DNA of 64,000 nt from Spongiibacter tropicus DSM 19543 (GTDB lineage Bacteria; Pseudomonadota; Gammaproteobacteria; Pseudomonadales; Spongiibacteraceae), in assembly GCF_000420325.1 (NCBI RefSeq), contig NZ_ATUS01000001.1, forward strand, positions 1,306,463 through 1,370,462. Direction: 5' to 3'. Shown in pieces: positions 1-64,000 of the stretch. Positions within the stretch are counted from its first letter, which is position 1. Every line of letters starts with the position of its first letter. Below the pieces are notes generated by a model. That model had not been told where the DNA came from. It did not search any database and saw nothing but the letters and a program-made list of their open reading frames with translations. The translations under genes were made by a program, and so were the position numbers.

Positions 1-191
1 GACTCATCCATTTCAACGTCGCCATCAATTAAGTAAGGCACCGAACCCAGCGGATTTACCGCCAAAAACTCCGGGGCTTTGAAGCGCGGCGGAAACGGCA
101 TCGCCTTGAGTTCGTAGTCGGCGCCCAACTCTTCAAGCAGCCACAGGCAGCGCAGCGAGCGCGACCCGGCACAGTGATACAAGCTAATCAT
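1..191 (-). CDS. Glutathione S-transferase, N-terminal part (runs off window)
   Basis: The visible 63 residues begin MISLYHCAGSRSLRCLWLLE and continue with a thioredoxin-fold GST N-terminal domain, including the cis-proline segment NPLGSVPYL and the start of the glutathione-binding DE. The SRS after the first strand is where bacterial GSTs place the catalytic Ser/Cys. The start is supported by AAGGA six bases upstream. The C-terminal helical domain lies outside the window. It is on the same strand as the CoA-transferase that ends 53 bases upstream and may be its operon partner; the substrate is unknown. Confidence 0.85.
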   Translation of the reverse strand, partial: MISLYHCAGSRSLRCLWLLEELGADYELKAMPFPPRFKAPEFLAVNPLGSVPYLIDGDVEMDE

Positions 192-244
192 CTGACATCC
201 TTTTATTATTAACGGCACAGTACCCGGCGCGATTGCCGGGCAAA

Positions 245-2659
245 TTACATCAGACCGGCCTGCGCCAGCTGCTCATCGCTGGCGACTTCCAGCACACCAC
301 GGCCAATCAAGTGTTCGATTTCCACCGCCGACAAGCCGAGCAGGCGACTGGCCAACTCGCGGGTGTGTTGCCCCTGTATCGGCGCAGGTTGCAGCGCAGG
401 CTCAGGCAAATCACTGATCCCGGCGGGGCTGTTCTCGGTCACTAGCCGCCCTAAACCGGGCTGCTCAAACTCGCGAAAGAATCGCCGCTCGCGCAAATGG
501 GCAACATCGCCAAACTCGCTGAGACGCAGCATTTTCCCCGCAGCGATGCCCGCCGCCTGCATACGCGCCATCACCTCGTCGGCCGTGTGCTGACAGGTCC
601 ATTGCGCGACCTCGGCCTCAAGCGCCTCGCGCTGCGCCCGCCTGCCCTCGGCGTTGGCATAGGCCGCCAACGACGCCCAATCATCGCGGCCCAGCACCTG
701 GCACAGCGCCTGCCAGTCGCGGTCGCTGCGCACTTCGACCACGCACCACATATCGTCACCCTTGCAGGGAAAAACATTGGCCGGGGCATCAAACTCGTAC
801 TGATTTCCCTGTACTTTCAGCGAACCGGGCTGCAGCGATTCGCGGGCCAGCGGCACGGCCATGGCATTGAGTATGGCCTCGGCCTGAGAGAGCACGATCT
901 TGCCGCCGCGCCCGCTGTCGCGGCGGCGCAGCAACTGCGCAAGAATGGCCACCGCCGCCACCCTCGCCACAAAGTGATCGGGAAAAATGGTGGTGCTGTC
1001 GCTGTAGCTATCGGGCACCCCCGGATAACTCCACAGCCCGGTGAGCCCCGCACTGGCGCGCACCAGCGGCCCATAGCCCATGCTCTTGGCCAGCGGCCCG
1101 GTGTTGCCCAGGGCGCTGCTCTCCAGCACAACAATGCGCGGATTGATTGCGCTCAGGCGGTCATAGCCAATACCCAGCGACTCCAGCGTGCCGGGCTTGA
1201 AATTGCTGAGCACCACGTCGGATTTCGCCACCAGTTGCTCGAACAGGGCAATGCCCTCTTTGCTGCGCAGATTCAGCCCCAGGGATTTTTTATTGCGACT
1301 GCCCTGGGCAAAAGATTCGCTGATCAGCTTGCCGTCGGCGCTCTGGCGCAAACCATCGGCAAAGGCGCGATTCTCCAGCTTGATGACCTCGGCACCCTGA
1401 TCGGCAAACAAGCGTCCAAGCTCCGCGCCCGCCACAATCACCCCAAGATCCAGCACCCGCAAGCCACTTAACGGACTCTGCGACGGCACCCCGGTAACGT
1501 CAGCTGGCCCCACTGGAGCACGTCGAATCGGACGGCACTCACCCAGCGTAGGCGCAGGATGACGAATCCCCATTCGACGACCATCAATTTCCACATAGCC
1601 GGAGGGTACATCTGCACTGTCTCCTCCGATCTCAACAGAGGTGAACGCTCCTCGGGCACGGAAATGCCCATTGCTAAACACCTGATCAGGCGTCGACACG
1701 GCGGCAATCGGCACACCGCGCCTCTGCCCCTCAGCCACCAACTCTTCGGCGCATTGTTCCCTGAAAAGCTCGGCGATAAGTGCGTTAATGTCTTTTATGA
1801 CTTTAATACGCTTGGCGATATTGCCGTACTCTGGATCCGTAAACGGATGGTCATCGCCCAGCCACTGAGACATACCCTGCCACTGCCTAGGGTTGAGTAC
1901 GCAAATCCGAACGTGGCCATCGCGACAAGGGAATATAGGGTAGACTTTGCCCACTGGCGGTCGCCCAAAAGAGGACACTTGCGCAGCCGACCTGCCAGCG
2001 GCAGCACTACCAGTCACACCCAACCCCGGATCGATAGTTTGCGCAGTGGCTTCCAACAAAGAAAAATCCAGAAGACTTCCCTGACCTGTGTGCAGGCGCC
2101 GCCAGTAAGCCAACATCACCGCCCAAGCCGCTTGTATTGCCGCCGCCTCAATTGCCAATTCACCTGGGGGCAGCAGCGGATCACGACCGCGAATGCCCGA
2201 GCGTGCCAACACTCCACCCAGCGCCATCATCACCGAGTTATTGCCCCGATAATCGCGCCATGGTCCCGTTAAACCAAAATCCGTGATCGACATGATTACT
2301 AGGTGTGGGAATCGATTACGGAGTTCGGAAAGTGCAATACCCGTCCCCGCTAAACGACCACCATCGAGAACAATCGCCGCGCGGCTCAGTAATTCGGAAA
2401 ATTCCTGACGCCCTTCATCGTTGTCCAACGTCATTACCACACTGGATTTATTGGCGTTGCGAACGGCAAAGTGAAGGCTCTCGCCATTGTGGAGTGGAGG
2501 CTGACGGCGCGAATTGAGTCCCTCCGGTGGCTCCACCAGCACCACATCAGCGCCGAGATCCGCTAGTAGTCGGCCGCAACTTTCCGCCTGACCGTCCAAC
2601 AGATCAACAACTAGCGTTCCCGCTAGGGGCAAACTATCAACGCCATCACCCATCTTCAT
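245..2659 (-). CDS. Tandem CaiB/BaiF family CoA-transferase (two fused domains)
   Basis: About 804 residues, twice the usual 380-430 of a class III CoA-transferase. Two complete CaiB/BaiF domains follow each other: the first from about residue 8 (LAGTLVVDLL, with LLADLGADVVLVEPP) and the second from about 400 (LSGLRVLDLGVIVAGAELG, with FADQGAEVIKLEN and NFKPGTLESLGIGYDRL). Class III enzymes move CoA between carboxylic acids and normally work as interlocked homodimers, so a fused protein may act as a pseudo-dimer. The start ATG at 2659 has GGGTGA upstream; an in-frame TTG at 2701 is less likely. It is divergent from tetR with a shared operator, so it probably activates the substrate of this cluster as a CoA thioester. 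Substrate not deducible. Confidence 0.88.
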   Translation of the reverse strand: MKMGDGVDSLPLAGTLVVDLLDGQAESCGRLLADLGADVVLVEPPEGLNSRRQPPLHNGESLHFAVRNANKSSVVMTLDNDEGRQEFSELLSRAAIVLDGGRLAGTGIALSELRNRFPHLVIMSITDFGLTGPWRDYRGNNSVMMALGGVLARSGIRGRDPLLPPGELAIEAAAIQAAWAVMLAYWRRLHTGQGSLLDFSLLEATAQTIDPGLGVTGSAAAGRSAAQVSSFGRPPVGKVYPIFPCRDGHVRICVLNPRQWQGMSQWLGDDHPFTDPEYGNIAKRIKVIKDINALIAELFREQCAEELVAEGQRRGVPIAAVSTPDQVFSNGHFRARGAFTSVEIGGDSADVPSGYVEIDGRRMGIRHPAPTLGECRPIRRAPVGPADVTGVPSQSPLSGLRVLDLGVIVAGAELGRLFADQGAEVIKLENRAFADGLRQSADGKLISESFAQGSRNKKSLGLNLRSKEGIALFEQLVAKSDVVLSNFKPGTLESLGIGYDRLSAINPRIVVLESSALGNTGPLAKSMGYGPLVRASAGLTGLWSYPGVPDSYSDSTTIFPDHFVARVAAVAILAQLLRRRDSGRGGKIVLSQAEAILNAMAVPLARESLQPGSLKVQGNQYEFDAPANVFPCKGDDMWCVVEVRSDRDWQALCQVLGRDDWASLAAYANAEGRRAQREALEAEVAQWTCQHTADEVMARMQAAGIAAGKMLRLSEFGDVAHLRERRFFREFEQPGLGRLVTENSPAGISDLPEPALQPAPIQGQHTRELASRLLGLSAVEIEHLIGRGVLEVASDEQLAQAGLM

Positions 2660-2745
2660 TGTACTTGTCACCCAATTATTATTTAGCGCTTTGGCGATCA
2701 ATGCGGATACATAGCACCGAGAACTGCCAACCCTAATCTACTCTC

Positions 2746-2770
2746 ATTAGATTAAATCTACTACAATTAG
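2746..2770. promoter_or_regulatory. Candidate TetR operator (site 1)
   Basis: ATTAGATTAAATCTA at 2746-2760 is a near-perfect inverted repeat around a central A, and a further ATTAG starts at 2766, 20 bp after the first. The same 15-mer with the same 20-bp ATTAG spacing recurs at 12606. It sits 87 bp before the CoA-transferase start and 116 bp before tetR, suiting a shared divergent operator. Extra half-site TAATCTA at 2734-2740. Confidence 0.7.
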
Positions 2771-2885
2771 TTTAATCGCGCTAGCAGTAGATCGATCACA
2801 CTCGTCGATATCCGACGGCAGCTAGAGCAGCGCGTCCGATTTACCGTATACTCGAGTCTTTGCGTCACACTTATCAGGAAGACTC

Positions 2886-3485
2886 ATGGGCCGCCCATCA
2901 AAACCCATCATTTCTCGAGAGCGCGCCGCGCGCGCTGCGCTCAAAGTAATCGACAAAGACGGTATAGAAGGACTGAGCCTGCAGATGGTGGCAAAGAAAA
3001 TGGGGGTGAAAGCACCGTCGCTTTACTACCATTTCAAAAACAAGGCAGAGCTTCTTGCAGATGTAGCACGCCTGCTAATGACGGACGCTGAGGTAAGTAC
3101 TGCAGATATAGAACATAGCGACTGGCGCGAAGGCCAATTGGCACTGGCGGTCGCCACACGACGCTCAATCCTAAGCCACCCACGCGCCGCGCCGCTGATC
3201 CTGCAGTTTTTTCCTCGCCACCTGATGCTCGCTTCTTATGACCGCTGGGCAGGTAAAAGCAGCGATATTCCAGCAGAAGCGAAAATGCAGGTAATCGAAG
3301 GATTGGAAAAGCTCACCTTCGGCTCAGCCTTGTTCGGCGCCCTGTCGATAGCTACCGGCAACGATCCAATGCCAGAATTCGACCCGGACAAATATCCACA
3401 TCTAGCACTTGCCGTAGACGCCAACCCCCTCAGCGAGGAGGAAATGTTTATCGCCGTGGCTCGAAAGTTCATCTATGCGTTCTAA
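2886..3485 (+). CDS. TetR/AcrR family transcriptional regulator
   Basis: 199 residues. The N-terminal helix-turn-helix is clear (residues about 10-55, with GLSLQMVAKKMGVKAPSLYYH then FKNKAELLADVA in the recognition-helix and following segments). The rest is an all-helical ligand-binding domain of TetR_C type, ligand unknown. AGGAAGACTC precedes the ATG. It is transcribed away from the CoA-transferase, with the palindrome ATTAGATTAAATCTA between them. The duplicate of that palindrome before the acyl-CoA dehydrogenase at 12.6 kb suggests it controls the whole 0.2-12.6 kb cluster, probably as a repressor relieved by an acyl-CoA or the substrate. Regulator-operator pairing is inferred. Confidence 0.88.
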   Translation: MGRPSKPIISRERAARAALKVIDKDGIEGLSLQMVAKKMGVKAPSLYYHFKNKAELLADVARLLMTDAEVSTADIEHSDWREGQLALAVATRRSILSHPRAAPLILQFFPRHLMLASYDRWAGKSSDIPAEAKMQVIEGLEKLTFGSALFGALSIATGNDPMPEFDPDKYPHLALAVDANPLSEEEMFIAVARKFIYAF

Positions 3486-3511
3486 ATAGGCAAGTATTAC
3501 CGGGCACTTCA

Positions 3512-4939
3512 TTACCCCACCTTCGGGATATAAATGGCCTTCGGCTGAGTGAACTCCAGCAGGCCATCGAGGCCATTTTCGGCGCCGATTCCCGACTGTT
3601 TGTGCCCGGCCAGCGGCGTGGTCGGCGAGGACTGCAGATTTTGATTAATCCAGACAGTGCCGGTTTCCAGGCGATGAGCGATCGCCACTGCGACATCAAT
3701 GTCTTTAGACCATACCGCGCCCGCGAGACCGTATTCACTTCGGTTTGCCCGTTCGACCACCTCATCAACATCCCGATACTTCAGTAGCGGAAGCACTGGA
3801 CCGAAGGCTTCTTCGGTTACTACACGGCTATCATCCGGCGGATTATCGACCAGCGTCAGCGGCAGAAAATATCCTTGCTGCGGCACCGGAGCACCCTCAA
3901 GCAACGTCAACCCCTGCTCCCGCGCATCTGCCAGCAACGCCTTCACGCGCTCGTATTGCAGCGCGTTTTGCAGCGGCCCGAATACGACCCCCTCCTCCAT
4001 GCCATTACCCACCTTGAGAGACTTGGCCAGTGCATGCAGGCGCGCTTTTAACTCATCGTAAATATCTTCGTGAATGTACAGCCGTTTGGTAGCTATGCAG
4101 ATCTGCGCCGTATTGTAGAACGCCCCCATGAACAGCGATTGAGCAACACCCTCTACGTCGACATCTGGCAATACAATGGCTGCGTCGTTGCCGCCCAACT
4201 CCAAGGTAATACGCTTTAAATCCTGAGCCGCTGACGCCATGATTCGCTTGCCCGTTGCCGTAGAGCCGGTAAACGAAATCTTTGCGAACCCTGGATGCGA
4301 GGTCATCATCGGCCCCAGCTCGTCACCGCCACAGATAATATTCAATACGCCAGCTGGCAACGCCTCCCTCAATATCTCGCCAATGCGCAAAGTCGTCACT
4401 GGAGTAAATGGCGAAGGCTTAAGTACCATGGTGTTGCCTGCGAGCAGGCCATGAGAAATTTTCCAGAACGCCAGCAACACAGGAAAATTCCAAGGCACGA
4501 TGGCACACACCACACCCAATGGCTCCCGGTGTACCTCAACCCGCCGCTGCTCGGTATCTTCGGTTACTTCCACAGGGAGTTCGTGCATACCCATGCCCTT
4601 CAACCACATCGCCGCACCCATCACTTCTTCACGTGCAAAGGCCAGCGGTCGACCCTGCTCAAGTGTAAATAAGCGTGCCAGCTCATCCACATTAGCCATG
4701 ATGATCTTCGCTGCCGCCGCAAGGAGTCGACGGCGCTCGTCATATGGCGTCGCCTTCCAGCCAGGAAACGCGCCCTGCGCCGCAGCGACAGCTCGGTCCA
4801 GCTCAACCTGCCCGGCACGCGGTGCTTGAGCAAACACTTCACCCGTCGCGGGGTTGATGATGTCAATGAACTCCCCTGCACCAACTCGCTCACCATCGAT
4901 GATCATGGCGACGTCAGTATTACTGTTCGCTGCTGTCAT
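3512..4939 (-). CDS. NAD(P)-dependent aldehyde dehydrogenase
   Basis: 475 residues, normal length for the ALDH superfamily. Visible motifs: PWNFPVLLAFWKI (cofactor entry), FTGSTATGKRIM, the general-base Glu in LELGGNDAAIV, the catalytic Cys in NTAQICIATKRLYI, and EEAFGPVLPLL. It would oxidise an aldehyde to the acid before CoA activation by the neighbouring CoA-transferase. GGACAAGAAGC precedes the ATG. It is convergent with tetR (27-bp gap) and divergent from the thiolase-like operon at 5133, with which it shares a 193-bp promoter region. Substrate unknown. Confidence 0.9.
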   Translation of the reverse strand: MTAANSNTDVAMIIDGERVGAGEFIDIINPATGEVFAQAPRAGQVELDRAVAAAQGAFPGWKATPYDERRRLLAAAAKIIMANVDELARLFTLEQGRPLAFAREEVMGAAMWLKGMGMHELPVEVTEDTEQRRVEVHREPLGVVCAIVPWNFPVLLAFWKISHGLLAGNTMVLKPSPFTPVTTLRIGEILREALPAGVLNIICGGDELGPMMTSHPGFAKISFTGSTATGKRIMASAAQDLKRITLELGGNDAAIVLPDVDVEGVAQSLFMGAFYNTAQICIATKRLYIHEDIYDELKARLHALAKSLKVGNGMEEGVVFGPLQNALQYERVKALLADAREQGLTLLEGAPVPQQGYFLPLTLVDNPPDDSRVVTEEAFGPVLPLLKYRDVDEVVERANRSEYGLAGAVWSKDIDVAVAIAHRLETGTVWINQNLQSSPTTPLAGHKQSGIGAENGLDGLLEFTQPKAIYIPKVG

Positions 4940-5132
4940 GCTTCTTGTCCAGTATGTTTTGTTTGTGAATGGATTGTCTGGCGGCGCAGCACAGCGTTTT
5001 TATATTGTTGCCATGCGTGCAACCCGACACCGAGCCATAAAACTATCCAAAATAGATTTAAAACGCCAGCGCTTTCCACTTTATATCTATTAATGTTAGT
5101 TTATGGTTTTTCGAACAATAAGAGAACGCGCT

Positions 5133-6665
5133 ATGAACTCAGCCGCCACGACGCCGGTTATTGTTGGCATTGGTGAAATTTGCGACCGCCCAGCCCAGCC
5201 CGAAGCGGCGCTGGAGCCCGTCGCCCTGATGGCCGACGCGTTGCGCCGCGCCGAAGCCGATGCCGCCGTACCGCTGCTGCGTGACGCCGACGCTATCGAC
5301 CTGGTAGGCCTGGTAAGCTGGCGCTACGCCGACCCCGTCGCACTGCTGTGCAAGACCCTGGAAATCTCGCCCGCACGCCAATGCAATGCCAGCATGGGGG
5401 GCGAAACGCCGGTGCGGCTGATTCACGAAGCGGCGCTGCGTATCCAGGCGGGCGAAGCGACCACCAGTTTGATTGTTGGCGGCGAGTCCATGAACGCCGT
5501 GAACAAGGCCCGCAAGGCCAAGGCTCGGCTCGACTGGACGCCACTGACCAGCCCCGAAGACACCGTGCGCGTAGCCAACTCTCGCATCGCGCGCAGCGCC
5601 CTGGCCAAAAAGCTGGGCATTAACGACCCGGCGGCCATGTACCCCTTATATGAAGTCGCATTGCAGGCGGAAAACGGCATCAACCCCGACCAGGGACGCC
5701 GCGAATCCGCCGAGCTATGGGCTCGCTATGCCGCCGTCGCGGCAAACAACCCTTACGCCTGGATTCGCAGCGCGCCTTCGGCAGAGGCAATCTACCAAGT
5801 CGACAGCAATAACCGCATGGTGAACTGGCCCTATTCCAAACTGATGATGGCCAATCCCGGCGTGAACCAGTCCGCCGCCATCATTGTTACCAGCTTGGAA
5901 AACGCACGCGCGCGTGGCATTGCAGAAGAAAAAATCGTCTACCTCTGGGGCGGCGGCAATGCCTCGGAGGCGGAGGATTTTCTCGACCGCGACAGCTACA
6001 GCCGCAGCGCGGCGCAGCAAGCGGTGCTGGATAAAGCCGTGGCTCTGGCCGGCGGCGATGCCCGCCGCTTTAGCCAGTTGGAACTGTACAGCTGCTTTCC
6101 GGTGGTGCCGAAAATGGCACTGGCCCACCTGGGCCTGTCGGCTGCGGATATCAGCCCCACGGTGGCAGGTGGCCTGACCTTTTTCGGCGGCCCGCTCAAT
6201 AATTATATGAGTCACGCCTGCTGCGCGATGGTGCGCGCACTGCGCCAGTCACCCGGCGAACTGGGCCTGCTTTATGGCCAGGGCGGCTTTGTGAACAAAC
6301 ATCACAGCCTGGTGCTCAGCACGCGCGCACCGAGCCACGCGCTCGACAATACGCTGTCGCTGCAAACTGAGGCCGACCGCCAGCGCGGTATAGCACCGCC
6401 GCGCTGCCCCGACAATTATCAAGGCCCGGCCAGCATCGAAACCTATACCGTGCTCTACAACCGTGAAGGCCACGCCGAGCGCGGGGTGTTAATTACCCGC
6501 ACGAGCACCGGCGAACGCGGCCTGGCTACCGTAGCCGCCGATGACGCCCGTGGGCTGGCCACTCTGGTAGACCCGGCGCGCAGCGCGGTGGGCGGCAGCG
6601 GCCACATTCATCTGGACGCCGACGGCCTGCCCATCTGGCAGTTTAGCGGCACCACACAGGCATAA
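5133..6665 (+). CDS. Thiolase-like protein (TLP1/SCP-x type, extra C-terminal domain)
   Basis: About 510 residues: a thiolase-superfamily body (VIVGIGEICDRP at the start, VGGESMNA, LELYSCFPVVPKMAL, GGLTFFGGPLNNYMSHA) followed by a roughly 90-residue C-terminal domain of TLP1_add_C type (from about residue 430, SIETYTVLYNREG). The segment where biosynthetic and degradative thiolases carry the nucleophilic Cys reads NASMGGETP, without a canonical Cys. It may still bind acyl-CoA, but thiolysis is not assured. The ATG at 5133 is preferred over 5103 because AATAAGAGAACG sits just upstream. First gene of a four-gene plus-strand run with the dehydrogenase at 6685. Confidence 0.85.
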   Translation: MNSAATTPVIVGIGEICDRPAQPEAALEPVALMADALRRAEADAAVPLLRDADAIDLVGLVSWRYADPVALLCKTLEISPARQCNASMGGETPVRLIHEAALRIQAGEATTSLIVGGESMNAVNKARKAKARLDWTPLTSPEDTVRVANSRIARSALAKKLGINDPAAMYPLYEVALQAENGINPDQGRRESAELWARYAAVAANNPYAWIRSAPSAEAIYQVDSNNRMVNWPYSKLMMANPGVNQSAAIIVTSLENARARGIAEEKIVYLWGGGNASEAEDFLDRDSYSRSAAQQAVLDKAVALAGGDARRFSQLELYSCFPVVPKMALAHLGLSAADISPTVAGGLTFFGGPLNNYMSHACCAMVRALRQSPGELGLLYGQGGFVNKHHSLVLSTRAPSHALDNTLSLQTEADRQRGIAPPRCPDNYQGPASIETYTVLYNREGHAERGVLITRTSTGERGLATVAADDARGLATLVDPARSAVGGSGHIHLDADGLPIWQFSGTTQA

Positions 6666-6684
6666 CGACAGGAGACCAGCGGCA

Positions 6685-7893
6685 ATGAATATTTCCTGGA
6701 GCCCGGCGGAACAGGCTTTTCAACAAGAGGTGCGCGCCTTTCTAGCGGCCGAACTCGACGAGGATTTACAAGCAGCCGGACGCCTGATGACCAGCGTGTA
6801 CGCCGAGCATGAGGCATCCATGCGCTGGCAGGCAATCCTGCTCAAGCAGGGCTGGCTGGCACCGGCCTGGCCCGTGGAGTATGGCGGCTGCGACTGGACG
6901 CCCGCCCAGCATTATATTTTTGCCAGCGAGCAGGCGAAAGCCGGTGCGCCGCCCATATCGCCAATGGGCATTCGCATGTGCGCCCCGGCGCTGATCGCCT
7001 TTGGCAGCGAGCAGCAGAAGCAGTTTTTTCTGCCACGCATGCTCAGCGGCGAACACTTTTGGTGTCAGGGCTATTCAGAACCCGAGGCGGGCTCCGACCT
7101 CGCTGCCCTGCAAATGTCGGCCGTCGACGACGGCGACGCGCTGATTTGCAATGGCGGCAAAATCTGGCAGACCCACGCCAACGAGGCCAACTGGATTTTT
7201 TGTCTGGTGCGCAGCAGCAAGGAAGCGCGACCCCAGCAGGGCATCAGTTTTGTGCTGATCGACATGCATAGCCCCGGCGTCGAGGTTCGCCCCATTGTTA
7301 GCCTCAGCGGCGAGCATATTCAAAACCAAGTGTTTTTCACCGATGTACGCGTACCCAAAACCCAGGTGGTCGGCCAACTGGGCGAGGGCTGGACGGTGGC
7401 CAAATACCTGTTGGAATTTGAGCGCGGCGGCACCGCCTACGCACCCTTAATGCAGGTGCGACTGGCAGAGATTCGCGCCGCCGCCCAGCGCAGTGGTGCC
7501 ATCGATCAGCCACTGTTTGCCGCCCGACTGGCGCAAACTGAGATTGATGTCGGCAATTTGGAATACTACGAACTGCAAACCCTCTGCTTACTGGCCGAGG
7601 GACAATCGCCGGGCAGCAACGCCTCGGTGATGAAAATTCTCGGCACCGAGCTGCAGCAAGCCGTGACCGAACTGGGCATGGAGCTGGCCGCCGAGTACGG
7701 CCGTGCCTACCAGCCCCAGGCTGGCCGTCCCGGCGGCCCCATCAGCTACCCCCATGGCGAACAGTTCAGTGGCCCGGCCGGTGCCGCACTGGCGCCGCTG
7801 CGTTATTTCAACGAGCGCGCAGGCAGTATTTATGCGGGTTCCAATGAAATTCAAAAGAACATTCTGGCCAAGGCGGCACTGGGGCTGACATAA
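6685..7893 (+). CDS. Acyl-CoA dehydrogenase
   Basis: 402 residues, typical ACAD length. It has the FAD/substrate signature YSEPEAGSDLAALQM, the middle beta-domain with NGGKIWQTHANEANWIFCLV, and the C-terminal helical domain ending YAGSNEIQKNILAKAALGL. It introduces an alpha,beta double bond into an acyl-CoA and passes electrons to ETF. AGGAGA lies upstream of the ATG, 19 bp after the thiolase-like gene, so the two are co-transcribed. The chain type oxidised cannot be told; this subfamily is common in clusters for branched, cyclic or steroid side-chain acids. Confidence 0.92.
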   Translation: MNISWSPAEQAFQQEVRAFLAAELDEDLQAAGRLMTSVYAEHEASMRWQAILLKQGWLAPAWPVEYGGCDWTPAQHYIFASEQAKAGAPPISPMGIRMCAPALIAFGSEQQKQFFLPRMLSGEHFWCQGYSEPEAGSDLAALQMSAVDDGDALICNGGKIWQTHANEANWIFCLVRSSKEARPQQGISFVLIDMHSPGVEVRPIVSLSGEHIQNQVFFTDVRVPKTQVVGQLGEGWTVAKYLLEFERGGTAYAPLMQVRLAEIRAAAQRSGAIDQPLFAARLAQTEIDVGNLEYYELQTLCLLAEGQSPGSNASVMKILGTELQQAVTELGMELAAEYGRAYQPQAGRPGGPISYPHGEQFSGPAGAALAPLRYFNERAGSIYAGSNEIQKNILAKAALGLT

Positions 7894-7955
7894 AGCCCGC
7901 CGCGCGGCACGGTTGGCCTGAGCGCCAACAAGCCCACTACCAAGAGGCAATCACT

Positions 7956-8960
7956 GTGACCAACTGTTTACTCTACGGCGCCACCGGCTACAGTGGCTCG
8001 CGTATTGCCCGCGCCGCTCGCCGCGCGGGGCTGGCACCCATTCTCGCTGGGCGCAACCCCGACAGCCTGCGCCCGCTGGCCAGAGAACTGGGCCTACCGT
8101 GGCGCGCAGCCGAGCTGAGCGATACCGCCGCCTTGTGTGATATTTTTCAGGACGTCGCCGTTGTGCTTAACTGCGCCGGGCCGTTTGTCGACACCCATCG
8201 CCCGGTGCTTGATGCCTGCCTGCGCAGCGGCAGCCATTATTTGGATATCAGCGGCGAGGTGGCCGTCTACGAGTCACTGGCGGCGCAACAGGCCGCGGCG
8301 CTCAAGGCCAATATGATGCTAATGCCGGGTATCGGCTTTGATATGGTGCCCGGCGACTGCCTGGCCCTTGGGCTTCAGCAACGCCTGCCCGATGCCACCG
8401 AACTCTGCGTGGCCTACAGTATTCGCGGCAGTGTGAGTCGCGGTACGCTGCGCTCCATGCCCAGCGGCAATACCGTGCTGTTGCGCCGTGCCAATGCGCT
8501 GGTTGCCGACCCGGCGCCACAGGCCAAGCGCTTTCAGTTTGACCTCAGCGACCCTCAAAGCCGTGTAGACTGTCAGCCGCTGAGCTTTGGCGATATTTCC
8601 ATTGCCTGGCGCAGCACCGGCATTGCCAATATTCGCAGTTATATGCATGTCAGCGAGCAGTTTCAGGCCATGGCCATGGCGGCGGCCAGCGGCGACATCG
8701 ACGCCCTGCCCGCCGGGCCGGATGACGCCGAGCTGCGCGCAGAAAAGGCCTATATCGCCGCCGAAATTCGCAATGCACAGGGCGACTGCCGCCGTGCCAG
8801 CATGACGCTGCCACACTTGTATCAGGCGACCTTTGACTGCGCCACCGAGATCCTCAAGCGCTGCGTCGACGGCGAAACCCGCCCTGGCTTTCAAACCCCG
8901 GCCGGGCAATTTGGTAGCGCGCTGATCGAGCAACTGGGCTATGACTGCCAGTGGGAATAA
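7956..8960 (+). CDS. Saccharopine dehydrogenase-like NAD(P)-binding oxidoreductase
   Basis: 334 residues starting at GTG, with AGAGG upstream. The N-terminal Rossmann motif is YGATGYSGSRIARAARRAG, followed by the family's LNCAGPFVDTH and HYLDISGEVAVYE segments and GIGFDMVPGD. These match the saccharopine-dehydrogenase-like/trans-acting enoyl reductase family rather than true lysine-pathway enzymes. It probably reduces or oxidises an acyl intermediate of the cluster. 62 bp after the acyl-CoA dehydrogenase and 32 bp before the DUF2889 gene. Reaction not known. Confidence 0.82.
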   Translation: MTNCLLYGATGYSGSRIARAARRAGLAPILAGRNPDSLRPLARELGLPWRAAELSDTAALCDIFQDVAVVLNCAGPFVDTHRPVLDACLRSGSHYLDISGEVAVYESLAAQQAAALKANMMLMPGIGFDMVPGDCLALGLQQRLPDATELCVAYSIRGSVSRGTLRSMPSGNTVLLRRANALVADPAPQAKRFQFDLSDPQSRVDCQPLSFGDISIAWRSTGIANIRSYMHVSEQFQAMAMAAASGDIDALPAGPDDAELRAEKAYIAAEIRNAQGDCRRASMTLPHLYQATFDCATEILKRCVDGETRPGFQTPAGQFGSALIEQLGYDCQWE

Positions 8961-8992
8961 ATGGCCTGCCGCCGGGCGACAAGGAGAACATC

Positions 8993-9760
8993 ATGCGACC
9001 ACCCCAAGAGGTTCTGCCTCCCAACCCCGATTATGGCCGCGGCGTTTTTCGCCGCCGTATTGCGCTGCATCGCAGCGAGCAGCGGGTTGAGGTCGAACTG
9101 GAGGACTGCTCCCACGCCATGCGCGTCTGCCTGACTCACAACGGTGAGGTGATTACGACAGTGCAGGGCGACGTGCTGCGAGCGCCGGTCAACACCTGCC
9201 CGTCGGCGCCACAGGCGCTGAGCGAGTTTGTGGGCAAAGCCCTGCACAGCGACCCGGGCTTTTTTGTGAAGCAGGTCGATGCCCGGGCGCAGTGTACCCA
9301 CCTGCACGACATGACCTCGCTGGCCGCCGCCCAGGCGCTGTGTGGGGCAGCGCAAACCCAACTGGATATTACCGTGGCTGACGAGCGCGACGGGATCATC
9401 GAGGCCGAGATTGCGGTTAATGGTCGATTAGTCCACTACTGGCAAGTGCGGGGCAGGCATATTGAGCAACCGGCCGCGCTGCAGGGGCGGCCGCTGTATA
9501 AAGGCTTCATCGCCTGGGTACTCACGCAGTTTGAGGGCCAGGCGCAGGTATGTGCACTGGCGCTGCAACGCGGGGTGATGGTGGCCAATGCCCGCCGCTG
9601 GGATATGCGCGCCGCCTACGGCCAGCCCGCCGATGATTTTGGGCCGGGCAAAAACGTGTGCTACAGCTACTCCGAACCCCGCATTCACAGTGCCCGGCGC
9701 AACGAAAACTCGGTGCGCGACTTCACGCATACCCCCGAGGAACTGCTGCGCTTTCGCTAG
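8993..9760 (+). CDS. DUF2889 family protein
   Basis: About 255 residues. The start is set at 8993 by AAGGAGA seven bases upstream rather than an in-frame GTG at 8951 inside the preceding gene. The layout fits DUF2889: HRSEQRVEVELED near the N-terminus, CTHLHDMTSLAAAQAL with its Cys/His/Asp in the middle, and a domain ending in a charged tail. No transmembrane segment or signal peptide. The biochemical role of DUF2889 is unknown to me; here it is the last gene of the thiolase-like/dehydrogenase/reductase operon, which hints at a part in acyl-CoA turnover. Confidence 0.7.
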   Translation: MRPPQEVLPPNPDYGRGVFRRRIALHRSEQRVEVELEDCSHAMRVCLTHNGEVITTVQGDVLRAPVNTCPSAPQALSEFVGKALHSDPGFFVKQVDARAQCTHLHDMTSLAAAQALCGAAQTQLDITVADERDGIIEAEIAVNGRLVHYWQVRGRHIEQPAALQGRPLYKGFIAWVLTQFEGQAQVCALALQRGVMVANARRWDMRAAYGQPADDFGPGKNVCYSYSEPRIHSARRNENSVRDFTHTPEELLRFR

Positions 9761-9783
9761 CAGCCCCCGGGAAGGTGTATGGC

Positions 9784-10767
9784 TTAGGCGCTCTCCAGCA
9801 GGGCCGCCAGCCGGGTTTGCACCGCATCGCGAGCCTCGGCCATCATCCGCTGAATCAGCACATCGCAGCTGGGAATGTCGTGAATCAGGCCCATTACCAT
9901 CCCCGCCGTCCAAACACCGTCATTAATGTCGCCACCTTCAATGCAACGCTCGCGGCCGCGCACACCGGCCACTAACTCTCTCAAATCGGCAAAATCGGTG
10001 TCGCCCGGCAGCGCCTCAATTTGCACCACCTGCTCGGCGATCGGGTTTTTAAACACCCGCGCGGTGTTGCGCAGGGTTCTGAACATCAAGGTAGTGCAGC
10101 GCTCGTCGGCATCGACCATCGCCTGTTTCATATTGGGGTGAACCGGTGCCTCTTGCGTTGCCACAAAACGAGTGCCCATATTGACCCCTTCTGCGCCCAG
10201 CGCCATGGCCGCCGCCATTTGGTAGCCATTGCCAATGCCACCCGAGGCCAGCATAGGAATGCTGAGTTTTTCTTTGGCGGCTGCCAGCAAAATCAGATTG
10301 GGCACATCGTCTTCACCGGGGTGGCCCGCACATTCAAAGCCGTCAACGCTGACCGCATCCACACCGATCCGCTCGGCTTTCATTGCGTGGCGAACCGAGG
10401 TGCATTTGTGAATGACCTTTACCCCATGCTCTTTGAAATACGGCAGAAAGGGCTCGGGGTTCTGGCCGGCGGTTTCAATAATTTTCACGCCCTCTTCGAC
10501 CGCCGCTCGGGCGTACTCTTCATAGGGCGGCGGGTTAATTGAGGGCAGAATGGTCAGGTTGACCCCAAATGGCTTGTCGGTCATGCCCCGCGTGCGCTGA
10601 ATTTCGGCGCGCAGCGCCGCCGGTGACGACTGCGTTAAGGCGGTGAGAATCCCCAGCCCGCCAGCATTGGACACCGCCGCCGCCAGTTCGGCCCGGCCAA
10701 CCCACATCATGCCGCCCTGTACAATGGGGTAGTCAATGCCCAGCAACTCGGTAATGCGTGTTTTCAT
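9784..10767 (-). CDS. Nitronate monooxygenase / 2-nitropropane dioxygenase-like FMN protein
   Basis: About 327 residues, a TIM-barrel flavoprotein. Signatures: YPIVQGGMMWVGRAELAAAV at the start, GVNLTILP, the phosphate-binding GGIGNGYQMAAAMALGA, and MGTRFVATQE. The start is MKTRITELLGID at 10767 with AAGAGAG upstream. The family includes nitronate monooxygenases and enoyl reductase-like proteins; members next to acyl-CoA dehydrogenases are common, but substrates are rarely known. It follows the dehydrogenase at 10793 by 25 bp and is therefore its operon partner, and is convergent with the DUF2889 gene (23 bp between the stops). Confidence 0.87.
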   Translation of the reverse strand: MKTRITELLGIDYPIVQGGMMWVGRAELAAAVSNAGGLGILTALTQSSPAALRAEIQRTRGMTDKPFGVNLTILPSINPPPYEEYARAAVEEGVKIIETAGQNPEPFLPYFKEHGVKVIHKCTSVRHAMKAERIGVDAVSVDGFECAGHPGEDDVPNLILLAAAKEKLSIPMLASGGIGNGYQMAAAMALGAEGVNMGTRFVATQEAPVHPNMKQAMVDADERCTTLMFRTLRNTARVFKNPIAEQVVQIEALPGDTDFADLRELVAGVRGRERCIEGGDINDGVWTAGMVMGLIHDIPSCDVLIQRMMAEARDAVQTRLAALLESA

Positions 10768-10792
10768 CGTTTTTGCTCTCTTATTGAAAATA

Positions 10793-12595
10793 TTATTGTT
10801 CGTCCACGGCCAGAGCGTCGTCACAGTCCAGGGGCGCGGCGCCAGCGCGAATCACCGCCAGATGCCCGGCAATACGCGGCAGCAACTTGGCATAGTAAAA
10901 CGCGGCGGTTTGCTGTTTTGCTGCATAAAAGCGCGACTCATGAGTGCCCTCGGCCTGTCGCTGCTCAGCCGCGATGGCCGCCTTCAGCCACATAAAGGCC
11001 AAGGTGATATAGCCCGCCATCATCAGATAATCCACCGCGACCGCCGACAGCAGTGTCGGCGCCTGCTCGGCGTCGACGGCCAGCTGGTCGGTAATCGCCT
11101 CCCATTGTGCAATCGCCGCAAGTAACTGCGCGGCCAGCGCCGCCGAGTGCGCGCCTCGGGCCTGCTCACAACATAGCCGCATCTCGGCCAACAGGCGATC
11201 AAAGGCCGAGCGGTCACGGCCGAGCACTTTTCGGGCCAGCAAGTCGCTGGCCTGGATGCCGGTGGTGCCCTCATAAATTCGCGTCACCCGCACATCGCGA
11301 ACCCGTTGCTCGACACCCCAGTCCTTCACATAGCCGTGGCCGCCGAGAATCTGCACGCCGTAGTCGGTCATTTCGCTAGCCAGCTCCGACAGGCAGCCCT
11401 TGGTAATGGGAATCAACAGACCCAGTCGCTGCTGCGCCGCCTGCTGTTGTTCGCGGCTACCGTAGTCAACCTCGTCCACGCATTTGGCACACCAGTGAAT
11501 CAAGGCCCGGCCGCCCTCCGCCACCGCCTTCTGGCTCATCAGCATACGGCGAATATCGGGCTGGTGAATCAGTGCATCGGCCGGCTGCTCGGCGTTCACC
11601 GCGCCGCCGGGGGCGCGCCCGGCAAGGCGCTCATGGGCGTAGGCCAGCGCGGTTTGATACGCCGCCTCGATCTGGCCCTGCGCCTGCTGTCCCACGCCGA
11701 GACGCGACTTATTAATAAATACAAACATATTCTGTAAGCCGCGGTGCGGCTCGCCCACCAGCCAGCCCTCGGCGCCGTCGAAGGCCATGACACACGTGGC
11801 ACTGCCACGCAGGCCCATTTTGTGTTCGGTGGATACGCAGCTAAGCCGGTTGGCTTCGGCCGACTCACCCTCGGCGTCGAGACAGCGCTTGGGCACCACA
11901 AACAGCGAGATACCCCGCGTGCCCGCTGGCGCACCCGGCAGGCGTGCCAACACCAGGTGCACAATATTGTCGGTGAAATCGTGGTCGCCGGAGGAAATAA
12001 AGATCTTGGTGCCGTAGATGCGGTAGCGGCCGTCGGCAGCTGGCTCGGCTTTGCAGCGCAACAGGTTGAGGTCAGAGCCGCAGGCGGGCTCGGTCAAACA
12101 CATGGTACTGAGCCACTGCCCACTGACCAGTTTAGGCACAAAACGCGAGACCAGCTCAGGGTCAGCAAACTCAGTCAAACACTTAATAGCGCCGTCGTTC
12201 AGCGCGGTATACATGCACCAAGACTGATTGGCCGCTTGCAAAAACTCACTGGCGGCAATCTTCACCGAATAGGGCATGGGCGTGCCGCCATAGACTTCCG
12301 GCTGAGCCAGTGTCGGCCAGCCACCCTCAACGTATTGCCGATAGGCCTGGGCAAAACCCTCGGGTGTCGTCACCTGTCCATCATCGAGACGAACACCCTG
12401 GCTGTCGCCCACCGCACTTAGCGGCGCCAACACCTCACTGGCAAAGCGGCCAAGCTCAGGGAGCACCGCCTCGACATCGCCCAAACTAAAATCACCGAAG
12501 CCGCCCAAACTGGCGTAGTGATCGGCGTAATCATTCACTTCGTGTAGCGAGAAAAGCACATCACGAATTGGCACGCGGTAGTCGACCAACCTCAT
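10793..12595 (-). CDS. Acyl-CoA dehydrogenase, large DmdC-like subfamily
   Basis: About 600 residues, longer than the 380-400 of ordinary ACADs because of a C-terminal extension typical of the DmdC-like subfamily. The start MRLVDYRVPIRDVLFSLHEV matches that subfamily's conserved N-terminus and places the start at 12595 rather than 12649. Motifs: CLTEPACGSDLNLLR (FAD/substrate), YGTKIFISSGDHDFTDNIVH, and LGGHGYVKDWGVEQ with TRIYEGTTGIQASDL for the catalytic base region. It oxidises an unknown acyl-CoA. Only 10 bp upstream of the start lies a duplicate of the tetR operator. Followed by the nitronate-monooxygenase-like gene. Confidence 0.9.
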   Translation of the reverse strand: MRLVDYRVPIRDVLFSLHEVNDYADHYASLGGFGDFSLGDVEAVLPELGRFASEVLAPLSAVGDSQGVRLDDGQVTTPEGFAQAYRQYVEGGWPTLAQPEVYGGTPMPYSVKIAASEFLQAANQSWCMYTALNDGAIKCLTEFADPELVSRFVPKLVSGQWLSTMCLTEPACGSDLNLLRCKAEPAADGRYRIYGTKIFISSGDHDFTDNIVHLVLARLPGAPAGTRGISLFVVPKRCLDAEGESAEANRLSCVSTEHKMGLRGSATCVMAFDGAEGWLVGEPHRGLQNMFVFINKSRLGVGQQAQGQIEAAYQTALAYAHERLAGRAPGGAVNAEQPADALIHQPDIRRMLMSQKAVAEGGRALIHWCAKCVDEVDYGSREQQQAAQQRLGLLIPITKGCLSELASEMTDYGVQILGGHGYVKDWGVEQRVRDVRVTRIYEGTTGIQASDLLARKVLGRDRSAFDRLLAEMRLCCEQARGAHSAALAAQLLAAIAQWEAITDQLAVDAEQAPTLLSAVAVDYLMMAGYITLAFMWLKAAIAAEQRQAEGTHESRFYAAKQQTAAFYYAKLLPRIAGHLAVIRAGAAPLDCDDALAVDEQ

Positions 12596-12605
12596 CCCCT
12601 CAATT

Positions 12606-12630
12606 ATTAGATTAAATCTAATTTTATTAG
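12606..12630. promoter_or_regulatory. Candidate TetR operator (site 2)
   Basis: ATTAGATTAAATCTAAT at 12606-12622 is a perfect inverted repeat (8-base arms around a central A), followed by ATTAG at 12626, 20 bp after the first. It shares ATTAGATTAAATCTA and the spacing with the site at 2746. It begins 11 bases before the start codon of the acyl-CoA dehydrogenase, a position where a bound repressor would block transcription or translation initiation. Confidence 0.72.
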
Positions 12631-12773
12631 TTTTTATCGGGGCGCGCAATGCGCATGGTCATAAGCTTAAAGAAACACTGAGCATCAACCTACAAGGCGA
12701 AGAAAAACGGGCATATGAAAGGAGAGAGCGAAATGAATGCCAGGGGAGCACCCGCTACCCCGGCACGATAGCT

Positions 12774-14951
12774 CTAAAATCGCATGGTGAATTCGATACC
12801 ATAGCTGCGAGGCAAACCATACTGCTGCAACAATGTCGCACTTTGTGGCAGCACCTGTACCAAGTACTCTTCATCCAGCACGTTGTTGGCGTAGACCGCA
12901 ATACCATAGCGCTCAGAGAATGGCGCCCAGCTCGCACGCAGATTCATCAAGCTATATGCATCCTGCTCAACGTCATTCGCCGCATCGAAGTAAAAGCTCG
13001 AGCTGTAATAATAGCTGATATTGAAGTCGGCCATGCCGCTACCCACTTCCCGCCCGTAGTTCACGCTTAGATTCGCGGTAAGTTCGGGAGTACGCAGTAG
13101 TTCATTACCAGACGCATCGACGCTGGCCGTCTGGTAAGGATCACCTGGAAAGCCAGTTCCAATGTATGCCGGCGCATTCATAAATTCGTCGTATTCCGAT
13201 TTGGTATAGGCCAATCCCAAGTCCATATGCAGCGATGATGAAAACATATAGGAAAATTGAGCATCCAAACCGAAAATCGTCGCATCAGCAGCATTCACCA
13301 ATACCGATGATGCGCCGACAAAACGATTCACCTGTAGCTCGGAGTAGTCATAATAGAACGCCGCCAAGTTGGCATTCCACTGCCCCATCTGCGTCTTGTA
13401 GCCAACTTCATAAGCAGTAAGCTCTTCGGGATCCACCGGGGTGGTGGTAAACCCGGCAGGATTGAACACTCCAGATTTATAGCCTTTGGTCAATGAAAGA
13501 TAAGCAGAGCTGTTTTCGTCAACGCTGTAGCGCAGCACCACACGGGGAGAGAAATCCTCAAACGTTTCTTCTGCTGTGGTGTAGGGAATCAGCCCCGGAA
13601 CTTCATAGTTTACTGTCATGGTGTCCTCACTATAGCGAGCACCAACTGTAATCGTAAGCAAGTCAGTAAAATCGTAACTGCCATCCCAGAAAACTGCCCA
13701 AGCCTCAGTTTTTTGGCCATTGCGGAAGGCGGGAGTAACTGCCTGACCGGTATTAACGCTATTGAAGTAGGGAAACTGGCTATCATCTCTAAAATAAAAA
13801 ACGCCAGCTACCCAGTGCAACAGACTATCTCCTGCCGAAGAAAGGTTTAACTCCTGAGAAATGCTTTCCCCCTCTACACGATACTTTCCATGAAAGACTG
13901 GAAGTGACGTCGCGTCGTAGTCACGCTGATCTACAATTTCCTCTTCGTGGTAGCCGGTATAAGAGGTGAGCATCATGCTGCCGAGATCCCACTCTACTCT
14001 CAAGGCAATATCGTCGCTCGTAGCTTTCATTCCAGACGGCCCGTCTGCAGAGACTCGTCCTCGCTCAGTAGGCAGATCAATGGCGGTTCCATCCTGATGA
14101 ACCGGATCGACAGCTGGATTATTCGGGTCGTTGACAACTGAAATACCGCGATAAGCGTTTACCGCCCCAGAAGAGCCATCATCTTTGTCTGTGTGAGCGT
14201 ATGACAACAGGAGAGAAATTTTGTCATTTACATCATAAAGCGCTTTTACACGTGCTCCCCAGTTATCTATCTCGTCAACATTTTTCCCATCAAAGCTATT
14301 CTCCACAAAACCATCACTCTTATGGTGATAAAGCGCTCCCCCCACAGCCAGACGATCCGTGAGCCCCATCGAGCCCTTCGCCTGCAGCCGACTGGTATTA
14401 TAACGACCGTAGCTAAGTTTAATTTCAGCATCAGGCTCGAAGCTTGGCTGCGTGGTGGTTACGATAATGGCACCACCAGTCGCATTACGCCCGAATAAGG
14501 TCCCCTGAGGACCTTTCAGCACTTGAATAGAATCGATATCTGATAGCTCGAACGCCGATGTCAAAGCACTAGCCCGATAGATTCCGTCAACGTAAGTTGC
14601 AACCGATGCACTTAGACCCGGACCAGCAACAGAACTTCCTATCCCACGTATACTTGGCTGGGAGAACCCACCGGACAAGTCGACGCGTAAACCAGGCACC
14701 GTTTGAGCCAAATCTTGTGTATTTGTAATTCCAGCATTAGCCAACTCTTCACCAGTTGCAGAGGAGATGGTTATTGGCACATCAACATTTCGCTCAGATC
14801 TTTTTTGAGCGGTTACGTAAACCTCCTCTATCACGACATCTGAAAATGAGAGCTGTGGTACAAAAAAAAGCGCGACACACCCGGCGATGACTTTATATTT
14901 GCCGGGTTTGCAGACACCTCTCCGAAGCTTGACAGGCGACATAGTTATCAT
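12774..14951 (-). CDS. TonB-dependent outer-membrane receptor
   Basis: 725 residues. A hydrophobic signal segment (GCVALFFVPQLSFS) leads into a TonB-box-like stretch (IEEVYVTAQKRSERNVDVP), then the plug domain (GITNTQDLAQTVPGLRVD, SIRGIGSS, VLKGPQGTLFGRNATGGAI) and a long beta-barrel ending in F (GIEFTMRF). This OAR-type class takes up bulky or hydrophobic substrates with energy from TonB-ExbBD, which are not in this window. It is transcribed toward the TetR cluster, 178 bp before the dehydrogenase start, and probably imports that cluster's substrate. Its base composition is visibly less GC-rich than the cluster it abuts. Confidence 0.92.
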   Translation of the reverse strand: MITMSPVKLRRGVCKPGKYKVIAGCVALFFVPQLSFSDVVIEEVYVTAQKRSERNVDVPITISSATGEELANAGITNTQDLAQTVPGLRVDLSGGFSQPSIRGIGSSVAGPGLSASVATYVDGIYRASALTSAFELSDIDSIQVLKGPQGTLFGRNATGGAIIVTTTQPSFEPDAEIKLSYGRYNTSRLQAKGSMGLTDRLAVGGALYHHKSDGFVENSFDGKNVDEIDNWGARVKALYDVNDKISLLLSYAHTDKDDGSSGAVNAYRGISVVNDPNNPAVDPVHQDGTAIDLPTERGRVSADGPSGMKATSDDIALRVEWDLGSMMLTSYTGYHEEEIVDQRDYDATSLPVFHGKYRVEGESISQELNLSSAGDSLLHWVAGVFYFRDDSQFPYFNSVNTGQAVTPAFRNGQKTEAWAVFWDGSYDFTDLLTITVGARYSEDTMTVNYEVPGLIPYTTAEETFEDFSPRVVLRYSVDENSSAYLSLTKGYKSGVFNPAGFTTTPVDPEELTAYEVGYKTQMGQWNANLAAFYYDYSELQVNRFVGASSVLVNAADATIFGLDAQFSYMFSSSLHMDLGLAYTKSEYDEFMNAPAYIGTGFPGDPYQTASVDASGNELLRTPELTANLSVNYGREVGSGMADFNISYYYSSSFYFDAANDVEQDAYSLMNLRASWAPFSERYGIAVYANNVLDEEYLVQVLPQSATLLQQYGLPRSYGIEFTMRF

Positions 14952-15375
14952 TTTTACCCAATCCCTATTACGTTAATTTTTATAAAGGATAACCCGGCGC
15001 ATAGACTTTATCTATGGCCGTTAGGTTTTAACGATAACCAAAGCAGCAGAATTAAACATACGCACTATTACGCATATCATTCTTCGGGCATTCCAAATAA
15101 ATGCAGGAAGTGCAGGCCTTTGGGCCAGAACACAGGACATCATAAAATCCTGGCGCCTCTAGCAAGCCAACTGCGTACTACCCCCCGCCAATCGCCAGGC
15201 GCATAGAGCTACTTCAGGAAAATACCACCTAGCTACCAGCTATTAATGTCCATAGTTCCAACGCGGGAGATTTGTGGGGATCACATATCCTCTGCTATGC
15301 CAAACTATACCCAAAACAACGGACGCCTCGGATATTTTACATTTAAAAACATCAGCTTAGGGTTTTGTCGGATTT

Positions 15376-15420
15376 CTCATAACCCGAAGGTCGTAGGTTC
15401 GAATCCTGCCCCCGCTACCA
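15376..15420 (+). other. 3' half of initiator tRNA (fMet) gene, att-like remnant
   Basis: The sequence from CTCATAACCCGAAGG through the T-arm (GGTTCGAATCC) to the acceptor end and encoded CCA (GCTACCA) matches the 3' half of a gammaproteobacterial initiator tRNA, beginning in the anticodon loop (CAT anticodon). The 5' half, with D-arm and 5' acceptor strand, is absent: bases before 15376 do not complement the acceptor stem. Such a 3' fragment with CCA is what tRNA-targeting integrases leave at the distal end of an inserted element. No integrase gene lies in the window. Confidence 0.8.
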
Positions 15421-15425
15421 AATAG

Positions 15426-15464
15426 AAAGGCGAATCAAGCGTACAGCTGATTCGCCTTTTTTTT
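15426..15464 (+). terminator. Rho-independent terminator after the tRNA remnant
   Basis: AAAGGCGAATCA at 15426-15437 pairs with TGATTCGCCTTT at 15448-15459 across a short loop and ends in an eight-T run. Its place just after CCA suggests it is the original tRNA terminator carried with the fragment. Confidence 0.88.
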
Positions 15465-15559
15465 GCCCTAAAATCGGCAGCCCGTCACTCAGTATTGCCA
15501 ACTCCTCAGAAAACAGAACGCCCGCTCACACAAAAATATTAAAAATAGCCTACTGATAA

Positions 15560-15585
15560 AATTAATTTACTGATGTAAATTAATT
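15560..15585. promoter_or_regulatory. Perfect 26-bp palindrome, candidate operator
   Basis: AATTAATTTAC (15560-15570), spacer TGAT, then GTAAATTAATT (15575-15585): perfect 11-base arms. It starts 49 bp before the isomerase-like gene at 15609, has no T-run, and is therefore more likely a binding site for a dimeric regulator than a terminator. The binding protein is unknown. Confidence 0.6.
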
Positions 15586-15608
15586 AAAAACCAATACGCG
15601 AAATAACA

Positions 15609-16118
15609 ATGAAAAACTCAAACGTAATAGATGACAAAACTAGACTTTTATTCTTTATAAATGGCTTTGGCTTACTGGCACTAAGCCTGTTGATTGGGTG
15701 GGTATGGTTTTTTGCCCTACTAGAAAGGATCGTACTCTGGCCGTTTCCTATAGACATATCAGTAAACATACCCAATGACAGTCGGGCATGGCGAATGGCG
15801 CATATGGAAGCAATTACACAGGGACTAATGCTTATCGGAGTCGGGGCAACCAGTAAGTTTCTCTCTTTAAGAAAAAGACAAACGACATGGCTTTTCTGGT
15901 CTGCAATAGTCGCGGCTTGGGTATTTACTGTAGCGGCAACCCTAAATGCGATATTCGGAACAAGAGGGCTGGCCTTTGGCGGCGGACCATTCGAGGCCAG
16001 CACAGTAAATGACCTTATATACCTAATGGGATATCCCCCCATAATAGGCATTCACATTATGATAATTCTCATTATGCTGGGGCTCTTTCGCACGAAAAGC
16101 CAGCTAACCGACGCCTGA
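15609..16118 (+). CDS. Divergent styrene-oxide-isomerase-family membrane protein
   Basis: 169 residues with four hydrophobic segments (roughly 14-38, 68-84, 97-115, 136-160). It resembles the StyC-like protein encoded at 29550: WRMAH aligns with WKRAH, whose His is the haem-ligand position in StyC, and RGLAFG aligns with RALSFG at the same spacing. The residues aligned with StyC Asn64 and Tyr103, implicated in epoxide handling, are Gln and Ala here. It is therefore probably a haem-binding member with a different or lost activity. The start codon has a poor ribosome site. A perfect 26-bp palindrome lies upstream, and the gene is convergent with paaY. Confidence 0.6.
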   Translation: MKNSNVIDDKTRLLFFINGFGLLALSLLIGWVWFFALLERIVLWPFPIDISVNIPNDSRAWRMAHMEAITQGLMLIGVGATSKFLSLRKRQTTWLFWSAIVAAWVFTVAATLNAIFGTRGLAFGGGPFEASTVNDLIYLMGYPPIIGIHIMIILIMLGLFRTKSQLTDA

Positions 16119-16154
16119 TCAGCTTTTCACTCCACATTGAGAGAGACAAGAATA

Positions 16155-16748
16155 CTACTTTAGCGGCTTATGAGATGATTTAAGATTCAGTGAAGGCCTC
16201 CCATCCTCAATTTCTGTAAGAGCTTCGGTTGGTTTCAATGTAGCCAGGCTACGCTTGCATAACTGGATATACTCTTCTGTTCCCTTAGCTTTCCAGTCTA
16301 ACTCGTGCTCGCTAAGCCCGCGTACAAACTTAGCAGGCACCCCCGCCACCAATGATGAAGCAGGAACACTGTGGTTAGCTTTTACGAACGAACATGCAGC
16401 GACAATAGCGCAATCTCCGATAACAGCACCGTCCATCACGACACTATTCATTCCAACAAGAGCATTCTTTCCCACAACACACCCGTGCAGTACCGCACCA
16501 TGCCCGACATGGCCATAATCTAGAATCTCAACCGTTTTTCCGGGAAAGGAATGGATCACACAGGTATCCTGAACATTCACCCCATAACCCAAAATGATCG
16601 CCCCAAAATCCCCCCGAAGACAAGCGGCCGGACCGATATAACAATCCCGCCCAACAACAACATCCCCAATCAGTATTGCGTCGGGGTGAATGAAGCTAGA
16701 TGGGTGCACGACGGGAACGACGCCATCTATCTCATAGACTTTAGCCAT
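16155..16748 (-). CDS. paaY: PaaY, hexapeptide-repeat thioesterase of phenylacetate catabolism
   Basis: 197 residues of left-handed beta-helix hexapeptide repeats (VHPSSFIHPDAILIGDVVV, GPAACLRGDFGAI, VQDTCVIHSFPG, GHVGHGAVLHG, MNSVVMDGAVIGD), with the His residues of the gamma-carbonic-anhydrase-like metal site (IHSF, GHVGH). The C-terminal tail LSEHELDWKAKGTEEY is characteristic of PaaY rather than of other gamma-class proteins. PaaY hydrolyses dead-end CoA thioesters that arise when the ring-oxidised phenylacetyl-CoA product rearranges, recycling CoA. It sits far from the main paa operon (44-55 kb), downstream of the isomerase-centred gene cluster, 84 bp after the flavoprotein gene. Confidence 0.9.
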   Translation of the reverse strand: MAKVYEIDGVVPVVHPSSFIHPDAILIGDVVVGRDCYIGPAACLRGDFGAIILGYGVNVQDTCVIHSFPGKTVEILDYGHVGHGAVLHGCVVGKNALVGMNSVVMDGAVIGDCAIVAACSFVKANHSVPASSLVAGVPAKFVRGLSEHELDWKAKGTEEYIQLCKRSLATLKPTEALTEIEDGRPSLNLKSSHKPLK

Positions 16749-16783
16749 TCGTAACTCCGATTAGACTCTAAAAATATTAAAAA

Positions 16784-16804
16784 AAACGCCCCATAAGGGG
16801 CGCA
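16784..16804 (-). terminator. Terminator after the flavoprotein gene
   Basis: On the minus strand GCGCCCC, loop TTAT, GGGGCG is followed by a run of eight Ts. It lies about 30 bp after the flavoprotein stop at 16833 and separates it from paaY. Confidence 0.85.
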
Positions 16805-16832
16805 AAGAGAGACTTGGGACTGGCAGCATGAC

Positions 16833-18233
16833 TCACTCGCCACGCATGCCCTCTTCAAGCAAAACTTCCATCTTGGGAATTGCTTCCTGGATCAATTCAC
16901 CCATAGCTTGAATACTTTTCGCCACTTCGGGATCCTCGAAGTCCAACAGCGGGCTGAACAGGTCTGTACGAGCCTCATTAATCCATTTAACTACGGCAGG
17001 CTCTGTCAACCAAACGGCCATATTCTTGCTGTTCTGAAGCGCGCAGCGGAGATAGTCAATTTCAAGATAGGGCAGAGGAACCGGATGACAAAGCTCGTTC
17101 TTACGATCCTCATCCGCGTCAACATTGCACTCTACATTGCCGATAAAACCGGCACTGTATACCTGCTGACACATCCGAACTGTCTGGAGAGTAATTTTAT
17201 CTCCATCAAACACTTTGGTATCCGGGACTTTGGGCAAGCCGTCTGCAGCACAATCGACATAGACTGCATTGGCAGGTGCAGGGCAGACGCCGTCAGACAA
17301 GGTCATCTCACTAGGAGAAACAGCCTCAACATACCCCATACGAATAATATTTTTCACTCGCCGCAACTGCTCGAGTTCAAGCTCGGTGAAAGTTGCGCAG
17401 CGCCAGCGAGTTGGCTTGTGATTTCGATCCAACTGCTTAATCAGCTCACGCCCATCGAGCAGATCATAAAAATCACGGTAGCTCTTGGCCTCAAGTGCAC
17501 ACTCTAGAATACCGATAGTATACTGTGTCACCGGATCGGAAAATTTACGGCCTGGATCAACGCTGAAACGGTCAAACATCCACGCGTCTGCCGGCATTAC
17601 CCATGTAATTCGGTCTGGATCTATGCCGTTACTGAGCAAAAACAGAACCGCATCCATACCGGTTTTACCCGATCCCACAATGACAAAATTTTCGTAGTAA
17701 GGTGCAATCCTTGGCAGATCATTTACGGCTACCGCCTTGGCACCCTCTGCAACATCGAATGTTGGTGGACGTTGAGATGGCACCGTTACGTTCAGATAGG
17801 TCGAATCAACTGTTTTCTTTACCTTAAACTCATACTCACCGCCGCTGACGGTATTTCTTGCTCGCCCTGAATCCTTGTCATACTCACACATCGAGAGGAA
17901 CTTTACTCGCCCGGAAGGGATAAACCGACGTTGCATAACGTTATCGAAGTAGGCTACGACTTCACTTCCGCTAGCCAGCTCATAACATCCTTTGTTGAGA
18001 CCAAATTCATCTCTACGATCACCGCCCAACTCCGTCGAGTTGACGCCATAGCACGTCGATGTTTGATGAAGGCGACAGAATGGGTACACATAATTCCAAT
18101 GACCACCGGGCCGAAAGTTCTTATCTACCATTACAACTGTGGCATCGCTATGAGTTAGGATTTCGTCTACGAACGCCATCCCCATACCACCAGCCCCAAT
18201 CACAAGGTAATCTGCTTCAATAACCTCAGCCAT
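16833..18233 (-). CDS. FAD/NAD(P)-binding flavoprotein, possible monooxygenase
   Basis: 466 residues with two dinucleotide-binding motifs: FAD-type YLVIGAGGMGMAFVDE at residues 9-24 and NAD(P)-type FVIVGSGKTGMDAVLFLL near 195. Between them is PGGHWNYVYPFCRLHQTS, a segment typical of a poorly characterised flavin oxidoreductase family distantly related to FMO/Baeyer-Villiger enzymes, but no classical FMO/BVMO fingerprint is seen. No membrane segment. A 21-bp-spaced GTGCA repeat lies 138 bp upstream, so it belongs to the isomerase regulon. It is a candidate, unproven, for the oxygenase step that styrene clusters assign to StyA, to which it is not evidently similar. A terminator follows. Confidence 0.75.
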   Translation of the reverse strand: MAEVIEADYLVIGAGGMGMAFVDEILTHSDATVVMVDKNFRPGGHWNYVYPFCRLHQTSTCYGVNSTELGGDRRDEFGLNKGCYELASGSEVVAYFDNVMQRRFIPSGRVKFLSMCEYDKDSGRARNTVSGGEYEFKVKKTVDSTYLNVTVPSQRPPTFDVAEGAKAVAVNDLPRIAPYYENFVIVGSGKTGMDAVLFLLSNGIDPDRITWVMPADAWMFDRFSVDPGRKFSDPVTQYTIGILECALEAKSYRDFYDLLDGRELIKQLDRNHKPTRWRCATFTELELEQLRRVKNIIRMGYVEAVSPSEMTLSDGVCPAPANAVYVDCAADGLPKVPDTKVFDGDKITLQTVRMCQQVYSAGFIGNVECNVDADEDRKNELCHPVPLPYLEIDYLRCALQNSKNMAVWLTEPAVVKWINEARTDLFSPLLDFEDPEVAKSIQAMGELIQEAIPKMEVLLEEGMRGE

Positions 18234-18370
18234 TTATCTTTCCTCGAATGCACATCTTTATTTTAATCCGGCACACACTGAGCTACCGGCGGCCTAAGCC
18301 ATTTCTAGTCATAGCTTAAACCCTACTGAGGCTATTGTTACGATAAATCGGCCACAATTATTAGTCCTCC

Positions 18371-18396
18371 GTGCAAAATCATAGACAGACCGTGCA
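18371..18396. promoter_or_regulatory. Isomerase-regulon operator, flavoprotein promoter
   Basis: GTGCA at 18371 and again at 18392, start-to-start 21 bp, 138 bp upstream of the flavoprotein start. Same orientation to the gene as the sites at 27143, 28266, 30148, 31924 and 34847. Confidence 0.68.
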
Positions 18397-18444
18397 AATG
18401 CCAAGCGTCAAAGAACGCGCCTACCATGATTAACAGCGACAAGT

Positions 18445-19815
18445 TCAATCTCGCCCAAGCCTTTGCAGCGCAGCCTGCGTGAGGTACTCATCATAAATAC
18501 TCTGGTCGTTCGCTCGGCTCCAGTGGCCTCCATCCAGCTCTTTAACTTGCTCAATTCGAGTAATTCGACCTGACTGGAATTCATAGGCATGGAGGTATGT
18601 CCAAGACCAATACGCGTGCTTGCCGTCCATGACTCTCCGGTTACCATCATCATAGATGCTGTAACATCCATCAAAAGAACGGAACGGATTTCCCTTCTGG
18701 TCATACGTAACCATAGCAACAGGCATACCATTCCTCGCGTCGAACCATACTCGCTTTTTACTCACAGGCGCTCTCGAAAATGCGACAGGCTCCGCTTCAC
18801 AAACAATTGTCTCCGGGATCAATTCAACAACACTATCGAAGAAGCTTTCTCCCTTCTCGCCACCATGAACACCATGCTCCCAGTTACTATGAGACGAATT
18901 CCACCCCCCGGAGACACCACCCAGTAACGGCTGCCTACCAATCACCTTGTAATTACCCCAAGTAAGGAGCGGATCTCCTGCTGCCCAAGCGTCTGACAGA
19001 TAGAGCGCGGAACCCGGCACCAGCGGCTCAAAACGTTGATTCGTCGGGAATTGCCTAATTCGTCTGAAGCTCGGCACATAGCCATACAGCGTCGGAAATT
19101 TATTCTGATCATACGGCCATATATTCAAATAGCTCGCACCACGTTCAGTGTTTGGCGATAGGTATACAACGGTGTTGAATCGCAGCTTATCCTCATGCTC
19201 AGGCCAATATGGCTTAGGGTCTGAAACCAGTCGTCCTACAGGGGAAAGTTCTGCCCATACCAAATCATATTCGTAGTCGACAATGCCACCGCGGCTTATG
19301 TCATACTCACGCATAGCGTAAAGGCTCGAATCATGCCTTCCCCACGACAATGTGAGCCCGGCGAACAACTCCAAAGCATTGGTCGTTCCGGGAAAAGGAT
19401 GACCACCGATCCACGGTCGCCCATCATCATTTACTACATTCCCAGAGCCATCAAATCTGGCTTTTCCTCGATTCGATAATGTAGCCTCAAGATATTCCCA
19501 GGGGCCAAGCCTCATCCAGTCAGTCGTTGTTGGAAGCAACTTTAATCGCCTACCCATATTTTTCACATGGTGGAATTTTGCAGGCTCCAACAAGTCTTTA
19601 ACCGCCTCGACATTCGAGGCATCGATATACGCACCGGTAGATATCGTCCCACGAGTGTATTCCTCTATAGAGAGAAGCTCATCTGGGTATACACCCTCAA
19701 TACTACCGGCCGCCCCCACAGCAGCAGACAAAGGCTTTAAGAATCCCGCACAGCTTCCCGCCAGCGCATACTTCAAAATACTTCTTCTGCTCGAATGAAT
19801 ATTCCAACCAGTCAT
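18445..19815 (-). CDS. DUF1329 family protein with Tat-type signal (copy 1)
   Basis: 456 residues. The N-terminus has a twin-arginine motif, SRRSILKYALAGSCAGF (S-R-R-x-I-L-K), followed by a hydrophobic stretch, indicating folded export through Tat; most DUF1329 proteins I know have Sec-type leaders. The body is a DUF1329 domain (YPDELLSIEEYTRGTIS, WPYDQNKFPTLYGYVPSFRR, AYWSWTYLHAYEF, ending in a helical QAALQRLGRD). DUF1329 proteins resemble LolB/LolA-like lipid carriers and are thought to move hydrophobic ligands across the periplasm together with DUF1302 barrels. Related to the second DUF1329 at 23062. Separated from the DUF1302 gene upstream by a terminator, so expression may be reduced relative to it. 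Confidence 0.85.
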   Translation of the reverse strand: MTGWNIHSSRRSILKYALAGSCAGFLKPLSAAVGAAGSIEGVYPDELLSIEEYTRGTISTGAYIDASNVEAVKDLLEPAKFHHVKNMGRRLKLLPTTTDWMRLGPWEYLEATLSNRGKARFDGSGNVVNDDGRPWIGGHPFPGTTNALELFAGLTLSWGRHDSSLYAMREYDISRGGIVDYEYDLVWAELSPVGRLVSDPKPYWPEHEDKLRFNTVVYLSPNTERGASYLNIWPYDQNKFPTLYGYVPSFRRIRQFPTNQRFEPLVPGSALYLSDAWAAGDPLLTWGNYKVIGRQPLLGGVSGGWNSSHSNWEHGVHGGEKGESFFDSVVELIPETIVCEAEPVAFSRAPVSKKRVWFDARNGMPVAMVTYDQKGNPFRSFDGCYSIYDDGNRRVMDGKHAYWSWTYLHAYEFQSGRITRIEQVKELDGGHWSRANDQSIYDEYLTQAALQRLGRD

Positions 19816-19827
19816 TTATATACCCTC

Positions 19828-19857
19828 AAAAAAAAGCCGGCTGGGAACACAGCCGGC
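19828..19857 (-). terminator. Terminator between DUF1302 and DUF1329 copy 1
   Basis: On the minus strand GCCGGCTG, loop TGTTCC, CAGCCGGC is followed by eight Ts (19828-19835). It lies 43-72 bp after the DUF1302 stop and only 12 bp before the next gene's start, so downstream expression needs read-through. Confidence 0.85.
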
Positions 19858-19899
19858 AAAAGGGTGACAGACATCACCCGTCCCTTTCAGTTGAGAAGG

Positions 19900-21948
19900 T
19901 TACAGCTGATAAGTGAATCGCATACCTACTTCCTGCACATGATCTAACGCCCTAGTGAGGGTCTTGCTGCCATCTCCGTGCAAGTCTCCAGTAACATAGT
20001 TGTAGTAAAGATCGACGCTCATACCTCGTCCAGGATTCCACTTCAGCAACGGCTGGAATAGCAGCCCGCCTTGAACATCATAGAGAATCGCCCATTCCGC
20101 GATATACTTTTTGTTAGGCCAGGGCTGGAACCCGGCGAAAACCAAATAGTTTGCGCTAGAAATGCCTCCAGGCTGCTTCGGAGCGGTATTGCCGACGTTA
20201 CCGCCGTAGCCATCCAAATGAAGCCCTATCAAGTCACTCTCACTGCGGTGCATGAACTGCCCCACCAAGTAGGCAGCAGGGAAGCTCTCGCTCCATCTGT
20301 GCCACTTCTCAGCCACCAGCGTCAGTATGTATTCGTCTGACGTCAGACCATCCTTACCCAGATCTGGAGAGGTAAATACACGCTCGGGGGTATACTGGAC
20401 CTCCATATTCAGAATAATCTGGTTCCAGAATGACTTGTTATCCTCCGTCTCCGTCACATAGCTAAGACCAAAACCGAAGACATCCTCTCGGAAATAGTCG
20501 CGTTGGACATTGCCTCGAATGCTGCCGCCAGCACCAATAAAGAATGTATTCAGCAATGCGCTTGCTTCCTCCACGTTCGCTACCGGAGACGCAAAGATAT
20601 CTCTCAACGCCGGGAAATCCCTGATAGCGGCATTGATAACATCGACACCGTCCAAACGTACGCTGTGAGCTGCGGCGAACCACTCTTTGTCACTGTAGAC
20701 GCCGCCAGGACCGACAGTAAATGGCGTGTGTGAAAGTGCCTCGCCAACGCTATCATAGAGCCTACAGAAATTATCATAGGGGTTTTGACTGCCGCTGCAT
20801 TTAGGCTTTAGCAAATAGCCAGTCTCAACGGCCGTACCCACAGTTCCCCCCCACGGGGTCAGCCCTTTGTTAACGCCACTTTCTGCCCAGCGAAATACAC
20901 CCAACGGGTTGTATCGGCTGACATACATTGCTTGCCAACCCCAGTTCCCATAATCACCTTTTAAACGGAATCCAGCATCAAGTTTATTGTCGTAGCCACC
21001 GGTATGATAGTTGTCTAGGGGCCGATAAAACTCAGACGGAATAACGTTGTAAGGCGTATTCGGATTGGGGAGAATGTCCGGCTGAAATTTACCCACAAAG
21101 CCATCGAAAAGGATATTGTTGGTCGCTTGAACCGTTGCACGCAATGCCAATTTCGGCACACGCTCATCCTCAAATTCTTCAATGGCTCGATCGAGAATAA
21201 GATGTCGGCGCAAATCTAAACCATTGGCCACATCAAGCGTACGGAAGAAGATTGCCTGCCCCCAGGCAATCTGCTGATTACCGAAGCGAAGATCGTATTT
21301 ACCTGATTTGTAATTGATAATGAACGTGGGGAAGTCGACCATATAATTTCGGCCAGCATACTCAAGCGGATTTATATTTTCCCCATTCCGCCCTTTAGCC
21401 TGATAGAAATTGGTCTCACCGGTATCCGCATACCGATCATAACGCCCTTTGGATATACCACCTTGATCACCCATCACATCGTAGGCGTCAAAACCGTCAT
21501 GTACGACAGGATCGAACAAAGCCCTCATTTTCACGTTCAACCGCCACTGACGATTAAATTTCATGTCCATTTCACCACTAAAGCGGAGATTGACCTGGTT
21601 CCAATCGTAGTCTTCGCCCGTAGCCCTGTCGTTTCTAACCACGGTGTCATTCGTATCCAGAACAAATGGTAACGAAGGAATTTCTGTATTACCCCATCGA
21701 CCGCCACCTAGGTCGGGCGGCAGATATGCCTGCCTTGAAACCGCTTCATTTTGATATGGGATCGCATTCTGGTTATATGGATTCTGCTCGTCATTTGTCT
21801 TAAAAGCAGCGTCAACCCTAAACTGCCCAAGAAAAGTCGTCTTTTCGATGATGCTTTCAATAAGACCTTCAGCATGGACCGCGGAAGTTCCAAGTGCCCC
21901 AGCTGCCGAGAGCATAACCGGTGCGATTGCAGTACCTATCTTTCTCAT
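19900..21948 (-). CDS. DUF1302 family outer-membrane beta-barrel protein
   Basis: 682 residues. A signal peptide (APVMLSAAGALGTSAVHA) precedes a beta-strand-rich body with the alternating polar/aromatic pattern of a barrel (INYKSGKYDLRFGNQQIAWG, WGWQAMYVSRYNP) and a final strand ending MRFTYQL. RFGNQQIAWGQA is characteristic of DUF1302. These proteins accompany DUF1329 proteins and RND pumps in hydrophobic-compound catabolic clusters and are presumed outer-membrane channels. AAGGGGA precedes the ATG. 40 bp after the YCF48 gene, probably co-transcribed from the RND promoter. Confidence 0.87.
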   Translation of the reverse strand: MRKIGTAIAPVMLSAAGALGTSAVHAEGLIESIIEKTTFLGQFRVDAAFKTNDEQNPYNQNAIPYQNEAVSRQAYLPPDLGGGRWGNTEIPSLPFVLDTNDTVVRNDRATGEDYDWNQVNLRFSGEMDMKFNRQWRLNVKMRALFDPVVHDGFDAYDVMGDQGGISKGRYDRYADTGETNFYQAKGRNGENINPLEYAGRNYMVDFPTFIINYKSGKYDLRFGNQQIAWGQAIFFRTLDVANGLDLRRHLILDRAIEEFEDERVPKLALRATVQATNNILFDGFVGKFQPDILPNPNTPYNVIPSEFYRPLDNYHTGGYDNKLDAGFRLKGDYGNWGWQAMYVSRYNPLGVFRWAESGVNKGLTPWGGTVGTAVETGYLLKPKCSGSQNPYDNFCRLYDSVGEALSHTPFTVGPGGVYSDKEWFAAAHSVRLDGVDVINAAIRDFPALRDIFASPVANVEEASALLNTFFIGAGGSIRGNVQRDYFREDVFGFGLSYVTETEDNKSFWNQIILNMEVQYTPERVFTSPDLGKDGLTSDEYILTLVAEKWHRWSESFPAAYLVGQFMHRSESDLIGLHLDGYGGNVGNTAPKQPGGISSANYLVFAGFQPWPNKKYIAEWAILYDVQGGLLFQPLLKWNPGRGMSVDLYYNYVTGDLHGDGSKTLTRALDHVQEVGMRFTYQL

Positions 21949-21987
21949 TTTTATATCCCCTTAAATACCGGCGATCTATTTTTAGAT

Positions 21988-23001
21988 TCAAAATGGATTT
22001 ACTGAAATAATGCGACCACCATGCCCCACTGCCGTAACACGCTCCGAATCTGATATCTCTGTGATCGAAATACCCGAGTACCAATTCAGGCTGATATCCA
22101 GCGCGTCGAATGTTTTCCAACTCTTTCCATAATTTTTGCTTACAACAGCGACGCGTTGCCCAATCGCAAAGATATTCCCCGCCTCGTCGCCGCCGATTGC
22201 GAACAAGCTAGATTGAGTCGGAGTCTGTAGCGCCTTCCATGTCATGCCTTTATCTTGAGATATCAGCACTGTTCCCGATTGTCCGGTTACATATCCGGTA
22301 TTACCGTAAAATTTGGAATCGAAGAACGTTGGAGCAATAACGTCACCCTCTTCCGGATGTCGATAGATCACATTCCAGGACTCTCCGCGGTCTACTGAGG
22401 TCAAAATTTGGCCATACTCTCCGCCAATCAGGATTCGACCATCCTCGAGTACTTGAACAACGTAGTTTGTTGGTTCATCACGAATAACGGCGGCATCACC
22501 GGCACCCGAGTCATACAGAGGAGCCCAATCAGGCTGAATGCTTTTCCAGGTCACACCGTGATCGACAGAACGAAGTAAAGTCCCGAAGGCCCCCACGGCA
22601 ACCGCGAGTCCATCACTATTCATGTCCACGCCTAATAAACGCATGCGTGAACTGGAACCAACCTTTTTCCACCCGGACCAATCAACATTAACGATCACCT
22701 CGCCGAGCTGACCTACTGCAACTGCCCCATTTTCGGTGACAGCAACGCTTGTTAATGCGAGTGTTGTAGGGGTGTCAATTTCCGACCAGCTTTTACCGCT
22801 GTCAGACGTTTCCATCAACAATCCAGCTTCGCCAACAGCATATCCATGAGACCCACTGATATCGATGTCATACAGGCGATCGGTTGGTGTATGTGCAACC
22901 AAAAGTTCTCCTGCATGAGCACAGATAGAGAAAAATATGCCGCAAATAGCTATCTTAAATTTAAGAAGATAATTGCGTTTAGAAGAGAACGACATTCTCA
23001 T
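21988..23001 (-). CDS. YCF48/HCF136-like beta-propeller, periplasmic
   Basis: 337 residues. A Sec signal peptide (FKIAICGIFFSICAHA) with a cleavage site after AHA, then repeated propeller blades containing SGKSW, HGVTW, RGESW, KGMTW and YGKSW, each preceded by a GxxGxx(L/I) strand. This matches the photosystem-II-stability-factor-like (YCF48) family, which in non-phototrophs occurs next to RND/DUF1302/DUF1329 genes; its role there is unknown but assembly or docking of the envelope complex is plausible. GGGAG lies before the ATG. Its promoter-side neighbour is DUF1329 copy 2, with a stable hairpin between them. Confidence 0.85.
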   Translation of the reverse strand: MRMSFSSKRNYLLKFKIAICGIFFSICAHAGELLVAHTPTDRLYDIDISGSHGYAVGEAGLLMETSDSGKSWSEIDTPTTLALTSVAVTENGAVAVGQLGEVIVNVDWSGWKKVGSSSRMRLLGVDMNSDGLAVAVGAFGTLLRSVDHGVTWKSIQPDWAPLYDSGAGDAAVIRDEPTNYVVQVLEDGRILIGGEYGQILTSVDRGESWNVIYRHPEEGDVIAPTFFDSKFYGNTGYVTGQSGTVLISQDKGMTWKALQTPTQSSLFAIGGDEAGNIFAIGQRVAVVSKNYGKSWKTFDALDISLNWYSGISITEISDSERVTAVGHGGRIISVNPF

Positions 23002-23027
23002 CCTAATCTCCCGAAAAAATCCAAACT

Positions 23028-23050
23028 CCTGTGCGGATAGTCCGCACAGG
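23028..23050. other. Perfect hairpin in the DUF1329-YCF48 gap
   Basis: CCTGTGCGGA, loop TAG, TCCGCACAGG: ten perfect pairs. On the minus strand a T-rich stretch (TTTTTT) comes only about ten bases later, so it is a weak terminator, an RNA-stability hairpin or an attenuator between genes of one operon. Confidence 0.6.
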
Positions 23051-23061
23051 GTTCATTGTTT

Positions 23062-24453
23062 TTATGCACGCCCCAGAGACTGAAGTGCTTGCTGAGTACA
23101 GTAAGTTTCGAACAACCAGTCCTCATCAATCTGGAAGAGGGACTCTGTACCAACACCCTTCTTAGCGTGGTGGGTTCTGGACATACGCTTGTTCTGGTGA
23201 TCGTAGATAAGACAGTATACCCAAGACCATGCCGGCGTCTTTCCGTCAGCACTCAAGACGACTCGATTACCGTCAGCGCCACCACCAACAAACTGACCGA
23301 ATGCCATTTCGAAGTTAGCCCACAGTTTCCCCTGACGGTCGTAACGCATACATCCATTCGGCACGCTGTTACGAGCATCGGCGTATACTCGCTTCTTGCT
23401 TACCGGTGATCGCGGGTATCCGACGGGCTCACATTCGGTAACAATGACATCTGGAGACATTTCATATTCTGTCTCCCAGAACTTGGGATTATTGGCTTGC
23501 TCTTTAGGCTTCCAGTTATCATCGGTATCAGCGAAGTTGCCATTACAGGCGAGAAGCATCGGCTTGCGATCAATGATTTTGTGGTTGCCCCACGTCAGGT
23601 ATGGGTCACCTGCAGCCCAAGGATCAGTCAGGAACCAAGTCGCGCCAGGAATCAACGGCTCGAAGCGCTGGTTTGCCGGGAACTGACGCACACGGCGGAA
23701 CTCGGGCAGGTACCCGTACAAATCAGGTATCTTCGTCTGGTCATAGGACCAGTTACTCAGGAAGGACGTACCTCGAACATCTTGTGAGTTGCTGAAGTAA
23801 ACACACTGGCGCCGGATTTCATCTTCATATCCGCGAAATACCTTGCGGTCGGTACGAGCCTGCATCTGCAACTCGACCCACTGAAAATCATACTCGTACT
23901 CCAGATTTCCGTCCGCGCCATAGTCCCACTGCTTGATCGCATAGGTGTTGGCGTCCGCCCGCCCCCAACTCATAGCCATATTTGCCCAGATTTCCTGGCC
24001 ATTTTTTGGACTTGTGAAGGGTAGGCCACCACTCCAGGCTTTCCCATTCGAATCTACAACGTTTCCTTTACTATCAAATTTACCGCCACGGCCTTCTGCA
24101 ATATTTCTCTGCATGGCTTCGTAGTAGGAGTTATTAAATAGCTGACGCAGCTCAGTGGTAGGAGCACGAACTTTAATCCGACGACCTTCATTTAGAATTT
24201 GATCGTAGATTGAAGGATCCAATAAGTGCTTTGCGTATTCGACGTTATCTTTGGTGATATAGTCACCAACGCTAATCTTACCTTTTGTCTGATCGTCGAT
24301 TGAATAAAGCTCGTCAGGATATGCTTTCAGCAAGCTCAAATCCTTTGCGAATACCTTTTCGAGAGGCATCAGGACTCCCGCCGCCGCTCCATAGGCCATC
24401 CCTTTGAGCAGCTGCCGCCGGCTAAAATTCATATCGTATTTGCGAATGTGCAT
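23062..24453 (-). CDS. DUF1329 family protein with Tat-type signal (copy 2)
   Basis: 463 residues. Start supported by GGAGG six bases upstream. The leader has FSRRQLLKGMAYGAAAG, a twin-arginine motif (S-R-R-x-L-L-K), then a hydrophobic segment ending near KVFAKD. The DUF1329 body parallels copy 1 throughout (YPDELYSIDDQTKGKIS, WSYDQTKIPDLYGYLPEFRR, AWSWVYCLIYD, and the same QQALQSLGRA ending), so the two arose by duplication. Proposed role: periplasmic carrier of a hydrophobic substrate between the DUF1302 barrel and the RND transporter. 73 bp downstream of the RND gene. Confidence 0.87.
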   Translation of the reverse strand: MHIRKYDMNFSRRQLLKGMAYGAAAGVLMPLEKVFAKDLSLLKAYPDELYSIDDQTKGKISVGDYITKDNVEYAKHLLDPSIYDQILNEGRRIKVRAPTTELRQLFNNSYYEAMQRNIAEGRGGKFDSKGNVVDSNGKAWSGGLPFTSPKNGQEIWANMAMSWGRADANTYAIKQWDYGADGNLEYEYDFQWVELQMQARTDRKVFRGYEDEIRRQCVYFSNSQDVRGTSFLSNWSYDQTKIPDLYGYLPEFRRVRQFPANQRFEPLIPGATWFLTDPWAAGDPYLTWGNHKIIDRKPMLLACNGNFADTDDNWKPKEQANNPKFWETEYEMSPDVIVTECEPVGYPRSPVSKKRVYADARNSVPNGCMRYDRQGKLWANFEMAFGQFVGGGADGNRVVLSADGKTPAWSWVYCLIYDHQNKRMSRTHHAKKGVGTESLFQIDEDWLFETYCTQQALQSLGRA

Positions 24454-24526
24454 AACAACCTCCGAATTTATTCTTAAAAAGGCCGAACCTTAACCGTCGT
24501 CGACAAAACGGGTTAAATCATATTAT

Positions 24527-27016
24527 TCAAATTACTCGATCAGTATTAATTTCATTTTTTTTTAGATCGAGATTACTTTCCTTTGTCTCTGCCTCGCCCT
24601 GATCAAACCAAGACATATCAAGGCTTTCGCCTACCATAAGATCGTTGCGTGTAACGAATTTTGGCTTGAGGACATATACAATTAACGGCAGGACAAGCAG
24701 CGCGAGAACCATATTGATCAGCATTACCGAAGACAGCAGCAAACCCATGTCAGCCATGAACTTGAGATCCGACAAGAAATACCAAGGCAAGATACCGACC
24801 AGCATGATTGACGCTGTGAACATGATTGCCTTGCCTGTTGTTGTAAGGGACTCAACTATCGCCTTTTCCCAGCTTTCGCCTTGCGCGCTGTACTCTTCAC
24901 AGATTCGTGACATGAGATAAATGCCGTAATCAATACCCACACCGACACCGAGAACCGCGACCATGACAGAATTTATGTCAAGGCCTATGCCCAGCATGTG
25001 CATAGCCGCAGTCAGATAGAAGTTTGCAAGCACAACAGGAACAAGCAGCACCAATGACGCAACAAATGACTTGTAGGCGAATGAGGCGATAAAGAATATG
25101 GCGACGCATGCCAGCGCCAGCATTATCCATTCATAACGCTTGACAACCTGGTTCTGGGCTTCTTGCAGCGCAATAGTTCCTGATGCCATTCGTACATTGA
25201 TAGTTTCGTGATCATCACCCAGCTCTGAGACCGCTTGTTTTGCCGCGGCCAATGCTTTGTCGATCGTTTCCTGCTTGTTATCTCGATAGAACAGCGACAC
25301 GGCACTGTGCTGGAACTGAAAGTCAGTGACATCTGCAAAGTTCAGGGGGTTTTGACCAAAGGCCACAGCCACGCCCGCGGCGTTCACAGCGCGATCCGTG
25401 GGATCAAGAGAAAGCCATGCAGGGTGTCCTCCAGAATAAAGACGAGATCCCTCTTCCATGAAGTCGGAAAATGAACGCGTTGCTTTCGCCGGATTGTCGC
25501 CGCTCATGACGCTTCGAACGATAGCTTTGGAGACCTCATAGGCTTCTTTACTTCGGGCCGCACGCGCCTGAACATTCCCAGGGTCTTTTGATTCCAGGAT
25601 TATCTCCAGTGAGTTCACACCAGGGAAATGGTCATTAACATCCCGAGTACCAACATTGAACTCGGACTCATCCCACAGGAGATTACTGCCTTCCGTCGGG
25701 TTTCCTATTGCCACCTGCCTAGACACAATAATCACCACGACAGACACCAGACAAACTACTGTAGCTGTTAACTTCGTTCTCTTTTCATTGCCGGTGATTA
25801 ACCGGCCCACACTTGTCAGAACTCTCTTCTGCACACCGTGTATGCCTTTCTCTTTCTCTCCCGCACCGATTATGGAATCGATGTTCTTGGGTGTTGGCAG
25901 ATAGGACAACAAAACAGCAATCAGCATCACACCTGTTGGAATCAGGAAAAATGCCCAAAACCCGCAGAACAGCGCAAATCTCTGCATAGCTGGAATTGGT
26001 GCAACACCGATACACAGGATCGCGAGCGTATCGGTAACAATTCCAAATACACTGGGCGCCATCATCACGGCTAGTGTCGCCTCTGAGGCAAGTTTTTTAT
26101 CTTTCAGCTCGCTGAAGATCTCGTAGTATCGCTCCGTGTACTGAACACAGTGGGAGAACGAGCGGGCAATCAACAGCAGCGGAACTACCATTAGCAGCGG
26201 CTCGATAGGCGACTCAAGCCAGCCTACAAGCCCAAAACCCCATGTCGCAGCAACGGCACTGCACAATATCGGCGTGGCAATACCCGCGAGATTTCGCATA
26301 TAGAATGCCAGCGCAAGGAGAAGGAGGCCGACGGTGACAGCGAAAATTGCATAGGTCTGCTCTTGAAGCAGATAGATCCAGCCCGTCAATACTGGCTGCC
26401 CTACGACCCTGATAGTGTGGCTACCGTCACTCGCCTCTTTTGCCAAGCGCTGGACCTCACTGAATACGTGGCCGTAGTCGAGGAGGTGTTCATGGAAGCC
26501 CGCCCGTATCAGGGTTGCTTTCTCGTCAGACGACACGAGATACGTGCGCGCCATTGGCGACCTTTCCACACGACGCTGAAGATCCTTCAATTCTGCAGCA
26601 CCCTGGGGAATTCTGTCGCCCATCAAGGGCTGCATTTCTACACCCATCGATGTTGCTTCGGCGTAATTTGCTTTTTCAGTAGTGATTGAAATGATTCGGT
26701 CGTGATCGACACCCTCTATCAAATCGATATCACGAGTGAGATCCCAAACTTTCTGCAGCGTCTTTTCGTTATAGATGAGCTCCCCATCTGTCCGCTTGAC
26801 CATAACAGTGATAGTCAGAGGGTTACCGAAGTTTGGATGCTCTTTGAATGTTTGAACAAACGGATCATCTGCTGGCAGCAAATCCGCAAAGATTGTGCGG
26901 ATGTCCACCTTGGGCACACCGAATGCAAAGAATATTGTGATAAGAAGGAAGGCAAAAGCGACGTACGCCCGCTTTGCAATGACTTGCCTTGCTATCTTAA
27001 AGCTTAGATTGTTCAT
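24527..27016 (-). CDS. RND superfamily (MMPL) transporter
   Basis: About 829 residues. The start is taken as MNNLSFKIARQVIAKRA; an upstream in-frame start at 27100 adds 28 unlikely residues. The topology is RND: one N-terminal membrane helix, a large periplasmic loop, helices 2-6, a second loop, helices 7-12, with two halves related by duplication (LLLLALAFYMRNLAGIATPI; later GIGLDINSVMVAVLGVGVGI with the GVGVGIDY motif). The MMPL group moves lipids and hydrophobic compounds by proton motive force. First gene of the module with DUF1329, YCF48 and DUF1302; a 21-bp GTGCA repeat stands upstream. Uptake versus efflux cannot be decided from sequence. Confidence 0.88.
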   Translation of the reverse strand: MNNLSFKIARQVIAKRAYVAFAFLLITIFFAFGVPKVDIRTIFADLLPADDPFVQTFKEHPNFGNPLTITVMVKRTDGELIYNEKTLQKVWDLTRDIDLIEGVDHDRIISITTEKANYAEATSMGVEMQPLMGDRIPQGAAELKDLQRRVERSPMARTYLVSSDEKATLIRAGFHEHLLDYGHVFSEVQRLAKEASDGSHTIRVVGQPVLTGWIYLLQEQTYAIFAVTVGLLLLALAFYMRNLAGIATPILCSAVAATWGFGLVGWLESPIEPLLMVVPLLLIARSFSHCVQYTERYYEIFSELKDKKLASEATLAVMMAPSVFGIVTDTLAILCIGVAPIPAMQRFALFCGFWAFFLIPTGVMLIAVLLSYLPTPKNIDSIIGAGEKEKGIHGVQKRVLTSVGRLITGNEKRTKLTATVVCLVSVVVIIVSRQVAIGNPTEGSNLLWDESEFNVGTRDVNDHFPGVNSLEIILESKDPGNVQARAARSKEAYEVSKAIVRSVMSGDNPAKATRSFSDFMEEGSRLYSGGHPAWLSLDPTDRAVNAAGVAVAFGQNPLNFADVTDFQFQHSAVSLFYRDNKQETIDKALAAAKQAVSELGDDHETINVRMASGTIALQEAQNQVVKRYEWIMLALACVAIFFIASFAYKSFVASLVLLVPVVLANFYLTAAMHMLGIGLDINSVMVAVLGVGVGIDYGIYLMSRICEEYSAQGESWEKAIVESLTTTGKAIMFTASIMLVGILPWYFLSDLKFMADMGLLLSSVMLINMVLALLVLPLIVYVLKPKFVTRNDLMVGESLDMSWFDQGEAETKESNLDLKKNEINTDRVI

Positions 27017-27142
27017 ATCAATACTACTTCGTATGGTTATTTTTTTACCTCGACCCCGGCCTGGCGGACCATAGAAGTCTTGAGGTAACGAAATCTTCAA
27101 CTTTCATTATCAGTATTGCGCCAACGTCCAGCCTATCTCACA

Positions 27143-27168
27143 GTGCAAAGAGAGTGACGTAATGTGCA
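27143..27168. promoter_or_regulatory. Isomerase-regulon operator, RND promoter
   Basis: GTGCA at 27143 and 27164, 21 bp apart. The interior AGAGAGTGACGTAAT closely parallels AGAGACAGTGACATTTT in the site at 31924. 127 bp before the RND start. Confidence 0.75.
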
Positions 27169-27177
27169 CCTGACCGA

Positions 27178-28200
27178 CTAATCACTGACAGAAACAATGG
27201 ACTTCCCGACATTCTTGCCCTCGAACAGCTCTCGGAGAGCAGATGGCGCATTCTCCAGCCCTTTAGTGATGTGCTCTACAGGCTTGACAGCGCCAAGCCG
27301 AATCCAAGAAGACATTTCCTGAAGAAATTCTCTATGTATATCCGTGTTCAGATAATCAAGAACGAGCGAGCCCTGAATGCGTAAACGCTTCAACAGAACC
27401 TCGTTTAGCAACGTCATATTATTGTCATTTCTCGCCGGACCTGACGTCGATGTATACAAAGCCATCAAACCGCAAATAGCGACACGGCCGTTCTTGTTCA
27501 TTAGCGGAAAAGCGGCATCGAAACTTCGCCCGCCTGTCGAAACCACCATTGCATCAATCCCATCTGGAATCGCAGTTTCAAGCCTCTGCGAAAGATCACG
27601 ACTGGAGTGCTCGATACAATAGTCATATCCCATCGAAGTAGTCGCCAGTTGGCATTTCTCCTCCGTACTCGCAGTACCTACAACTACACCACCCTTCAGT
27701 TTTGCTATCTGGCCAATTATTTGCCCGAGGGCGCCTGTAGCTGCACTGCAGAACACCACATCTCCGGGCTGCACATTGAGTACGTTTCTGTTGGCTAAGT
27801 AGGCCCCAAACCCGGCGGCCCCTAGCGCACCTAGCATATGCGACGGCGAACTCACTCCCGAAGGGATCTTGCTTACGTCCGAGCCGTCACTGATGTGGTA
27901 ATCCTTCCACCCCCACAAACCGTGGACATAATCTTCTTCTGAAAAACCCGCCAGGTTCGAAGCGACGACTCTTCCAACAGCAGCTCCATACATAACCTCA
28001 CCGATCTCAATCGGCTTCGCCTGGTCAGATACTTTTTTCACCCTGGAGAATAGATACGGGTCCATGCCAAGCCATACGGTCTGAATCAAGATCTCGCCCT
28101 TCCCAGGCGCATTGATATCTGCCTCTTCAACGCGAAAGCACTTTTCAGTCGGCACCTGGAAGCGCGGCCGCTCCTTCAGCACTACCCTCTGACTCTTCAT
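27178..28200 (-). CDS. MDR-family NADP-dependent oxidoreductase (alkenal/enone reductase type)
   Basis: About 340 residues; start at MKSQRVVLKERPRF with GGGAG upstream. It has an N-terminal GroES-like domain (VWLGMDPYLFSRV, matching the leukotriene B4 dehydrogenase/curcumin reductase branch) and a Rossmann domain with VFCSAATGALGQIIGQIAK. No catalytic zinc ligands are present, as expected in this branch, which reduces alpha,beta-unsaturated aldehydes and ketones with NADPH. An alternative is detoxification of reactive aldehydes from epoxide isomerisation. It has its own copy of the regulon operator 66 bp upstream and ends 10 bp from the RND operator. Confidence 0.87.
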   Translation of the reverse strand: MKSQRVVLKERPRFQVPTEKCFRVEEADINAPGKGEILIQTVWLGMDPYLFSRVKKVSDQAKPIEIGEVMYGAAVGRVVASNLAGFSEEDYVHGLWGWKDYHISDGSDVSKIPSGVSSPSHMLGALGAAGFGAYLANRNVLNVQPGDVVFCSAATGALGQIIGQIAKLKGGVVVGTASTEEKCQLATTSMGYDYCIEHSSRDLSQRLETAIPDGIDAMVVSTGGRSFDAAFPLMNKNGRVAICGLMALYTSTSGPARNDNNMTLLNEVLLKRLRIQGSLVLDYLNTDIHREFLQEMSSWIRLGAVKPVEHITKGLENAPSALRELFEGKNVGKSIVSVSD

Positions 28201-28265
28201 CCTGACTATCTCCCTGTTATTTTTTTCAGAATGCATGCATACACGCGGATTGTTCTCCACGATTC

Positions 28266-28291
28266 GTGCAAATAGGGTGTCAATCAGTGCG
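28266..28291. promoter_or_regulatory. Isomerase-regulon operator, MDR reductase promoter
   Basis: GTGCA at 28266 and GTGCG at 28287, 21 bp apart, 66 bp before the MDR reductase start. The second half-site has one mismatch. Confidence 0.62.
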
Positions 28292-28462
28292 GGTAGAAAA
28301 GTGCGAACACGGCGCCTATGGTGTTGTCAGGCTGCTCCTTGGCCGGCACAAATGGGATGATAGAAAAGGATTGAATAGGGACTGGGGGCAATGCCATTAC
28401 GGAACGCAGGAGGCCAAAAGGAAGGCGTGACACGCCTCCCGTTAATCGTAGTACTTTGACGC

Positions 28463-29449
28463 TTATTTTGAAGAATCTTCTCGAAATTCCCTCGGCGTTT
28501 TTCCGTAGCGTGTCTTAAACAAGCGCGTGAACGTAGCGTACTCACCAAATCCCGAGTCAAAGGCGATGTCAGTTATCTTTCTATTTTTTTCGCGACTATC
28601 CAGCAATGCTCTCACCGCGGTTTCCAACCGCAGTTCACGAATTAATTTGACTGGTGTCGTGTCGATTTCCTCGAACAACATATAAAGCGACCTGCGAGAC
28701 ATGCACATGGCTGACGCCAGATCGTCAGGCCCAAAACTGCTGTCGCTTAAATTCCGGATTATATGATCTCGAGCTTTGTTGAGGCGGGGGTCGTTGTAAG
28801 CCTGTAGACCGGTCTGCTCAGCCGACCGGTACAATAGTTTAGTCACCATCAACTGGATCGCGTCCAATACCGCGCCAATGTCCTCTTCGCCTTCATCTCG
28901 ATCGGCAGCAGTAAGCGCCATCAATGTTCCCAATACCGACCGCATCGATGCGCCCTTGTATAAGGTCGTCGCACAGATCGACTCTGAAATATGCTCCCAG
29001 CCAGCACAATAATCATGAGGCAACATTAGTACAGCAAATTTAGACTGGTCAGACATCTGAATTCTATATGGTCTCGCACTATCGCATACCGTCGCCTGAC
29101 CAGGCGAGAGACTGCAGCTACGGTCATCTTGCTCTACCATCAGACCACCACTAAGCTGCCACATGATCTTTATCGATCCGCTGTCGGTCATTTCGGCGAG
29201 GTGACGCGTCCGTTTCACCTCACCAGCCGAGGTGCGAATCATACTCAGACCAGAGCAACCCACCTGCTGAGAGTAGATTTCTGCATCAAACTGACCAGAT
29301 GCTCTATTTCTAAATTCAAGCCAGGGAAAGTTATCTCGAACGAAGTCTTTCCATTCTTTGAACGACTCGACCTGACGGGTAGATGCCGGCAACCAGCCCA
29401 ACGTTGAAAGCGCCGTTTCACCGGCCATTTGCCCCTGTATGACACTCAT
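28463..29449 (-). CDS. AraC-family activator, FeaR-like
   Basis: 328 residues: an N-terminal AraC_binding_2 sensor domain (about 30-200, with IKIMWQLSGGLMVEQDDRS and LSPGQATVCDSARPY) and a C-terminal pair of helix-turn-helices (DLASAMCMSRRSLYMLFEE; ITDIAFDSGFGEYATFTRLF followed by YGKTPREFRE). This layout is shared with FeaR, which controls phenylethylamine/phenylacetaldehyde metabolism. It lies beside the isomerase gene, and six transcription units around it carry GTGCA repeats at about two helical turns, the usual footprint of an AraC dimer or monomer pair. It is the best candidate for the regulator of those units; its own promoter lacks the repeat. Confidence 0.85.
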   Translation of the reverse strand: MSVIQGQMAGETALSTLGWLPASTRQVESFKEWKDFVRDNFPWLEFRNRASGQFDAEIYSQQVGCSGLSMIRTSAGEVKRTRHLAEMTDSGSIKIMWQLSGGLMVEQDDRSCSLSPGQATVCDSARPYRIQMSDQSKFAVLMLPHDYCAGWEHISESICATTLYKGASMRSVLGTLMALTAADRDEGEEDIGAVLDAIQLMVTKLLYRSAEQTGLQAYNDPRLNKARDHIIRNLSDSSFGPDDLASAMCMSRRSLYMLFEEIDTTPVKLIRELRLETAVRALLDSREKNRKITDIAFDSGFGEYATFTRLFKTRYGKTPREFREDSSK

Positions 29450-29508
29450 AACACACCATTTTAATAGTTATTTTGGATATTCTTCGGTCACTTTTACTTA
29501 GAATAGAC

Positions 29509-29537
29509 ATATCGGGGGAGCAAAGCTCCCGCGATAT
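29509..29537. other. Hairpin between isomerase and AraC genes
   Basis: ATATCGGGGGAGC, loop AAA, GCTCCCGCGATAT with a single G-G mismatch. There is no T-run on either side. It lies just after the isomerase stop and before the AraC start; likely a transcript-end stabiliser. Confidence 0.55.
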
Positions 29538-29549
29538 CGTAACAATATT

Positions 29550-30032
29550 TCAGCTCTCTCTTGCCTGCTTCAAGGCCGCAAGACCGATAACGGCCAGCGC
29601 CCAAAGCGCCAGCACACCAAATAAGTAGGCTGGCGCTAGCCCCAAGAAGCTGAACAAACCACCTTCGCCAAGAGAACTGTCGCCAAAGCTTAGCGCTCGG
29701 TTATCACTCAGGTTTCCAAAGAAATAGAACGCGACATTTCCCCAACCATCCAGAAGCACGATCCAACCCAGCAACTTCGCTTTCTTGGCGGTAAAATCCA
29801 GATGAGGCATCACCAACGCGACGGCTATAACCATCATGCCATTTAGTACTGGCCCGGAATGAGCCCGCTTCCATCCTTCGGGCGTCCCCGGCATATCGAA
29901 ATGAATGATATAACCAGGAATGATTTCGAACCCTCCCAGTAAGCTCATCCAATAAAACACGCCAAACAACAATGCCGAGAAGATCATGAGAACTCCATGT
30001 CCCAGCATTTTTTTCTGAAATGAATCTGGCAT
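29550..30032 (-). CDS. styC: Styrene oxide isomerase homologue (StyC-like membrane haem protein)
   Basis: 160 residues, four hydrophobic helices, strongly similar to StyC of Pseudomonas as I recall it: MLGHGVLMIF, GGFEIIPGYII, EGWKRAHSGPVLNGMMVIAV, LDGWGNVAFYFFGNL, LAPAYLFGVLALWALAVIG. His58, Asn64 and Tyr103, reported for StyC as haem ligand and epoxide-site residues, fall at exactly those numbers here. StyC converts styrene oxide to phenylacetaldehyde by a haem-assisted Meinwald rearrangement in the inner membrane. Start at 30032 set by GGGGAGG. The next gene upstream is an aldehyde dehydrogenase, then the EthD and paaK genes, giving the route to phenylacetyl-CoA. No styrene monooxygenase genes accompany it. 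Confidence 0.88.
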   Translation of the reverse strand: MPDSFQKKMLGHGVLMIFSALLFGVFYWMSLLGGFEIIPGYIIHFDMPGTPEGWKRAHSGPVLNGMMVIAVALVMPHLDFTAKKAKLLGWIVLLDGWGNVAFYFFGNLSDNRALSFGDSSLGEGGLFSFLGLAPAYLFGVLALWALAVIGLAALKQARES

Positions 30033-30147
30033 TACTTGCCTCCCCACTATTTTTTAAATTTATGCTTGTGCTGCGAGGGCATTTCGCAAAATCATGTAAC
30101 CAGCTGTACTCCCTTCAAACATGCCTCACACTTCTGGAAGCACACTT

Positions 30148-30172
30148 GCGCATAGCACTGACATTTTGTGCA
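30148..30172. promoter_or_regulatory. Isomerase-regulon operator, styC promoter (variant)
   Basis: GTGCA at 30168 is preceded by TGACATTTT exactly as in the site at 31924; the partner half-site GCGCA at 30148 has one mismatch and 20-bp spacing. The site is 116 bp before the isomerase start. It lies in the 328-bp gap 30033-30360, which otherwise holds only the AT-rich promoter region (about 30170-30230) and the terminator of the aldehyde dehydrogenase. Confidence 0.6.
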
Positions 30173-30304
30173 ATAATAAGACTATATAATACATATCAAT
30201 TTTTCCTTGTAAATACTTTTTTTTGTATCACTTACCTTCGGCACCTCCCTATCCTTTTCTCGATTAAGCAGACCGTTACCGATCTACCCATACTCAACGT
30301 ACTG

Positions 30305-30351
30305 ATAAAAAAGCCGCAAGAAATGCTACTGGGGGAAGCACAACTCGCGGC
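30305..30351 (-). terminator. Probable terminator of the phenylacetaldehyde dehydrogenase gene
   Basis: GCCGCAAG pairs with CTCGCGGC around an inner TGCT/AGCA stem; on the minus strand the stem is followed by six Ts. It begins about 10 bp after the dehydrogenase stop at 30361. Confidence 0.6.
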
Positions 30352-30360
30352 AAGAAGCCC

Positions 30361-31842
30361 TTAATCGGTAACGACGGTAATAACCTTTTCTTCAGTGTAA
30401 GCCATTACTCCAGATAAGCCGCACTCACGACCACTGCCACTCTGCTTAACGCCGCCCCACGGCAGCCTCGCATCAATGGGAGCCCAACAGTTAACCCCTA
30501 CTGCTCCAGCCTTAATTTTCTTAGCCATTCGATGAGCACGCTTTACATCAGAGGTCCAAACGGTAGCGCCTAACCCGTATACCGTCCCATTGGCAATTTC
30601 TACAGCATCCTGTTCGTCATCAAAGGGAATGACGGTAGCCACTGGGCCGAAAATTTCTTGTTGCGCGATAGCCATGTCATTGGTGGCCGCAGCAAAAACT
30701 GTTGGACGAACAAACCAACCCTTCTCGTACGGACACTCACCACCCGCCAGCAGTGACGCCCCTGCCGCGACGCCCTCGCGGATATAGTAGTTAACTCTAT
30801 CCAGCTGTGCTTTTTTGCACACAGGCCCCATTTGGACGCCTTCCTCCTGGGGGTTACCAACGACAATATTGCTGGCCACGTCAGCAAGCTTCTGCGCAAA
30901 CTCATCGGCGATATCTCGCTGCACTAGTATTCTAGACCCTGCTGCACATATTTGCCCCTGATTAAAAAAGATCCCCATCGCGCATCCAGCCAGCGCCTCA
31001 TCCTGATCTGCATCAGAAAATACAACTTGCGGGCTTTTTCCGCCAAGCTCTAAAGATACTCGCTTGAAGTCTTTTGCGGCTTCAGTCTGAATATGTTGAC
31101 CCACAGCCGGACTACCTGTAAACGTGATCTTGTCTACACTAGGGTGACGCACGAGGGCATTGCCAATGACTGAGCCAGACCCCGTGACGACATTGACCAC
31201 GCCATCGGGAATTCCGGCTTCCTTAGCAAGCTTAGCCAAATGTAACGCCGACATCGGGGTTTCTTCTGAAGGCTTGATCACCACAGTACACCCGGCAGCC
31301 AATAAAGGAGCGACTTTCCAGCATGTGATCATGAAAGGTGTATTCCAGGGCGTAATCGCGGCCACCACGCCCACTGGCTCATTTACCGTATAAGACAATG
31401 TAGCCCGACCAAGATAACCCGGAGTGGGAATTGTCCGCCCCTCGATCTTGTCAGCCCAACCTGCCGAGGTCCGGATGGTTTGGATAGCATTGGGCAGATC
31501 CAGGATTCGCGGCTCCATGGGAACCCGACCAATACAAACGGCATCCATATCTGCGATCAAGTCAGCATCGCGCTCCACGAGGTCTGCCAGCTTGTTTATC
31601 AGGCATCCGCGCTGATAGCCGCTAAGACTGGACCAAACCCCATTATCGAACTCAGATCTCGCCGCAGACACCGCGGCATCAACCTCGGCAACACCTCCAA
31701 ATGAGTAGCTTGCCAACACGGTTTCATCGACGGGGTTTATCAACTCCCCCCGTGCACCATCTGAGGACTCGACCTCTATCCCATTGATAAAATGGAACAT
31801 TTCTGTAGGCAACAGGCCAGCTTCTGACTGTAATTTCGTCAC
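30361..31842 (-). CDS. Aldehyde dehydrogenase, probable phenylacetaldehyde dehydrogenase
   Basis: 493 residues from a GTG start with GGAG upstream. ALDH motifs: TPWNTPFMITCWKVAP, FTGSPAVGQHI, Glu base in LELGGKSPQVVF, catalytic Cys in FFNQGQICAAGSRILV, and EIFGPVATVIPF. It resembles the FeaB/StyD branch that oxidises phenylacetaldehyde to phenylacetate with NAD. The assignment rests on context: the StyC-like isomerase is the next gene downstream and phenylacetate-CoA ligase lies upstream. A regulon operator sits 82 bp before the start, and a terminator-like hairpin follows. Confidence 0.85.
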   Translation of the reverse strand: MTKLQSEAGLLPTEMFHFINGIEVESSDGARGELINPVDETVLASYSFGGVAEVDAAVSAARSEFDNGVWSSLSGYQRGCLINKLADLVERDADLIADMDAVCIGRVPMEPRILDLPNAIQTIRTSAGWADKIEGRTIPTPGYLGRATLSYTVNEPVGVVAAITPWNTPFMITCWKVAPLLAAGCTVVIKPSEETPMSALHLAKLAKEAGIPDGVVNVVTGSGSVIGNALVRHPSVDKITFTGSPAVGQHIQTEAAKDFKRVSLELGGKSPQVVFSDADQDEALAGCAMGIFFNQGQICAAGSRILVQRDIADEFAQKLADVASNIVVGNPQEEGVQMGPVCKKAQLDRVNYYIREGVAAGASLLAGGECPYEKGWFVRPTVFAAATNDMAIAQQEIFGPVATVIPFDDEQDAVEIANGTVYGLGATVWTSDVKRAHRMAKKIKAGAVGVNCWAPIDARLPWGGVKQSGSGRECGLSGVMAYTEEKVITVVTD

Positions 31843-31923
31843 TATGTAATCTCCGCTTTTTATTCGCGATATCTCGTCTTTTCAGCATTTCACCCGAATT
31901 TGAGTGACACAACGTACCGACAT

Positions 31924-31949
31924 GTGCAGAGACAGTGACATTTTGTGCA
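31924..31949. promoter_or_regulatory. Isomerase-regulon operator, aldehyde dehydrogenase promoter
   Basis: GTGCA at 31924 and 31945, 21 bp apart, with interior AGTGACATTTT; 82 bp before the GTG start of the dehydrogenase. Confidence 0.75.
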
Positions 31950-31964
31950 ATTGCCTGCCCGACC

Positions 31965-32279
31965 TTACAGGCTAACAACCTCGCTAAACTGCATGCTTGG
32001 CATAATATTCGTGTAATTCTTTATATCCCGAATAATTGCCTTCTGTGCCACAGAAAACCTTTCGTTAAAATCATCGACACTGGTAACGTATAATTGGACC
32101 GCAGCGACAACTTCAGCCTGCTGTTCCGACTTCGCTCCGAACATGCCTTTATCAATCTCGCAACGCACACAGACATCCCCAAGAACCTCTTTCACCATCG
32201 GAATATGCGTTGACAAGTAGTAGTCATGATCAAAGCAACCATCGTCAGATCTGAAGTAGCTGATACTTACCTTTATCAT
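31965..32279 (-). CDS. EthD family small protein
   Basis: About 104 residues, start MIKVSISYFRS at 32279, one base after the thiolase stop, so translationally coupled. The EthD-type ferredoxin-like fold is recognisable from FDHDYYLSTHIPMVKEVLG, where the Tyr-Tyr and His of the family motif are kept, and a C-terminal FSEVV strand. EthD proteins form dimeric alpha/beta barrels; some are needed for ether or aromatic oxidation and others act as small isomerases or decarboxylases, so no firm reaction can be given. Last gene of the paaK-thiolase-EthD unit. Confidence 0.8.
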   Translation of the reverse strand: MIKVSISYFRSDDGCFDHDYYLSTHIPMVKEVLGDVCVRCEIDKGMFGAKSEQQAEVVAAVQLYVTSVDDFNERFSVAQKAIIRDIKNYTNIMPSMQFSEVVSL

Positions 32280-32280
32280 T

Positions 32281-33465
32281 TTATCTCTCTGTCTTATTAA
32301 GGAATTGTGTGTTTTCCAGGATAATCGCAATACCATGTCCACTGTTTGAAGACGCAGCGCACAAAGCGTATCGAAGATTTTTTGATTGCATACTGTTTAT
32401 CGCAGTGACGACCAGCCTAGCGGATGAGGCTCCCGTTGCCTCACCAATGGCTAGGTCGCCCCCGCTACCATTTAGCTTCGCCAGTCCCAATGGAACGCCC
32501 AGGTCCTTCATTACGCTTATCGCCTCCACCGCACAAACCTCTCCAACCTCGATCACATCAAGGTCCTTGGGCCTGAGACCGGTTTCGGCAAATACTTTTC
32601 TGATAGCCGGGATACAATAAGGCGAATCAGCCGCCAGTGGGCTTTCTACTACGGCGTGGGCCAGAACCCTCGCTCGCGCTCGCAAACCCAATTCTTCCAC
32701 ACCGGACATAGACGCCACCAGCAGGCAACACGAGCCATCAACCGTCGGCGCGAACCCCTCATGCAATGACGGATGGATATCAACCAAACTGTCGACAAAC
32801 TTGCGGCCATGCTCACGCAGTCGCAAGCCATCAAGCTCATCTTCACTAAAATAGCCTCCACCCAGCTTCTGATCATTGCTAATCAGCATACACTCACGAT
32901 CAAAGAATCCCCGTTGACGCGCAGCCATCGTCCGTCCGTAAGCGGCTACGATATACGAGTTAATATTTTCATTTGATATGGCGTAGTTTTTCGCCAACAT
33001 TGATCTGCGCGCAGCCTTCTCAGACAGCCTCGTGAACTTGAATTCCCCTTCTGAGCCGCTGTAATCGGCATTAGTGGCAGGCCCGCTCGCCTTAGAACTG
33101 GAGCTCACACCGATAACCACTGAAAGATTTGACGCGCCAGTACCTATGTCGCCGGCTGCCCGTTCGATGGCAGCCATACCCGTACAGTGCAACCAACCTA
33201 ACGGCGTTACGCTTACATTGCGCTCGATTGAGGTCTTGTCAACGCAAACGTCGACAAACTTCTTTGCGCCCTCTAACGTGCATAAATTTTTATTATTGGA
33301 GCCCACATACAGACGATCCACTCGACGCCAGTCAAGCTTTGGATTCCTTTTGACCATATCCGCCAACGGCAATGATGCAAGCTGAGCAGTCGAGTATCGC
33401 TCAAGGTAGCTATTTCGGATGGCAAAAGGTGTACGCACGGCTCCACATATGAATGCAGAGCTCAT
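32281..33465 (-). CDS. Thiolase-superfamily protein with altered catalytic motifs
   Basis: 394 residues with the overall thiolase layout (ICGAVRTPFA at the start, as in PcaF/PaaJ) but with the conserved catalytic boxes changed. The nucleophile region is GWLHCTGMAAIERA, keeping a Cys. The NEAFA box reads EVGEVCAVEAI; the GHPxGxSG box, which carries a catalytic His in normal thiolases, reads GEATGASSAR; and the C-terminal CxGxGxG reads CAASSNSGHG. It is thus unlikely to be a normal thiolase. It lies 10 bp after paaK and is coupled to the EthD gene, so all three are induced together. Confidence 0.85.
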   Translation of the reverse strand: MSSAFICGAVRTPFAIRNSYLERYSTAQLASLPLADMVKRNPKLDWRRVDRLYVGSNNKNLCTLEGAKKFVDVCVDKTSIERNVSVTPLGWLHCTGMAAIERAAGDIGTGASNLSVVIGVSSSSKASGPATNADYSGSEGEFKFTRLSEKAARRSMLAKNYAISNENINSYIVAAYGRTMAARQRGFFDRECMLISNDQKLGGGYFSEDELDGLRLREHGRKFVDSLVDIHPSLHEGFAPTVDGSCCLLVASMSGVEELGLRARARVLAHAVVESPLAADSPYCIPAIRKVFAETGLRPKDLDVIEVGEVCAVEAISVMKDLGVPLGLAKLNGSGGDLAIGEATGASSARLVVTAINSMQSKNLRYALCAASSNSGHGIAIILENTQFLNKTER

Positions 33466-33475
33466 ATCATTATTA

Positions 33476-34786
33476 CTACCGATAGTCCTTGACGCGTTTT
33501 GCCTTCCCTTCTGAGCGCGCTAAGCCTTCACCCTCGACCAGCTTCACCTTGATAGATATCCCCACATAGGTCTTAACCAGATGCTTGAGCCGACTGACGA
33601 TCTCTTCTCTAGCTTGCGCTCCCAGCTCCTGATACTCCGGATTAAGCTCAACCGAGACCGTTACAACATCTAGATTTCCGTCTTTAGAAACTTCGATGAA
33701 GTAAATCGGCGCCAACTCCGAGACCTTTAGCAGCAACTCTTCTATCTGAGTGGGAAACACATTGACGCCACGTATGATAAGCATGTCATCCGAGCGACCA
33801 GTAATCTTGCCGATGCGTCTCATGCCCCGAGAAGTAGGCGGCAGCAACTTGGTCAAATCGCGAGTTCGATAGCGTATAACGGGAAAGGCCTCCTTCGTCA
33901 GGGATGTGAACACCAACTCCCCTTCTTCCCCATCTGGCAAGACCTCTCCCGTCACAGGGTCAATGATTTCAGGAAGAAAATGATCTTCCCAGATCACCGG
34001 CCCGTCCTTACTTTCGACGCATTCGCTTGCAACGCCCGGCCCCATGACTTCAGAAAGACCATAGATATCTACAGCGTCGATACCCGCTCGCTCTTCAATT
34101 TCTTCCCGCATCGCATTTGTCCATGGCTCTGCGCCAAAGATGCCGATCTCCAAGCTCGTTGACCTAGGGTCGATACCCTGCCGCTCAAACTCTTCTATCA
34201 GGTTCAGCATATAAGAAGGGGTAACCATGATGATGCGGGGCTTAAAGTCCTGAATCAGCTGCACCTGCTTTTCAGTCTGCCCACCAGACATTGGAACCAC
34301 TGTGCACCCGAGACGCTCTGCGCCATAGTGAGCGCCCATCCCGCCAGTAAACAGACCGTAACCATAGGCATTATGGAGAATATCTCCCGGACGCCCACCC
34401 GCCGCTCTGATACTTCTGGCAACCAAATTCGCCCAGTTATCAATATCCGCATGGGTATAACCGACAACTGTGGGCTTACCCGTCGTCCCGCTAGACGCAT
34501 GGATTCTGACCACCTTTTCTCGCGGAACAGCGAACAGGCCAAATGGATAATTGTCTCGTAGATCCTGCTTCCCCAAAAATGGGAATTTATTCAGATCTGA
34601 CAAAGAGTTAAGATCATTAGGAGTGACGCCGGCTTCGTCAAACTTCTTCTTGTAGAACGGTACGTTCTTATAGGCATTTTCTAATGTATTTTTAAGTCGT
34701 TCTAGCTGAAGAGCCGAAATTTCTTCTCTACTAGCCATCTCGATCGGTTCCAACTCGGGCTTGGAACTATTGGATAGGGTAGGCAT
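33476..34786 (-). CDS. paaK: Phenylacetate-CoA ligase
   Basis: 436 residues, the normal length of PaaK. Adenylate-forming motifs: HASSGTTGKPTVVGYT (ATP loop), NAYGYGLFTGGMGAHYG, YGLSEVMGPGVASEC, YRTRDLT and GRSDDMLIIRGVNVFP, with the C-terminal lysine in LARSEGKAKRVKDYR. It converts phenylacetate, ATP and CoA to phenylacetyl-CoA, the substrate of the PaaABCE epoxidase encoded at 44-48 kb. GGAGGA precedes the ATG. It is controlled with the isomerase regulon (operator 61 bp upstream), not with the core paa operon, linking the upper and lower pathways. Confidence 0.93.
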   Translation of the reverse strand: MPTLSNSSKPELEPIEMASREEISALQLERLKNTLENAYKNVPFYKKKFDEAGVTPNDLNSLSDLNKFPFLGKQDLRDNYPFGLFAVPREKVVRIHASSGTTGKPTVVGYTHADIDNWANLVARSIRAAGGRPGDILHNAYGYGLFTGGMGAHYGAERLGCTVVPMSGGQTEKQVQLIQDFKPRIIMVTPSYMLNLIEEFERQGIDPRSTSLEIGIFGAEPWTNAMREEIEERAGIDAVDIYGLSEVMGPGVASECVESKDGPVIWEDHFLPEIIDPVTGEVLPDGEEGELVFTSLTKEAFPVIRYRTRDLTKLLPPTSRGMRRIGKITGRSDDMLIIRGVNVFPTQIEELLLKVSELAPIYFIEVSKDGNLDVVTVSVELNPEYQELGAQAREEIVSRLKHLVKTYVGISIKVKLVEGEGLARSEGKAKRVKDYR

Positions 34787-34846
34787 TTTTATTCCTCCAT
34801 TTTCGAGGAACTTTGCCCGATTCCCGATGCATAAGCGTCACATAAT

Positions 34847-34872
34847 GTGCAGCGCTGGAGGCATTGTGTGCA
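34847..34872. promoter_or_regulatory. Isomerase-regulon operator, paaK promoter
   Basis: GTGCA at 34847 and 34868, 21 bp apart, 61 bp before the paaK start. Same orientation to the gene as the other five. Confidence 0.72.
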
Positions 34873-34883
34873 AAAGCATGACA

Positions 34884-34912
34884 CAAAAAATGAATGACAT
34901 CCTGTCATTCAT
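34884..34912 (-). terminator. Terminator of the interrupted SnoaL-like gene
   Basis: On the minus strand ATGAATGACA, loop GGA, TGTCATTCAT is followed by TTTTTTG. It sits 36 bp after the stop codon of the displaced SnoaL C-terminus at 34948, supporting that fragment's identity. Confidence 0.8.
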
Positions 34913-34947
34913 CCTTCAGCACGAATAGATCTGCGTAGCCAATAAAT

Positions 34948-34987
34948 CTAGAACTTCCCATTGTCATTTTGCCACTGCTCTTTGGGC
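34948..34987 (-). pseudogene. C-terminal fragment of SnoaL-like gene, separated by IS3
   Basis: Directly next to the left IS end the minus strand reads PKEQWQNDNGKF then stop. This is the usual C-terminus of SnoaL/NTF2-like polyketide-cyclase proteins (x-P-x-x-x-W-x-N-x-N-G-K-F). It is in the same direction as the N-terminal part at 36246-36921 and is followed by a terminator. Roughly 15-18 residues (the usual GKIVEHWD stretch) are in neither piece, so the insertion was accompanied by a small deletion. Confidence 0.72.
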
Positions 34988-35059
34988 TGTAGTGGCATAG
35001 TGAATTTGGCCACCTAATTAGAGGTGATAGCATCACCTCATTCGATTACAGGTGACCCA

Positions 35060-36237
<1,178 letters not shown>

Positions 36238-36245
36238 CCACTACA

Positions 36246-36921
36246 TCCTAAACATGTCATAAAATGCCACGGGAGCTCCGTTAAACCTTCCCTCCGTAAC
36301 TACAAGAACAAAATCACCTTTACCAAGGACAAAATGGATATTTTCGTAACAGACCTCCACCCCCGAAGACATCCAATCAGCAAAGGCCTCACGAAGCCCA
36401 TCCAAACCATCTCTTACCAGCGGGTGATGCTGAAGGTACTCTGGCCCGACATATTCCTCAGCAACTGACAGATTCCCGCTCATTAGTACATTTTCTACAA
36501 ATGTTCTTGCCACTTTTTTGCTATCAGCCAGGGACACACCCGCATCGCCAATATCTTCCTGACCATCAAGCAACGTTCTACCGCTCGGATTCGGCTCCAA
36601 CATCGGCTGAGCAGCATCCCAATGCTCGACAATGCGCTCTCCATCAAACTTAAAAATATCGAAGACAGCCAGAGTCTGATCCGCCACTAACTCGCTATGG
36701 GCGACTACGTACTCCCCATCCTCGAATACACGCTTGGTGCTGACTTTGGGCATACCGTCAGGCGTCGAAAAAACAAAATCCAAAAAGCCCTGTCTTCCAT
36801 CAGCTACATGTAGGTTATGTTGCCTGTACTGGCTCTGACTGATAGCCGAAAAACCCTCAACATCCTTGCTCTCAATGGACTTCAGCAAGTTAACGATCAA
36901 CGTTTCCCGATGAGTTCTCAT
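36246..36921 (-). pseudogene. SnoaL/NTF2-like double-domain protein, truncated by IS3
   Basis: About 225 residues in two successive SnoaL-like folds: the first (3-110) with YRQHNLHVADGRQGFLDFV and FDIFKFDGERIVEHWD, the second (130-225) with EYLQHHPLVRDGLDGLREAF, stopping inside VAFYDMFR where the IS begins. The remaining C-terminus is on the far side of the IS at 34948. Family members are small-molecule isomerases, hydrolases or cyclases. GAGGAG supports the ATG at 36921 over an upstream GTG. A GTTACATTTATAG site shared with the Rrf2 promoter stands 59 bp upstream. Confidence 0.82.
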
Positions 36922-36979
36922 ATCACCCACTCCTCTATTCCGATAGGTAGTTCACGACACAATATATGTATCTTTAAAT

Positions 36980-36996
36980 GTTACATTTATAGGTAA
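36980..36996. promoter_or_regulatory. Candidate Rrf2 operator, SnoaL promoter
   Basis: GTTACATTTATAG at 36980-36992, followed by GTAA; the identical 13-mer occurs at 37468. It lies upstream of the SnoaL-like gene. Confidence 0.6.
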
Positions 36997-37017
36997 ATTT
37001 TTTTCCCTTTAACCTCC

Positions 37018-37431
37018 CTACTTTGAAATTGAAACCGCCAAACTCGCTATAGAGTGTTGCTTCATCACCGAACGGTAGGCCTCAAAGCCATCCGAAAAAA
37101 TGGCGTCCAACACGCTCGCAATACTCTTACCGACAGGGCAAGCCGGGTTAGGATGGCTGTGCATTTTTGTCATTTCATTAGAAGTGACAACGGCGTCAAG
37201 CACATCAGCCAGACTTATTTCACTCGCCGGACGCGCCAGTCTCGCCCCACCGGCTTTTCCCCTGTCAACGGAAACCAGTGACGCTTTCGACAACATCACC
37301 AACAGCTTGCGAATGACCACCGGGTTAGTGCCAACACTGGCGGCGAGCACTGACGATGTGACGGGCTCTCCATCGCTGACACATAACACCGACAGAACAT
37401 GCACAGCCACAGAAAATCGTGTGTTGTTCAA
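37018..37431 (-). CDS. Rrf2-family transcriptional regulator
   Basis: 137 residues with the Rrf2 winged helix: NNTRFSVAVHVLSVL, then SVGTNPVVIRKLLVMLSKASLV (recognition helix) and GKAGGARLARPASEISLADVLDAV. Iron-sulfur Rrf2 proteins (IscR, NsrR) carry three clustered cysteines; only one is visible here (PACPVG), so a cluster is unlikely and it resembles the YwnA/BrsD-like group. The start is probably TTG at 37431 with GAGGTG upstream. GTTAC/GTAAC inverted repeats occur at its own promoter, before the SnoaL gene and before the secreted-protein gene, so it probably autoregulates and controls both neighbours. Confidence 0.85.
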   Translation of the reverse strand: MNNTRFSVAVHVLSVLCVSDGEPVTSSVLAASVGTNPVVIRKLLVMLSKASLVSVDRGKAGGARLARPASEISLADVLDAVVTSNEMTKMHSHPNPACPVGKSIASVLDAIFSDGFEAYRSVMKQHSIASLAVSISK

Positions 37432-37454
37432 GTGAGCACCTCAATCATCCAATA

Positions 37455-37480
37455 AGTAACAAATATAGTTACATTTATAG
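37455..37480. promoter_or_regulatory. Candidate Rrf2 operator, rrf2 promoter
   Basis: GTAAC (37456) and GTTAC (37468) form an inverted repeat with a 7-bp spacer; GTTACATTTATAG at 37468-37480 is repeated at 36980. It is 24 bp upstream of the Rrf2 start. Confidence 0.68.
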
Positions 37481-37520
37481 AGATGTCAACCACCAAAATC
37501 AATTCCGACTCAAAATTCTT

Positions 37521-37560
37521 GTTACATTAATTTGTCGTAACTTTCTTAATGTGTTACATA
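37521..37560. promoter_or_regulatory. Candidate Rrf2 operators, secreted-protein promoter
   Basis: GTTACATTAAT at 37521 with inverted partner GTAAC at 37537, then GTTACATATAT from 37553. Same half-site as the two sites to the left; 100-140 bp before the gene at 37659. Confidence 0.6.
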
Positions 37561-37658
37561 TATGGGCGCGCCAGCTTTGATGCGCGATTGATTCGATAAA
37601 CGCGCCCCGCAAAAGGCTGCTTTATATGCAAAATTTGTAATGAACATAGGGAGAAGTT

Positions 37659-38078
37659 ATGACTATAAAAAAAATTAAGGCTTACGGCCTTGGCCTTACT
37701 TTGCTTCTAAGTGCGAATATTGGCCACACCCAAATATCCGCTTTGATCACAACCCTGAACGACGTCACTGCAGTGATTCCTGCAGCTCCCGGACTGGATG
37801 CAATCCTTCAGCAAGGAGCAGCATTGAATAGCCAACTGCTTGGATCATTAATTCCTCTATCCAACGACTTACCATTAGTCGGTCCGCTCGTTGGCGAACT
37901 CGTACCCATTGGCACACAAATCGTGCTACCGCTGCTCCTCAACCCACCGGCGGACCTTCTGGCAATAGACCAGATTGTCACAACAGCGCCTTCGTCGTTA
38001 CTCGATGTAAGCTTTTTGCTTCCCGGCCAGGAGCTGAGCTTAATTGGACTACCAATGGATTTACTGCCTAATCAGTAA
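37659..38078 (+). CDS. Small secreted hydrophobic protein of unknown function
   Basis: 139 residues; GGGAGAAG supports the start. A signal peptide (AYGLGLTLLLSANIGHTQ) is followed by a mature part poor in charged residues and rich in Leu, Pro and Val, with a pattern of short hydrophobic runs (LIPLSNDLPLVGPLVGELV, IVLPLLLNPPADLLAID, LSLIGLPMDLLP). I recognise no family. It could be a surface or periplasmic hydrophobic-ligand-binding or interfacial protein; adjacency to tatA and alkB suggests hydrocarbon use. The Rrf2-type repeats lie in its promoter. Confidence 0.75.
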   Translation: MTIKKIKAYGLGLTLLLSANIGHTQISALITTLNDVTAVIPAAPGLDAILQQGAALNSQLLGSLIPLSNDLPLVGPLVGELVPIGTQIVLPLLLNPPADLLAIDQIVTTAPSSLLDVSFLLPGQELSLIGLPMDLLPNQ

Positions 38079-38161
38079 AGTAACTCACATAGCTGAAACA
38101 TTAACCGAATGGAGAAGTGCCTGTTTGTCACTTCTCCATCACCTCAAGCTGGGAGACTGAA

Positions 38162-38347
38162 ATGGGACTAAGTGGAATTAGTATTTGGCAGCTTCTTATC
38201 ATACTGACTATTGTAGCCATGCTATTTGGTACAAAAAGACTGAGAAACATTGGCTCTGATCTTGGTGGCGCAATAGCGGGCTTCAAAAACAGCCTAAGCA
38301 ACAAAAACGATGAAACACAAACTCTATCACCGCATGACAAAGAATAA
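38162..38347 (+). CDS. tatA: TatA/TatE-like twin-arginine translocase component
   Basis: 61 residues: a single N-terminal membrane helix ([17 protein letters not shown]), then the conserved [20 protein letters not shown] amphipathic helix and a charged tail. GGGAG precedes the ATG; an in-frame ATG at 38117 is not supported. Normally tatA is with tatB and tatC, which are not here. As an extra, cluster-borne TatA it may adjust Tat export; the two DUF1329 proteins at 18.4 and 23.1 kb carry Tat signals. Downstream is alkB. Confidence 0.88.
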
Positions 38348-38552
38348 TCCACGCGCACCAAACCCTTGCCCAAATACCGAAATATATCCAACCGCGCATA
38401 GATAAAATTCCATGGCGAAACAACAAATATTCGCAATCCTGACATTACCTTCGCAAAACTGATAGCCCCCTTTCCTTCTCATTAATATCATTTACCAGTA
38501 ACGGCTTAACGGCCGACTCGAAACCCAAGTTACCAATAAAAAGGTGGTATAA

Positions 38553-39722
38553 ATGAGTGAAGTAATGAATCGCCAAAAAACACGAAATTTGGCTACCCGA
38601 GACAAAAAACGATACTTTTGGTGGCTTCCGCTTTTTATTGCGATCTCCCCCATTGTTGGAATCGAATTTTATAAAACCACCGGAAACGCCATCTATGCCT
38701 GGTTTACACCGATTCTATGGTATTTATTTGTCCCTCTAGGTGACTTTTTGTTTGGTAGAGACGACAAAAACTATAGTGCACAGCGTGCCGACGAGCTAGA
38801 GAATGACAACTACTACAAATGGTTGGTTTTCCTGTCGGTCCCCCTGTTTTTTGTAACTTGGATGTATGGTGCTTGGTGGGTGTCAACCCAAGCTGTCTCC
38901 GTATCCGACTACCTTGGTATGACGATCGGTGTTGCCTTGACCAATGGACTGGCACTGGTAGTTGGACATGAGTTGGGACACAAGAACAATCGCCTGGAAA
39001 AGAACCTAGCCAAATGGGTTCTGGCAGTACCCGCTTACGGGCATTTCTCTGCTGAACACAATCGCGGCCACCACAAAGATGTCGCTACCCCTGATGATCC
39101 CGCATCTGCAAGGATGGGAGAGTCATTGTACCGCTTTGTTCTTCGAGAAATTCCTGGTGCTTTTGTCAGAGCCTTTCATGATGAAAAGGTACGACTCGAG
39201 CGAAAGGGTAAATCCGTAATCAGTGCCGAAAACCAGATCCTACAGTCATTCGCGATTACCTTTGTTCTCTATGGAGCTGCACTGACACTATGGGGCACTG
39301 TTGTTATTCCTTTTATGGTCATATCAACTTTGTGGGGCTGGCAGTTTCTATCCACGTCCAACTATATCGAACACTACGGTCTACTGCGCCAGAAACAAGA
39401 AGACGGTCGCTTTGAGCGCACACGCCCTGAGCACTCATGGAACGCTGATTTTCGAGTTTCCAACCTCGTAACCTATCACCTCCAGCGCCACTCAGACCAC
39501 CACTCCCGACCAACCCGCCGTTACCAGGTATTGCGCAGCGACGACGCCCCCGAACTTCCCACTGGTTACGCTGGCTGTTTCACCATGGCTTACTTCACAC
39601 CGATCTGGCGCAAAGTCATGGATCCAAAAGTACTCGAGGTCTATGGCGGAGACATTCTCAAAGCTAACCTCGACCCCAAACACCGCGATGCACTCATTGC
39701 GAAATATGGGAGAGCATCCTAA
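38553..39722 (+). CDS. alkB: AlkB-type alkane 1-monooxygenase (membrane di-iron hydroxylase)
   Basis: 389 residues with six hydrophobic segments and the His boxes of AlkB: HELGHK, EHNRGHHKDVATPDDPAS and LQRHSDHHSRPTRRY, plus the diagnostic NYIEHYGLLRQ. It hydroxylates the terminal carbon of alkanes or alkyl side chains, and can epoxidise alkenes, with electrons from rubredoxin. AAGGTGGTATAA precedes the ATG. The stop overlaps the rubredoxin start (TAATG), so the two are translationally coupled. A phenylalkane or alkylarene substrate would connect to the phenylacetate genes in this window, but the true substrate cannot be read from sequence. Confidence 0.95.
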   Translation: MSEVMNRQKTRNLATRDKKRYFWWLPLFIAISPIVGIEFYKTTGNAIYAWFTPILWYLFVPLGDFLFGRDDKNYSAQRADELENDNYYKWLVFLSVPLFFVTWMYGAWWVSTQAVSVSDYLGMTIGVALTNGLALVVGHELGHKNNRLEKNLAKWVLAVPAYGHFSAEHNRGHHKDVATPDDPASARMGESLYRFVLREIPGAFVRAFHDEKVRLERKGKSVISAENQILQSFAITFVLYGAALTLWGTVVIPFMVISTLWGWQFLSTSNYIEHYGLLRQKQEDGRFERTRPEHSWNADFRVSNLVTYHLQRHSDHHSRPTRRYQVLRSDDAPELPTGYAGCFTMAYFTPIWRKVMDPKVLEVYGGDILKANLDPKHRDALIAKYGRAS

Positions 39723-39892
39723 TGGCTAGTTATCGCTGCCCCGGTTGTGGCTATACATATGACGAAGATAAAGGCGATGAATTCGAAGGCTTTCCTGCGG
39801 GTACTCAATGGCAAGTGGTTCCCGACGACTGGTCCTGCCCCGACTGCTCTGTTAGAGACAAAATAGATTTCGAAAAAGTCGAGGACCAATGA
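39722..39892 (+). CDS. Rubredoxin 1 (AlkG1-like)
   Basis: 56 residues. Two iron-binding pairs: CPGCGYTYDEDKGD and DDWSCPDCSVRDKIDFE. The extra basic residue after the second pair (SVRDK) is the mark reported for AlkG1-type rubredoxins, which transfer electrons poorly to AlkB. Starts in the TAATG overlap with alkB and is three bases before rubredoxin 2. Confidence 0.9.
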   Translation: MASYRCPGCGYTYDEDKGDEFEGFPAGTQWQVVPDDWSCPDCSVRDKIDFEKVEDQ

Positions 39893-39895
39893 AGA

Positions 39896-40057
39896 ATGGC
39901 CAAATACGAATGCATCGTGTGTGGGTTTATTTATGACGAAGCACTTGGTCTTCCTGAGGACGGAATCCCCCCAGGCACAAAATGGGAGGACATACCGGAC
40001 GACTGGACATGCTTTGAATGCAGCTGCCCCAAAACCGACTTTGAACTACTTGAATGA
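39896..40057 (+). CDS. Rubredoxin 2 (electron donor to AlkB)
   Basis: 53 residues. [20 protein letters not shown] and [16 protein letters not shown] carry the four iron ligands, without the insertion seen in rubredoxin 1, so this is closer to the AlkG2 type that feeds AlkB. The fragment ECSCPK, with an extra Cys after the second pair, is unusual. It is in one transcription unit with alkB and ends 12 bases before the PQQ dehydrogenase gene. Rubredoxin reductase is not in the window. Confidence 0.9.
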
Positions 40058-40069
40058 AAGATCATTACA

Positions 40070-42211
40070 ATGAAAAACAATAAACTTGGAATATCACTTT
40101 TTCCACTCCTAACCGCTGCGGCGGTTTTAACCCTGAGTGCCTGCTCGAACGGGTTCAACAAATATATTAGCAATGGCATAGACGCCACACCGCAGAAGAG
40201 CACAGCGAATACCGACTGGCCGATGCACGGGAACAACCGCTACGAACAACGCTTTTCTGAACTTACCGATATCAACGCTAAAAATATCTCTGAACTTGGG
40301 CTTGCCTGGTATATCGACCTTCCTGAAAATCGCGGCCAGGAAGCAACGCCTCTGATTATCAATGGAGTGATGTATACGACCTCAGCATGGAACCATGTTC
40401 ATGCATTGAATGCCAAAACCGGTGAAATACTCTGGCAGTACGACCCGAAGGTTCCGAAAAAACAAGGAATTAAAGGCTGCTGCGATTCAGTCACCCGCGG
40501 CCTGGCCTACGACAAAGGCCGCGTTATTCAGGCTACCCTCGATGGCCGCCTGATCGCCCTGGATGCCAAATCTGGTATTCCATTATGGGAAACCCGCACC
40601 TTCAAAAACACACTCAACTACACAATCACTGGTGCTCCTCGCGTGGCCAGGGGAAAAGTTTATATCGGTAATGGCGGAGCAGAATACGGGGTTCGAGGCT
40701 ATATCTCAGCCTATGATATAAATAGCGGTAAACTTGTGTGGCGCTTTTATACCGTCCCCAGCTCCAAAAACTTAGATTCTGGCGTTGAGCCAGAGGCGTT
40801 GATGGCCAAAACCTGGTCGGCACAGGGCAGCGATCTGGAGAAAGGTGGTACAGTCTGGGACAGCATCGTTTACGACCCTGACACCAACAGTATTATCTTC
40901 GGTGTCGGCAATGGGTCTCCCTGGAATCCGAATATTCGCTCACCTGGCGGCGGCGATAATCTATTCCTTTCCTCTATCGTGTCGGTGAACGCCGACACCG
41001 GCAACTACAATTGGCACTATCAGACTACACCAGGGGAAGCTTGGGACTACACCGCAACGCAACCGATCGTCCTTGCTGATATGGAATTCGATGGCACGAT
41101 GCGTAAAGTCGCCATCCAGGCTCCAAAGAACGGCTTTCTTTACATCCTCGACCGCATTAACGGCAAGTTGCTATCAGCTAAACCCTTTGTAGACGTCACC
41201 TGGGCCTCGCATGTCGATATGACAACCGGCCGACCGGTAGTAAATCCGGAAGCCGAATATTGGAAGACTGGGAAGCCGGCTCTGGTCATGCCGTCATGGA
41301 TGGGAGGACACAATTGGCACCCGATGGCCTTTAACCCCAACAACAATGTCATCTATATCCCCACCCAAACATCAGCATTTCCCTACCTTGCTGAAGATGA
41401 ACAAACACCGTCAAAACTGGCAGTAAACCTCGGTGTCGACACAAAGGCTGCGAACCTGCCCGATGACCCAAAAGTTATCCAGGCAGTTAAAGATGCAACC
41501 AGCGGGGCACTACTCGCAAGAGACCTAAGAACTGGAAAGGATTTATGGAAGGTCGGATATCCCGGCGTCTGGAACGGCGGTGTGCTAGCCACTGCGGGTG
41601 AAATCATTTTTCAGGGATCGGCGACTGGTTACGTAAACGCCTACCGCGCCGACAATGGTGAAAGGTTGTGGCGTTTCAATGCGCAAACCGGCGTCGTGGC
41701 ACCACCGGTGACATACAAAATTGATGGCGAACAATATATTGCGGTCAATGCTGGCTGGGGTGGTATTATGCCATTGATGACTGGTGAGCTGACAAAGGAT
41801 GCCGCTCAGCAATATCCACGTAACATCAGTCGACTACTTGTCTTCAAACTCGGTGCTAGTGCAAAGTTACCTGTCGATGATCGCGTGGCCCTACAGATGG
41901 CTCCAGTCACAACACAGATCGACAAAGATGCCGCACACAAGGGTTTTGAGACATACGACCGCTACTGCGTCGTCTGCCACGGAGGTGGTGGTGTAGGTGG
42001 TGGAGTTGTGCCGGACCTTCGCTTTTCAGGCATTACCCAATCGGAAGAAGCCTGGGCTTCGGTAGTTCTAGGCGGCATACTCGAAAGCCGCGGCATGGTG
42101 TCATTCAAATCTGAACTGGATGCCGGGGATGCGGAAAATATTCGCCAGTTTATTCTTGATCGAATTCGCTATGCACACGAGGTTGGCGATACCAGCCGGC
42201 CGTATCGTTAA
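40070..42211 (+). CDS. PQQ-dependent quinohaemoprotein alcohol dehydrogenase, lipoprotein
   Basis: 713 residues. The leader ends in a lipobox (LTLSACSN), indicating a membrane-anchored periplasmic enzyme. An eight-bladed PQQ propeller follows, with the vicinal Cys pair in IKGCCDSVTRGLAY, the active-site Asp in EAWDYTATQP, and W-motifs such as ANTDWPMHGNNRYEQRFS. The C-terminal domain has a c-type haem site (YCVVCHGGGGVGG), making it a type II-like enzyme. It oxidises alcohols to aldehydes or acids and passes electrons to the respiratory chain. Third step of the alkB unit: hydroxylation, then alcohol oxidation. Confidence 0.9.
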   Translation: MKNNKLGISLFPLLTAAAVLTLSACSNGFNKYISNGIDATPQKSTANTDWPMHGNNRYEQRFSELTDINAKNISELGLAWYIDLPENRGQEATPLIINGVMYTTSAWNHVHALNAKTGEILWQYDPKVPKKQGIKGCCDSVTRGLAYDKGRVIQATLDGRLIALDAKSGIPLWETRTFKNTLNYTITGAPRVARGKVYIGNGGAEYGVRGYISAYDINSGKLVWRFYTVPSSKNLDSGVEPEALMAKTWSAQGSDLEKGGTVWDSIVYDPDTNSIIFGVGNGSPWNPNIRSPGGGDNLFLSSIVSVNADTGNYNWHYQTTPGEAWDYTATQPIVLADMEFDGTMRKVAIQAPKNGFLYILDRINGKLLSAKPFVDVTWASHVDMTTGRPVVNPEAEYWKTGKPALVMPSWMGGHNWHPMAFNPNNNVIYIPTQTSAFPYLAEDEQTPSKLAVNLGVDTKAANLPDDPKVIQAVKDATSGALLARDLRTGKDLWKVGYPGVWNGGVLATAGEIIFQGSATGYVNAYRADNGERLWRFNAQTGVVAPPVTYKIDGEQYIAVNAGWGGIMPLMTGELTKDAAQQYPRNISRLLVFKLGASAKLPVDDRVALQMAPVTTQIDKDAAHKGFETYDRYCVVCHGGGGVGGGVVPDLRFSGITQSEEAWASVVLGGILESRGMVSFKSELDAGDAENIRQFILDRIRYAHEVGDTSRPYR

Positions 42212-42270
42212 TCCAATAGTGAACGTTGTCCCTCGTCAGTAAATAATAACAGCGTTTCCCGAGGTTCCAG

Positions 42271-42897
42271 ATGAGTTTTTACGATAATAAAATCCTTCCT
42301 CATATTCTAGATACCCTCTGTAGCCACGGGGCAGTGATGAGCCAACGTGAACGTGTTGTACCACGTGCACGCGGAGTGGTTCTCGAAGTCGGTATGGGTA
42401 GTGGCATCAATTTGCCGCTTTACAACCCTGATATCGTTGATTTCGTCTGGGGACTTGAACCAGCAGAGGGAATGCGCAAAAAAGCCCTGCCCAACTTGGC
42501 CAAGTCACCAGTCGAAGTAAAATGGCTGGATCTGCCAGGGGAGAAAATTCCACTCGACGACGAGAGCGTCGATACAGTATTGCTGACCTATACCCTTTGC
42601 ACTATATCCGACTGGCAAAGCGCCCTTGAACAAATGCATCGTGTGCTTAAACACGAAGGGAAACTGCTGTTTTGTGAACATGGCCATTCGTGTCATGAAC
42701 CGGTCTCAAAATGGCAACACAGGATTACACCAATGTGGAAGAAACTAGCCGGCGGCTGTCATCTGAACCGATCGATCAGCGAAATGATTTCGTCAAGTGG
42801 ATTCACCATTACCGAGCTCGATAACTGCTATATGGAGAGCTTTCCGAAAATCACCGGTTATATGTATATCGGTGAAGCAGAAAAACAGATCGATTGA
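42271..42897 (+). CDS. Class I SAM-dependent methyltransferase
   Basis: 208 residues with motif I VLEVGMGSGINLPLYN and the post-I/II pattern (VWGLEPAEGMRKKA; DTVLLTYTLCTISDW; HRVLKHEGKLLFCEHG). It resembles the UbiE/METTL7-like group. It lies 59 bp after the alcohol dehydrogenase and may be in the same unit. A methyltransferase of this kind is frequent beside alkB genes; its acceptor is unknown. Not UbiE itself, as the surrounding genes give no ubiquinone context. Confidence 0.82.
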   Translation: MSFYDNKILPHILDTLCSHGAVMSQRERVVPRARGVVLEVGMGSGINLPLYNPDIVDFVWGLEPAEGMRKKALPNLAKSPVEVKWLDLPGEKIPLDDESVDTVLLTYTLCTISDWQSALEQMHRVLKHEGKLLFCEHGHSCHEPVSKWQHRITPMWKKLAGGCHLNRSISEMISSSGFTITELDNCYMESFPKITGYMYIGEAEKQID

Positions 42898-42979
42898 TAC
42901 ATACGCCCGCCGTTTCTAGACAATAACTTGCGGCGGGGTGTAGTATCAGGATTCTGGTAGCGACGTATGCAAGTCGACT

Positions 42980-43969
42980 ATGATGAATAATAATATTGAC
43001 GAGGTTTTACAATCGGTCTTCGAAAACAGCTCCGATCCTGACGATGCTTGTGAGCGAGTCAGCGCGTTGTACCAGCCCCATGATCTGAAGCTATGCCACC
43101 CCAGAGACCAACTACGCGCACAGATGAAACACCGCGACGTTCGCGACACTTCCCTGAGCCGCCTACTCTACAATGCTGAAATCCAAATAGACTCCGAGCC
43201 GTTTAAAGATTTTTATCTGGTCATGCTGCCAAGTAGTGGCCATTTCAATGTAAAACAAAACTTCATCGAAGGAGTTGCCTCCCCAAGCAAACCGATCATC
43301 CTCGATGCCGACAAACACATCGATATGCGTTGGTCTGAGGACTGTAGTAACCTGATATACAAAGTTAACCGACGACTGCTCGATGAAACACTTTATCAGA
43401 GTTATGGCATAGAAGCTAAAAACGCGGTTGAATTCAACTCATCAACAACCGGACTCGCCTCACTGTCTGAATTTTCGGAAGCACTGGGAAATTTTCTGAT
43501 TAACAACCCCTACGCAAATGACATGGCGAAAAATCCCGAACTGTTCGAAAAAATTGAACAAGTGCTTGCGTTATCTCTACTCTCACAAGGAAACAGTTAT
43601 AGCGAAGCAATCCTCAACGCTAAGTACGGGGTTAGACCTCGGGTGGTCATCAGGGCCAAAGAATTTATTGAAGAAAATTACACCCGCAAGCTGACAGTGT
43701 TGGATATCGCTAACGCAGTTGGTGTAAGTGCAAGAAGTCTACAGAAAGGCTTCGAACAGTACGAGCACACCACCCCTATGCTGTACCTACGTAAATGGCG
43801 TTTGCGTCGGGCGCGGGAACTGCTGGTTTTTTCTAGAAACCAGAATATTCGGGTCAAAGTTTCAGATATCGCCATGAGTTGCGGCTTTTTTCATTTCGGC
43901 AATTTCAGCAAACTCTACTGTGAATCATTTGGGGAAACTCCGTCCAAAACCCTGTCTGGAAGGCTTTGA
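42980..43969 (+). CDS. AraC-family transcriptional regulator (second)
   Basis: 329 residues: N-terminal AraC_binding_2-like sensor domain (about 40-220, SRLLYNAEIQIDSEPFKDFY, MRWSEDCSNLIYKVNRRLL) and a C-terminal HTH pair (VLDIANAVGVSARSLQKGFEQ; VSDIAMSCGFFHFGNFSKLY with FGETPSKTLSG). ATG at 42980 or 42983, with weak ribosome sites. It stands between the alkB unit and the paa operon and is convergent with paaI, so it probably controls one of these, most likely alkB. I did not see the GTGCA repeat of the other AraC regulon in these promoters. Confidence 0.85.
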   Translation: MMNNNIDEVLQSVFENSSDPDDACERVSALYQPHDLKLCHPRDQLRAQMKHRDVRDTSLSRLLYNAEIQIDSEPFKDFYLVMLPSSGHFNVKQNFIEGVASPSKPIILDADKHIDMRWSEDCSNLIYKVNRRLLDETLYQSYGIEAKNAVEFNSSTTGLASLSEFSEALGNFLINNPYANDMAKNPELFEKIEQVLALSLLSQGNSYSEAILNAKYGVRPRVVIRAKEFIEENYTRKLTVLDIANAVGVSARSLQKGFEQYEHTTPMLYLRKWRLRRARELLVFSRNQNIRVKVSDIAMSCGFFHFGNFSKLYCESFGETPSKTLSGRL

Positions 43970-43991
43970 GCCTACCCTTTATAGAAGACTT

Positions 43992-44429
43992 TCAGGACAG
44001 CAACGCCGTCCCAAGCTGATAAGACTTACCTCGCATCACTGCGATAATCAGTCCCTCTTGATTTTCCACGCAGACATCATAGACCCCGGTTCGACGGCCA
44101 CGGGAGACTTCACAGCAACTTGCCCTCAAGGTATCGCCAAGCTTACCGGGTTTAACATATTCGATACTACATCCCTGCGCTACAGTCACTTTATTGTATG
44201 TGTTGCATGCAAAGGCAAATGCGGTATCCGCAAGCGAAAAAATGTATCCACCGTGACAACTGCCATGTCCCTGGATCATGTAATCCTGCACTGACATCGT
44301 GATTGTAGCGGTGCCGGGCGACACCGATTCGACATTCATCTGCAGGTGGCGGCTGGCGTCATCTCTTTGCATCAAGACCTCCGCACAGCGCTCCGCGAGC
44401 TCCTGAGCAGTGAGGCTTTCTACTGCCAT
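43992..44429 (-). CDS. paaI: PaaI, acyl-CoA thioesterase (hot-dog fold)
   Basis: About 145 residues; start MAVESLTAQELAERC at 44429 set by GGGAGAA. The hot-dog thioesterase motif is clear (GHGSCHGGYIFSLADTAFAF, containing the catalytic Asp of the HGG(x)D type) with the PaaI-specific EYVKPGKLGDTLRA. It hydrolyses aberrant ring-hydroxylated phenylacetyl-CoA thioesters and frees CoA. Last gene of the paa operon, 39 bp after paaE. Confidence 0.9.
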   Translation of the reverse strand: MAVESLTAQELAERCAEVLMQRDDASRHLQMNVESVSPGTATITMSVQDYMIQGHGSCHGGYIFSLADTAFAFACNTYNKVTVAQGCSIEYVKPGKLGDTLRASCCEVSRGRRTGVYDVCVENQEGLIIAVMRGKSYQLGTALLS

Positions 44430-44468
44430 GAATAGTTCTCCCACCTAGCCGCTATTTTGGTGATCGAC

Positions 44469-45560
44469 TTACTTCTCATCAAAGTTGACGACGACCTTCT
44501 CGGAAATCGGGTGCGCCTGACAAGTCAGTATATAGCCACGTTTAAGATCACTTTCTTCGAGGCCATGAGTAATATCCTGATCCACCTCGCCTTCAACCAA
44601 CAGAGCCTTGCAGGTAGAGCAAACGCCGCCTTTACAGCTATACGGTAGATCCATACCGTGACTCATGCCGGCATCTAGGATATTTTCGCCATCGGCGGCG
44701 AGATCGAAGGAACTTCCACGACCATCAAAAATAACCGTGACCTCGCTGGTCTTTCCAGCGTAAGCGTTAGCGCGAGCATGGTGTTTCTCAATTACGGCAC
44801 TGGCATCGTCGGCAGAGGCCCCAAATAGCTCATAGCGTATACTGTTCTCTTCAATACCCAGTCCACGCAGGCCCCTTGATACCTCAGAGATCATCGACTC
44901 AGGGCCACAAATGTAATACTCATCATAGGATTTCAAGTCGATTAACTGTGTACCGAGAGCGCGCCCTTTGGCGTTATCGATACGTCCGTTGAGAAGATCG
45001 ACGCCCTGGTCTTCACGGCTGAGAATATTGATCCACTGAAAACGCGTCAGATACTGGTTTTTAAGAAAGCTGAGTGCGTCGCGAAACATGATCGACGTCG
45101 TGCGCTTGTTGCCGTAGATCAGTGTTAACCGGCTATTGCTCTCAACATCTAGGATCGACTTGATATTGGATAGAATCGGAGTAATACCACTACCGGACGC
45201 AATAAACAGATAGTTCTTCCTATTCCCCTGACTGATATCAGCGCAGAAGTTGCCCTGTGGCGGCATAACCTCAATCTGTGCTCCTGCGACTAGAGCGTCA
45301 TTCGCAAAATTAGAGAACTTACCACCCTCGACACGTTTTACCGCGATCGTCATGGCAGCATCGTTGATACCAGAGCAGATCGAATAGGAACGTTGTACCG
45401 ACTCACCGTCGATATTGGCCCGCAGGGTGAGGTACTGGCCCGGCCGATATTTGTACAGTTCAGCTTGTTGCGCTTCGACATTAAAGCCAATCACAACGGC
45501 CGAATCCGTTTCTTTCTGCACACTGGAAATGGTCAGCGGCTGGAATCCTCTCGTACTCAT
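44469..45560 (-). CDS. paaE: PaaE, phenylacetyl-CoA epoxidase reductase
   Basis: 363 residues: an FAD domain (QYLTLRANIDGESVQRSYS, the RSYS motif), an NAD domain (LFIASGSGITPILSNIKSIL; YYICGPESMISEV) and a C-terminal plant-type ferredoxin [2Fe-2S] with PYSCKGGVCSTCKALLVEGE. It moves electrons from NAD(P)H to the PaaABC oxygenase. Located 27 bp after paaD. Confidence 0.95.
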   Translation of the reverse strand: MSTRGFQPLTISSVQKETDSAVVIGFNVEAQQAELYKYRPGQYLTLRANIDGESVQRSYSICSGINDAAMTIAVKRVEGGKFSNFANDALVAGAQIEVMPPQGNFCADISQGNRKNYLFIASGSGITPILSNIKSILDVESNSRLTLIYGNKRTTSIMFRDALSFLKNQYLTRFQWINILSREDQGVDLLNGRIDNAKGRALGTQLIDLKSYDEYYICGPESMISEVSRGLRGLGIEENSIRYELFGASADDASAVIEKHHARANAYAGKTSEVTVIFDGRGSSFDLAADGENILDAGMSHGMDLPYSCKGGVCSTCKALLVEGEVDQDITHGLEESDLKRGYILTCQAHPISEKVVVNFDEK

Positions 45561-45587
45561 TATCCCGATTCTCTCTTATCTTAATCG

Positions 45588-46109
45588 TTACAGATTCTTA
45601 AAATAGTCAAACGGCTCACTACAGCTTCGGCACTGATAGAGTGCCTTACACGCGGTGGAGCCAAAGTGGCTTACCAGTTTGATATCGAAGGAACCACAGT
45701 GCGGACAAGCAATACCTTCATCATCTTTTTGCGACGGCGCTATACCGTAATCCGCCAGCTTTCGCTTTGCCTCAACAGACATCCAGCTGGTCGACCAGGC
45801 CGGGTGAAGTTGACGCAAGACCTCAACCCGTTCATAGCCTGCATTTTTCAGGCAGAGCTCAATATCCTCCGCCATAGCGTTAATGGCAGGGCATCCGGAA
45901 TACGTCGGCGTGATGGATACGGTTACCGCTCCGTCTGTTACCAGCACATCCTGAAGCACGCCCAGCTCCCAGATACTGATTACCGGCACCTCGGGATCCT
46001 TGACACTGTCGAGCAGGTTCCATATCTCCGGCACTACTGAAGAATGTCGACGCTCACGGCGCTCAAACTCTTCCTGCGGCAGAATCGGGATAAGGTTGTT
46101 TTCACTCAC
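45588..46109 (-). CDS. paaD: PaaD, epoxidase maturation protein
   Basis: 173 residues from a GTG start. A DUF59/MIP18-like domain (EIWNLLDSVKDPEVPVISIW, TPTYSGCPAINAMAEDIE) and a C-terminal zinc-ribbon-like motif (CPHCGSFD ... YQCRSCSEPF). PaaD is needed for the epoxidase, probably for cofactor assembly. Overlap-free spacing of 18 bp after paaC. Confidence 0.93.
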   Translation of the reverse strand: MSENNLIPILPQEEFERRERRHSSVVPEIWNLLDSVKDPEVPVISIWELGVLQDVLVTDGAVTVSITPTYSGCPAINAMAEDIELCLKNAGYERVEVLRQLHPAWSTSWMSVEAKRKLADYGIAPSQKDDEGIACPHCGSFDIKLVSHFGSTACKALYQCRSCSEPFDYFKNL

Positions 46110-46127
46110 AAACCGGATCCTCGTCAG

Positions 46128-46904
46128 TTACCAGGTACAACCCGGGTACGCACGCTGAACAAACTGCATTTCCGACAAGAGGTGTCCCAAGTGCTCCGTG
46201 TGAAAACCTGTACGCCCGCCTTTTACGCGCCAGGCCACATCCGGTAAGGTCACGCCGGCCTCGGCAAAGGTGGCATCACAGGCTGAACGCCAACCCTGTT
46301 CAAGACTCGCTCTGTCTACAGCAACACCCTTCTCAGCCAGCTCCTTTTCCAGCGCGTCCATTTCAAACAGTTCGGGCGTGTAGCCAATCAACTGTTCCAG
46401 CGCAGTTTGCAGCCGCGCCCTGCTCTCCTCAGTTCCATTCCCCAGGCGCAACATCCATTCTTTGCTACGACGCAGGTGGTAGAGAGTTTCTTTCAGTGAC
46501 TTTTCGGCAATTGCCGCTAGTGTTTCATCAGCGGACTGCGTCAGTGCCGTCAGGAACAGCAGTTCGAATTCATCCAGCAAATACTGTCTTGCGGTGGTGA
46601 AGGCGAAGTCGCCTCGCGGTAATTCATAGATCAGCAGGTTGGTGTAGTCCAGACAGTCTCGGTCGTAAGCCAGTGTGTCTTCAGTAACACCTTCACCCGT
46701 CAATTCTGCCGCGTAGGTCAGGAAGTTACGTGCGCGACCGATATAGTCCAGAGCCACATTGGTCATAGCCAGATCTTCCTCGAGGAAAGGGCCGTTACTG
46801 CACCACTCGCTCAGACGATGGCCGTGAATAACGGAGTCATCGCCAAGCCGGATGGCATAAGCCGCAAGATCTTGTTGGTTATCAGTAGTCATACGCGGGC
46901 TCAC
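46128..46904 (-). CDS. paaC: PaaC, structural subunit of phenylacetyl-CoA epoxidase
   Basis: 258 residues, all-helical, ferritin-like like PaaA but non-catalytic (GDDSVIHGHRLSEWCSNGPF; VALDYIGRARNFLTYAAELT; SEMQFVQRAYPGCTW at the end). It forms the PaaAC heterodimer core. The GTG start overlaps the paaB stop by four bases (GTGA), so translation is coupled. Confidence 0.93.
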   Translation of the reverse strand: MSPRMTTDNQQDLAAYAIRLGDDSVIHGHRLSEWCSNGPFLEEDLAMTNVALDYIGRARNFLTYAAELTGEGVTEDTLAYDRDCLDYTNLLIYELPRGDFAFTTARQYLLDEFELLFLTALTQSADETLAAIAEKSLKETLYHLRRSKEWMLRLGNGTEESRARLQTALEQLIGYTPELFEMDALEKELAEKGVAVDRASLEQGWRSACDATFAEAGVTLPDVAWRVKGGRTGFHTEHLGHLLSEMQFVQRAYPGCTW

Positions 46905-47188
46905 ATATTGTTAACTTTATCGGGAAGCTGGTAATGCGTCGCATGGCGATATGGCTTGTCATCCAGCGGGTCATAAAAGCTATCGCAGTCGCTTTCCTGA
47001 GAAGCACAAATGTCCGACGAATTAACCACCCAGATGCTGATACCTTCCCCGCGACGGGTATAGACATCACGCGCGTATTCCAAGGCCTGCTCGGCATCTT
47101 CAGCGTGCAGACTACCGACATGCTTGTGATCGAGACCGCGACGGCCGCGAACGAACACTTCATACAACTTCATATTGGATTGAGACAT
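46901..47188 (-). CDS. paaB: PaaB, subunit of phenylacetyl-CoA epoxidase
   Basis: 95 residues matching PaaB throughout: LYEVFVRGRRGLDHKHVGSL, HAEDAEQALEYARDVYTRR, GISIWVVNSSDICAS. It is a small bridging subunit that joins PaaAC dimers. GAGGAATAG precedes the ATG; 12 bp after paaA. Confidence 0.95.
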   Translation of the reverse strand: MSQSNMKLYEVFVRGRRGLDHKHVGSLHAEDAEQALEYARDVYTRRGEGISIWVVNSSDICASQESDCDSFYDPLDDKPYRHATHYQLPDKVNNM

Positions 47189-47200
47189 GGTTTCTATTCC

Positions 47201-48172
47201 TCAAGCAGTGCGGGCTGCAGATCTTTTACTTTCGTAGGCATCGAGCGCTTCGCGAACCCAGGCGCCCTCGTCATGGGCGCGGCGATGATGTGCAACACGG
47301 TCGCGGTTACAGTGTCCGTTTCCGGCGATGACTGAATAAAACTCCTCCCAGTCGATTTCGCCGAAATCGTAATGCCCACGCTCCTCATTCCAGCGCAGAT
47401 CCGGGTCTGGCAGCGTCAAGCCAATCGCTTCTGCTTGCTCTACACTTTGATCTACAAACTTCTGACGCAACTCGTCGTTGGACTGCCGTTTAATTTTCCA
47501 AGTCATAGACTGACCAGAGTGCTGGGAATCCGAATCGTGGGGGCCGAACATCATCAGCGATGGCCACCAGAAGCGATTCACCGAATCCTGAGCCATCTTG
47601 CGCTGACGCTCGTCGCCCTCCATCAGGGTCATCAGAATGTGGTAGCCCTGACGCTGATGGAAACTTTCCTCTTTACAGATACGCACCATGCCTCGGGCGT
47701 AGGGACCATAGGAGGTCCGTTGCAGCGAAACCTGATTTACGATGGCAGCACCATCAACCAGCCAGCCAATTGCGCCCATATCTGCCCAAGATAACGACGG
47801 ATAGTTAAAAATAGAGGCATACTTGGCAGCCCCGGTATGCAGTGCATCAATCAGCTCTTCCCTTGAAATACCCAAGGTTTCAGCAGCGCTATACAGATAC
47901 AGGCCATGACCGGCTTCATCCTGAACCTTGGCCAGCAATACCGCTTTCCGATGCAAACTTGGCGCACGGGTAATCCAGTTACCCTCGGGCTGCATGCCAA
48001 TCACTTCAGAGTGTGCGTGCTGTGAGATCTGGCGAATCAGATTTTTGCGGTATGCCTGCGGCATCCAGTCTTTAGGCTCGATTTTTTCTTCGTTATCTAT
48101 GCGGCGTTGAAATTCGGCTTCCAGCGTCTTTTCATCGGCAGAACGATTCATTTCATTCGTTGATAAACTCAT
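47201..48172 (-). CDS. paaA: PaaA, catalytic di-iron subunit of phenylacetyl-CoA epoxidase
   Basis: 323 residues. Di-iron carboxylate ligands are visible in [16 protein letters not shown] and [15 protein letters not shown], with [15 protein letters not shown] before them. PaaA with PaaB, C and E epoxidises the ring of phenylacetyl-CoA with O2. GAGGAATGAG precedes the start; 12 bp after paaJ, so co-transcribed. Confidence 0.96.
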
Positions 48173-48184
48173 GGCTCATTCCTC

Positions 48185-49402
48185 TTAGTCAGAAACACGT
48201 TCAATAACCAGCGCAATGCCCTGGCCTACCCCGATACACATAGTGCACAGCGCATAACGCTGCTTTTTTTCAATCAATTCATACATGGCGGTAGTCACCA
48301 ACCGTGCGCCGCTCATCCCGAGAGGATGGCCGAGCGCGATGGCTCCGCCATTGGGATTAATACGCGGATCGTCGTCCTTCAACCCGAGGGCCCGGATAAC
48401 CGCAAGCCCCTGGGACGCAAAAGCCTCATTCAACTCGATCACGTCCATATCATTGATACTCAGGCCCACCAGCTCCAGTACCTTCTTCGAAGCTTCATAA
48501 GGGCCAAACCCCATTATCGCGGGTTCAAGACCACTGGAAGCCATACCCAAGATCTTGGCTTTTGGCTGCAGACCATGCTGCTTTACTCCATCAGTGGAGG
48601 CGATCAACAGCGCGCAAGCGCCATCGTTAACACCAGACGCATTACCAGCGGTCACACTGCCACTCTCCCGAAACGGGGTCGGCAATCCTGATAATTTCTC
48701 GTAGGTTGTCCCGGGGCGGATATGCTCATCCTTGTCAAAAACCACCGGATCACTCTTACGCTTTGGAATAGTGACTGGCGTCACTTCAATGTCGAAACGA
48801 CCCGAGGTTTGCGCTGCATGGGCTTTGGCGTGGGAGCGTACTGCAAATGCGTCCTGGTCCTCTCGACTGATATTAAACGTGGCGGCCACGTTTTCTGCGG
48901 TCTCAGGCATGGAGTCTATGCCGTACTGCGCTTTAATGGACTTGTTAACAAAACGCCAACCAATGGTGGTGTCGTAGACTTCCGCTCGACGATCAAACGC
49001 CGATCCGGCTTTCGGCATAACAAATGGCGCGCGGGACATGGATTCAACCCCCCCGGCAATCGCCAGATTAATCTCACCGGCACGAATAGCGCGCGCTGCC
49101 GTTCCAACGGCATCAAGCCCCGATCCACAAAGCCGGTTTATCGTCATACCCGGCACGCTCGCAGGCAGCCCCGCCAGCAGGGCACTCATTCGCGCAACGT
49201 TGCGATTGTCCTCACCAGCCTGGTTTGCGCAGCCGTAAAATACATCGTCGACTTTTTCCCAGTCGACAGAGGGATTTCGTTCCATAAGTGCCTTCATAGG
49301 CACGGCGCCCAAATCATCGGCGCGAACCTCGGCAAGCGTACCGGCATATCGACCGATCGCCGTGCGCTGGGCATCGCAGATATAAGCGACTAGCGGCTCC
49401 AT
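48185..49402 (-). CDS. paaJ: PaaJ, 3-oxoadipyl-CoA / 3-oxo-5,6-dehydrosuberyl-CoA thiolase
   Basis: 405 residues with intact thiolase boxes: nucleophile Cys in MTINRLCGSGLDAVG, DVIELNEAFASQG, ALGHPLGMSGARL and CTMCIGVGQGIAL. It cleaves the two beta-ketoacyl-CoA intermediates to give acetyl-CoA and finally succinyl-CoA. Its intact motifs contrast with the altered ones of the thiolase at 32281. Within the paa operon, after paaG (64 bp). Confidence 0.93.
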   Translation of the reverse strand: MEPLVAYICDAQRTAIGRYAGTLAEVRADDLGAVPMKALMERNPSVDWEKVDDVFYGCANQAGEDNRNVARMSALLAGLPASVPGMTINRLCGSGLDAVGTAARAIRAGEINLAIAGGVESMSRAPFVMPKAGSAFDRRAEVYDTTIGWRFVNKSIKAQYGIDSMPETAENVAATFNISREDQDAFAVRSHAKAHAAQTSGRFDIEVTPVTIPKRKSDPVVFDKDEHIRPGTTYEKLSGLPTPFRESGSVTAGNASGVNDGACALLIASTDGVKQHGLQPKAKILGMASSGLEPAIMGFGPYEASKKVLELVGLSINDMDVIELNEAFASQGLAVIRALGLKDDDPRINPNGGAIALGHPLGMSGARLVTTAMYELIEKKQRYALCTMCIGVGQGIALVIERVSD

Positions 49403-49466
49403 TGATTATCTCCGTTCATCTTCTTGTCTTATTGACGCGGCGCGAGCAAAACTCGCATTCTAAAAA

Positions 49467-50258
49467 CTAGCGACCGACAAATTCAGGGGTGCGCTTATTC
49501 ATAAATGCGTCGACCCCTGCCTTGTAGTCTTGTGTTTGTCCCGCTGCGCGCATCAACTCTTTTTCCAACTCGAGCTGCTCATCCAGTGTATTTGTGGCCG
49601 ACGCATACAAGGCTTGCTTAGTAAAAGCAAAGCCCTTCGTCGGCTGTGCAGCAAGAGTGGTCGCCATCTCACGAGACTGCTCAACGAGTTGATCGTCATC
49701 AATAACGTCCCAAATCATGCCCCATTCTTTTGCCTGCTCTGCCGAAATTTTTGGGCCGAGCATCGCCACCGCTTTGGCGCGCGCCATACCTAGAAGACGT
49801 GGTAAATGCCAGGTACCACCGGAATCCGGGATCAAACCCAGCTTGCAGAACGACTCGATGAAGCTAGCAGATCTCGCGGCAATCACGATGTCGCAGGCCA
49901 ACGCGATATTGGCACCCGCACCGGCAGCAACACCATTCACTGCACAGATCACCGGTTTTTCCATACTGGTAATCATCCTGACAACGGGGTTGTAGTACTT
50001 CTCTACCGAATCCCCTAGGTCGGGAGAAGCCTCACCCGGCGCGACCGCTCGGTCGTTCAAATCCTGTCCTGCACAAAAACCGCGGCCTTCGCCGGTTAGC
50101 AACACACAGCGTATCGATTGGTCATCGGCGCAACGCGTCAACGCATCCCTAAACTCCAAATGCATTTCCACAGTAAAACTGTTCAGTGCCTCAGGACGAT
50201 TTAGCGTAATGAAGGCAGTACCGGCCTCAACCACGAATCGAATATTTTTATAGTCCAT
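49467..50258 (-). CDS. paaG: PaaG, ring-1,2-epoxyphenylacetyl-CoA isomerase
   Basis: About 263 residues; start MDYKNIRFVVEAGTAFITLN at 50258 set by a GGGGGGAAG site rather than an upstream ATG at 50300. Crotonase fold: oxyanion-hole strand GRGFCAGQDLNDRA (the FCAGQDL is diagnostic of PaaG) and NGVAAGAGANIALACDIVI; the Asp in LIPDSGGTWHLPRLLG replaces the usual hydratase Glu. It isomerises the epoxide to oxepin-CoA and shifts double bonds later in the pathway. 22 bp after paaZ. Confidence 0.93.
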   Translation of the reverse strand: MDYKNIRFVVEAGTAFITLNRPEALNSFTVEMHLEFRDALTRCADDQSIRCVLLTGEGRGFCAGQDLNDRAVAPGEASPDLGDSVEKYYNPVVRMITSMEKPVICAVNGVAAGAGANIALACDIVIAARSASFIESFCKLGLIPDSGGTWHLPRLLGMARAKAVAMLGPKISAEQAKEWGMIWDVIDDDQLVEQSREMATTLAAQPTKGFAFTKQALYASATNTLDEQLELEKELMRAAGQTQDYKAGVDAFMNKRTPEFVGR

Positions 50259-50280
50259 CGTCTTCCCCCCTATCTGCGGA

Positions 50281-52323
50281 TCAATCGTCGCGACGCTCAA
50301 CCAGCGTCATGATGTCGTACACAGCAACGGGTTCGTTATGTTGATTAACAACTTCGATAGCCCACTGCACAACACCGTTGGCTTTTTCGTCACCACGTTT
50401 TGCTTTTTTGATCTTCTTTTTCACTGTCAGTTTGGCTTGGATCGTGTCGCCGATTCCCACCGGCTCAATAAAGCGCAGACTCTCCAGGCCATAGTTGGCA
50501 ATAACCGGCCCCTTGCCGGGATCAACGAACATGCCTGCTGCGGCGGAAAGCACAAAGTATCCGTGAGCGACGCGCTTACCAAAGAACGAGTCTTGGGCAG
50601 CAATCTCGTCGAAGTGGGCATAGAAATGATCACCGCTGATACAACCGAAGTTAACAATATCGGCTTCCGTCACCGTACGACGGTGTGTTACCAGCGTTTC
50701 GCCAATAACGAGATCTTCAAAATATTTTCGGAACGGATGTACGCCATCAGATTCCACCAAGGCGCCGCGATGGTATTCAGACGTGACCGCCATTAGTGAG
50801 CCAGGTGAACCCTGAATTGCTGTGCGCTGCATATAGTGCTTAACAGCCCGCAGGCCGCCCAGCTCTTCACCACCACCCGCGCGTCCCGGACCGCCATGGA
50901 CCAACGGCATCAATGGTGAGCCATGACCTGTAGATTCTTTCGCGCAATCGCGATTCAGGATAAGCATACGGCCGTGCCATGCGGCCGCCGAGGTAACCAG
51001 CTTCTTGGTTTCGACGTTATCGTAGCTGTAAACAGAAGCGACCAGACTACCCTTGCCAAGCTTGGCAATATCAATGGCGTCGTCCAACTCGTCGTAAGGC
51101 ATAACGGTAGTGACCGGACCGAAGGCTTCAACTTCGTGCACCAGTGTCTTTTCAAACGGACGGTCGCAATACAACACGGTTTTTGGATAGAACGCGCCTT
51201 TGTTCTTGTCTGCACCGATGACCTCAAAGTCATCGCTGCCGCCGTGTACTATTTCGCACTCTTGAGTCAGGCGGGCGACCTGTTCCGCCACATCACGTAC
51301 CTGATCGCGACTGATCAACGCCCCCATGCGAACACCTTCGTGGGAGGCATCGCCCATCGCGATTTTATCCAGCTTTGTCGACAAACCATCAATGACTGCT
51401 TTAACCTTTTCACGCGGCACAATCACACGGCGAATAGCCGTACATTTCTGACCGGCCTTGATGGTCATTTCCTTGCTGATTTCCCGTAAGAACAAGTCGA
51501 ACTCAGGGTCGTCTTCCGACACCGATTTACCCAGGATGGCGGCATTGAGAGAATCCGCTTCCATAGTAAATGGAATGGAGTTTTCAATAATGTTGGGATG
51601 CGTGCGCAGCTTTCGCCCGGTACTGGCCGAACCAGTAAACGTCACCACATCCTGCTCATTCAGGTGTTCGAGCAAATCCCCAACCGAGCCACAAATAATC
51701 TGGATTGCACCTGCAGGAAAATAGCCACCATCAACGATATCTCTGACCATCGCCTCTGAAAGATAAGCGCTGGGCGTTGCGGGCTTAACAATCACAGGAA
51801 CCCCGGCAATCAAACTGGGAGCAATTTTTTCCAGCATCCCCCAAATCGGAAAATTAAACGCATTGATATGTACCGAGACGCCCGGCTTAGACGTGAGAAT
51901 GTGTCTCCCCAGAAAACTACCGTTTTTAGATAGCGTTTCCGTCTCCCCCTCAACCAGCACGGTATCGTTTGGCAGCTCGCGGGTAGCAAGGCTTGCATAA
52001 GAAAAAACTGTACCCAAACCACCTTCTATATCGACCCATCCATCAGCACGGGTTGCCCCAGTCTGTGCGGAGATTTCGTAGAACTTCTCCTTGTCAGCCA
52101 TCAACGCCTTAGCCATGTTCTTCAGAGCCAGCGCGCGATCATGGAAGGTCATTTCACGAAGGGCTTTGCCACCGACTTCGCGACCGAAGCGAACCACATC
52201 CGCGAAATTGATGCCTTCACTACTGACGTGACAAACGGCTTCACCAGTGACGGCATTAAATGTTTCTACCCCTTGGCTGGTGCCCTCGTACCACTTTCCA
52301 CATACGTAGCTGCTGAGCTTCAT
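50281..52323 (-). CDS. paaZ: PaaZ, oxepin-CoA hydrolase / semialdehyde dehydrogenase
   Basis: 680 residues in two parts. The N-terminal aldehyde dehydrogenase (1-520) has [26 protein letters not shown] and the catalytic Cys in [15 protein letters not shown]. The C-terminal MaoC-like (R)-hydratase/hydrolase (530-680) has [20 protein letters not shown] with the catalytic Asp and His, and [14 protein letters not shown]. It opens oxepin-CoA and oxidises the resulting aldehyde. First gene of the operon; its start faces the FadB-like gene across a 187-bp divergent promoter containing a palindrome. Confidence 0.95.
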
Positions 52324-52419
52324 AGAACTGACTCCAATGCGCGAATTTTCCAGTCTTTATTAGCGGCACCCGTCGAACAGTGCCGAATTATTCAGGCGAT
52401 CGATGAATCGGCCTTTTTC

Positions 52420-52434
52420 ATTATGATACATAAT
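52420..52434. promoter_or_regulatory. Palindrome in the paaZ-fadB-like divergent promoter, candidate PaaX operator
   Basis: ATTATG, ATA, CATAAT: perfect 6-base arms around a 3-bp centre, roughly midway between the two divergent starts (96 bp from paaZ, 77 bp from the FadB-like gene). The pairing with PaaX is inferred from position; I cannot confirm its match to the known PaaX consensus. Confidence 0.45.
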
Positions 52435-52510
52435 TTTTACCTTTGGACAAGTTTTCTGTAACATATGAATCATCAAGAAGACGCTACATCACCGCAACAG
52501 GGGCACAGAT

Positions 52511-54619
52511 ATGTCTGCAGCAAACCCGTCAATATCTTTAGAATCAGCCAGTTACCAGATCATCGACGGGATTGCCGTCACCGCAATCAACAATCCACCC
52601 ATCAACGCCATTTCAGCGGCCGTGCGACGCTCCCTGCTCGCCGCACTAAAAAAAGCAGAAGAAGATGGCGCGTCATTGCTGATGATTTACTGTGAGGGGA
52701 ATACCTACATTGCCGGTGCAGACATCTCCGAATTCGGTAAACCACAGGACTTCCCACAGCTCCCAGATGTTGTTGCAGCGATTGAGAACGCGACTATTCC
52801 AGTCATGGTCGCCATGCACGGCAATGCTCTGGGCGGTGGGCTTGAGATAGCGATGGCCGGACACTACCGAAGCGCCCTAAGCGGCACCAAACTGGGCCTT
52901 CCAGAAGTTAAGCTGGGAATACTGCCGGGATCGGGAGGCACCCAGCGATTACCTCGATTGGTCGGCGCCGAGAAAGCGCTCGCAATGATATTGGAGGGTA
53001 AATCCATTAGCGCGGAGGAAGCACTTCAGGCTGGCCTGATCGACCGCACCCTCGACGGCGATCTCCGCGAATCAGCACTTAGCTATGCCAGAGAACTGGT
53101 ACAAGCCAACGCATCGACCAGGCGTACCGGCCAGCTGTCAGTGGAAAACCCGGCACCCGAGTTGTTTGCTGCAGCGCGTGCAAAACAGGAGAAAAGTCGC
53201 AGCCAACTGCTTGCCCCTAACTACATTATCGACCTTATCGAAGCGGCAACATGCAGCTCTATAGAACTAGGTCAAAAGCTGGAGCGCGAACGGTTTGTAG
53301 AGTGCCGCGCCTCGTCGGGCTCCCAGTCACTTCGTCACCTATTCTTCGCGGAGCGCACTGCCGCCAAGCCCAAGGGGATTGGCAACGATATCCCGCCGCG
53401 CAGCATTGACCGGGTTGCCGTTATTGGCGCGGGTACCATGGGGGGCGGTATCGCCATGTGTTTTGCCACCGCAGGTTACGCGGTGACATTGGTCGAGTTG
53501 AGCAGCGACAACCTGCAGCGGGGGCTTGGCGTTATACAGGGCAATTACCAAAAAGCGGTCGATCGCGGCATTACGCAAAAAACGATTGCTGAAGAGGCCT
53601 TCAGGCGTATTACAGGCACCACGGACATTGGAAATATCAGCGACGCAGACTTAGTCGTTGAGGCAACATTCGAAAGCATGGATGTCAAAAGCGATGTATT
53701 TGCCAAGCTCGATGCCATTTGTAAACCAGGCGCCATCCTCGCTACAAACACCTCGTATCTCGATATCAATGAGATCGCAAGCATGACATCACGCCCACAG
53801 GACGTAGTAGGCGCTCACTTCTTCAGTCCAGCCCACATTATGAAACTATTGGAGGTCGTCCGCAGCGATAAAACCGCACCCGATGTCATCAAAACCCTGA
53901 TGCAGGTCGCTAAGCGGATCGGCAAAATCCCCGTCACAGTTGGCGTGTGCTATGGGTTTGTCGGTAACCGGATGCTTCAGAAATATGCGCGCCAAGCTCA
54001 GCTTCTCCTCATTGAAGGCGCCACACCCGCGCAGGTCGACAATGCAATCAAAAGCTGGGGAATGGCGATGGGACCGTTGTCTGTCGCGGATCTTGCCGGA
54101 TTGGATATCGGTTACTTCTCCCGTCGTAATCAGGGTATCGAGGTGGGTAGTCAGCCAGAATGCTCCGTACCCGACGAGCTAGTCGACGAAAAAAGGCTCG
54201 GAAGAAAGACACTGGCTGGATTCTACGGATACGACGCCGTTAGCGGGACACAGTTTGAAGATGACTACGTCGTCGAAAAGATAAAATCCCACTCAAATAG
54301 ATGGGGAATTACCCGCCGGGCGATCTCTGATGAAGAAATTGTTGATCGTCTTATCCTGGCACTGGTCATAGAAGGCATCAAAATTCTGGAGGAAGGCGTT
54401 GCCGATAGATCCAGCGATATCGATGTCGTCTACGTTAACGGCTATGGCTTCCCCCGTTGGCGAGGCGGCCCAATGTTCTATGCGGAGACGATTGGACTGG
54501 AGACGGCTCTTCAGCGCATCAGACAATTCCAGCAACAGACCTTGGATGATTTTTGGGAACCACCCACACTCCTGATCAAAGCAGCTGAGCAAGGGTCTGC
54601 AACGCTGGCTATACGCTAA
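52511..54619 (+). CDS. FadB-like fusion: enoyl-CoA hydratase / 3-hydroxyacyl-CoA dehydrogenase
   Basis: 702 residues. The N-terminal crotonase domain (about 10-190) has INNPPINAIS, YIAGADISEFGKP, GNALGGGLEIAMAGHYR and LPEVKLGILPGSGGTQRLP with both catalytic Glu. The dehydrogenase part (from 295) has VIGAGTMGGGIAMCFATAGY, NTSYLDINEIASM and GAHFFSPAHIMKLLEVV, then a C-terminal domain with GYGFPRWRGGPMFY. Separate paaF and paaH genes are absent from the operon, so this fusion probably supplies both steps for the phenylacetate pathway; general beta-oxidation is the alternative. It is divergent from paaZ and upstream of paaX. Confidence 0.9.
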   Translation: MSAANPSISLESASYQIIDGIAVTAINNPPINAISAAVRRSLLAALKKAEEDGASLLMIYCEGNTYIAGADISEFGKPQDFPQLPDVVAAIENATIPVMVAMHGNALGGGLEIAMAGHYRSALSGTKLGLPEVKLGILPGSGGTQRLPRLVGAEKALAMILEGKSISAEEALQAGLIDRTLDGDLRESALSYARELVQANASTRRTGQLSVENPAPELFAAARAKQEKSRSQLLAPNYIIDLIEAATCSSIELGQKLERERFVECRASSGSQSLRHLFFAERTAAKPKGIGNDIPPRSIDRVAVIGAGTMGGGIAMCFATAGYAVTLVELSSDNLQRGLGVIQGNYQKAVDRGITQKTIAEEAFRRITGTTDIGNISDADLVVEATFESMDVKSDVFAKLDAICKPGAILATNTSYLDINEIASMTSRPQDVVGAHFFSPAHIMKLLEVVRSDKTAPDVIKTLMQVAKRIGKIPVTVGVCYGFVGNRMLQKYARQAQLLLIEGATPAQVDNAIKSWGMAMGPLSVADLAGLDIGYFSRRNQGIEVGSQPECSVPDELVDEKRLGRKTLAGFYGYDAVSGTQFEDDYVVEKIKSHSNRWGITRRAISDEEIVDRLILALVIEGIKILEEGVADRSSDIDVVYVNGYGFPRWRGGPMFYAETIGLETALQRIRQFQQQTLDDFWEPPTLLIKAAEQGSATLAIR

Positions 54620-54759
54620 GGAGAGCCTGGGCTGGCCCGACAATCGACTTCAGCTTGCAAGTTGCCTAAACTGCCGCCTAGGCGTTGGAGGTAACAGGGC
54701 CATAACAGGCTCCAGGGTCGCTCTGTTCGCCGGTATAGAGACAAGGAAAAGAATCAGTA

Positions 54760-55692
54760 ATGCCGAAGATTACTCGAAGTCCATCACTCGTCAGCTGGAT
54801 AGAACGCTATATTGCAACGGAGCAACCACGCTCAAAATCTCTGATCATTACCGTATTTGGCGATGCTATCTCGCCCTTTTCCGAAGGCATTTGGCTGGGT
54901 GAGCTTATAAAGCTCATGGAAGCTTTTTCAGTGAACGAACGCTTGGTCCGTACCAGCGCATTTCGTCTGGCGGACGAGGGCTGGCTATCGTCAAGAAAAG
55001 AGGGCAGACGTAGCTTTTACTCACTGACCGACGCAGGAACACGGCGCTTTGAGTCGGCGTATAAGCATATTTACCAAGAGTACAGTATTGATTGGGATGG
55101 AAAATGGACCCTGGTGGTTCTGCAGAAGAACATCGAAGCCACGACAGAGCGATCTGAGCTACGGAAAGAACTTGAGTGGAATGGTTTCAGCCTTCTCTCG
55201 AACGGTATTTTCCTTCATCCCCTCGCCACCCTTGATACCGCTAGGCAAATCATTGAGCGGAATGGCTATCAAGACCTAGCTATCCTATTCAGAGCTGAGT
55301 CCGCTGGAGATAGCAATGGTTTGAACAGCCTCACGAAGATTAGGGAGAGCTGGAATCTTGAGGAGGTTGAGCACCTCTACCGGAAATTCATCAATGACTT
55401 CACGCCCGTTCTGGACCTGGTACATGAGGATAAACTATCACCATTAGTCGCCTTTCAATTACAAACACTCATGATCCACTCATTCCGGCGAGCAAACTTG
55501 CATGACCCACTCCTGCCCACCGAACTGCTTCCCGAAAACTGGCCCCACACTCAAGCCTACGAGATATGCAAGGATATCTATAAGGTAACGTGTGAACATG
55601 CACACGCCTTTCTCGCCATGCATGCAGATGTTCCGGCTGACTTGCGCAAGGGGAACAGACTGAACATTTCCGTTGTCGATCGATTCAAATAG
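54760..55692 (+). CDS. paaX: PaaX, phenylacetyl-CoA-responsive repressor
   Basis: 310 residues with the PaaX layout: a winged HTH (residues about 25-85, FSVNERLVRTSAFRLADEGW then SRKEGRRSFYSLTDAG), a central domain (WDGKWTLVVLQKN, EWNGFSLLSNGIFLHP) and a C-terminal helical domain (FRRANLHDPLLPTELLPENW, a strong PaaX signature). It represses paa genes until phenylacetyl-CoA binds. AAGGAAAAG precedes the ATG. 140 bp after the FadB-like gene; nothing is identifiable in that gap, nor in the 157-bp stretch 55693-55849 that follows. Confidence 0.94.
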   Translation: MPKITRSPSLVSWIERYIATEQPRSKSLIITVFGDAISPFSEGIWLGELIKLMEAFSVNERLVRTSAFRLADEGWLSSRKEGRRSFYSLTDAGTRRFESAYKHIYQEYSIDWDGKWTLVVLQKNIEATTERSELRKELEWNGFSLLSNGIFLHPLATLDTARQIIERNGYQDLAILFRAESAGDSNGLNSLTKIRESWNLEEVEHLYRKFINDFTPVLDLVHEDKLSPLVAFQLQTLMIHSFRRANLHDPLLPTELLPENWPHTQAYEICKDIYKVTCEHAHAFLAMHADVPADLRKGNRLNISVVDRFK

Positions 55693-55849
55693 ATTACCGC
55701 TCAATTCCTAATGCATATCGATAGAGCGAAGCGACATTTTGCCTGAATAAAGATTACCCAAGCGAACAACGCAAACGTCCCCCGAGAAGCCACCGGCCTG
55801 GATAACCGCCTATCAGGCCAATATCGGTGACCTACAATTCCCCCAGCGA

Positions 55850-56920
55850 CTACCAGTTTATTTGCGCGCCGCCGTGAATCGGTGGCAGGTCGAGGGGAGA
55901 CAAAATACCCGCCTTGCCATCACAGACAGCAGGTATGGCATTCACAATGCGGTTCGCCGCCGAGGCGTTACCACCGCCTGCCGGGCCGGGTTCGATGCGG
56001 TCGTGGCCGTGATAGCTCACAACCAGATCCGGCGTGCCGGTGATCATCAATTGATGGCAACCCTGCCCCTCCGGCGGGTAGGGCCAGTCAGGGGCGCAGT
56101 CATCGTCAATGCGGGTCACATGCTCAACAACAATTCGCGCCCTGCCGTTCACCATGCCGCGCACTTCAAACCGGAAGGCGCCCTGGGTACCGGCTTCAAA
56201 TTCGCCCATGCCGTCAACCTGAATGCTTCGCTCCAGCGCGACGCGCTCCACATGCGTCTCGATGCTATCGAGTGTCACATCCAGCGCCTCGGCGACAATC
56301 GCCACCATCGGCGCCCAGACGATTTTCAGCGCTTCTTCCTCCAGCATACGCGGCAGCGTATCCATACTGAGGCCAAAGCCAATGACATTGCGTACAACGT
56401 CTGGCGCATCATAGAGGCCGTAATTGAAGATCTCCTGCATACGAATTTCTTCGATGCCCGACGCTACGCCGCTGACCAGTATCGGCATAATATCCATCAC
56501 CCACCCCGGATCGACACCGGAGATGAACACCGACGCATTGTGCTGCTCGCAGATTTGCTGAATCGGTCCGACGGCTTCCGGTATACCCACCTTGGGAAAC
56601 AACAGGGGATAAAACGCAGTAGACACAACATTCACCCCGGCGGAAAGGCAGCCGATCAGCTCCATAAAAGCCGCCTCCCCGCGTGTATCGGCATTGGCGG
56701 CATAGACCACGGCATCGATACCACTGGATATCAGCGACTGCCAGTCATCGGTCGCGGCAACACCGCAGGGTGCCACCCCGGCCAGCTCGCCGGCATCCCG
56801 CCCCACCTTGGCAGGATTGGACACCACCACACCGACCAGCTCCAACTCACGATGACTCAGTACTGCGCGGATTGCAGGGCGGCCAACATTGCCCGTCCCC
56901 CAGACGACGACTTTTCTCAT
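55850..56920 (-). CDS. DapB-like NAD(P)-dependent dehydrogenase
   Basis: 356 residues. N-terminal Rossmann motif VVVWGTGNVGRPAIRAVL, followed by VVYAANADTRGEAAFMELIG, GVNVVSTAFYPLLFP and VFISGVDPGWVMDI, matching the dihydrodipicolinate-reductase-like/2,4-diaminopentanoate dehydrogenase family common in Mycobacterium and marine bacteria; it is too divergent and in the wrong place to be DapB. Last gene of a unit with the AhpD-like protein and TonB receptor (31-bp gap to the receptor). Substrate unknown. Confidence 0.83.
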   Translation of the reverse strand: MRKVVVWGTGNVGRPAIRAVLSHRELELVGVVVSNPAKVGRDAGELAGVAPCGVAATDDWQSLISSGIDAVVYAANADTRGEAAFMELIGCLSAGVNVVSTAFYPLLFPKVGIPEAVGPIQQICEQHNASVFISGVDPGWVMDIMPILVSGVASGIEEIRMQEIFNYGLYDAPDVVRNVIGFGLSMDTLPRMLEEEALKIVWAPMVAIVAEALDVTLDSIETHVERVALERSIQVDGMGEFEAGTQGAFRFEVRGMVNGRARIVVEHVTRIDDDCAPDWPYPPEGQGCHQLMITGTPDLVVSYHGHDRIEPGPAGGGNASAANRIVNAIPAVCDGKAGILSPLDLPPIHGGAQINW

Positions 56921-56951
56921 TATTCACTCCCTATTAAACTGAAGAGGACCC

Positions 56952-59558
56952 TCAGAAGGTCCATGTTATGTCGGCACCGATAAGCCGGGGGTCGCCGTAG
57001 CTCTGATTAAACGTGCCGATGGAATCCGTCACCGCAACGGTCGCATTAATAAAGCGCTCGTCGGTGAGGTTGGTGGCATACGCGCTGATGCGATAGTCGC
57101 CATCCTCGTTTTGCCAGCTTAGCCGTACATCGATAAGCACATAGCCATCGGCGCCAGCATTGTCGTTGTCGAGAGCATAGACCTCCGCCGAGGTTCCATC
57201 CAGGCCGAAAAATACGTCACCCTTGTAACTGATATCGATACGCGGCGTAAAAATGCCGACTGGCGAGGGGATGCTGGCCTGAAAGCCCAAAGAGGCGCTT
57301 TCCTCCGGTGCCGCGGGAAAGGGCTCATTGCTACGATCGACGCCGACCCGGCTGTTGCGCACCGCCAGCTCTTTCAAATCGGTGTCGTTGAATTCTTTGT
57401 AGTAGTAGTTGTTATTACTGTAATTCAGACTGAGCAAGGCGCCGGGAAATGGCAACCAACTGAGTTCAAACTCGGCGCCCTGAATGGCAGATCGCCCGGC
57501 GTTGGTAAACACAACGATCAGATTACCGTCGGAATCCTGCGACACGGTGACCAGCTGCATATTCTTGTAGTCCATCTCATAGGCAGCGAGGTTAAAGCGC
57601 ATTCGGTTATCGAATAAATCCATTTTGATGCCGAACTCAGTGTTAGCCACTTCCTCAGGCTCGATTCTGGCAAGTCCATCCACACCACGAGGTTCTGAAA
57701 ATCCCGATTTAAAGCCCTCGCTGTAAGTCGCATACAGCGACACATTGTCAAACAGCGTGCCCTCCAGTGCGCTTTCATCAAAGAAGTAGCCAAGCGAAAC
57801 CGTCGGCGTCAGTTTGCTGAAGGTCTCATCCGCCTGATACGAGGTGGGGTTAGCATCATCAAACTTGTAATCAACCAGGCCATCACCATTTCTGTCGCGA
57901 AACACATTGGTCGCGATCCCGACAGGGTCCTCCAGCCAAGACCCGAGGAACGTGAACAAGCCATCTGTTTGCCCGCCGGTAATCGGGTTCAGCAAGCCGG
58001 GGGCCGACAGCGGGATAAAACGCGGATCGGCCGCCTGCAAGCGCGCAGTAAGATCGTCAAAATCGGTTCCCGTCACCAGCAGATCCGACTTTCGTGTTTC
58101 CTCGGTATATCGGGCCCCCAAGGTAAGCTGCAGAGAGCGACTAAGGTCATACGAAGCCTGAAAAAACGCCGCGTAGGTTCTGTTGTCCAGCTCAAAATCT
58201 GACTTCAGCAAAGGGTTGCCGGTGAGCGCGCCAACAATAGGAACCGTCCCCGCCGCAGACATTGGCCGCGTTGGATCTTGCCCGGTCGCCAGCTGCGTCA
58301 AACTGGATAAATCGATACCGACTAAATTGGTAAGAAGAGTGAAGGTCTCGTTATTGTTCTCTTCAGCGAAAAACAGCCCCGTCGTAAAGTGCAGTCGATC
58401 CGAAAATGCCGACCCGTTTAGCTGAAGCTCCAGGCTGTAGGAGCGGCGGATACTGTCATCCGTAAAATACGCCTCGTTATACTCAGCCGGGCCGCCATCA
58501 TTATCGGCCGATTGAATCGGCGACTCTCGAGCGTTGCGAAGCCCCAATATCGCTTTCAACGAGTAGCTCTCGTTGATATCCCAGCTTAGCGTGCTGCCAA
58601 ACAGAATGGATTCGAAGCCGTGGTCCAGCATCGGATTTTCCCCTTTGTCGGCCCTCAGGTCTCCCTGTTGCTCACGGCTGTTCGACTCACAGTTCTCGCG
58701 GTAGGCCCTTCCTTGCGAGGCATCCCTATCGCCTGCCCATAGCAGCGCCAGACCGTCGACAAAAAGAGCATCACTGCGCGTGATATTACAGTTCGTATTG
58801 GTCATCACCCCGTTGGACTCACCAATAAAAAGCAGATTGTCCAGCGACGCCTGCTGACTGAAATCCCAGCGGGTTTGCAGAAGTGCTGCGTATCCATCTT
58901 CCGCATTCGTTCGGCCGATTTTGCCCCCGTCCTTCATATAGCCGTCGTTACGGCTGGTATTAAATGCAAGCCGTGTATAGAAGTTTTCGGCCACCGGAAT
59001 ATTGGCGCTGGCCCGGAGCTTTTGAGCGCCATAGTTGCCCGCACCGGCTTCGATATAACCGGAAAATTCGTCCTGCGGCTTTGCCAGCGACAACATCAGT
59101 GCGCCGCCGGTCGTGTTTTTGCCAAATAGCGTGCCTTGCGGACCGCGCAGGATTTGCAGATTCTCCACATCGACCGTATCGAGCAGCTGCCCATCGGCTC
59201 TCGGAAGAAACAGGCCATCAAGATAGACGCCGACAGTGGGGTCGACCCTCACAAAACCCGTCCGCTCGCCGATGCCGCGAATATAAATCTGATTCCCCTG
59301 CCCTTTGTTAATCTGCAGACTGGGCACACTCTTGGAGAGATCCGCAACATTGTCGATGCCCGCTTCCCTGAGATCGTCACCGCTCAAGGCGGTCACCGCC
59401 AGAGGAGTTTCCTGAATATTTTCCTCACGCTTTCGAGCGGTCACGATGACCTCTTCCAATGTATTGCGCGCCGATTTTCGCGCCTTCTCTTGGGCATTTA
59501 CCTGAGGAGCTAACAAAGAAGAAAATACGAGTACGACAATAACATTGCGGAAAACCAT
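56952..59558 (-). CDS. TonB-dependent outer-membrane receptor (second)
   Basis: About 868 residues; start MVFRNVIVVLVFSSLLAPQV at 59558 with GGGGGCGG upstream, signal cleavage near VNAQE. TonB-box-like segment EEVIVTARKREENIQETPL, plug motifs IDNVADLSKSVPSLQIN, YIRGIGERTGFVRV and LRGPQGTLFGKNTTGGALML, and a barrel ending GADITWTF. Same OAR-like class as the receptor at 12774 but clearly separate. It is 61 bp after the AhpD-like gene. Probably imports the substrate of this small unit. Confidence 0.92.
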   Translation of the reverse strand: MVFRNVIVVLVFSSLLAPQVNAQEKARKSARNTLEEVIVTARKREENIQETPLAVTALSGDDLREAGIDNVADLSKSVPSLQINKGQGNQIYIRGIGERTGFVRVDPTVGVYLDGLFLPRADGQLLDTVDVENLQILRGPQGTLFGKNTTGGALMLSLAKPQDEFSGYIEAGAGNYGAQKLRASANIPVAENFYTRLAFNTSRNDGYMKDGGKIGRTNAEDGYAALLQTRWDFSQQASLDNLLFIGESNGVMTNTNCNITRSDALFVDGLALLWAGDRDASQGRAYRENCESNSREQQGDLRADKGENPMLDHGFESILFGSTLSWDINESYSLKAILGLRNARESPIQSADNDGGPAEYNEAYFTDDSIRRSYSLELQLNGSAFSDRLHFTTGLFFAEENNNETFTLLTNLVGIDLSSLTQLATGQDPTRPMSAAGTVPIVGALTGNPLLKSDFELDNRTYAAFFQASYDLSRSLQLTLGARYTEETRKSDLLVTGTDFDDLTARLQAADPRFIPLSAPGLLNPITGGQTDGLFTFLGSWLEDPVGIATNVFRDRNGDGLVDYKFDDANPTSYQADETFSKLTPTVSLGYFFDESALEGTLFDNVSLYATYSEGFKSGFSEPRGVDGLARIEPEEVANTEFGIKMDLFDNRMRFNLAAYEMDYKNMQLVTVSQDSDGNLIVVFTNAGRSAIQGAEFELSWLPFPGALLSLNYSNNNYYYKEFNDTDLKELAVRNSRVGVDRSNEPFPAAPEESASLGFQASIPSPVGIFTPRIDISYKGDVFFGLDGTSAEVYALDNDNAGADGYVLIDVRLSWQNEDGDYRISAYATNLTDERFINATVAVTDSIGTFNQSYGDPRLIGADITWTF

Positions 59559-59619
59559 ACCGCCCCCAACTCTTTTTATTGTTATAGATAGGTAGTAACT
59601 AGCGTTTATTTTTATAGCG

Positions 59620-60096
59620 TTACAGGGCGCAGCTCTGGTCGATATGCAACACCTGCATAACGCGCCCATTGGCCAGCAAGCCGGCAATCGTGGTGCTCAT
59701 TTCGTAGATTTCCGTCGACGAATAGTGCGCTTTCAAGGCGTCAAAGAAGACGTCATCAATATTCAAATGGTCAAGGATAAAACGCTCGGCAAACTCCACC
59801 GCCAACTTCTCTCGGTCGCTGAACAGTTCACTTTCACGCCAGCTTGCCACCTCGCTGTAAAACGTTTCGTTTATCCCCTCCGCCTCCAGCTCGGGAAAAC
59901 GGTAATTCAAACAGACCTGGCAGGCGTTAATCTGGGCGACACGCATCCGTATCAGCTCTCTCACGCGAAGATCGAGCCCCGACTTCGAATAGATGGCATC
60001 ACTCATCACCGCCATCGCGTTGCCCATGGCGGGCTGAACACCCAGTACGCGGATACTCTCGTCAAACTCGCCCGGCGGCAGTGTGATTCGCGCCAT
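59620..60096 (-). CDS. AhpD/carboxymuconolactone decarboxylase-like protein
   Basis: About 158 residues; start MARITLPPGEFDESIRVLG at 60096 set by AAGGAG. The family signature LRVRELIRMRVAQINACQVCLNYRFPE shows the CxxC pair, but the position four residues after the second Cys, His in AhpD, is Arg here, so peroxidase relay activity is uncertain; other family members are decarboxylases or unknown. First gene of a three-gene unit, divergent from HxlR, with a GTCAC/GTGAC inverted repeat just before its start. Confidence 0.82.
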   Translation of the reverse strand: MARITLPPGEFDESIRVLGVQPAMGNAMAVMSDAIYSKSGLDLRVRELIRMRVAQINACQVCLNYRFPELEAEGINETFYSEVASWRESELFSDREKLAVEFAERFILDHLNIDDVFFDALKAHYSSTEIYEMSTTIAGLLANGRVMQVLHIDQSCAL

Positions 60097-60111
60097 CCTT
60101 ATCTCCTTATA

Positions 60112-60126
60112 GTCACCAATAGTGAC
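60112..60126. promoter_or_regulatory. Candidate HxlR operator
   Basis: GTCAC, spacer CAATA, GTGAC: a perfect inverted repeat 16 bp upstream of the AhpD-like gene, between it and the divergent hxlR gene. HxlR-type proteins bind such repeats. The pairing is positional. Confidence 0.6.
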
Positions 60127-60204
60127 CATTGTGTTTGGCGCGTGTTAGCATTGTCAATAAGGCACTTTTTTGTAACGTAGTGAGCAGGCATTGGGAGCGA
60201 AGCA

Positions 60205-60588
60205 ATGGAACGAGCAACATTTACACCCGGCGTCGCCTTCCCCGACGACGACAGCTGCCCCGTCAGGGACGTGCTCTCCCCGATTACCAGCAAATGGCCG
60301 ATGCTGATTCTCTTCGCGCTGCTGGATGGCCCGCAGCGCTTCTCTGTGCTTCAGCGGCGCATAGAGAATATTTCCAGAAAAATGCTCACCAGCTCACTGC
60401 GTATGCTGGAGCGGGATGGATTTATTCGCCGCCAGGCCTATCCCGAGGTGCCGCCACGGGTAGAGTATGAGCTGACAACACTGGGCAGAAAGCTGGCTAG
60501 CCCCCTAGTCCGGCTGGTGGAATGGACGTCGGACAATCACGATGAAGTCAAAGCTGCCAGGCGCCGCTTTGATGCGTCGGCGCCCTGA
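60205..60588 (+). CDS. HxlR-family winged-helix regulator
   Basis: 127 residues matching HxlR from end to end: DDSCPVRDVLSPITSKWPML with the conserved N-terminal Cys used as a redox or electrophile sensor in YodB/HypR-type members, RFSVLQRRIENISRKMLTSS and LRMLERDGFIRRQAYPEVPP with VEYELTTLGRKL. Ribosome site GGGAGCGAAG. It is divergent from the AhpD-like gene, with an inverted repeat between them, so it probably controls that unit in response to an electrophile. Confidence 0.9.
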   Translation: MERATFTPGVAFPDDDSCPVRDVLSPITSKWPMLILFALLDGPQRFSVLQRRIENISRKMLTSSLRMLERDGFIRRQAYPEVPPRVEYELTTLGRKLASPLVRLVEWTSDNHDEVKAARRRFDASAP

Positions 60589-60960
60589 TATCGGCTAAGT
60601 AACGGAACTAACGCCCGCTCACGAGACATTAAAAAACCCGCCGGCTATACCGGCGAACAATTGGCAAAGGTGCTCAACTCGGAAAGCATCCCCTATCTGC
60701 TTATGAAATCCAGCGCTCAAAAAAAGCAGTACTCGGCGGACGTTAATCGTATGAATATTCTCCTCCCCCCCAGCAGCAAAGGTTTGGAGTTTGATACGGT
60801 GGTTATCATCGATAGCAGCTTTGTGCCGCAGAACAATGACGAAGAATTGGTAGAGCAAGTTCGGAAGCTTTATGTTGGCATGACAAGAGCGCAACGGGCG
60901 CTGCTACCCAGCTACCATCGCGCGAACGACATTGGCGCCTCATTGTCCTCAGCTCGTTAG
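60589..60960 (+). pseudogene. Remnant of UvrD-like DNA helicase C-terminal region
   Basis: An open frame of about 120 residues without a good start, containing helicase motifs V and VI of the SF1 family: PPSSKGLEFDTVVIIDSSFV and EQVRKLYVGMTRAQRALLPS. The ATPase and upstream helicase motifs (Walker A and others) are absent, so it cannot be a working helicase. It lies between hxlR and the attC-like site; a minus-strand terminator-like hairpin lies inside the start of this frame. It is probably debris from recombination. Confidence 0.72.
60631..60657 (-). terminator. Terminator-like hairpin (minus strand)
   Basis: On the minus strand CGCCGG, loop TATAG, CCGGCG is followed by GGTTTTTT. It would stop transcription arriving from the STAND gene and attC region. 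It overlaps the helicase remnant. Confidence 0.65.
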
Positions 60961-60995
60961 CCATGCGCACCGCCCATCGCCTCATCGCATTCAAT

Positions 60996-61067
60996 GGTTA
61001 ACGCCCGCAACACCGGACAATTTGGAGCGAAGCGGAAAATTGTTCCGAGTGCATGCGCTTGTTATAC
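60996..61067 (-). other. attC-like integron recombination site
   Basis: Read on the minus strand it runs from GTATAACAAGCGCATGC to GTTGCGGGCGTTAACC: the TATAACAA...GGGCGTTA ends seen in VCR-type attC sites. Inside, CGGAACAATTTT and AAATTGTCCG pair with one unpaired base, around the loop arm CCGCTTCGCTCC, as in L'' and L' boxes with an extrahelical base. It lies 74 bp downstream of the STAND gene and in the orientation expected of a cassette (gene then attC). No integrase is in the window. Confidence 0.68.
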
Positions 61068-61140
61068 GTTACCCTCACCATCTTCACGATGTCTAAATTC
61101 GGCCAAAAACAGACACTTAGTTGTCCATATCTTGTACTCT

Positions 61141-64000
61141 TTAGAACTCACTTAAAAAGTCGCGCTTTTTCTCATATTCAATAGCACGATCTTTACTTTC
61201 AATCTGTTGTTCGACATATGATTTATGATCTAGTAGGTCAATAGAATTAAGACGAGGAATTATCTTCATTAGAAAGCCCTTTTCCTTCTCAATATAAGGA
61301 ACTCTGCTGCCTGACCATGAGTTTGTAGTAAGCTCATAATCCACCCTTTTGAAGTCCTCTATGTCTTGATTTAATGATAGAAAATGAACGATCAATTCTA
61401 TTCTTACGTCTTCCGACATATATGTAGATGCTTCGAATATAAAGCATATATAGTCAATATTATTTATGTTTTCGGAAATTGATTTTTTTAAGAATCTCTC
61501 TTTGTTGGCCGCTATTTCGCTAGCATCTTCAACGCCTTTCTCTTTAGTAAAGAGCTGGGTAAATATGCTGTCTCTAATACCATATGATTTTTTTTCCTTT
61601 TCAAAAACATGCTTGGCATAAGATTCTATATCTTCGTAGAAGCTGGTTCTTTCCCAGAGGAACTTTAAGTCTGGCATACTGGTGTATGATGAAGGGTATT
61701 TTTCTTTCTCATAGATGGCATCAATGACTTTGGCTAAAAGGCTTTTATCGTAATCCATGAGTATGTTCAGACATTCCCCTGAATAATCAAAATGTATGTC
61801 TTGTCTAAATGACAACAAATAGGCTTGTAGCAACAGCGTTATATCACCATTAAATAATTCAATCCATTTTCCGAAATTATCATTGTGTTTGTTGAAAAGA
61901 TTGGATAGAGGTCGGATAAAGCCTATATTTTCTTCGGCTCTTCTGGTTAATATCTGTGCCGTCTCAGAATAAATACATTTTTCAACTGATCGGTAGTTAT
62001 CCAAGAAGTCAATCCAAAAAGGTATGCAGTCTAAGTCGATGGATTTTAAATGACTCAAAAAATTATCTACTGTTTCTTCATTAATATCGTTCTCTGATAG
62101 TTGGGAATACCAACAAGTTATCCAGGAATTCTTCCATCTAAAGATTTTTGAATCAATGAAGTCATATATTTCCTGGGAATCATTATTTTCCAGTAAAAAA
62201 TTCATGATGCCATGAGGGTTTAGTGAAAAAATATCATCGTGCTCAAGATAGCTAGATACTATATCTAAAAAATTATCAGGGTGGGTTTCAGCTAAAACTC
62301 TAAATACTATTTGAAGCCCTTCGCTTAAGGAGTAATCTCTTTCTCTTCCTGTGAGTGAGTTGTATAAATCTATGCACTGATCAAAGAAACTTTTGATTTC
62401 ATCAAGGGTTTTATCTGAAAAATAAGATGATACTTGTTCTTTCCTGTAGTTTTTATAGTCCTCATAGCTCATTTCGAGCATTCTTCTCTCAGTTCGATCT
62501 TCCAGTAGAAGGTTTGATATATCCAAAGTGGTATTTTTAAATTCGGCATCCCAATTGTCAGGATAAGAGATTTTTGTTGATTTGAGCTTCTCGGTTAGAT
62601 CGTCAACAAGTAGACAGTGAGAGGTGTTTTCACTATCTAATTTACTTACTATATATTTTTCCAGCGCTGGAAGATCAGATAGCGCCATTTCTCCACCGTT
62701 GAACGGTATGCGGGTTGTGTAATGCTTTAGTAATTCGTTTACGCTCTGTGTGTATTTCTCGTTATTTAATATGCGTGAAATCCCAGAAAAAATCCTTTCT
62801 CTAATTGGTGTAATGTATTCGTCAGGCGTTAAGCGAAATGTCAATATATTAATAGACATACCTTTGGATCTGTGCTCACGATGCTCTACCGCCAAATATT
62901 CTTTAGCTGAAAGTATAAAAAGCCTTGTAAATAGGTGGCTGTTACCTTCATCCATGCGTTCGTATAGCTTGTCGATCACAAGCTTTTGCACCGGATAGCC
63001 ATATCTAAGGTCGTTGAGTTTAAAGTTATATGTTTCTGTGAGGCAATGTATTACAGAATCTAATGGCTCGCTTGTTTTATCGATATAATTTAGTATCATT
63101 TCGAGTGAAATGTTTAACTCACTTTCGCCATAAAACCGGAAGCTTGTTAACAAGCTTATAATTTGATCTTTGCATGAATTATTATTTTTTTTCTCAAAGT
63201 TCTGCTTTTCCCAGTCTATTTCTTCTTTCTCAATGCTTTCTATTAGTTCTTTCGAATATGAAAGAGATTCTGTTGGCAAAGCAAACCAGAAAGAGTTTAG
63301 AAAAGAGAGGGTGTCCACCTGATTCTTGGTTTTTAAAAAATTGAATATGTCGATTACTTGGCTACGAATTTTGGCTATTACTTCTTTGTGATCAAATGAA
63401 TTTATTACAGGGTTCAGAGAATCTACGACTCTTTGTTTCTGAGAGGGGTAAAAACTCTCAATTAGCACAGAAAAAGGCATTATTTCATCTTTGAAAACGG
63501 CAATATAAAATAAATATGTTGATAGAACTTGATCGGAGATCTTAACAACTTCTTCTTCATATAAATCAACAATTTCATTTTTGTGCAGTGTCTTTACGCT
63601 CTCCCAGAAATCTGAGTGATCAATACCAAATACACTATTGATCATGCTTGATTGTTCTTCGTTCTCTTTATCTACTCTTCTGTAAAATGATATGGCACAT
63701 GCAACACGCATTAAGTGATCGTTGGAGATAATATCTTTTACGCTTTTGTTGTTTCCGAAATAATCATCATATAGCGAAGCAACGTTCGCTATTGATGCAA
63801 TCTGTTGTGATTCGGTGGCGACCTTTGAGGCCATAATAGCTAATCGTGGATTCCCGCCAGATATATCTATAATGCGGTCTTGGTATTCGTGATTTTTTAT
63901 TTCAAAAAGTGTTTCGATAAGTTCTTTGATTTGCTCGTCGGTAAGAGGGGATATTGATAGTTCCTGAACCTTTGAGAAGTTTTTCGACTTTTCAACGACA
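61141..64000 (-). CDS. STAND-type P-loop NTPase, C-terminal 953 residues (runs off window)
   Basis: The frame is open to the window edge, and the ATG at 63834 is internal. The visible N-terminus has the lid region of STAND/AAA-16 type NTPases: VQELSISPLTDEQIKELIET and IIDISGGNPRLAIMASKVA; Walker A and B lie outside. The following roughly 900 residues are helical and highly charged, without a recognised catalytic motif, resembling a large alpha-solenoid sensor. Composition is very AT-rich (Lys, Asn, Ile, Phe, Ser abundant), unlike every neighbour, so it is acquired. Large STAND NTPases with such sensors are typical of antiphage (Avs-like) and similar systems; here that is inferred, since the N-terminal effector is not visible. 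Confidence 0.8.
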   Translation of the reverse strand, partial: VVEKSKNFSKVQELSISPLTDEQIKELIETLFEIKNHEYQDRIIDISGGNPRLAIMASKVATESQQIASIANVASLYDDYFGNNKSVKDIISNDHLMRVACAISFYRRVDKENEEQSSMINSVFGIDHSDFWESVKTLHKNEIVDLYEEEVVKISDQVLSTYLFYIAVFKDEIMPFSVLIESFYPSQKQRVVDSLNPVINSFDHKEVIAKIRSQVIDIFNFLKTKNQVDTLSFLNSFWFALPTESLSYSKELIESIEKEEIDWEKQNFEKKNNNSCKDQIISLLTSFRFYGESELNISLEMILNYIDKTSEPLDSVIHCLTETYNFKLNDLRYGYPVQKLVIDKLYERMDEGNSHLFTRLFILSAKEYLAVEHREHRSKGMSINILTFRLTPDEYITPIRERIFSGISRILNNEKYTQSVNELLKHYTTRIPFNGGEMALSDLPALEKYIVSKLDSENTSHCLLVDDLTEKLKSTKISYPDNWDAEFKNTTLDISNLLLEDRTERRMLEMSYEDYKNYRKEQVSSYFSDKTLDEIKSFFDQCIDLYNSLTGRERDYSLSEGLQIVFRVLAETHPDNFLDIVSSYLEHDDIFSLNPHGIMNFLLENNDSQEIYDFIDSKIFRWKNSWITCWYSQLSENDINEETVDNFLSHLKSIDLDCIPFWIDFLDNYRSVEKCIYSETAQILTRRAEENIGFIRPLSNLFNKHNDNFGKWIELFNGDITLLLQAYLLSFRQDIHFDYSGECLNILMDYDKSLLAKVIDAIYEKEKYPSSYTSMPDLKFLWERTSFYEDIESYAKHVFEKEKKSYGIRDSIFTQLFTKEKGVEDASEIAANKERFLKKSISENINNIDYICFIFEASTYMSEDVRIELIVHFLSLNQDIEDFKRVDYELTTNSWSGSRVPYIEKEKGFLMKIIPRLNSIDLLDHKSYVEQQIESKDRAIEYEKKRDFLSEF

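Follow-up and report, generated by a model that had tools for sequence, protein, structure and literature searches.

The 64,000-nucleotide stretch of Spongiibacter tropicus DSM 19543 analysed here (the window) encodes a styrene-oxide isomerase (StyC) pathway that lacks a styrene monooxygenase (SMO), as the original prediction had proposed. The same styAB-less cluster was found in six genomes of one genus, including Zhongshania sp. BJYM1 and Spongiibacter thalassae, which supports a conserved state rather than an assembly accident. We tentatively read the cluster, with a confidence a little short of even, as a pathway that degrades styrene, or a closely related aryl-alkene, through its side chain, has lost its SMO and obtains the epoxide most likely from the flavoprotein at 16833-18233.

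In this model the two-component SMO would have been lost from the cluster, and the flavoprotein, which appears to have been recruited into the same regulon, would be the most likely maker of the aryl epoxide. The haem enzyme StyC would convert the epoxide to phenylacetaldehyde, the aldehyde dehydrogenase would oxidise the latter, PaaK would activate the product, and the adjoining paa pathway would complete the breakdown. Control would probably be exerted by the AraC regulator of the cluster, and the MMPL, DUF1302, DUF1329 and YCF48 proteins would probably transport the hydrophobic substrate. The model draws on gene content, the absence of StyA, conservation, operator sharing and the StyC active site; from these we infer every catalytic step, operator binding by the regulator and, most of all, the epoxidising role of the flavoprotein.

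A StyC cluster without StyA or StyB

The genes concerned are as follows.

15609-16118 (+), divergent paralogue resembling styrene-oxide isomerase (SOI) (NF045734 40.5 bits, below the cut-off; model match to 8pnu)
16155-16748 (-), PaaY-like protein after the flavoprotein (best match TIGR02287, 282.4 bits, below the cut-off of 319.6)
16833-18233 (-), flavoprotein, best candidate for a replacement epoxidase (two Rossmann motifs, distribution, operator upstream)
18445-19815 (-), second DUF1329 protein (PF07044)
19900-21948 (-), DUF1302 protein (PF06980)
21988-23001 (-), YCF48-like protein (PF14870)
23062-24453 (-), DUF1329 protein (PF07044)
24527-27100 (-), MMPL/RND-type transporter (PF03176)
27178-28260 (-), MDR-type (ADH_N_2) oxidoreductase (PF16884, PF00107)
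28463-29449 (-), AraC/XylS-family regulator (PF12833, PF14525)
29550-30047 (-), styC, styrene-oxide isomerase (NF045734, 8pnu, active-site residues; likely true start ATG 30032)
30361-31842 (-), phenylacetaldehyde dehydrogenase, StyD-like (PF00171; best families two StyD models, below cut-off)
31965-32342 (-), EthD-like small protein (same-place homologues match PF07110 EthD)
32281-33465 (-), thiolase-like protein, catalytic triad lost (PF00108/PF02803)
33476-34786 (-), phenylacetate-CoA ligase PaaK (TIGR02155 equivalog, 722.2 bits, cut-off 646.3)
38553-39722 (+), AlkB, rival oxygenase, no operator (PDB 8sbb, 8f6t, alkane 1-monooxygenase)
40070-42211 (+), PQQ dehydrogenase with cytochrome domain (PF01011, PF13442)
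44469-55692, paa phenylacetyl-CoA pathway genes (PaaA, PaaC and PaaZ over cut-off; PaaX domains; the rest by reading)

The position of the cluster, 27178-34786 on the minus strand, agrees with its earlier description. The aldehyde dehydrogenase and PaaK, described there as following StyC, are both present, but they lie upstream of it in transcription, the order being PaaK, thiolase-like, EthD-like, aldehyde dehydrogenase, then StyC and AraC.

The StyC-like protein scored 239.5 bits against the NF045734 StyC equivalog model (cut-off 150), is 66% identical to StyC of Pseudomonas sp. VLB120 and matches the solved SOI structure 8pnu with an E-value of 4e-67. When the internal ATG at 30032 is taken as the start, its residue numbering is that of VLB120 StyC, and His58, Asn64 and Tyr103 fall at the Pseudomonas numbers as predicted. 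All five residues of a test set taken from an excerpt of PMC11374702 (the haem ligand H58, N64, D95, N99 and Y103) are present, so the active site is, as judged from the residues, intact. Position 20 is Ala and not T20, which in VLB120 StyC contacts H58; Ala is also found there in the StyC proteins of Marinibacterium and Phaeobacter. The dN/dS ratio was usable for 3 of the 15 genome pairs, dS being saturated in the 12 left out, and was 0.028 and 0.029 for genome G009 against G010 and G013, respectively, and 0.51 for the nearly identical pair G010/G013. The paralogue at 15609-16118 retains the haem-ligand His but not N64, D95, N99 or Y103; its predicted model superposes on 8pnu with a TM-score of 0.69 (E 1.3e-4).

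The aldehyde dehydrogenase reached 659.8 bits (cut-off 800) and 503 bits (cut-off 850) with the two StyD models. The EthD-like protein itself had no Pfam match; the homologues that occupy its position in L015 (42% identity) and S. thalassae (45-46%) exceed the PF07110 cut-off. The phenylacetate lower pathway is represented by PaaK, PaaA, PaaC and PaaZ, all over their cut-offs, and the paa region also contains reductase (44469), thiolase (48185) and enoyl-CoA hydratase (49467) domains.

The absence of a StyA/StyB pair was confirmed. A profile of four StyA proteins, which matched three of three known carriers at E ≤ 1.4e-207, found no StyA in the whole genome at E ≤ 0.001 (best E 0.0255), nor in the BJYM1 and S. 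thalassae genomes. This profile replaced the Pfam Smoa_sbd model, which had no match but detected none of 14 controls either, so that its null result alone is uninformative. No match to StyA (three queries), StyB (three), StyS (one) or StyR (one) was obtained at E ≤ 1e-3 within the window, nor did any of the four give a match at this threshold in 13 stretches of the five further genomes. The two-component monooxygenase characteristic of the styABCD pathway is thus missing, StyA genome-wide and StyB within the window.

Among the titles and abstract openings of the open-licence literature, we found no account of an SMO-less StyC cluster. In the excerpts consulted, PMC5874493 and PMC12502698 describe StyC together with SMO, and PMC13186573 refers to Zhongshania and Spongiibacter solely in connection with the paa pathway; PMC13188929 mentions no isomerase.

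A shared direct repeat and the source of the epoxide

A 21-bp direct repeat, TGCAC-N16-TGCAC, lies upstream of paaK, the aldehyde dehydrogenase, the MMPL gene and the flavoprotein in all six genomes. The copies in the window are listed below.

18371-18396 (-), operator before the flavoprotein, TGCAC-N16-TGCAC
27143-27168 (-), operator before the MMPL gene
28266-28291 (-), operator before the MDR oxidoreductase, with one mismatch, as in the other five genomes
31924-31949 (-), operator before the aldehyde dehydrogenase
34847-34872 (-), operator before paaK

The styC gene is preceded only by an imperfect copy. Four exact repeats were observed in the window against 0.0 expected in 10 Markov simulations; with one mismatch allowed there were seven against 3.6 expected, a count that by itself carries little weight as evidence. 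Before the flavoprotein the spacers are identical at only 5-10 of 16 positions between genomes (12-15 of 16 within the close trio G009, G010 and G013). Direct repeats two helical turns apart before several genes are the mark of an AraC/XylS regulon, and their presence before four genes in six of six genomes points to one here, with the AraC/XylS-family protein as the presumed binder. The case raised against the prediction was a styAB pair that shares this operator at another locus. None was found: the search detected no StyA in the genome, and of its 14 exact repeats 4 are in the cluster and the other 10 inside open reading frames of at least 221 aa.

Among the oxygenases suggested originally, the operator points to the flavoprotein at 16833 rather than to AlkB, with unlinked P450s or soluble diiron monooxygenases as less probable sources. 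Orthologues of the flavoprotein with at least 82% identity occur in exactly the six styC-cluster genomes among 390 of the order; this distribution is not independent evidence, because the gene may simply have been inherited with the cluster. Class B flavoprotein monooxygenases carry two Rossmann motifs and a class fingerprint. In the flavoprotein both motifs are conserved and the fingerprint is not clear by eye. Pfam and NCBIfam scans gave no family name, a PDB profile search gave generic FAD matches only (best E 0.0017), and an AlphaFold model from a two-row alignment had a pLDDT of 39. The flavoprotein did not match the StyA profile in the genome-wide search, and hhalign aligned 35 columns with StyA, covering the Rossmann part only; by sequence, then, it is no relative of StyA, a group E flavoprotein monooxygenase. 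Its remote homologues (34-47% identity) adjoin DUF2855 genes in 12 of 20 loci, and no isomerase match was found nearby, so the wider role of the family is probably not in styrene metabolism.

Production of the epoxide by an unlinked oxygenase, either a P450 or a soluble diiron monooxygenase, is unlikely but the best of the alternatives. With some genes entering the count twice, the genome itself has 17 P450 matches and the six carriers have 10-25 each. A PF02332 monooxygenase is present in the genome itself, and the Mycobacteriaceae MAG L022 has styC with two PF02332 alpha subunits nearby and no styAB match within 10 kb. On the other hand, PF02332 occurs in only three of the six carriers, and every exact repeat beyond the cluster falls within an open reading frame.

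Membrane diiron oxygenases of the AlkB type epoxidise alkenes. AlkB could thus supply the pathway with the neighbouring PQQ dehydrogenase, either by epoxidising the vinyl group or by hydroxylating an ethylbenzene-type side chain to 2-phenylethanol, which the PQQ dehydrogenase would oxidise to phenylacetaldehyde. The protein is a true AlkB relative, in the window its gene has the sty genes on one side and the paa genes on the other, and orthologues with at least 78% identity occur in the same six of 21 family genomes (next best at most 47%). Since the flavoprotein shares these six genomes, distribution alone cannot separate the two candidates. The operator does: with up to one mismatch allowed, alkB has no TGCAC-N16-TGCAC upstream in any of the six genomes. 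Moreover, another AraC gene lies downstream of the AlkB module, and in S. thalassae some 62 kb separate alkB from paaK, and alkB is part of a recently shared segment. AlkB was therefore set aside as first choice, and we consider this route improbable. Least probable is that no epoxidation takes place in the cell and StyC acts on imported or non-styrene epoxides: StyC, the aldehyde dehydrogenase and PaaK were retained after the loss of styAB and putative hydrophobic-substrate transport genes were gained, but one would expect free aryl epoxides to be rare and unstable in water, and the repeat precedes an oxidoreductase gene in all six genomes.

StyC-like genes elsewhere and related clusters

StyC-like genes elsewhere adjoin P450 and PF10118 genes. 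All 17 PF10118-type proteins counted were confirmed individually by Pfam; L083 1415-2314 was dropped from this set as a fatty-acid-desaturase-family protein. These neighbours hint at epoxide isomerases with interchangeable oxygenases. It is conceivable, if doubtful, that StyC belongs to a wide family of haem isomerases served by StyAB, a new flavoprotein epoxidase family, P450s, soluble diiron monooxygenases or PF10118 proteins, and that PF10118, whose family name is predicted metal-dependent hydrolase, is a diiron epoxidase. Seen in this way, StyAB would be just one among several routes into the same Meinwald step, and the neighbours of StyC-like genes would guide the search for unknown epoxidases, PF10118 included, and for microbial aryl-alkene breakdown. 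The present cluster offers a natural case in which a styrene pathway lost its first enzyme and kept the remainder, and it identifies a single gene that can be tested as a potential new flavoenzyme for epoxidation.

In a tree of PaaK, aldehyde dehydrogenase, StyC and AraC combined, the six genomes form one clade (support 98/95) next to the clusters of Solimonas, Hydrocarboniphaga and Panacagrimonas. StyC alone did not unite them (0% of 200 bootstrap trees), its tree having a weak backbone. The clusters of Solimonas soli and Hydrocarboniphaga effusa, PaaK-thiolase-ALDH-styA-styB-styC-araC, have the same gene order as here; the Panacagrimonas cluster had no aldehyde dehydrogenase match. In all three genera an AraC homologue (45-50% identity) follows styC, and clusters of the Solimonas/Hydrocarboniphaga type have these TGCAC repeats upstream of paaK, of the aldehyde dehydrogenase gene or of both. 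Unlike the present cluster, those of the three genera hold styAB before styC, and the stretches compared (that of Panacagrimonas being short) had no MMPL, DUF1302, DUF1329 or YCF48 match. The thiolase Cys/His/Cys set is intact in the one Solimonas cluster tested, whereas it is incomplete in all six clusters here. In Rhodococcus opacus 1CP, according to an excerpt of PMC13101518, a second StyC copy lies outside the styAB operon, and in Rhodococcus oxybenzonivorans a StyC copy adjoins an AraC-type gene; those genomes, however, still have StyAB.

With the styABCD clusters of Pseudomonas VLB120, Rhodococcus and Marinobacter, the present one shares StyC, phenylacetaldehyde dehydrogenase, PaaK and paa genes. 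It differs in that no StyA was found in the genome and no StyS/StyR match in the window, an AraC gene standing in place of StyS/StyR, and in the addition of five hydrophobic-substrate-type genes, the MDR oxidoreductase and the flavoprotein. We regard it as an apparently new, SMO-less variant of the known styrene pathway.

Gene content of the cluster and absence of styrene monooxygenase

The genes considered here are arranged as follows.

Features of the window
34786 down to 16155, (-) strand: PaaK, thiolase-like protein, EthD-like protein, aldehyde dehydrogenase (ALDH), StyC (29550-30047), AraC regulator, MDR oxidoreductase (27178-28260)
Same run onward, ending at 16155, (-) strand: MMPL, DUF1329, YCF48, DUF1302, DUF1329, flavoprotein (16833-18233), PaaY-like protein
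38553-39722, (+) strand: AlkB
44469-55692: paa pathway

The StyC of the window scores over the cut-off of its equivalog model, matches the solved styrene-oxide isomerase (SOI) 8pnu, and retains H58, N64, D95, N99 and Y103. In Pseudomonas StyC, as reported, replacement of N64 or D95 by Ala impaired activity, changes of N99 or Y103 abolished it, and T20 contacts H58 (PMC11374702). Position T20 is Ala in the window StyC, as it is in the Marinibacterium and Phaeobacter proteins.

The original prediction held that no StyA/StyB pair accompanies this cluster, and the searches bore it out. Neither the window nor 13 stretches of five other genomes of one genus yielded a match to StyA, StyB, StyS or StyR proteins at E≤1e-3; these five and our genome are the six carriers of the styAB-less cluster. 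For StyA, the proposed search of the whole genome (3.95 Mb) was also run, and a profile of four StyA proteins gave no hit with E≤0.001. When several genomes were searched jointly, the same profile recognised each of the three genomes with known StyA (E-values of at most 1.4e-207); the best values were 0.0255 in our genome, 0.0176 in Zhongshania sp. BJYM1 and 0.115 in Spongiibacter thalassae KMU-166. For the remaining three carriers, absence of StyA is based on the fetched cluster stretches.

Two further features of the region were observed. In all six clusters the thiolase-like protein (32281-33465), encoded between PaaK and EthD, lacks part of its catalytic Cys/His/Cys set, although the protein itself has been retained. 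An IS-type element with HTH_Tnp_1 and rve domains lies at 35024-36237, between paaK and a SnoaL-like gene.

A shared repeat and the candidate oxygenases

Two oxidoreductases have the six-carrier distribution. For the flavoprotein, 390 genomes of the order were searched and 29 had some match at E≤1e-10; orthologues with at least 82% identity occur in the six carriers. For AlkB, 21 genomes were searched and 16 had some match at E≤1e-30; orthologues with at least 78% identity occur in the same six. A remark in the original prediction on a GTGCA operator provided a test separating the two.

The exact 21-bp direct repeat TGCAC-N16-TGCAC is found on the coding strand before paaK, ALDH, MMPL and the flavoprotein gene, four copies in the window, against 0.0 expected from 10 simulations with a first-order Markov model. 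Allowing one mismatch raises the count in the window to seven (3.6 expected), one of which precedes the MDR gene; upstream of StyC there is only an imperfect copy. Our genome holds 14 exact copies, against 2 of the reversed control pattern, and the 10 outside the cluster all fall within ORFs of 221 aa or more. The four exact sites and the one-mismatch MDR site are kept in all six carriers, the half-sites being conserved and the spacers variable except in a close trio (G009, G010, G013). The repeat is upstream of the flavoprotein gene even in the three carriers where this gene has moved to the other end of the cluster relative to the rest.

No repeat was found upstream of alkB in any of the six carriers, and the flavoprotein is the sole candidate oxygenase among the genes that follow an exact repeat. 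The flavoprotein is the best-supported candidate to replace styrene monooxygenase (SMO). It scores over no Pfam or NCBIfam cut-off; its two conserved Rossmann motifs and GGHWN...YPF...LHQ block recall class B flavin monooxygenases, a likeness on which a PDB profile search and a fold attempt were not decisive. Its remote relatives adjoin DUF2855 in 12 of 20 loci (L125-L130, L132, L133, L135-L138; one is a contig-end fragment), forming an uncharacterised two-gene unit.

As to alkB, the 18.3-kb stretch that contains it together with PQQ dehydrogenase and paa genes (38178-56497) is 99.5-99.7% identical to a stretch of Spongiibacter thalassae (G025) that forms a second paa region there, whereas the sty cluster DNA of the two is about 65-78% alike. 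The stretch was probably transferred recently.

StyC-like genes and their neighbours

An SOI-like paralogue at 15609-16118 lies about 4 kb or less from the flavoprotein gene in five of the six carriers. It keeps the haem-ligand His and has a predicted SOI-like fold (pLDDT 70, TM 0.69 to 8pnu), to be read with caution given the StyC rows in its alignment. Because N64, N99 and Y103 are missing, it probably has another job than StyC. A third, weak StyC-like reading frame is present at G000:C1:1663557-1663973 of our genome (E 6.5e-5 in a protein search and 0.075 with the family model).

At E≤1e-6, a single genome of the genus can hold as many as six StyC-model matches. In 44 aligned StyC-like rows, a hand-picked part of all matches that includes canonical StyC, the haem-ligand His is kept in 42, N64 in 36, N99 in 29 and Y103 in 30.

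The neighbours of these genes vary. PF10118 genes lie about 5 kb or less from StyC-like genes at ten loci of the genus (L072-L080, L083); none was found at six others (L081, L082, L084-L087), where few or no neighbours were covered. Outside the family, a PF10118 gene directly precedes the StyC-like gene at three of four sub-cut-off loci (L212, L213, L214), all in one family. Pfam names PF10118 a predicted metal-dependent hydrolase; all 17 proteins checked have the order E, EXXH, E, EXXH, as in diiron proteins, and this pattern may represent a diiron site.

In another genus of the family, two genomes have a P450 gene directly before a StyC-like gene (L088 8131-9844, overlapping; L089 8316-10017). 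In L083 a fatty-acid-desaturase-family protein (1415-2314) and a StyC-like gene are about 5.7 kb apart; another such protein, AlkB-like, adjoins the StyC-like gene of L070. A second StyC copy lies near styAB in L005, L016 (partial), L019 and L021.

Distribution and history of the styAB-less cluster

StyC exceeds the cut-off in 8 of the 21 family genomes searched. Six of these (232-251 bits) have the same cluster without styAB, and in the other two (154 and 175 bits) StyC is more distant and lies among different genes. A scan of named genomes with the window StyC gave 16 loci, with StyA inside the stretch in 12; the other four are L015 and L024, which carry the same cluster as the window, L022, and the partial match L026. 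In L022 (10001-18105, a Mycobacteriaceae MAG) genes for two PF02332 monooxygenase alpha subunits and one Rieske protein lie close to styC, and within 10 kb there is no styAB match.

The variant of the styrene side-chain pathway without SMO is real and conserved. In a tree of PaaK, ALDH, StyC and AraC from 14 genomes, the six carriers form one clade (98/95) next to Solimonas, Hydrocarboniphaga and Panacagrimonas (91/93). StyC alone lends no support to a single loss, as it united the six carriers in 0 of 200 bootstrap trees. These three neighbouring genera also have the repeat: Solimonas upstream of both paaK and ALDH, Hydrocarboniphaga upstream of ALDH and, at 20-bp spacing, of paaK, and Panacagrimonas upstream of paaK. 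It therefore seems to belong to an older sty regulon. The simplest reading of the four-gene tree is that the common ancestor of the six carriers lost styAB once: the clusters of Solimonas, Hydrocarboniphaga and Panacagrimonas have styAB before styC, whereas those of the six carriers have styC without it.
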